A stretch of DNA of 19,479 bases, from the NCBI GenBank assembly GCA_025351125.1, contig JANXWN010000459.1, positions 1-19,479 on the forward strand. The letters are read 5' to 3'. Source of the DNA: Caulobacteraceae bacterium. Its GTDB lineage: Bacteria; Pseudomonadota; Alphaproteobacteria; Caulobacterales; Caulobacteraceae. Below, in pieces: positions 1-19,479 of this stretch; the first letter of the stretch is position 1, and the number at the start of each line of letters is the position of its first letter. Position numbers and translations under genes: made by a program. Below the pieces are notes generated by a model, which saw nothing but the letters and a program-made list of their open reading frames with translations, was not told the DNA's origin and searched no databases.

Positions 1-965
1 CCCCCCCCCACTTCTCTAAAATCCTGCTTTCGAGCAGTGCTCGGTGTGACATTTGTCACATGGCGCTCTTGCGAACGCTAAGTCGTTCAATTGTGACGGG
101 CGGAAAAGAGCAGCAAACGTCAGCTGCCGCAGTCACCCGGGCGTGAATAATCCGGCGGAGTCCTCTCCATCCAAATCTCCTCACAATCGGGCTGTACGCG
201 CCCATGCTTTAAAGTTTACGCCGCACGTGCGGTTTCTCGGCATCACGATTTCGGGAAGGCCGAACGGTGTTCCGCAACTCGCAAATGGAATCCGCGACCC
301 GCCATGACCGGCCGAATGAGAGAATCGGCGATTCGAGGGCGCAGATTAGCGGCGCGTTTGCGGAGATTTTCCGGAAAATCCACGAAGCCTACGAATCACA
401 GCCGGCTTGAGAAAAAACCACAAAGATATTTTAAACGTGCCTAAACGAGAGTATTCTCGGCGTTTTACAACAACTGTTAAAGTTTACGTCGCAAAATAGT
501 CAATAAAACATCCCGCATATAAAGGCCCAAATACCAAAGTTTATCACAACAATTGCCATATTTGCCCAGCGAATCCGACTGAAAATCCGAATTTCTCCCC
601 TGACAGGGGCAACGTATTTAGTATCCAGATACGCCATCTTATTTATCCTGCAATCTGCAAAATCATATTTTTCAAAATGACCAAGGTGTATTGAGTCATT
701 TCAGGTTATTTTGTGTTTGTACTATGAATTTTATGAAACTGTAAATCGCATTCTGCGTCGGCGGGTGCGACAAATTAGCTCTTTTTAGCAACATAACCAT
801 GGCAATTGAGGCGCCGCAACGCTCAGTGGAACGAAACCGTTTCGGCCTTAACTGGCGCGCCGGAGGGATCCAGACCGCCAATTAAAGCGGCCCGTATCGC
901 CCCTTCAGCAAGCGCAATCATGGCAAATTTGGACTGGTTTTGGCCAGCGTCGAAGCGCTTAGAGT
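1..965. other. Gene-poor, AT-rich intergenic region
   Basis: No convincing gene lies here. The two open frames present (53-307 on + and 696-881 on -) have no ribosome binding site, no recognisable domain and shuffled-looking composition. The stretch from about 400 to 760 is clearly richer in A and T than the rest of the window. It contains small dyads: CGAGA-GTAT-TCTCG at 446-459, CCCCTG-A-CAGGGG at 597-609 and GTATC-CA-GATAC at 621-632. A CRP-type palindrome lies at 45-60. The right end is the 3' flank of the TonB receptor gene, and no strong T-tailed terminator is visible there. The region may be an upstream control region for a gene to the left of the window, or a decayed segment. Confidence 0.6.
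45..60. promoter_or_regulatory. CRP-type palindromic operator candidate
   Basis: TGTGACATTTGTCACA is a perfect inverted repeat (7-bp arms, TT centre) and matches the classical CRP core TGTGA-N6-TCACA at every specified base. No gene starts shortly to its right, so it would most plausibly serve a leftward gene starting before position 1. The family of the binding protein is inferred from the motif only. Confidence 0.45.
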
Positions 966-3545
966 TCAGTACTTAACGGTCAGCTGGAGCGCGATTGTCC
1001 GAGGGTTCTGAACGGTCGAGAACTGATCGGAAATCAACTGCGGGCCGCAGACCGCAAGCTTGCACCCTGAGGCGCCACCGGAAAGCGGCAAACCGCCCGC
1101 ACTTGTCGCCACGAAGGCGTTGGTAAGATTGCGGCCGATGACCGAAATCGCCCAGCGGTTGTCGATCGTCCCCAGGGACAAGACGCCGTCCAGCATTGCA
1201 TAGGCCTCCTGGTGGTCGATTTGCTGGACAACGTCGCTTGGGAACGAGTTTAGCGTATAACTGCTGCTGATCCGAAGATTGGCGGCCATGCCTATCTTGA
1301 GACGATTGGCTACGGGGTGGGTGTACTCGCCGCCAATTACGGCCGTCCACTTGGGGGCCAGCGCCGTCGCCCGTCCGTTGACGTTCATAAAGTTGCAGTT
1401 TGCTTGGCCGCCACCGTTTCCGCAGTCGGGCGAGAAGAAGTAGGTTTTATCGGGATTTACCACGCGAAGGGCGTTGCAACCCTGTTCGAAGGTCAGCCCC
1501 GCCGGCGCGCAAGGCGCCTCGAAGGTTTCGTAGTGAGCGTTATTGTAGGCCCCGTCGACGTGCAGCGACAGGCCCGGGATGGAATTGGGCGCGTACTCTG
1601 CTTCTAGCTCCACACCGTAAGTGCGGGCGCTCGCGGCGTTCAGGGTGAGGTAATTGAAGGTTGGCGTGTTGAAGAAATCGACCTGTAGGTTGGAGTAAAG
1701 ATAGTCGAACGCATCCACGTTTAGGCGCAGCTGCCGGTTAAATAAAAGCGCCTTTTCGCCGACCTCGAAACCTTTGGAGGTCTCGGGCTTGAACTGGAAA
1801 TCGGCGGCCGACGTGAAGACGCTCAGAATGGCGGAATCCGAGAACCCGCCCGATTTGTAACCGGTCTTGTAGGCGGCATAGAGCGTCAGGTTGGCCTGGG
1901 GCTTCCAGGTCAAGGTCACTTCAGGAGACCAGTTGTTGAACGTCTGGTTGGCGTGCACCGACGTCGCCGCGGCGTTCGCGGGGTCGTACATGGTAAACAA
2001 GCCGCGAACCGGCGCCCATACGTAGGGCTGCAGGAAGTAGGACGCCTTGGTTTCGTGCGTGTAGCGGGCGCCGCCGGTCAGCTCGACATTTTTCACGATG
2101 TCCACGATCGCCTGACCGAACACCGCGTAGGTCCGTCCTTTGGTCGCCGCGTTCTTGTTGTAGGCCACGTACTGGTCCGCCGGCGGGGCCGAGGAGTCTT
2201 GAGCCCCCAGGAAATCCACGTCCTGCGCGAAACGAAGATTTGTGGTCTGGAAATAAAACCCCCCCGCGAAATTGACCGGGAAATGGAAGGACGTCAGCAA
2301 GCGTTCTTCCGTCGAGAACTGATTCCAGACAAAATGTTCGCCGGCAAAGACCGGAGCGACGGCGCCCGCGACATTCTGCGGATTGTTGGTGAAATTCTGA
2401 TTGTCGGCCCAGTCATTGTACATGTGTTGGTAGGCGTTAGTCGACGTCAGCGTGTAGTTCGCGCCGGTGTAATTGACCTTGAGATAGACATTGCCGTCCT
2501 GATAACGTTCGAAGGCTTGGCCGTGGGCCAGCGATTCCAGTGAATGGGGAACATTCGCAATGGCGAGCGGCAAGGCCGGCTGCGCCGAGGTGAAAAATTT
2601 GCCGCATACGGAGTGGACCGGCAGACCCTGCTCCGTCTGCGGATAGCCTAGCGGGCAATAGGTGATCGCGCCGTTATCGACGTTGTTGTTAGTACGATGT
2701 TGGTCGTAGGTCGTCTTCAGCGTAACCGTCAGATCTTTCGCGGGCTTCCACTTGGCCGTGAAGCGCAGCAGCAGGTCCTTGTCGCCGCCCAGAAAGTTTG
2801 GGGGGGCCGCGGTCGGCCCGGAATTCGGCGTCCCCGTCGCGATGTCGAAACTATGAAATATTCCCTGTTGGGCGGTGTTTTTCAGATAGCCTGACCGTTG
2901 GTCGCTCCACCGGGCCGCGAACCGCAGCCCGAGCGTATCGGCGATAGGACCCGATATCACCCCCTCAAGGTAGGGTTGTTCGGCATTGAACTCGTACCCG
3001 GCCGTGGCCTTGGCCTCGAAACTGGACCCGGGATCGTTGGTCTGGATGGCGAGCGCGCCGGCGGTGGCGTTTTTGCCGTAAAACAGCGCCTGCGGACCCT
3101 TCAGCACCTGAACGCCGGAGACGTCAAAGGTCCCCTCATCGATCACGCGGCCTTGGCCGTAATAGACCCCGTCGATGTTGACCGAGACGGATTGTTCTAT
3201 CCCGATATTTTCGGTTGGCGTGCCGATACCCCGCAGGCTGATGTCCGCGCCACTGCCGCTGGAGCCCCGAGCGATGATCAGCTGGGGCGTCGCCTGCGCG
3301 ACGTCCTCGACGCTGGTGATATTGAATTGCTCGATTTGCTTGCCTGACACGAAGGTGACCGCGACAGGGATATTTTGAACGTTTTCGTCGCGTTTCCGGG
3401 CGGTGACCACGACTTCGGAGACTTGTGCGTGCGCCAGGGGCACGTCGGTAGCGCAAAGACCCAGGACGATGCCCGCCAGGACAAAAACATCGGACCGGAG
3501 GCTTTGCACCCTCGCGACGGATTGATCCCGATTTGAGCCGCGCAT
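966..3545 (-). CDS. TonB-dependent outer-membrane receptor
   Basis: The 859-residue product is an outer-membrane TonB-dependent receptor that would import a scarce ligand, such as a siderophore or other large nutrient, using energy passed on by TonB. A signal peptide ends near AHAQ (about residues 35-38), followed by a TonB box (SEVVVTA). The plug domain has the typical pieces SLRGIG, VNIDGVYYG and VQVLKGPQALFYGKNATAGA. The rest is a long beta-barrel ending in QLTVKY, with the terminal aromatic residue used for barrel insertion. I chose the ATG at 3545 because GGGGAGA lies about 8 nt upstream and the signal peptide follows directly. The same frame stays open to 3776, but that would put 77 non-signal residues in front. 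It is a single gene with no import partners nearby, so the ligand cannot be named. Confidence 0.93.
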   Translation of the reverse strand: MRGSNRDQSVARVQSLRSDVFVLAGIVLGLCATDVPLAHAQVSEVVVTARKRDENVQNIPVAVTFVSGKQIEQFNITSVEDVAQATPQLIIARGSSGSGADISLRGIGTPTENIGIEQSVSVNIDGVYYGQGRVIDEGTFDVSGVQVLKGPQALFYGKNATAGALAIQTNDPGSSFEAKATAGYEFNAEQPYLEGVISGPIADTLGLRFAARWSDQRSGYLKNTAQQGIFHSFDIATGTPNSGPTAAPPNFLGGDKDLLLRFTAKWKPAKDLTVTLKTTYDQHRTNNNVDNGAITYCPLGYPQTEQGLPVHSVCGKFFTSAQPALPLAIANVPHSLESLAHGQAFERYQDGNVYLKVNYTGANYTLTSTNAYQHMYNDWADNQNFTNNPQNVAGAVAPVFAGEHFVWNQFSTEERLLTSFHFPVNFAGGFYFQTTNLRFAQDVDFLGAQDSSAPPADQYVAYNKNAATKGRTYAVFGQAIVDIVKNVELTGGARYTHETKASYFLQPYVWAPVRGLFTMYDPANAAATSVHANQTFNNWSPEVTLTWKPQANLTLYAAYKTGYKSGGFSDSAILSVFTSAADFQFKPETSKGFEVGEKALLFNRQLRLNVDAFDYLYSNLQVDFFNTPTFNYLTLNAASARTYGVELEAEYAPNSIPGLSLHVDGAYNNAHYETFEAPCAPAGLTFEQGCNALRVVNPDKTYFFSPDCGNGGGQANCNFMNVNGRATALAPKWTAVIGGEYTHPVANRLKIGMAANLRISSSYTLNSFPSDVVQQIDHQEAYAMLDGVLSLGTIDNRWAISVIGRNLTNAFVATSAGGLPLSGGASGCKLAVCGPQLISDQFSTVQNPRTIALQLTVKY

Positions 3546-3922
3546 ATGTCTTCTCCCCGTTGTGGCTGTCTCAAGCGCCTCGCGGGAGTTGCGACCGCGT
3601 AAGCGCCCTAAAAGCTTTTCGAAGGCAAGTGTTCGTATACTGGGTTTGGACCTCAGATTGCGCCGCGCAACGAGGCATGTCCAGCGCCTCGCGCCACAAA
3701 CAATCAAATTTGTTGGTTTTTTGGGTCGGCTCGATTTCTGATCACAAATCGGATGGTCGATTAGCGCCGCGAACACCGTGCCCGCGGTCGCGCCATGTTC
3801 AGGTTGGGTTCATTGCGAGTTTGGCAAGGTGGAGCTGAAATTCCGTGCGAAAAAGTCGTTGGACGCGGAAGCCCCAGGCTGCGGATGTTTTTGAAAATGA
3901 CAAAGAAAAAGGGAATTACAGC
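3546..3922. other. Divergent intergenic region between receptor and surface-protein genes
   Basis: About 375 bases separate the leftward TonB receptor start from the rightward glycine-zipper gene start. Promoters for both should lie here. Both coding frames run open into it upstream of the chosen starts, but those extensions have no signal peptide or family match. An imperfect dyad (AACAATCAAATTTGTT, about 3701-3716) is the only symmetric site noticed. No Fur-like or FixK-like box was found. Confidence 0.5.
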
Positions 3923-4378
3923 ATGAACAAGTGGATTTTGATGGCCGGCTTGGCGACCGCGTGCGCGGGACCCCTCCTGCTATCGCCCTCCGCGGCGTCC
4001 GCTTCGTGCTATGACCGAAAGGTTACGGGCACGGTGGTCGGCGGTCTAGGCGGCGCTTTGGTTGGCAACGCGATCTCCAGGGGCGGCGGCGGCGCCGTGG
4101 TCGGTGGTTTGGGGGGTGCGGTGCTTGGCAATCAGGTGGGCCGCGGTTCGTGTGGACATGACACACGCGGCTATCGCAGCAGTGGCTACGGATATCGTTC
4201 GCACCCTCGCTATTATCGAGGCTCGCCGGACCGGCGATACGCCTATGACCGCCAATCCGGCGTTGCCCCCGACGGGCGGGACGGCGCCTATGCGAATAAT
4301 TGTCGGACCGAGACCCGGTCGTATTACGATGATCGCGGCTCCCTCGTTCAACGCCCGGTCCAAATATGCGGCCGCTGA
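3923..4378 (+). CDS. Glycine-zipper surface protein (17 kDa antigen-like)
   Basis: The 151-residue exported protein has an N-terminal signal peptide (MNKWILMAGL, hydrophobic to about residue 27, cleavage near ASA-S). A glycine-zipper segment follows at about residues 34-72, with repeated GGLGGA(L/V)xGN and VVGGLGG motifs like the 2TM glycine-zipper domain of Rickettsia 17 kDa-type antigens. The remainder is Tyr/Arg/Ser-rich (YRSSGYGYRS, RYYRGS) and ends NNCRTETRSYYDD...PVQICGR, a tail common in small proteobacterial proteins of this type. I chose the ATG at 3923 because the signal peptide starts there and AAAAAGGG lies just upstream. The longer frame from 3845 has no sense as a leader. The family role is envelope-associated but not biochemically defined. 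The lipoprotein gene starts 32 nt downstream, so the two are probably co-transcribed. Confidence 0.8.
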   Translation: MNKWILMAGLATACAGPLLLSPSAASASCYDRKVTGTVVGGLGGALVGNAISRGGGGAVVGGLGGAVLGNQVGRGSCGHDTRGYRSSGYGYRSHPRYYRGSPDRRYAYDRQSGVAPDGRDGAYANNCRTETRSYYDDRGSLVQRPVQICGR

Positions 4379-4410
4379 TGCTTGTTTCGCCGCGAAAGGC
4401 TGGAGCGATC

Positions 4411-4875
4411 ATGCGCGGCGCGCTTCCCCTATCGTTGTCATTAACGGCTATGCTTCTCGCGGGCTGCGGCGAGCAAGACGGTCGGATGGTGAACAGCGCG
4501 ATTTGCGCTGATTTTCAGCCTCCAAAGGCGCTCCCGCCGGGAGCCGTAGCGCCCCCGCTTGATGCAGCGTCACCCATGGACGACTGTGTTCGCCGGTCGG
4601 CTTACAGTCTGGCCGGCGCACGCGACACGGCCGATGTTGTAGCCAATGCGGCGGTAGCGGCGTGCGGCGCTGCTTTGACACGTTGGAACCAGGGCGTGAT
4701 CGACCCGTCGGCGCAAGCCCCTTCCGACGTCCCGACCGAGTCGCTTAGCGTCGAGACCGGCCTCCCAACTAACGCCATGGCCGAACATACGGCCTTCGCG
4801 CATCGCCAAGCGGTTCTTTACGTGGTGCAAGCCCGAGCGGGACGGTGCAAGCCGCCGCCTGCCACGAAACCTTAG
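4411..4875 (+). CDS. Small predicted lipoprotein, unknown function
   Basis: The 154-residue product has a lipoprotein signal peptide with lipobox LLAGC (Cys19), so it should be lipid-anchored in the envelope. The mature part has several cysteines (ICADF, DDCVRR, AACGAA, GRCKPP), suggesting two disulfides in the periplasm, and a low-complexity Pro/Ala stretch around residues 35-55. I do not recognise the family. I chose the ATG at 4411 because TGGAG precedes it by about 7 nt and the signal peptide begins there; an in-frame ATG at 4366 would overlap the previous gene and add 15 residues. It follows the glycine-zipper gene by 32 nt on the same strand. Confidence 0.72.
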   Translation: MRGALPLSLSLTAMLLAGCGEQDGRMVNSAICADFQPPKALPPGAVAPPLDAASPMDDCVRRSAYSLAGARDTADVVANAAVAACGAALTRWNQGVIDPSAQAPSDVPTESLSVETGLPTNAMAEHTAFAHRQAVLYVVQARAGRCKPPPATKP

Positions 4876-4970
4876 CCGAACGGTAATTAGAGGCGGCGAC
4901 AGGGAATGAGTTAGCGTGGGACGCGGTCACCAGCCCGATCGGCGCTCTTAAACCCCAGCGGCAGAGGCGC

Positions 4971-5234
4971 TTAGCGCAACTGACTATCCTTGCTGCCCCT
5001 GCGGTTTATTCCCGAGATGACGATTCGGCTGTCACGGCCCGATTGGCAATGCACGCACGTCCGCGCGCTCGGTAGGGCGCGGCGGCGACCCTCGGGAATC
5101 TCGTCGCCACATTCAACACAGTGGCTCGCGCCCTCACCGGCCGGCATGCGGGCGCGAGCAGTCATCACGCCGTCGGTGATCGTGTCGTCGATCTGGTCCA
5201 GGACGGCTCCGTCGCGTGTCCAACCACCAGCCAT
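4971..5234 (-). CDS. ybiI: YbiI-like DksA/TraR-type zinc-finger protein
   Basis: The 87-residue product has a C4 zinc finger, Cys39-x2-Cys42-x17-Cys60-x2-Cys63, of the DksA/TraR type. The length, the start (MAGGW...DQID.TI.D) and the tail NRRGSKDSQLR match Escherichia coli YbiI as I recall it. DksA relatives bind RNA polymerase through its secondary channel, but YbiI-type proteins lack the long coiled coil, and their role is not established. The start codon has only a weak upstream purine run (ACGGAAAAACGAAA). The gene stands alone and converges with the lipoprotein gene. Confidence 0.85.
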   Translation of the reverse strand: MAGGWTRDGAVLDQIDDTITDGVMTARARMPAGEGASHCVECGDEIPEGRRRALPSARTCVHCQSGRDSRIVISGINRRGSKDSQLR

Positions 5235-5399
5235 TTTCGTTTTTCCGTCTGCCTACCGCGTGAGTTTCAGATAGGAATGGGCAGGCCGATTTCTAGCCTC
5301 ACCCCGACAGTTAGCCCTCTCGCCACGTTTCGGCGTGCCGATTAGCGGTTCCCACTCGATCACAAATCCGAGAGGGAAAAAAGCTGGGGGGGGGCCGTT

Positions 5400-6440
5400 T
5401 TATCCCGCGGCTCGCAGAAGCATGCCAAACAGGTCGCGCGGCTCGTCGGGATCGGCGAGCAGGTCGAGCTTCTCATAGAGCCCGGTACGTTCGATCTGGT
5501 CGTTGACGTAGCGCAGAGCCGCGAAGTCCTCGACCGCGAATCCCACCGAATCGAACAAGGTGATCGCCGCGGCGTCACGGCGCCCGGACTCTGCCCCCGT
5601 GATCACCCGCCACAATTCGGTGACCGGGTGGTCGGGCGGAAGTTGCTGGATCTCGCCCTCTATCCGGGTCTGCGGGGTGTACTCAACGAAAATGTCGGAA
5701 CGATTTAAAATATCGATATGCAACTCGGTTTTACCCGGGCAGTCGCCGCCGACGCCGTTGATGTGGATGCCCGGGCCGACCAGATTATCGGTCAGAATCG
5801 TGGCGCATTGCTTGTCAGCGGTGACGGTGGTGACGATCTGGGCGTCCAGAACCGCCTCCTCGACCGACCCTGTGACCGTCGTGTCGAAACCATAGGACAC
5901 GAGGTTACGCACGCACTTTTCGCTCGCGGAGCGGTCGATGTCATAGAGCCGCAAGCGATCCACGCCTAGGAGCGCCTTGAACGCCAAGGCCTGGAATTCC
6001 GCCTGGGCGCCGTTGCCGATCACCGCCATGGTCCGGGCGCCCGGAGGGGCGAGATATCGGGCCGCCAAAGCCGAGGTCGCGGCGGTGCGCAAGGCGGTGA
6101 GGATGGTCATCTCGGTCAGCAGCAGCGGATAGCCCGTGGCCACATCGGCCAGAACGCCAAACGCGGTCACGGTCTGGCGGCCATCCCGCGTGTTTTTGGG
6201 GTGACCGTTGACGTATTTGAAGCCGTATATCTTATCGTCGTTGGTCGGCATCAACTCGATGACCCCTTCGGTGCTGTGCGCGGCGACGCGGGCCGTCTTG
6301 TCGAACACCTCCCATCGGCGAAAATCGGCTTCAATGTACCCGGCGAGCTGAACCAAAAACGGTTCCACGCCGATGGCCAGAACCAACTTGAGCATGTGAT
6401 CGACGCTGACGAACGGGACGACGTTGAGTTCTCGGTGCAT
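5400..6440 (-). CDS. ocd: Ornithine cyclodeaminase
   Basis: The 346-residue cytosolic enzyme would convert L-ornithine to L-proline plus ammonia using bound NAD. It belongs to the ornithine cyclodeaminase/mu-crystallin family and has the usual length. Visible signatures are YGFKYVNGHPKN (Lys75, substrate site), the Rossmann dinucleotide loop GNGAQAE at 142-148, and GGDCPGKTEL with Asp233, which corresponds to the catalytic Asp of the Pseudomonas enzyme. It starts 3 nt after the arginase stop on the same strand, so translation is probably coupled. The pair makes a two-step arginine to ornithine to proline route yielding urea and ammonia. A run of nine G (5386-5394) lies just past its stop. Confidence 0.93.
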   Translation of the reverse strand: MHRELNVVPFVSVDHMLKLVLAIGVEPFLVQLAGYIEADFRRWEVFDKTARVAAHSTEGVIELMPTNDDKIYGFKYVNGHPKNTRDGRQTVTAFGVLADVATGYPLLLTEMTILTALRTAATSALAARYLAPPGARTMAVIGNGAQAEFQALAFKALLGVDRLRLYDIDRSASEKCVRNLVSYGFDTTVTGSVEEAVLDAQIVTTVTADKQCATILTDNLVGPGIHINGVGGDCPGKTELHIDILNRSDIFVEYTPQTRIEGEIQQLPPDHPVTELWRVITGAESGRRDAAAITLFDSVGFAVEDFAALRYVNDQIERTGLYEKLDLLADPDEPRDLFGMLLRAAG

Positions 6441-6443
6441 GGA

Positions 6444-7409
6444 TCAATAGACCATGGTCGGACGATCCATCACCCGACGCCCCATGAGCGACGCGGCGAG
6501 ATCGACCATCAACAGCGCGGTGCGACCGCGTTCATCCAGAAACGGATTGAGTTCGGCGAGGTCGAGGCTGGTGACAAGACCGCTGTCGTGGACCATCTCC
6601 ATGATCAGGTGAGCCTCGCGAAAGGTCGCGCCGCCGGGAACGGTGGTGCCAACGCCGGGCGCGATGCCGGGATCGAGAAAATCGACATCAAGGCTGACAT
6701 GCAGCAGGCCGTTAGACTCCGCCACACGTTGCAAAAACGTCTCCAGCGGCCGCGACACGCCGTGCTCATCAATCGCCCGCATATCGAGGATAGTGACGCC
6801 GGCGGCGACCGCCGCCGCCCGCTCGGCCAGATCGACGCTGCGAATGCCCATCATAAACACATTGGCTGGCTTGACCGGTTGAACCGGCGGGAAATAACCC
6901 TCGAAACCGGGCTGCCCGGTGACGTAGGCGACCGGCACGCCGTGCAAATTGCCGCTGACCGTGGTCGCCAGGGTGTGGAAATCGGTGTGAGCGTCGAGCC
7001 ACAGCACGAACAGCTCCCGCTCGGTCTCGGCGGCGTAACGGCTTAACCCGCGGATCGAGCCGGCCGCCAGACTATGATCGCCACCAAACACGATCGGCAG
7101 GCCTTCCGCGGCGGCGCGGTAGGTCGCTTCGGCGATCACCTCGATCCAGGCGATGATCTCCGGCAAGGCGCGCACGGCGGCGTTGGGGTGAGTCACGACG
7201 CGGCGCGGCGGGGCGACCAAGTTCCCACGATCCAGCACCACGTGTCCCAAGGCCTCCAGCGCCGCGCCCAGACCGGCGACGCGAAAAGCGCTTGGTCCCA
7301 TCTCGCACCCGGCTTGGCCGGCGCCGTCCTGTACTGGCGCTCCCAACAAGATACACGTCGATGAACGCAATGGACTCCCTTTCATTTTTTCGTCGGCCGC
7401 CAATAGCAT
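6444..7409 (-). CDS. rocF: Arginase
   Basis: The product (321 residues from this start) is a cytosolic binuclear-manganese enzyme that hydrolyses arginine to ornithine and urea. All metal ligands are in place: GGDHS (His112), DAHTD (Asp139, His141, Asp143) and SLDVDFLDP (Asp241, Asp243). The SGNLHG segment (152-157) is the arginase form of the substrate loop, as opposed to agmatinase or formimidoglutamase. The frame opens at 7409, but the ATG at 7385 (MKGSPLRSSTCILLGAP) fits the normal arginase N-terminus as well; neither has a good ribosome site. It is first in an operon with ornithine cyclodeaminase and divergent from fixL. No ArgR or Lrp site could be identified in the 267-base gap. Confidence 0.93.
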   Translation of the reverse strand: MLLAADEKMKGSPLRSSTCILLGAPVQDGAGQAGCEMGPSAFRVAGLGAALEALGHVVLDRGNLVAPPRRVVTHPNAAVRALPEIIAWIEVIAEATYRAAAEGLPIVFGGDHSLAAGSIRGLSRYAAETERELFVLWLDAHTDFHTLATTVSGNLHGVPVAYVTGQPGFEGYFPPVQPVKPANVFMMGIRSVDLAERAAAVAAGVTILDMRAIDEHGVSRPLETFLQRVAESNGLLHVSLDVDFLDPGIAPGVGTTVPGGATFREAHLIMEMVHDSGLVTSLDLAELNPFLDERGRTALLMVDLAASLMGRRVMDRPTMVY

Positions 7410-7676
7410 TGGCCGTGCATAAAGCCAAAGCCGCAGGGCGTCCCATAGTGCGGCCTCGGAGGAATTTCAGCGCCGACGACGATGAAGGGTGCCTCAATTG
7501 ATTGAGCCAGAGCACAGACACAGTCGAGCGGGCTTTAGCGCCCTTTTTGGTCTTAACGTGGACAAGAATTTCGGCTTAGCCCATGGTCAATTTCCTCCGA
7601 GAATGATGACGTGCGCTTCGGTTTGTGAGCCGTTGGGCGCATTGAGATTCCGGCGATCGACGCAAGAGGACTACAG
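7410..7676. other. Divergent arginase-fixL intergenic region
   Basis: This region must hold the promoters of the arginase operon (leftward) and fixL (rightward). The only symmetric site noticed is CTCAA-TTGA-TTGAG at 7493-7506. It has FixK half-sites in reversed order and is not counted as a FixK box. Confidence 0.4.
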
Positions 7677-8849
7677 GTGGGATCGCTTAAAACGCCGCGC
7701 ACGCCCCGCTCTACCCCGCGGTCCAGCGACACGTTGCGCGCCCGCGAGGCTCACCTGCAATCGATCCTCGACACCGTTCCGGACGCCATGGTGGTGATCA
7801 GTCAAACCGGCGTTATTCTGTCCTTCAGCGCCGCCGCCGAGCGGCTGTTCGGTTGGAGCTCGGGCGAAGCGTTGGGCCGCAATGTGAGTTTTTTAATGCC
7901 CGAACCTTATGCGACGCAGCATGACGGTTATCTGCAGCGTTATCTGTCGACCGGGGAGCGGCGGATCATTGGTATCGGTCGGGTGGTATCGGGGCTCAGG
8001 CGAGACGGATCGACCTTCCCGATGGAATTGTCAGTCGGCGAGGTCGCCGACGCCGCCGCGCCGCTGTTCACCGGTTTCGTCCGTGACCTGACCGCCCGTC
8101 AGGAGAACGCCAATCGGATGCAGGAACTGCAACAGGAGTTGGCGCACGCAGGCCGCGTCAGCACCATGGGTGAGATGGCCTCCGCCCTAGCTCATGAACT
8201 CAATCAGCCGCTCTCGGCGATCACCTTGTTGCTGCAGGGAGCGGCGCGGTTGGTAAATCGCGGCGATCCGGCGGATGCACCCAAGGTATCGGAGGCGTTG
8301 GTAAAGGCCGCCGATCAGGCCATTCGCGCGGGTGACGTCATTCGCAAGCTGCGCGATTTCATGGGGCGTGGAGAAACCGAACGGCGCCTTGAGAATTTGT
8401 CGCGGATCATCCACGAAGCCTGCGCCCTGGCGCTGGTCGGGGCAAAAGAACGGCAAATCCATTTGACGCTGGAGCTCGATCCCCGGTGCGATCAAGTGCT
8501 GGCCGACCGGGTGCAGGTCCAGCAGGTGCTTATTAACCTGCTGCGCAACGCGATGGATGCGATGGATGCCGTCGAGCGGCGTCAATTGGTTGTCCGAACG
8601 ACGATTCACAACGGGCAACTCACACGCGTTCAAGTGAGCGATACGGGCCCCGGTATCAGCGACGATATGCGTGAAACGCTGTTCACGCCGTTCACGACCA
8701 GCAAGAAGGATGGGATGGGGGTCGGCCTTTCGATATGCCGCACGATCGTCGAAGCGCACGGCGGCGCGATCTGGGCGGAACCCAGTCTGGGGGGTGGCGC
8801 GACGATCACCTTCACCCTGCCAAGAGAGACGGAGGAGTTGGAGGCGTGA
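7677..8849 (+). CDS. fixL: Oxygen-sensing haem-PAS histidine kinase FixL
   Basis: The 390-residue product is a soluble sensor kinase that would autophosphorylate when haem-bound oxygen is lost and pass the phosphate to FixJ. The PAS domain (about residues 22-140) is very close to rhizobial FixL ([25 protein letters not shown]). It keeps the haem-ligand histidine His82, Arg88 and the oxygen-contact Arg102, with the same spacing as His200/Arg206/Arg220 of Bradyrhizobium FixL. The kinase part has an H-box ALAHELNQP (His173), N-box (Asn287, Asn291), DTGPG (322-326) and GMGVGLS (346-352). There is no transmembrane segment and only one PAS domain. The start is a GTG with AGAGGA 7 nt upstream. It overlaps fixJ by 4 nt (GTGA). 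Confidence 0.96.
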
Positions 8850-9451
8850 CAGCGGTACAAGTTCATATCGTCGACGACGACGCGGCCGTGCGAGACGCCT
8901 TGGTATTCCTGCTCTCGACCGAGGACATTGTCGCCAGGGGCTATGATTCTGGGGCGGCCTTTTTGCTTGTCGCTCGTGAGGCGCGGGGGTGCATTGTTAC
9001 CGACGTGCGGATGCCGGATATGGACGGACTGGAGTTAACCCGACGGTTGAAAGCGATGGCGGTCAACCTTCCCATTATCATCATCACCGGGCATGCGGAT
9101 GTGCCGCTGGCGGTGGAGGCGATGAAGGGGGGCGTCGCGGATTTCATCGAGAAACCGTTCGACGACGACGCCATCTTGGATGCCGTGCGCCGCGCTTTGG
9201 CGACCCGCTCGCATAGGGAGGCCCAGTCCGCGGAGCAAACCGCGTCGGTCGCTCGTCTGGCGGTGCTCTCGCCGCGCGAACGGCAGGTGATGCAAGGCCT
9301 CGTGGACGGCAAGGCCAACAAGGTGATCGCGCACGACTTGGACATCAGCCCTCGCACCGTGGAAATTTATCGCGCTCACGTGATGACCAAAACCGGCGCC
9401 AAGAGTCTATCCGGGCTGGTAAGGTTGGCTTTGACCGCAGGGTTGGATTGA
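8846..9451 (+). CDS. fixJ: Response regulator FixJ
   Basis: The 201-residue product is the transcription activator partner of FixL. The receiver domain (1-120) has the acidic pocket Asp10-Asp12, phosphoacceptor Asp53 ([11 protein letters not shown]), Thr81 (ITGHADV) and Lys103 (EKPF). The output domain (about 138-197) is a LuxR/NarL helix-turn-helix ([35 protein letters not shown]). The start is the GTG at 8846, inside the GTGA overlap with the fixL stop, preceded by GGAGGAG; the frame upstream of it is only a shadow of fixL. The expected target is the fixK promoter, whose gene lies 1.3 kb downstream. No FixT-like inhibitor gene is present. Confidence 0.95.
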
Positions 9452-9575
9452 TACGCAAAGAGGCCTGCTGGGCCGGGCGCGCCTAGTGAACCGTCTGGCG
9501 TCAGGGCTACGACGAAGGCACGGCGGCGCTTTGCCAACACCGGAGGTTTCTGGCCGCGCGTCTACGTTGTCGCTT

Positions 9576-10433
9576 TCAATGGGCGATCAAAAGGTGGGGA
9601 CCTTGGGCGTCACCGAGAAGATCGCGCGTGGCGCCGCCGAAGAGGGCTTCTTGCAAACGGGAATGTTGGTATGCCCCCGCGACCAGAAGGCCTGCGTCGC
9701 AGCCTTTGGCGGCTGTCAACAAGGCTCTTCCAATTTTTGGACCGTCGACTCTGATGACGTCTTTGACATCCACGCCGTGGCGCGAGAGATAGGCCGTCAC
9801 CCGTTTAGGATCCGCCGGCGCGCCGGGGCTGGTATCGAGTCGAGCGGGGACCTGAAGCACGGCGACCCACGCGGCATCGCGCAGAAGCGGCGCCGCCGCG
9901 CGCACGGCGCGGCCGGCCTCCAAACTACCGTCCCATGCGATGGCGGCGGGGCGTCCGGCGGCGGACCTTGTGTCTCGCGCCACGTAAACCGGTGTGCGCG
10001 CATCCATCAGGGCTTCTCCCAGCGCGCCGTTCCAGGGTCCCTCGCCCGTCACATTAGACTGCGCAATAAACAGTAAATCGACCAACGCGAGTTCGGCCAT
10101 CAGCGCAGCCGCGCCTCCATCTTTGGTTCTAATGTGAAACAAATCGGCGTGGAGTTCCGGCTTCGTCGACGCAGGGTGTCCTGGCGAATATCTGGCGATG
10201 AGCGCTTCGATCTTCGCCTCAATTGCTTTCTGTTCGGCGTCGAGGGCGTACCAAGTCTGCGGCGAGACGACTGCGCCGGCGAAAATGGGTGTCGCCAAAG
10301 CGACGGGCGTTGACAGAACGGCGATTACGCCGGCGCGGGACTGATGACGAACGGCGATATCGGCGGCGACGGCGACCGCCGCTTCGTCGTCCGGAGCATC
10401 ACTGACAACGGCTAAAAGCGATAGTTCAGTCAT
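9576..10433 (-). CDS. Tandem-domain universal stress protein (UspA family)
   Basis: The 285-residue cytosolic protein has two UspA folds in tandem (about 1-140 and 150-285). The second keeps a nucleotide-loop signature near the C-terminus (GAYQHSRLQEALFGGATR then LLGDAQGPHLLIAH); the first half is more divergent. I chose the ATG at 10433 because GGAGGA precedes it by about 8 nt; the frame runs open a further 21 codons with no support. It lies between fixJ (convergent) and fixK (divergent), and a FixK/FNR box is centred about 56 nt upstream of the start. That suggests induction under low oxygen, as for many usp genes in FixK/FNR regulons. Confidence 0.88.
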   Translation of the reverse strand: MTELSLLAVVSDAPDDEAAVAVAADIAVRHQSRAGVIAVLSTPVALATPIFAGAVVSPQTWYALDAEQKAIEAKIEALIARYSPGHPASTKPELHADLFHIRTKDGGAAALMAELALVDLLFIAQSNVTGEGPWNGALGEALMDARTPVYVARDTRSAAGRPAAIAWDGSLEAGRAVRAAAPLLRDAAWVAVLQVPARLDTSPGAPADPKRVTAYLSRHGVDVKDVIRVDGPKIGRALLTAAKGCDAGLLVAGAYQHSRLQEALFGGATRDLLGDAQGPHLLIAH

Positions 10434-10482
10434 GGAAATATCCTCCGACCCGACGACTACACCGCCGCGGCGAGGCGGCGCC

Positions 10483-10496
10483 TTGATTGAGGTCAA
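10483..10496. promoter_or_regulatory. FixK/FNR box upstream of the universal stress gene
   Basis: TTGATTGAGGTCAA matches TTGAT-N4-ATCAA with one mismatch (GTCAA for ATCAA) and the looser TTGA-N6-TCAA exactly. Its centre is about 56 nt before the usp ATG on the minus strand. A class II promoter with the box at -41.5 would start transcription about 15 nt before that ATG. fixK itself starts 254 nt to the right, so the box could also act there. Confidence 0.7.
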
Positions 10497-10560
10497 AGAG
10501 CGCGCGATAACCTAAACGCGGGTCAACGACGTTGGGGCCAGCGTCATCTTTCCGTCCGCT

Positions 10561-10596
10561 CTTAGGACGCTCTTTTTTCTTAGGACGCTCTTTTTC
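10561..10596. repeat. Two-copy 18-bp tandem repeat in the fixK upstream region
   Basis: CTTAGGACGCTCTTTTTT occurs twice in direct succession (10561-10578 and 10579-10596), differing only in the last base. Each copy carries a CTTAGG core and a T run. It lies about 155-190 nt upstream of the fixK start and inside no credible gene. Confidence 0.75.
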
Positions 10597-10665
10597 GTGC
10601 GGTCCGACACGTCCAGATAAGGCGATTGCGTCCGGATCGAGCGCGTGACTGTGCCACCTCCGTAA

Positions 10666-10680
10666 AAACCCTTAGGGTTT
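10666..10680. promoter_or_regulatory. Palindrome with CTTAGG core upstream of fixK
   Basis: AAACCC-TTA-GGGTTT is a 6-bp-arm dyad located 71-85 nt before the fixK start. It contains another CTTAGG core. The position suits an activator site such as FixJ, but the sequence is not a match I can confirm to a FixJ consensus. Confidence 0.4.
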
Positions 10681-10750
10681 CGACCGTAATTTCGCACCGT
10701 CCTGGGTCTGGCTACCCTTTCTTTTCAACCTGATGAGAAGGATTGCTTCC

Positions 10751-11419
10751 ATGCCCGCCCGTTCCATCAAATCCCCCCCAACGATCAAAACGCCTGTTGT
10801 GATCGATCACTCGAGCCCGGAAATCGACCGCCTGCGGCTCGTGGGCATGACGCGCGGATACGTGGGGGGACAGGAGGTTTTCGGCGAGGGTGAGCGTGCG
10901 AACAACGTTTACAGCGTAATCTCCGGCGCGGTGCGATCGTTCCGTGTGCTGGCCGACGGTCGCCGACAGATCCTGGATTTTTACCTGCCGGGCGACATGT
11001 TCGGCGTCGAAATAGGCCCTGATCACGGCGCGGGCGCCGAATCCGTCGACGACGTCGTCCTTCTCGTCGCGCGACGTTTACTTGTCGCGGATGACGGCGA
11101 CGGAGCAATGACGCGGCGGCTGTTACGCCTCGCCAAAGATGATCTGAGGCGCAGCCATGATCACGTCCTGACCCTGGGACGCAGAACGGCATGCGAGCGC
11201 GTCGCGAGCTTCCTCAACGATTTGGCCGCTCGGCTCGAGAGGCCCCGGTCTCTGGACCTGCCGATGGGCCGCCAAGACATCGCCGATTATCTGGGTCTGA
11301 CGATCGAAACTGTTTCGCGCACCTTTACTCGGTTCCAGACGATCGGGCTAATCCAGATGCACGGGCGCAGAACGGTGGAACTCTCTCGGCCAAACGCTCT
11401 CAGCGCTCTTTGCGCCTAG
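10751..11419 (+). CDS. fixK: Crp/Fnr-family regulator FixK
   Basis: The 222-residue product is a CRP/FNR-superfamily activator of micro-oxic genes. A cyclic-nucleotide-type beta-roll (about 35-115) is followed by a dimer helix and a winged helix-turn-helix (about 170-200). The recognition helix has Glu186-x2-Ser189-Arg190, the ExxSR signature that reads TTGAT half-sites. There is no N-terminal cysteine cluster, so it is FixK-type rather than an Fe-S FNR/FnrN. Aligned on that helix, the position of the redox-sensitive Cys183 of Bradyrhizobium FixK2 is Gly173 here, and the only cysteines are Cys148 and Cys221. I chose the ATG at 10751 because AAGGA lies about 9 nt upstream; an ATG at 10733 has no ribosome site. 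Matching boxes lie before usp and the ba3 oxidase operon. Confidence 0.92.
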   Translation: MPARSIKSPPTIKTPVVIDHSSPEIDRLRLVGMTRGYVGGQEVFGEGERANNVYSVISGAVRSFRVLADGRRQILDFYLPGDMFGVEIGPDHGAGAESVDDVVLLVARRLLVADDGDGAMTRRLLRLAKDDLRRSHDHVLTLGRRTACERVASFLNDLAARLERPRSLDLPMGRQDIADYLGLTIETVSRTFTRFQTIGLIQMHGRRTVELSRPNALSALCA

Positions 11420-11442
11420 GTCCGTCATCATCAACCCGCCGT

Positions 11443-11470
11443 AGCGCCTAAGGACAATCCCTTAGGCGCT
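11443..11470. terminator. Perfect 11-bp inverted repeat after fixK (terminator or operator)
   Basis: AGCGCCTAAGG, a 6-nt loop (ACAATC), then CCTTAGGCGCT forms a perfect hairpin 24 nt past the fixK stop and 70 nt before the HiPIP start. No T run follows, so it is not a classic intrinsic terminator. It may separate fixK from hip transcription or be a protein-binding dyad, since it repeats the CTTAGG core found upstream of fixK. Confidence 0.5.
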
Positions 11471-11539
11471 ATTCCGTAATGTTCGCGCAACCGGGGCGGC
11501 TCTATCGATTCATCATTAACTGACGAAGGAACCCCAGCG

Positions 11540-11824
11540 ATGTCCATCTCTAAAATTCAGTCCGCCGAAGGATTCTCGCGCCGCCGGTTAATTTTCAATA
11601 TCGGAGTACTCGGCGCCGGCCTGGCGAGCGTCGCCCTCGCGCCTGCGGTTGCGCGCGCCGGACCGTCAAAGCTTGATCAACGCTCCGCCGCCTATCAGCC
11701 GACCCCGAAGGGGAAGGCCCGCTGTGACAACTGCACGCAATGGCAGGCGCCCGACGCCTGCAAGCTGGTGGAGGGCAAGATCTCCCCCGCGGGCTGGTGC
11801 GTCCTTTATGCGCGCAAACCCTAA
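11540..11824 (+). CDS. hip: High-potential iron-sulfur protein (HiPIP), Tat-exported
   Basis: The 94-residue precursor of a small periplasmic [4Fe-4S] electron carrier. The N-terminus has a twin-arginine signal (SRRRLIFNIG, then a hydrophobic stretch to AVARA, about residue 40), as needed for export of a folded cluster protein. The mature part of about 54 residues has Cys62-x2-Cys65-x8-Cys74-x12-Cys87, the HiPIP pattern, with GWC near the end. This is the short form seen in Iro-type iron-oxidation HiPIPs and in PioC. GAAGGA precedes the ATG. It starts 120 nt after fixK and 15 nt before the Cyc2-like gene, so it very likely forms an operon with the latter. No FixK box lies directly in front. 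Confidence 0.92.
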   Translation: MSISKIQSAEGFSRRRLIFNIGVLGAGLASVALAPAVARAGPSKLDQRSAAYQPTPKGKARCDNCTQWQAPDACKLVEGKISPAGWCVLYARKP

Positions 11825-11839
11825 GGCGGGGATCGCAAC

Positions 11840-13153
11840 ATGCGCGGATTCTTCGTTTGCGCCTTCGCCGGGCTCGCCGCCATCGCGACGCCGGTGGCGG
11901 CGGTGCCGTCCTTCGCCGTTCAGACCGGTCGGCAGTGCGCCGCCTGCCACGTCGGCGGTTTCGGACCGCAGCTGACGCCGTTTGGGCGGCAGTTCAAACT
12001 GAGTGGCTATACGATGCGGACGACGGGCTTCAATCTGCCGGTGTCGGCGATGGTCGTGGCGTCCTACGTCAAAACCAAGCAAGACCAAGCGCCGTCGCCC
12101 GGCTTTAGCGCCAACGATAATGTCGCACTGGATCAGATCAGCTTGTTTGTCGCCGGCGGTCTTGGCAAGCATTTGGGCGCCTTCATCCAGACAACCTATG
12201 ACGGCATCGCCAAGACTTGGCATTGGGACAATTTAGATGCTCGCGTGGTCACTACCACCACGATCAAAGGCGCGCCGGTGATATTGGGACTCAGCCTCAA
12301 CAACGCACCAACGGTGCAAGACGCTTTCAACACTTTGCCGGCCTGGGCCTTTCCCTACACCGGGTCGGCGCTGGCGCCGTCGCCCGGCGCGTCTCCCCTG
12401 GTGGGCCATTTGGCGCAAAATACGTTGGGTCTTACCGCCTATGCCTGGATCAACTCGCAAGTTTATGCCGAGTTTGGCGGTTATCGCTCGCCCGGCGCAA
12501 ATTTCCTCACCCGGGCCGGTGTCGATCCTTTGAATCCCGGCCAAATCGACGGCGTGGCGCCTTACGCCCGCGTCGCCTATCAAAAAAATTTCGGCGATCG
12601 CAATGTCGAAGTCGGCGCCTTCCTTTTACACGCCAATCTTTTTCCGGGGCGCGATCAAACCACCGGCTTAAGCGATCACTATGCCGACCTTGGCTTGGAT
12701 GCGTCCTACCAAGTGTTCAGCGCCAACAAATCAGTGTTGACGGTTAATGGTCGCTACACCCACGAGGCCCAGGGTCTCGACGCATCCCAGGCGCTCGGGC
12801 TGGCAAGCCGCGCGGATAACACTCTGCAAGAGGCGCGCATCGATACGTCGTATTACTGGCGCGGGGTGGTTGGCGCTTCTGTAGGCGCATTCAACACCTG
12901 GGGCTCACGCGACGACCTGCTCTATAGCTCCAATCGAACATTACGCCCCGACAGTAGGGGCCTGACCTTTCAGATCGACGGCACCCCCTTCGGCGAGGGC
13001 GGATCGCCGCTGGGACCACGCTTCAACATGCGAGTTGGCCTACAATACACCGCCTACTTACGCTTCGACGGGGCGACCAGCGACTACGACGGGCTGGGCC
13101 ACAACGCCTCGGACAACAACACCTTTCGGGTGTTTACTTGGGTGGCGTACTGA
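11840..13153 (+). CDS. cyc2: Cyc2-like outer-membrane monoheme cytochrome-porin
   Basis: The 437-residue product has a signal peptide (to about residue 21, AVA-AVPSF), one haem c motif CAACH at 33-37, and then a long beta-rich region ending in the aromatic tail FTWVAY typical of outer-membrane barrels. The haem segment, FAVQTGRQCAACH then LTPFGRQFKLSGYT, matches the conserved N-terminus of Cyc2 proteins as I know them, and the length fits the family's fused cytochrome-porin plan of roughly 16 strands. Cyc2 accepts electrons from extracellular Fe(II) at the outer membrane. Relatives exist outside known iron oxidisers, so the substrate is uncertain. The gene follows HiPIP by 15 nt, with GGGGAT as ribosome site, and converges on the ba3 oxidase operon, its possible electron sink. 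Confidence 0.75.
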   Translation: MRGFFVCAFAGLAAIATPVAAVPSFAVQTGRQCAACHVGGFGPQLTPFGRQFKLSGYTMRTTGFNLPVSAMVVASYVKTKQDQAPSPGFSANDNVALDQISLFVAGGLGKHLGAFIQTTYDGIAKTWHWDNLDARVVTTTTIKGAPVILGLSLNNAPTVQDAFNTLPAWAFPYTGSALAPSPGASPLVGHLAQNTLGLTAYAWINSQVYAEFGGYRSPGANFLTRAGVDPLNPGQIDGVAPYARVAYQKNFGDRNVEVGAFLLHANLFPGRDQTTGLSDHYADLGLDASYQVFSANKSVLTVNGRYTHEAQGLDASQALGLASRADNTLQEARIDTSYYWRGVVGASVGAFNTWGSRDDLLYSSNRTLRPDSRGLTFQIDGTPFGEGGSPLGPRFNMRVGLQYTAYLRFDGATSDYDGLGHNASDNNTFRVFTWVAY

Positions 13154-13219
13154 GCTTCGAGATCACGGTCGACGCTTACGAAAACCTTCTGCCGGATTAG
13201 GTGTGATCAATTCATTCCC

Positions 13220-14032
13220 TTAACGCAGCCCCTGATAGTAGGCGGCCAGCCGAGTCATTTCGTTGGGAGTCAGCTTTTGAGCGACACTACGCATCCGACC
13301 ATAAACGTCGTTGCGCCGCGCCCCTGATCCGTAGGCCTGCAACTGCGCCAGGAGATAAGCCTGTTTTTGGCCATACAGGCGCGGCGTCTCGATCGGGCCG
13401 CCCGCGTTGACGCCGTGACAGGACTCGCAGGCGGGCAAGGTCCGCCCCGGATCGCCGTCGCGCACCAGGGCGATGATTTCGGGATCGGGCACCGGCCAGC
13501 GAGGGCCGAGCCCCGCGAAACCGTTGTCGTGCGCAAGGTAGGCGGCAACGTTGAACATCCGCGCGTCGGTAAGCGGGAGGACCACCGCCGACATGACGGG
13601 ATTGATCCGGGCGTTCGTTTTATAGTCGGAAAGTTGCTTGTAGATGGCGGCTGCGGACTGGTCGGCCAGGGAAGGGAAAGCGGGATTTTCAGAAACCCCT
13701 TCCGCACCGTGGCAGACCGCGCAGGTCTCCGCGACCGTGCGTGCGCCCTCGCGCCGATCGGCGTGCGCCAGACGTTCGATGAGGCCGCGGTCGAATACCA
13801 CTGCAGAAACAGGTGTCGTCCCAACCAAGTATCCGCCCCGCGTCGGCGGCGGCGTTTGGCTGAGCCCGAACGCGCGGCAGACCGCCACCCACGGGCTGAG
13901 GCCAAGACTGCCGGCCTGGCTGAGCGGAGTGACCACGAAAGCCATCACGGCGGCGAAGAGCGCCAGGCCGACCACCAACGCCCCGGCGATCATAAACCAG
14001 GTTTTGCCTGTGGCGGGAGATATTTCAGTCAT
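13220..14032 (-). CDS. Membrane-anchored di-heme cytochrome c
   Basis: The 270-residue product has one N-terminal transmembrane anchor (about 12-35) and two periplasmic class I cytochrome c domains with haem motifs CAVCH (104-108) and CESCH (202-206). Likely axial methionines are Met147 and Met247. The tandem arrangement is c4-like, as in Cyc1 of Acidithiobacillus, and would hand electrons to the CuA site of subunit II. I chose the ATG at 14032, 4 nt after the subunit I stop, because the hydrophobic anchor follows directly; the longer frame runs back into subunit I. It is the last gene of the oxidase operon and converges with the Cyc2-like gene, leaving a 66-nt gap. Confidence 0.88.
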   Translation of the reverse strand: MTEISPATGKTWFMIAGALVVGLALFAAVMAFVVTPLSQAGSLGLSPWVAVCRAFGLSQTPPPTRGGYLVGTTPVSAVVFDRGLIERLAHADRREGARTVAETCAVCHGAEGVSENPAFPSLADQSAAAIYKQLSDYKTNARINPVMSAVVLPLTDARMFNVAAYLAHDNGFAGLGPRWPVPDPEIIALVRDGDPGRTLPACESCHGVNAGGPIETPRLYGQKQAYLLAQLQAYGSGARRNDVYGRMRSVAQKLTPNEMTRLAAYYQGLR

Positions 14033-14036
14033 GGTC

Positions 14037-15677
14037 TCAACCACCGCCCATCCGGTGCGCCATGGCGCCGGGTGCGTGCATCGCCAAGCCATGCAGAATT
14101 GGAAATCCATACGCTGCCGCCATGAGCGCCGCTACGCAAAGATTCCAAAACCAGAAGCCGTTGAGAATCGCCGGAACGCGCGTCGGCGGGTGGACGGCCA
14201 CCGCATAGCGAAATGGCGGCGGAGCGGTATCGATCGTTGCACGCCGCAGAGACGCGAGGTTGACGATGAAGAGAACGGCCGCGGCCAACAAAATCAAGCC
14301 GCCGATTAAGGAAACGACGACCCACGGACCCCATCCGGCAATCCGCGGATCGGCATAGTTGAAGCTCGCGACCCGTCGCCATTGCCCGCCCAATCCTAGG
14401 ACGTGCCAGGGGATCGTCATCACCATCATACCGATGGCCCACAGCCATAGTTGCAAATTAAGAAGCTTCGTCGAAGCAAAAGCGCGCCCCTGCAACGTCG
14501 GCCAGATTTCATAGGCGATGGCGAAATACATGATAACGACCGTTCCGCCGAAAATCAGGTGGAAGTGTGCGGTGACCCACGATGTGTTGTGCACCATCGC
14601 GTTCATCGCCAAGCTCATGTTGATCACGCCGCCAAAGCCGCCGAACCACAACATGAAAAACGCCAGGCCTGTCGCCAGCACCATCGGCCGCTCCCACGGC
14701 AGGGCGCCGATCCAGCCGAACAGGCCTTTGCCGCCGCGCAATCGCCCTGCGATTTCCAACGACGCCGGAACGGTAAAAATGGTGAGCAGAGTCGGCACGG
14801 TGACCAGAACCGTCAAGGTCATCTGCAAAAATTTAAACCCCGTGGAATGTTCGGGATCCATGAACAGGTGGTGCAAACCAACCGGGAGGCTGTAGAGAAG
14901 AAACAGGATAAAGCTGAGGCGACCCATCGTGTCGCTGAACAGCCGCCCCCCCGCCGCACGGGGAGCCAAGGTGTAAAAAGCGACATAGGCCGGCAGGAGC
15001 CAGAAATACACGATGGGGTGCAGAGTCCAGGAAAACAGCGTCCGCGCCAAGCCGACGTCAATCAATTGCGTCCAACCGAACGCAACCGGAATGACCTGAA
15101 ACAACAGTTCGGCCGCGACGCCGACCGTTGTCCAAAGCCACATCACTGCATTGGCCACGGTAGCGTACATGGCCAACGGAACGGGCCGGCCGGGGTTTTC
15201 TCGCTTCCACGTCGCCATGGCGACGATCATCAACACACACCAAATCCACGATGCGCCGACTACCAGGACCAGACCGATGTAAAACCAAGGCGTTGCGGTC
15301 ATTGGCGGATAGAACGTATACAGCACCGACGCGCGACCGCTCAAAATGCTCGCGACCGTCATCGCCACGCCGACGATCCCGGCCCAAAACGCCAACCACG
15401 CCCAAGTTTTGCCGGGCAAGGCCCGCTGTAGCGACGTCTCGGCAACGAAGTAGCCGAAACCCATGATGAAGAAGGTGGTCAGCACGTACGCCATGGAGAC
15501 GCCATGCGCCGTCACCGAGAGGTAATAATTGGCCGGGCTATGCCAGGGTGCAGGCAACGGGCTGCGGGCCCACATCTGCCAAACACCCAAAATAACCGCC
15601 AAGCCGAAGGTCGCGAAGGCGACCCACAGGTGCGCGAGGGTCAGACGTCTAACGGTGAGCACAGGCCACCCTTCCAT
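14037..15677 (-). CDS. cbaA: B-type (ba3-like) cytochrome c oxidase subunit I
   Basis: The catalytic subunit (546 residues, about 13 membrane helices) reduces oxygen to water and pumps protons. The low-spin haem ligands are His58 (VTAHG) and His373. CuB ligands are His220 (WTLHPIVYFW), His269 and His270 (GLHHLF), and the high-spin haem ligand is His371 (TAHFH). Tyr224, the residue crosslinked to the CuB histidine, is present, which argues for an oxygen reductase and against a nitric oxide reductase. ARTLFSWTLHPIVYFWLLPAY and SLEIAGRLRGGKGLFGWI are very like Thermus ba3. B-type enzymes have high oxygen affinity. The ATG at 15677 overlaps subunit II by 29 nt; a GTG at 15662 has a better ribosome site (GGAAGGG) and may be the true start. 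Confidence 0.93.
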   Translation of the reverse strand: MEGWPVLTVRRLTLAHLWVAFATFGLAVILGVWQMWARSPLPAPWHSPANYYLSVTAHGVSMAYVLTTFFIMGFGYFVAETSLQRALPGKTWAWLAFWAGIVGVAMTVASILSGRASVLYTFYPPMTATPWFYIGLVLVVGASWIWCVLMIVAMATWKRENPGRPVPLAMYATVANAVMWLWTTVGVAAELLFQVIPVAFGWTQLIDVGLARTLFSWTLHPIVYFWLLPAYVAFYTLAPRAAGGRLFSDTMGRLSFILFLLYSLPVGLHHLFMDPEHSTGFKFLQMTLTVLVTVPTLLTIFTVPASLEIAGRLRGGKGLFGWIGALPWERPMVLATGLAFFMLWFGGFGGVINMSLAMNAMVHNTSWVTAHFHLIFGGTVVIMYFAIAYEIWPTLQGRAFASTKLLNLQLWLWAIGMMVMTIPWHVLGLGGQWRRVASFNYADPRIAGWGPWVVVSLIGGLILLAAAVLFIVNLASLRRATIDTAPPPFRYAVAVHPPTRVPAILNGFWFWNLCVAALMAAAYGFPILHGLAMHAPGAMAHRMGGG

Positions 15678-16194
15678 CCGGTCCGGGCCTAAAATCGGCC
15701 GGAGGCACCACGCGCACGTTGGCGATCATCTGGCTGTGCCCCAATCCGCAGAACTCGTGACACGGCATCAGCAGGTCGCCGGCATGGCGAAATACCGTCG
15801 TCACTTGCGAGATATAGCCAGGGACGACCATGGTGTTGGCATTGGTTCCTTGGATCAGAATGCCATGGATCACGTCGGGGCTGGAAAAGCGCAGGGCGAC
15901 TGGTCGCCCTGCCGGTACGACGAGACAGGCGGGCGTGAATTGAAACTGTGCGGTGACGATCCGCGCCACCACCGCGCCGTCGGGCGTGACCGAGGTTCCG
16001 AGATTGGCTTCGGTGAATTCACGCGACAAGTGCAAGGTTTTTGGATCGATAATGGCGCCATTGCTGGGAGGACTGAGCCCCATCGCAATCGCCGACCACA
16101 CGATGGCCGCGAATATGACGGCGATGGTCGCGGCGACAAACAGCCCCCAGCGGCGTTCGCTGGCGACGACCTCCCGTTCGGTCACCGCCGGCAT
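15649..16194 (-). CDS. cbaB: ba3-type cytochrome c oxidase subunit II (CuA)
   Basis: The 181-residue product has one N-terminal transmembrane helix (about 17-40) and a periplasmic cupredoxin domain holding the CuA centre. The ligands are intact: His110 (DVIHGILIQGTN) and Cys145-x3-Cys149-x3-His153-x2-Met156 (PCHEFCGLGHSQM). The short single-helix form and GTNAN...VPG...CGLGH pattern are those of ba3-type subunit II. It takes electrons from cytochrome c or HiPIP and passes them to subunit I. I chose the ATG at 16194, one base after the subunit IIa stop, because the earlier in-frame ATG at 16242 lies inside that gene. Confidence 0.93.
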   Translation of the reverse strand: MPAVTEREVVASERRWGLFVAATIAVIFAAIVWSAIAMGLSPPSNGAIIDPKTLHLSREFTEANLGTSVTPDGAVVARIVTAQFQFTPACLVVPAGRPVALRFSSPDVIHGILIQGTNANTMVVPGYISQVTTVFRHAGDLLMPCHEFCGLGHSQMIANVRVVPPADFRPGPDGRVACAHR

Positions 16195-16195
16195 G

Positions 16196-16372
16196 CTAAG
16201 CCACCGGCCCGCGCGGCAAAAACACCAGGAGGTAAACGGCAAACCAAGCGGCGACCAGCAAACCCGCCGTCAACAACGCCAAGGCGAACGCGCCCCGCGG
16301 CGCCTCCTGCATCACGTGGTCGGGCAGCGGTCCGCCATCTTCAACAGGGACGATCATCTCCTCTTGCGTCAT
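16196..16372 (-). CDS. Small ba3 oxidase subunit IIa-like membrane protein
   Basis: The 58-residue product starts MTQEEMIVPVEDGG, has a soluble N-terminal segment of about 25 residues, one transmembrane helix (about 28-52, FALALLTAGLLVAAWFAVYL) and a short FLPRGPVA tail. Position and shape match the subunit IIa found before subunit II in ba3 operons, which supplies the helix missing from the one-helix subunit II. It ends one base before the subunit II ATG. The sequence is too short for certainty. It is first in the operon, and the FixK box is centred about 66 nt upstream of its start. Confidence 0.75.
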   Translation of the reverse strand: MTQEEMIVPVEDGGPLPDHVMQEAPRGAFALALLTAGLLVAAWFAVYLLVFLPRGPVA

Positions 16373-16431
16373 GAGTCTAAACTTTCGTCGCTGAGCGAAC
16401 GAGAGGTTGGCAGCGGGGAAAGGGTCTATCC

Positions 16432-16445
16432 TTGATCCAGATCAA
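16432..16445. promoter_or_regulatory. Perfect FixK/FNR box upstream of the ba3 oxidase operon
   Basis: TTGATCCAGATCAA is an exact TTGAT-N4-ATCAA palindrome. Its centre is 66 nt before the subunit IIa start on the minus strand. With the box at -41.5, transcription would begin about 25 nt before that ATG, a normal class II arrangement. It lies about 85 nt before the rightward radical SAM gene, which has its own promoter closer by, so the oxidase is the more likely target. Confidence 0.85.
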
Positions 16446-16494
16446 ACGCCGCGACCGCGATGTGCCGCGATCGAGAACTGCAGGCACATGCCGC

Positions 16495-16530
16495 TTGCCA
16501 GAACAAACTGGGAACATTATACACTTTGGA
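16495..16530 (+). promoter_or_regulatory. Sigma-70-type promoter of the radical SAM/udgX operon
   Basis: TTGCCA (16495-16500), a 17-bp spacer and TATACA (16518-16523) form a good housekeeping promoter with optimal spacing. The predicted start of transcription is about 16530, on or next to a candidate ATG. This means translation is either leaderless at 16530 or begins at the in-frame ATG at 16548. Confidence 0.65.
16501..16515. promoter_or_regulatory. LexA (SOS) box within the promoter spacer
   Basis: GAACAAACTGGGAAC is GAAC-N7-GAAC, the reverse complement of the alphaproteobacterial LexA direct repeat GTTC-N7-GTTC. It fills most of the spacer between the -35 and -10 elements, so bound LexA would block RNA polymerase. 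Its genes are DNA-repair related, which supports the reading. Confidence 0.75.
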
Positions 16531-17777
16531 TGGCTCGTCTCAATCTTATGCGCAAGCTTTCGGTGTTGGCCGACGCGGCTAAATATGATGCATCGTGTGC
16601 GTCGTCGGGCGGCGCGAAACGTGATTCGAGGGGAGGAACCGGCGTCGGCGCGACCGGCGGCATGGGGGTTTGCCATGCTTATACGCCCGATGGCCGCTGC
16701 GTTTCGCTGTTGAAGATATTGTTGACGAATTTTTGCGTGTTCGACTGCGTTTATTGCGTCAATCGATCATCCTCCAACGTGGAGCGGGCGCGGTTTTCGG
16801 TGAAGGAGGTGGTCGACCTCACCCTGGATTTTTATAAGCGCAATTATATCGAGGGGCTGTTCCTGTCGTCCGGCGTGATTCGCTCGGCCGACTATACGCA
16901 GGAGCAGATGAACCGGGTGGCCCAGTCGCTGCGTCTTGACCACGATTATCGCGGCTATATCCATCTCAAATTGGTAGCGGGCGCCAGCCCGGAGCTGGCG
17001 GCGGAGGCCGGCATCTACGCCGACCGGCTGTCGGTCAATATCGAACTGCCGCTGGACGCCAGTTTGGCGCGATTGGCGCCGGAAAAATCGATCGGTGATA
17101 TCAAGCGAGCCATGGGGCGAGTCCGGCTTGGGCTGGAGGATGCGGGCGACCGCAGCCACACCGGCCGCCGCCCCCCGGCTTTCGCTCCGGCCGGCCAATC
17201 TACCCAGATGGTGGTCGGCGCGGACGAGGCTACCGATGCGGACGTGTTGACCCGCGCCGATCACCTTTATGGCGCGTATAAGCTGCGCCGGGTCTACTAT
17301 TCCGCGTTCAGCCCGATACCGGATTCGAGCGCCGCACTGCCGCTGGAACGGCCGCACCTTATGCGCGAGCACCGACTTTACCAAGCCGACTGGCTGATGC
17401 GATTCTATGGTTTTGGGCGGGCTGAGATTTTGTCAGCCGCGCCCGGTGGCATGCTTGATCCCGCCATCGACCCTAAACTTGCTTGGGCGCTGGCTAACCG
17501 TGACCGGTTTCCCATGGACGTCAATCGCGCCGATCGGGAAATGCTCCTGCGCATTCCCGGTCTCGGCGCGAAGACCGTGGATCGGCTGATCGGCGTGCGG
17601 CGTCTGAAGCGCGTGACGCTGGACGACCTGCAACGGCTGGCCGGATCGGTGAAGCGGGCGCGTTCATTTGTGATCTGCGAGGGCTGGACGCCTGGCGCCG
17701 AGACCGACGCGCCCGATCTTCGCGCCCGGTTGGCGACCCCGTCACGGCGGGCCGCCGTACAACTGTCGTTGTTCTGA
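16530..17777 (+). CDS. Radical SAM DNA modification/repair protein (UdgX partner)
   Basis: The 415-residue product belongs to the radical SAM family that co-occurs with UdgX and is annotated as putative DNA modification/repair; its reaction is unknown. The start MRKLSVLADAAKYDASCASSGG is the family opening. The [4Fe-4S]-AdoMet motif is Cys69-x3-Cys73-x2-Cys76 (FCVFDCVYCVNR). A helix-hairpin-helix DNA-binding motif (RIPGLGAKTVDRLIG, from residue 341) follows the barrel. The last residues, QLSLF, match the beta sliding-clamp binding consensus. The frame runs open to 16407, but upstream codons cross the promoter and LexA box; 16530 (at the predicted transcription start) or 16548 is the likely start. 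It overlaps udgX by one base (TGATG). Confidence 0.9.
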   Translation: MARLNLMRKLSVLADAAKYDASCASSGGAKRDSRGGTGVGATGGMGVCHAYTPDGRCVSLLKILLTNFCVFDCVYCVNRSSSNVERARFSVKEVVDLTLDFYKRNYIEGLFLSSGVIRSADYTQEQMNRVAQSLRLDHDYRGYIHLKLVAGASPELAAEAGIYADRLSVNIELPLDASLARLAPEKSIGDIKRAMGRVRLGLEDAGDRSHTGRRPPAFAPAGQSTQMVVGADEATDADVLTRADHLYGAYKLRRVYYSAFSPIPDSSAALPLERPHLMREHRLYQADWLMRFYGFGRAEILSAAPGGMLDPAIDPKLAWALANRDRFPMDVNRADREMLLRIPGLGAKTVDRLIGVRRLKRVTLDDLQRLAGSVKRARSFVICEGWTPGAETDAPDLRARLATPSRRAAVQLSLF

Positions 17778-19216
17778 TGTTTGACGTCACCCTCGCGTCG
17801 GAGACCGACTTTGAGGGCTGGCGGACCGCGGCCCGAAGACTGAGGATGGCCGGGATCGCGCCGGACGTGGTGGACTGGCGGGTGGGCGTGGCTAGTCGGT
17901 CCCTGTTCGCCGAGCCACTGCCGCAACCGACGCTCGGCGCGGCGTTCAGCGCTTCGCGCGCCTTCCTCGACCTCGCCGGCGATGTAATTTTGCATCGGTC
18001 GGGGCGACGTCTAGATCTGCTCTACCGCCTGCTGTGGCGCATGAAGGACGAACCCCGCCTGATCGAAATCGCCAGTGATCCGGACGTGCGCGCCGCCGCT
18101 TTAATGCGCAAGTCGGTGCGCGAGGCGATCCACAAGATGCACGCCTTCGTCCGCTTTCGGCGGCTCGAGGGCGAAGACGAGGAAACTTTTGTCGCTTGGT
18201 TCGAACCGGCCCACCGGGTGGCTTTCGCCGCCGCCGATTGGTTCGTTCGGCGAATGACGAATCTGAAATTTTCGATCCTTACGCCCGAAGTGGGCGTCCA
18301 CTGGAACGGGACGGCGCTCGTGAGCTCTGTCGGCCTCAACCGCAGCCATGCGCCCCCGGAGGATGAGTTGGAAAACTATTGGCGCACGTATTACGCGTCG
18401 ATATTCAACCCGGCGCGGTTAAATCCGGCGGTCATGACCCAGCATATGGCGCAAAAATATTGGCGCAATTTGCCCGAGGCCGACGTCATTCCTCAGTTGA
18501 TCAGGCAGGCGCGAGGTCGCACGGATATGATGGTTCAAGCCGATCCCACGCCGCCCACGCGACGCGCCATCCGTATCGCCGCGCGCCAGCCCAACGCCGC
18601 CGGCTCGGACGTAGGCGACATCCCGCAAACTTTGGCGCAAGTCGCGGCCGGCGTGAAGCATTGCCGCCGGTGCCACTTGTGGCGGGACGCGACGCAGGGC
18701 GTGCCCGGCGAAGGTCCGGCGCGCGCCACGCTGATGCTGGTCGGCGAACAACCAGGTGATCGGGAGGATCTGGCCGGCCGCCCCTTTATCGGTCCCGCCG
18801 GGGCACTTCTAAATTCGGCTTTGGCCCAGGCGGGCGCGCCGCGCGAAGATTTCTACGTCACCAATGCGGTCAAACACTTTAAGCACGAGTTGCGCGGCAA
18901 GAGACGTTTACACAGAGCGCCCAACGCGGGAGAAATTCAGGCCTGCCGTTGGTGGCTCGACAACGAGCGGCGGCTGGTGCGGCCCAAGGTCATCGTGGCG
19001 CTGGGCGCGACGGCGGCCAGCGCGATCCTTGGCCGGACGGTTTCGGTGTTGAAAGCCAGGGGCAAAAACGAAATATTGGCTGACGGCGCCATCGCAGTCG
19101 TGACGGTGCACCCGTCCTATTTGTTGCGCATCCCCGACGCCGCAACCAAAGCCGCCGCCTACGATGATTTTGTGCGTGACCTGAGGACTGCGTATGCCTT
19201 GGCCAAGGCCGTTTGA
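17777..19216 (+). CDS. udgX: UdgX uracil-DNA crosslinking protein fused to a DUF4130 domain
   Basis: The 479-residue protein has two parts. Residues 1-250 match the DUF4130 domain (YRLLWRMKDEP, VREAIHKMHAFVRFRR, AHRVAFAAADWFVRRM, PAVMTQHMAQKYWRNLPE), whose function is unknown. Residues 285-479 are a UdgX uracil-DNA glycosylase-fold protein: GEQPGDRED (323-331), GRPFIGPAGALL, the KRRLH loop (375-379) and HPSYLLRIP (445-453). In Mycobacterium UdgX the loop histidine becomes covalently linked to the abasic site left by uracil removal; its equivalent, His379, is present. Candidate Fe-S cysteines are Cys296, Cys299 and Cys390. KRRLH replaces the better-known KRRIH, a conservative change. It is translationally coupled to the radical SAM gene and shares its SOS-type promoter. 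Confidence 0.93.
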   Translation: MFDVTLASETDFEGWRTAARRLRMAGIAPDVVDWRVGVASRSLFAEPLPQPTLGAAFSASRAFLDLAGDVILHRSGRRLDLLYRLLWRMKDEPRLIEIASDPDVRAAALMRKSVREAIHKMHAFVRFRRLEGEDEETFVAWFEPAHRVAFAAADWFVRRMTNLKFSILTPEVGVHWNGTALVSSVGLNRSHAPPEDELENYWRTYYASIFNPARLNPAVMTQHMAQKYWRNLPEADVIPQLIRQARGRTDMMVQADPTPPTRRAIRIAARQPNAAGSDVGDIPQTLAQVAAGVKHCRRCHLWRDATQGVPGEGPARATLMLVGEQPGDREDLAGRPFIGPAGALLNSALAQAGAPREDFYVTNAVKHFKHELRGKRRLHRAPNAGEIQACRWWLDNERRLVRPKVIVALGATAASAILGRTVSVLKARGKNEILADGAIAVVTVHPSYLLRIPDAATKAAAYDDFVRDLRTAYALAKAV

Positions 19217-19280
19217 GGCAGACCGGTCGGTCGAGCTGAGACGGTAAGACCCTGCTGGTTTGGAGGCTCGACGACGGGTT

Positions 19281-19479
19281 CTTAATCTTTCTCTTCCCCT
19301 TTTGGGGGAAGTCGATCGCGCCCTCTGGCGCGAGACGAAGGGGGCGCCCGCCACGTCATCGCCCCCTACCGCTCGGCTGACGCCGAGTCGCTTCCCCCGG
19401 GAGGGGAAGAGAGGCGCGTCCTGAATCTTTCTCTGCCCCTTCTGGGGAAGTGGATCGCGCCCTCTCGCGCGAGACGAAG
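19281..19479. repeat. Imperfect direct repeat with internal hairpins, truncated at window end
   Basis: A roughly 60-bp unit at 19281-19340 recurs at 19421-19479 with about half a dozen differences and one gap. Both contain an AATCTTTCTCT lead, a CCCC...GGGG(G)AAG hairpin and GATCGCGCCCTCT(G/C)GCGCGAGACGAAG. The last forms TCGCGCC-CTCT-GGCGCGA in copy 1, and copy 2 keeps six pairs. Between them, CTTCCCCCGGGAGGGGAAGAG (about 19391-19411) is a partial inverted copy. The pattern looks like a dispersed intergenic palindromic element; it could also act as a transcription end for udgX. The second copy may continue past the window. Confidence 0.7.

Follow-up and report, generated by a model that had tools for sequence, protein, structure and literature searches.

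The window analysed here, a stretch of 19,479 nucleotides from a Caulobacteraceae bacterium, carries a HiPIP gene and a Cyc2-like gene next to genes for a di-haem cytochrome c and a ba3-type oxidase. An earlier note on this DNA read them as a single electron chain leading from the cell surface to oxygen, and the locus raises the question of whether its two operons belong to one such route or form separate modules. The reading that we favour, with a probability of about one half, is a low-oxygen electron-entry module lying beside an independent ba3 oxidase, the two being possibly joined through the periplasm. The surface-to-oxygen reading as a whole is partly supported, and its placement of the host among the alphaproteobacteria agrees with the homologues, which are named Caulobacteraceae; two homologues, P0001 and P0002, show 83-90% identity.

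A Cyc2 homologue in an operon with a HiPIP gene

The gene at 11840-13153 (plus strand) encodes a protein of 437 residues with a signal-peptide-like start, a single CXXCH motif (CAACH) at residue 33 and a C-terminal tyrosine. Pfam and NCBIfam searches gave no match for it, and a profile comparison matched it to Cyc2 of the Mariprofundus/Gallionella type at 98.8% (E 8e-17, 233 aligned columns). It has the single CXXCH near the N-terminus and the length of more than 365 residues by which Cyc2 is recognised (PMC8406198), and it shares with the Cyc2 described there A-x-P-x-F-A-x-Q-T before the haem motif, PxL after it and an aromatic C-terminus, the last being found in 118 of the 120 nearest and 104 of the 106 wider homologues. 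Judged by its sequence, in the profile match as well as in the tree, the protein is a Cyc2 homologue beyond the haem motif alone, as had been proposed. Cyc2 is described as a cytochrome fused to a beta-barrel of 16 strands (PMC8406198); strand alternation along the window protein is modest, with 10 peaks and not 16, and a search of solved structures returned no match backing a barrel.

Keffer et al. 2021 (PMC8406198) divide Cyc2 into three tree clusters. In the tree built here the protein falls outside Cluster 1, and a branch of support 100 parts it from the Cluster 1 references, which carry this label by taxon and motif and not by FeGenie. The tree is unrooted and was obtained by a quick search with SH-aLRT support only; its references are 28 hand-picked loci out of at least 80 kept from a scan by name, the pattern of which itself contains FARQTG, and L075, L106 and L111 were omitted as near-copies. 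At the motif AXPXFAR[Q/K][T/Y], called unique to Cyc2 by Keffer et al. 2021 (PMC8406198), the window protein reads AVPSFAVQT and is one residue off, with valine at residue 27 in place of the arginine of FAR. This arginine occurs in none of the 120 nearest homologues and in 106/106 wider homologues, the alignment having been built with five arginine-bearing rows of six; by these alignments the window protein is a member of a Cyc2-related clade without the motif arginine. A further difference concerns PxL, placed four residues downstream of CXXCH by Keffer et al. 2021 (PMC8406198), whereas PQL in the window protein follows after five; among the 106 wider homologues the spacing is three in 97 and five in 9.

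Upstream of this gene, on the same strand and separated from it by 15 bp, lies the HiPIP gene (11540-11824, plus strand). Its product of 94 residues has four cysteines, at residues 62, 65, 74 and 87, and an Arg-Arg at residue 14 in a stretch that resembles what we take to be a Tat signal. PioC is its top match among solved structures (E 1.2e-10), and it scores slightly below the cut-off of the Pfam HIPIP model (E 2.5e-4, 21.7 bits against 22). The cysteine spacing of 3-9-13 is that of Iro (Cys24, 27, 36 and 49, as given in the available part of PMC10654088), and the four cluster cysteines at HiPIP spacing, the HiPIP profile and the operon pairing identify the product as a PioC/Iro-like HiPIP and a candidate periplasmic electron acceptor. 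Unlike the PioC/Iro proteins, however, it stays under the cut-off of the NCBIfam Iro equivalog (NF041615; 62.8 bits against 100), and it shares its operon with a Cyc2-like gene, where Pio, according to the same part of that source, has PioAB. A search of the 299 family genomes with the Pfam HIPIP model gave seven matches and is uninformative, since none of them is among the 17 HiPIPs that adjoin Cyc2-like genes, the window's own included; it located further HiPIPs at other places in G001, G005, G453 and G583, four genomes that each have a solo Cyc2-like gene.

The pairing that the earlier note described as one operon recurs: a HiPIP gene lies directly upstream of the Cyc2-like gene in 17 of 49 family loci and, by BLAST, in 11 of 23 loci of relatives. 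The Cyc2-like gene is present in 39 of the 299 family genomes, and the 49 loci represent 49 of 53 matches, four fragmentary or truncated ones having been left out; all are related, and several genomes contribute two. A monohaem cytochrome c is coupled to the Cyc2-like gene in 11 of the 32 loci without HiPIP and in none of the 17 with it, and because these 11 loci have the cytochrome instead, HiPIP is plausibly the periplasmic partner of the Cyc2-like protein. Such a partner swap is opposed by one HiPIP-type locus (L217), in which a one-haem ORF follows 157 bp downstream, and by Caballeronia, in which HiPIP and cytochrome c occur together. The row nearest to the window in the tree (L027, support 91) is without HiPIP.

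The ba3 oxidase operon and FixK/FNR-type boxes

The oxidase genes, all on the minus strand, encode the genuine B-type enzyme that had been claimed. Subunit I (COX1, 14037-15677, start estimated; COX1 E 3e-87) aligns with Thermus ba3 chains over 480 residues (E 2e-95 to 1e-92), including the intact His motifs, which we take to provide the haem and CuB ligands. Subunit II (COX2, 15649-16194; PF00116 E 2e-8) contains the CuA-like stretch CHEFCGLGHSQM, again as in the Thermus oxidase. The small hydrophobic subunit at 16196-16372 has no Pfam or NCBIfam match and is 61-71% identical to its counterpart in four related ba3 operons. In contrast to Thermus, the operon adds a FixK-type box and a di-haem cytochrome c (13220-14032; Pfam Cytochrom_C in two stretches, CAVCH and CESCH, membrane anchor assigned by eye), which is the last gene of the operon and accompanies COX1 in relatives. 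This cytochrome is 44-46% identical to the di-haems of ba3 operons, compared to 24-38% for di-haem proteins near other Cyc2-like genes; on this comparison we rejected it as a counterpart of Cyc1, and its proposed role as a link in the chain from the surface loses ground. Of the operon said to face the HiPIP and Cyc2-like genes, the genes themselves were recovered at or near their positions, while the arrangement is one of two convergent units with the di-haem gene as part of the oxidase operon.

At 16432-16445, some 60 bp upstream of the ba3 genes, the box scan detected a perfect FixK/FNR-type box, TTGATCCAGATCAA. A perfect box stands upstream of ba3 in both same-genus operons seen, the second being that of G004 (L198); no FixK-type box precedes three ba3 operons from other genera (best 3-4 mismatches). 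Across the family, boxes with at most one mismatch are enriched before Cyc2-like operons, occurring at 14 of 49 compared to 12 among 325 background ORFs of these loci, where gene starts are estimated, the background was picked mechanically and the Fisher test used 14/48, leaving out the window. Before the HiPIP operon of the window itself no such box is present (best three mismatches).

The HiPIP operon is preceded by a regulatory neighbourhood consisting of a FixL-like PAS/histidine kinase (7677-8849, plus strand; PAS, HisKA and HATPase_c; NCBIfam sens_FixL_Rhizob 536.8 bits, under its cut-off of 850), a FixJ-like response regulator (8846-9451, plus strand; an ORF named by eye from its translation, start estimated), a universal stress protein (9576-10442, minus strand; PF00582 E 1.2e-5) with a one-mismatch FixK/FNR-type box before its gene (10483-10496, plus strand), and a FixK-like regulator of the CRP/FNR family (10733-11419, plus strand; Pfam HTH_Crp_2 and cNMP_binding; NCBIfam TransRegFixKCaul 208.8 bits, under its cut-off of 300). 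Between fixK and the HiPIP gene, a perfect 9+9 inverted repeat (11445-11468; expected 0.01, fold z -4.4) may act as a terminator or an operator. The adjoining FixL- and FixK-like genes, together with the boxes of the ba3 operon and the Cyc2-like operons, support the suggested link to low oxygen.

One chain or two modules

The evidence from relatives goes against a single chain. COX1 lies beside the Cyc2-like gene in 0/48 other family loci (seven of which span only about 4 kb, six of these with about 1.5 kb on each side), the ba3/di-haem operon of relatives stands without Cyc2-like or HiPIP neighbours, and of the six genomes sampled in the family that carry ba3, three lack any Cyc2-like match. 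The window resembles the rus operon of Acidithiobacillus, cyc2-cyc1-cup-coxBACD-rus in the available part of PMC10654088, in that genes for a Cyc2 homologue, a di-haem c and an oxidase are close neighbours. In place of one conserved operon, however, it has two convergent ones, its di-haem belongs to the ba3 operon, HiPIP is present with no rusticyanin gene annotated at the locus, and the oxidase is ba3 instead of aa3. The side-by-side arrangement of the two operons looks like a one-off.

A dedicated route, held as a unit in this species, would run from the Cyc2-like protein through HiPIP, the di-haem c and ba3 to oxygen. It could account for the immediate adjacency of both operons, the perfect low-oxygen box before ba3, the HiPIP-type Cyc2-like gene carried by both ba3-bearing members of the genus and the presence of a Cyc2-like gene in three of six family ba3 carriers, compared to 39 of 299 genomes overall. 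We nevertheless consider it unlikely and rank it lower, because relatives have a self-contained ba3 operon, which in L195-L197 is complete with no Cyc2-like gene, and because COX1 adjacency is not seen in any of the 48 other loci; moreover, transcription is convergent and separate, and in G004 the Cyc2-like gene lies in the interior of a different contig, where no ba3 gene occurs within 7.6-8 kb.

According to the favoured two-module reading, the first module would comprise HiPIP and the Cyc2-like outer-membrane cytochrome-porin, with its haem plug in a predicted beta-barrel. The haem would accept electrons one at a time from a donor outside the cell, most likely dissolved Fe(II), and pass them to HiPIP in the periplasm, a step at which a small cytochrome c seems to serve elsewhere in the clade. 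The second module would be the ba3 oxidase, a low-oxygen unit complete in itself that has a FixK-type box upstream and includes a di-haem cytochrome c of its own. By way of the periplasm, electrons of the first module could plausibly arrive at this oxidase or at a different c-type oxidase. Electron uptake of this kind would provide extra energy to an organism in which CO2 fixation is not shown. Since an adjoining HiPIP or cytochrome c gene names the likely periplasmic acceptor, the step after Cyc2 is directly testable.

Electron donor and direction

Fe(II) as the donor is a prediction from sequence, and in the genome search for other Fe(II)-oxidation and carbon-fixation genes that the earlier note had suggested, neither RuBisCO nor an MtoA/PioA-type decahaem conduit was found in this genome (84% complete). 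Cyc2 has been proposed as a marker of iron oxidation, and a screen for the motif would drop the arginine-less clade; if this clade oxidises Fe(II), iron oxidation would extend to Caulobacteraceae and stand under oxygen control of the FixK/FNR type. Only tentatively, and at odds clearly below even, would we go as far as a Caulobacteraceae low-oxygen uptake module built on the arginine-less Cyc2 clade, with HiPIP and monohaem cytochrome c interchangeable, that feeds an acquired ba3 oxidase with Fe(II) electrons at trace oxygen, CO2 fixation not being shown.

It is improbable that the clade has left iron oxidation, so that without the arginine the haem site would act on a different substrate or have a role outside respiration in low-oxygen stress. 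Such a shift would fit the replacement of the arginine throughout the nearest homologues, the occurrence of relatives in bacteria that are not known to oxidise iron, the stress protein and the APH/AAA kinase-like gene close to solo members, and the view of Keffer et al. (PMC8406198) that Clusters 2 and 3 are largely untested and may have other functions; yet the remaining haem region is conserved, the partner genes are electron carriers, and the available parts of the literature covered state no role for the motif arginine. Least probable is an outward module in which, at low oxygen, HiPIP would deliver electrons through the Cyc2-like protein to Fe(III) or another outside acceptor: the FixK-type boxes point to use at oxygen shortage, and Cyc2 homologues occur in Acidocella-type bacteria, with Cyc2 isoforms tied to Fe(III) reduction in acidithiobacilli (available part of PMC10715153), but HiPIPs carry electrons at high potential (+0.05 to +0.5 V in the available part of PMC10654088), a ba3 oxidase is at hand, and related loci hold MtoAB/PioAB-type genes in genomes that also have RuBisCO.

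The last point concerns same-genus genomes, in which a relative of the Cyc2-like gene shares loci with the MtoAB/PioAB-type genes and RuBisCO occurs; the RuBisCO and decahaem genes accompany the solo Cyc2-like type and not the HiPIP type of the window.

The Cyc2-like protein and its relatives

Pfam and NCBIfam searches with the 437-residue monohaem Cyc2-like protein (11840-13153, plus strand) returned no match. Close homologues that carry a name belong to the Caulobacteraceae, hereafter the family, and matches were obtained in 69 of the 397 phylum genomes searched. The matches inside the family are close, those in further families and classes are 34-47% identical, and most of the weak ones fall in f41, a family of the phylum sample in which three genomes share proteins with named Zetaproteobacteria, including Mariprofundus erugo. 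A profile-profile comparison of 20 near rows with 17 Cluster-1-type rows (Mariprofundus, Gallionella, Sideroxydans and others) matched over 233 columns (98.8%, E 8e-17) and, because it spans this length, the homology to Cyc2 extends past the haem motif. The features given for Cyc2 in the excerpts of Keffer et al. (PMC8406198) are AXPXFAR[Q/K][T/Y], CXXCH, PXL and a 16-strand barrel; AVPSFAVQT, CAACH and, five residues later, PQL are the window's versions of the motifs. The arginine of AXPXFAR occurs in 0/120 nearest homologues and in 106/106 of the further homologues listed.

In a tree of 102 Cyc2-like rows, whose reference proteins are of Cluster-1 type, the window falls into a 41-row clade (support 100) made up of 40 family loci and one Polymorphobacter plasmid. 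This clade sits among proteins like those on plasmids of Caballeronia, Paraburkholderia, Ideonella and Methylocystis, and branches of support 100 split the window's side of the tree from the Cluster-1-type references. The protein is thus a Cyc2 homologue that falls one residue short of one published membership feature. The only features that speak for the predicted barrel are a C-terminal aromatic residue, present in 118/120 nearest and 104/106 further homologues, and a modest strand alternation. Cyc2 homologues are already in print for Hyphomicrobiales, Burkholderiales and Acetobacteraceae, according to excerpts of PMC10654088 and PMC10715153.

The same kind of Cyc2-like gene was also seen on plasmids of Acidithiobacillus ferrooxidans and Acidiphilium cryptum (loci L105 and L106; CP084173.1, NC_009469.1), where it comes with a c-type cytochrome and the same set of neighbours, as if shared between both genera.

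HiPIP, small cytochromes c and the genus context

A HiPIP gene (11540-11824, plus strand) lies immediately upstream of the Cyc2-like gene, an arrangement that, the window counted, is shared by 17 of 49 family loci. The window HiPIP is similar to PioC; its cysteine spacing equals that quoted for Iro in the literature excerpts, and it scores below the cut-off of the Iro model. On the tree the HiPIP label requires six changes, or at least three counting well-supported branches only, and the row nearest to the window, locus L027, is without HiPIP. In 11 of the 32 loci without HiPIP (L037, L041, L042, L209, L214, L216, L219, L233, L234, L235 and L237), the gene for a small monohaem cytochrome c shares about 12 bases with the 3' end of the Cyc2-like gene, versus none of the 17 with HiPIP (Fisher p 0.009, for loci that are not independent), although a one-haem ORF lies 157 bp downstream in L217, a locus of the HiPIP type. 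Among more distant relatives, many Cyc2-like genes, including those of annotated plasmids, have a mono- or di-haem c gene nearby, and in Caballeronia HiPIP and cytochrome c are present together. On the simplest interpretation, the periplasmic acceptor of the Cyc2-like protein is HiPIP in some loci and a small cytochrome c in others.

Six of the 16 genus genomes (G002, G003, G005, G008, G011 and G015) encode a RuBisCO large subunit, each alongside a solo-type Cyc2-like gene, one without HiPIP next to it; this amounts to 6/8 solo-type versus 0/6 HiPIP-type-only genomes (p 0.0097, the genomes being related). Tests of 43 further genomes of the family gave no RuBisCO. A search of 179 family genomes gave decahaem matches in four (G008, G011 in fragments, G015 and G475), three of which have RuBisCO. 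Locus L033 of G015 (contig C98), which contains a solo Cyc2-like gene, carries at 217-3654 a decahaem cytochrome with 10 CXXCH motifs (TIGR03508) beside an MtrB/PioB barrel gene (PF11854, E 1e-74). In the window's genome (2.36 Mb, 83.8% complete) neither RuBisCO nor a decahaem match was found. For the genus, these data point to extracellular electron transfer, but via relatives of the window's gene.

The ba3 oxidase and the one-chain question

The window, which is the entire contig C351, reads FixL-like, FixJ-like, universal stress protein, FixK-like regulator, HiPIP and Cyc2-like gene, followed on the opposite strand (13220-16372, reading back) by small subunit, COX2, COX1 and di-haem c; beyond lie radical SAM and UdgX genes. 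FixJ was named by eye, and the FixL and FixK model scores are below their respective cut-offs. The earlier note had described HiPIP, Cyc2-like protein, di-haem c and ba3 oxidase as a possible surface-to-oxygen chain, perhaps for Fe(II) oxidation. All these genes are indeed present, and its interpretation is supported in part, by the Cyc2 homology, the recurrent HiPIP partner and the B-type COX1; the step to a single chain does not follow from the neighbourhood.

A COX1 search at E 1e-60 matched the window's own genome only among 337 class genomes, and at E 1e-30 six of 299 family-sample genomes, the window included. The four genes of the window's oxidase operon also make up a single operon in three further ba3 loci (L195, L196 and L197), while L198 and L199 are cut by contig ends; no HiPIP or Cyc2-like gene was seen in the examined flanks of these five loci. 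Conversely, COX1 occurs in the examined flanks of 0/48 other family Cyc2-like loci. The Cyc2-like/ba3 neighbourhood is therefore unusual and by itself no demonstration of one chain. A Cyc2-like gene anywhere in the genome is found in 3/6 ba3 carriers versus 39/299 genomes, a weak hint of association. Two publications in which cyc2, HiPIP and ba3 all occur (PMC7735108, PMC1142338) concern, by their titles, Acidithiobacillus and bioleaching organisms; searches for cyc2 with Caulobacter and FixK, or with soil, Caulobacteraceae and iron oxidation, found no literature.

Oxygen control

A perfect FixK/FNR-type box, TTGAT-N4-ATCAA, lies about 60 bp upstream of the ba3 operon in the window and in the same-genus genome G004; before the operons of L195-L197 there is none, the best sites having 3-4 mismatches. 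With at most one mismatch, the box precedes 14/49 Cyc2-like operons (5/17 with HiPIP, 9/32 without) against a background of 12/325 other ORFs in the same loci (Fisher p 2e-7, the loci being related and the ORFs picked mechanically). In both the window and L027 a FixK gene is the neighbour of the Cyc2-like operon, and FixL, FixJ and FixK are all present in L029, another Cyc2-like locus. The window's own HiPIP operon has no box (best site, 3 mismatches). The missing box here and the missing HiPIP in L027 count slightly against the one-chain reading and slightly in favour of a changed function.

Between fixK and the HiPIP gene, 11445-11468 holds a perfect inverted repeat, CGCCTAAGG-N6-CCTTAGGCG, with no T-run, a candidate operator or terminator. 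Elsewhere in the window, the translations of 966-3776 and 5400-7409, judged by eye, include a TonB-type outer-membrane receptor and the products of an ornithine-cyclodeaminase-like gene and an arginase-like gene. At 16407-19216, a radical SAM protein (TIGR03916) and, after it, a UdgX-family fusion protein (TIGR03914, TIGR03915) form a pair with a putative role in DNA repair.
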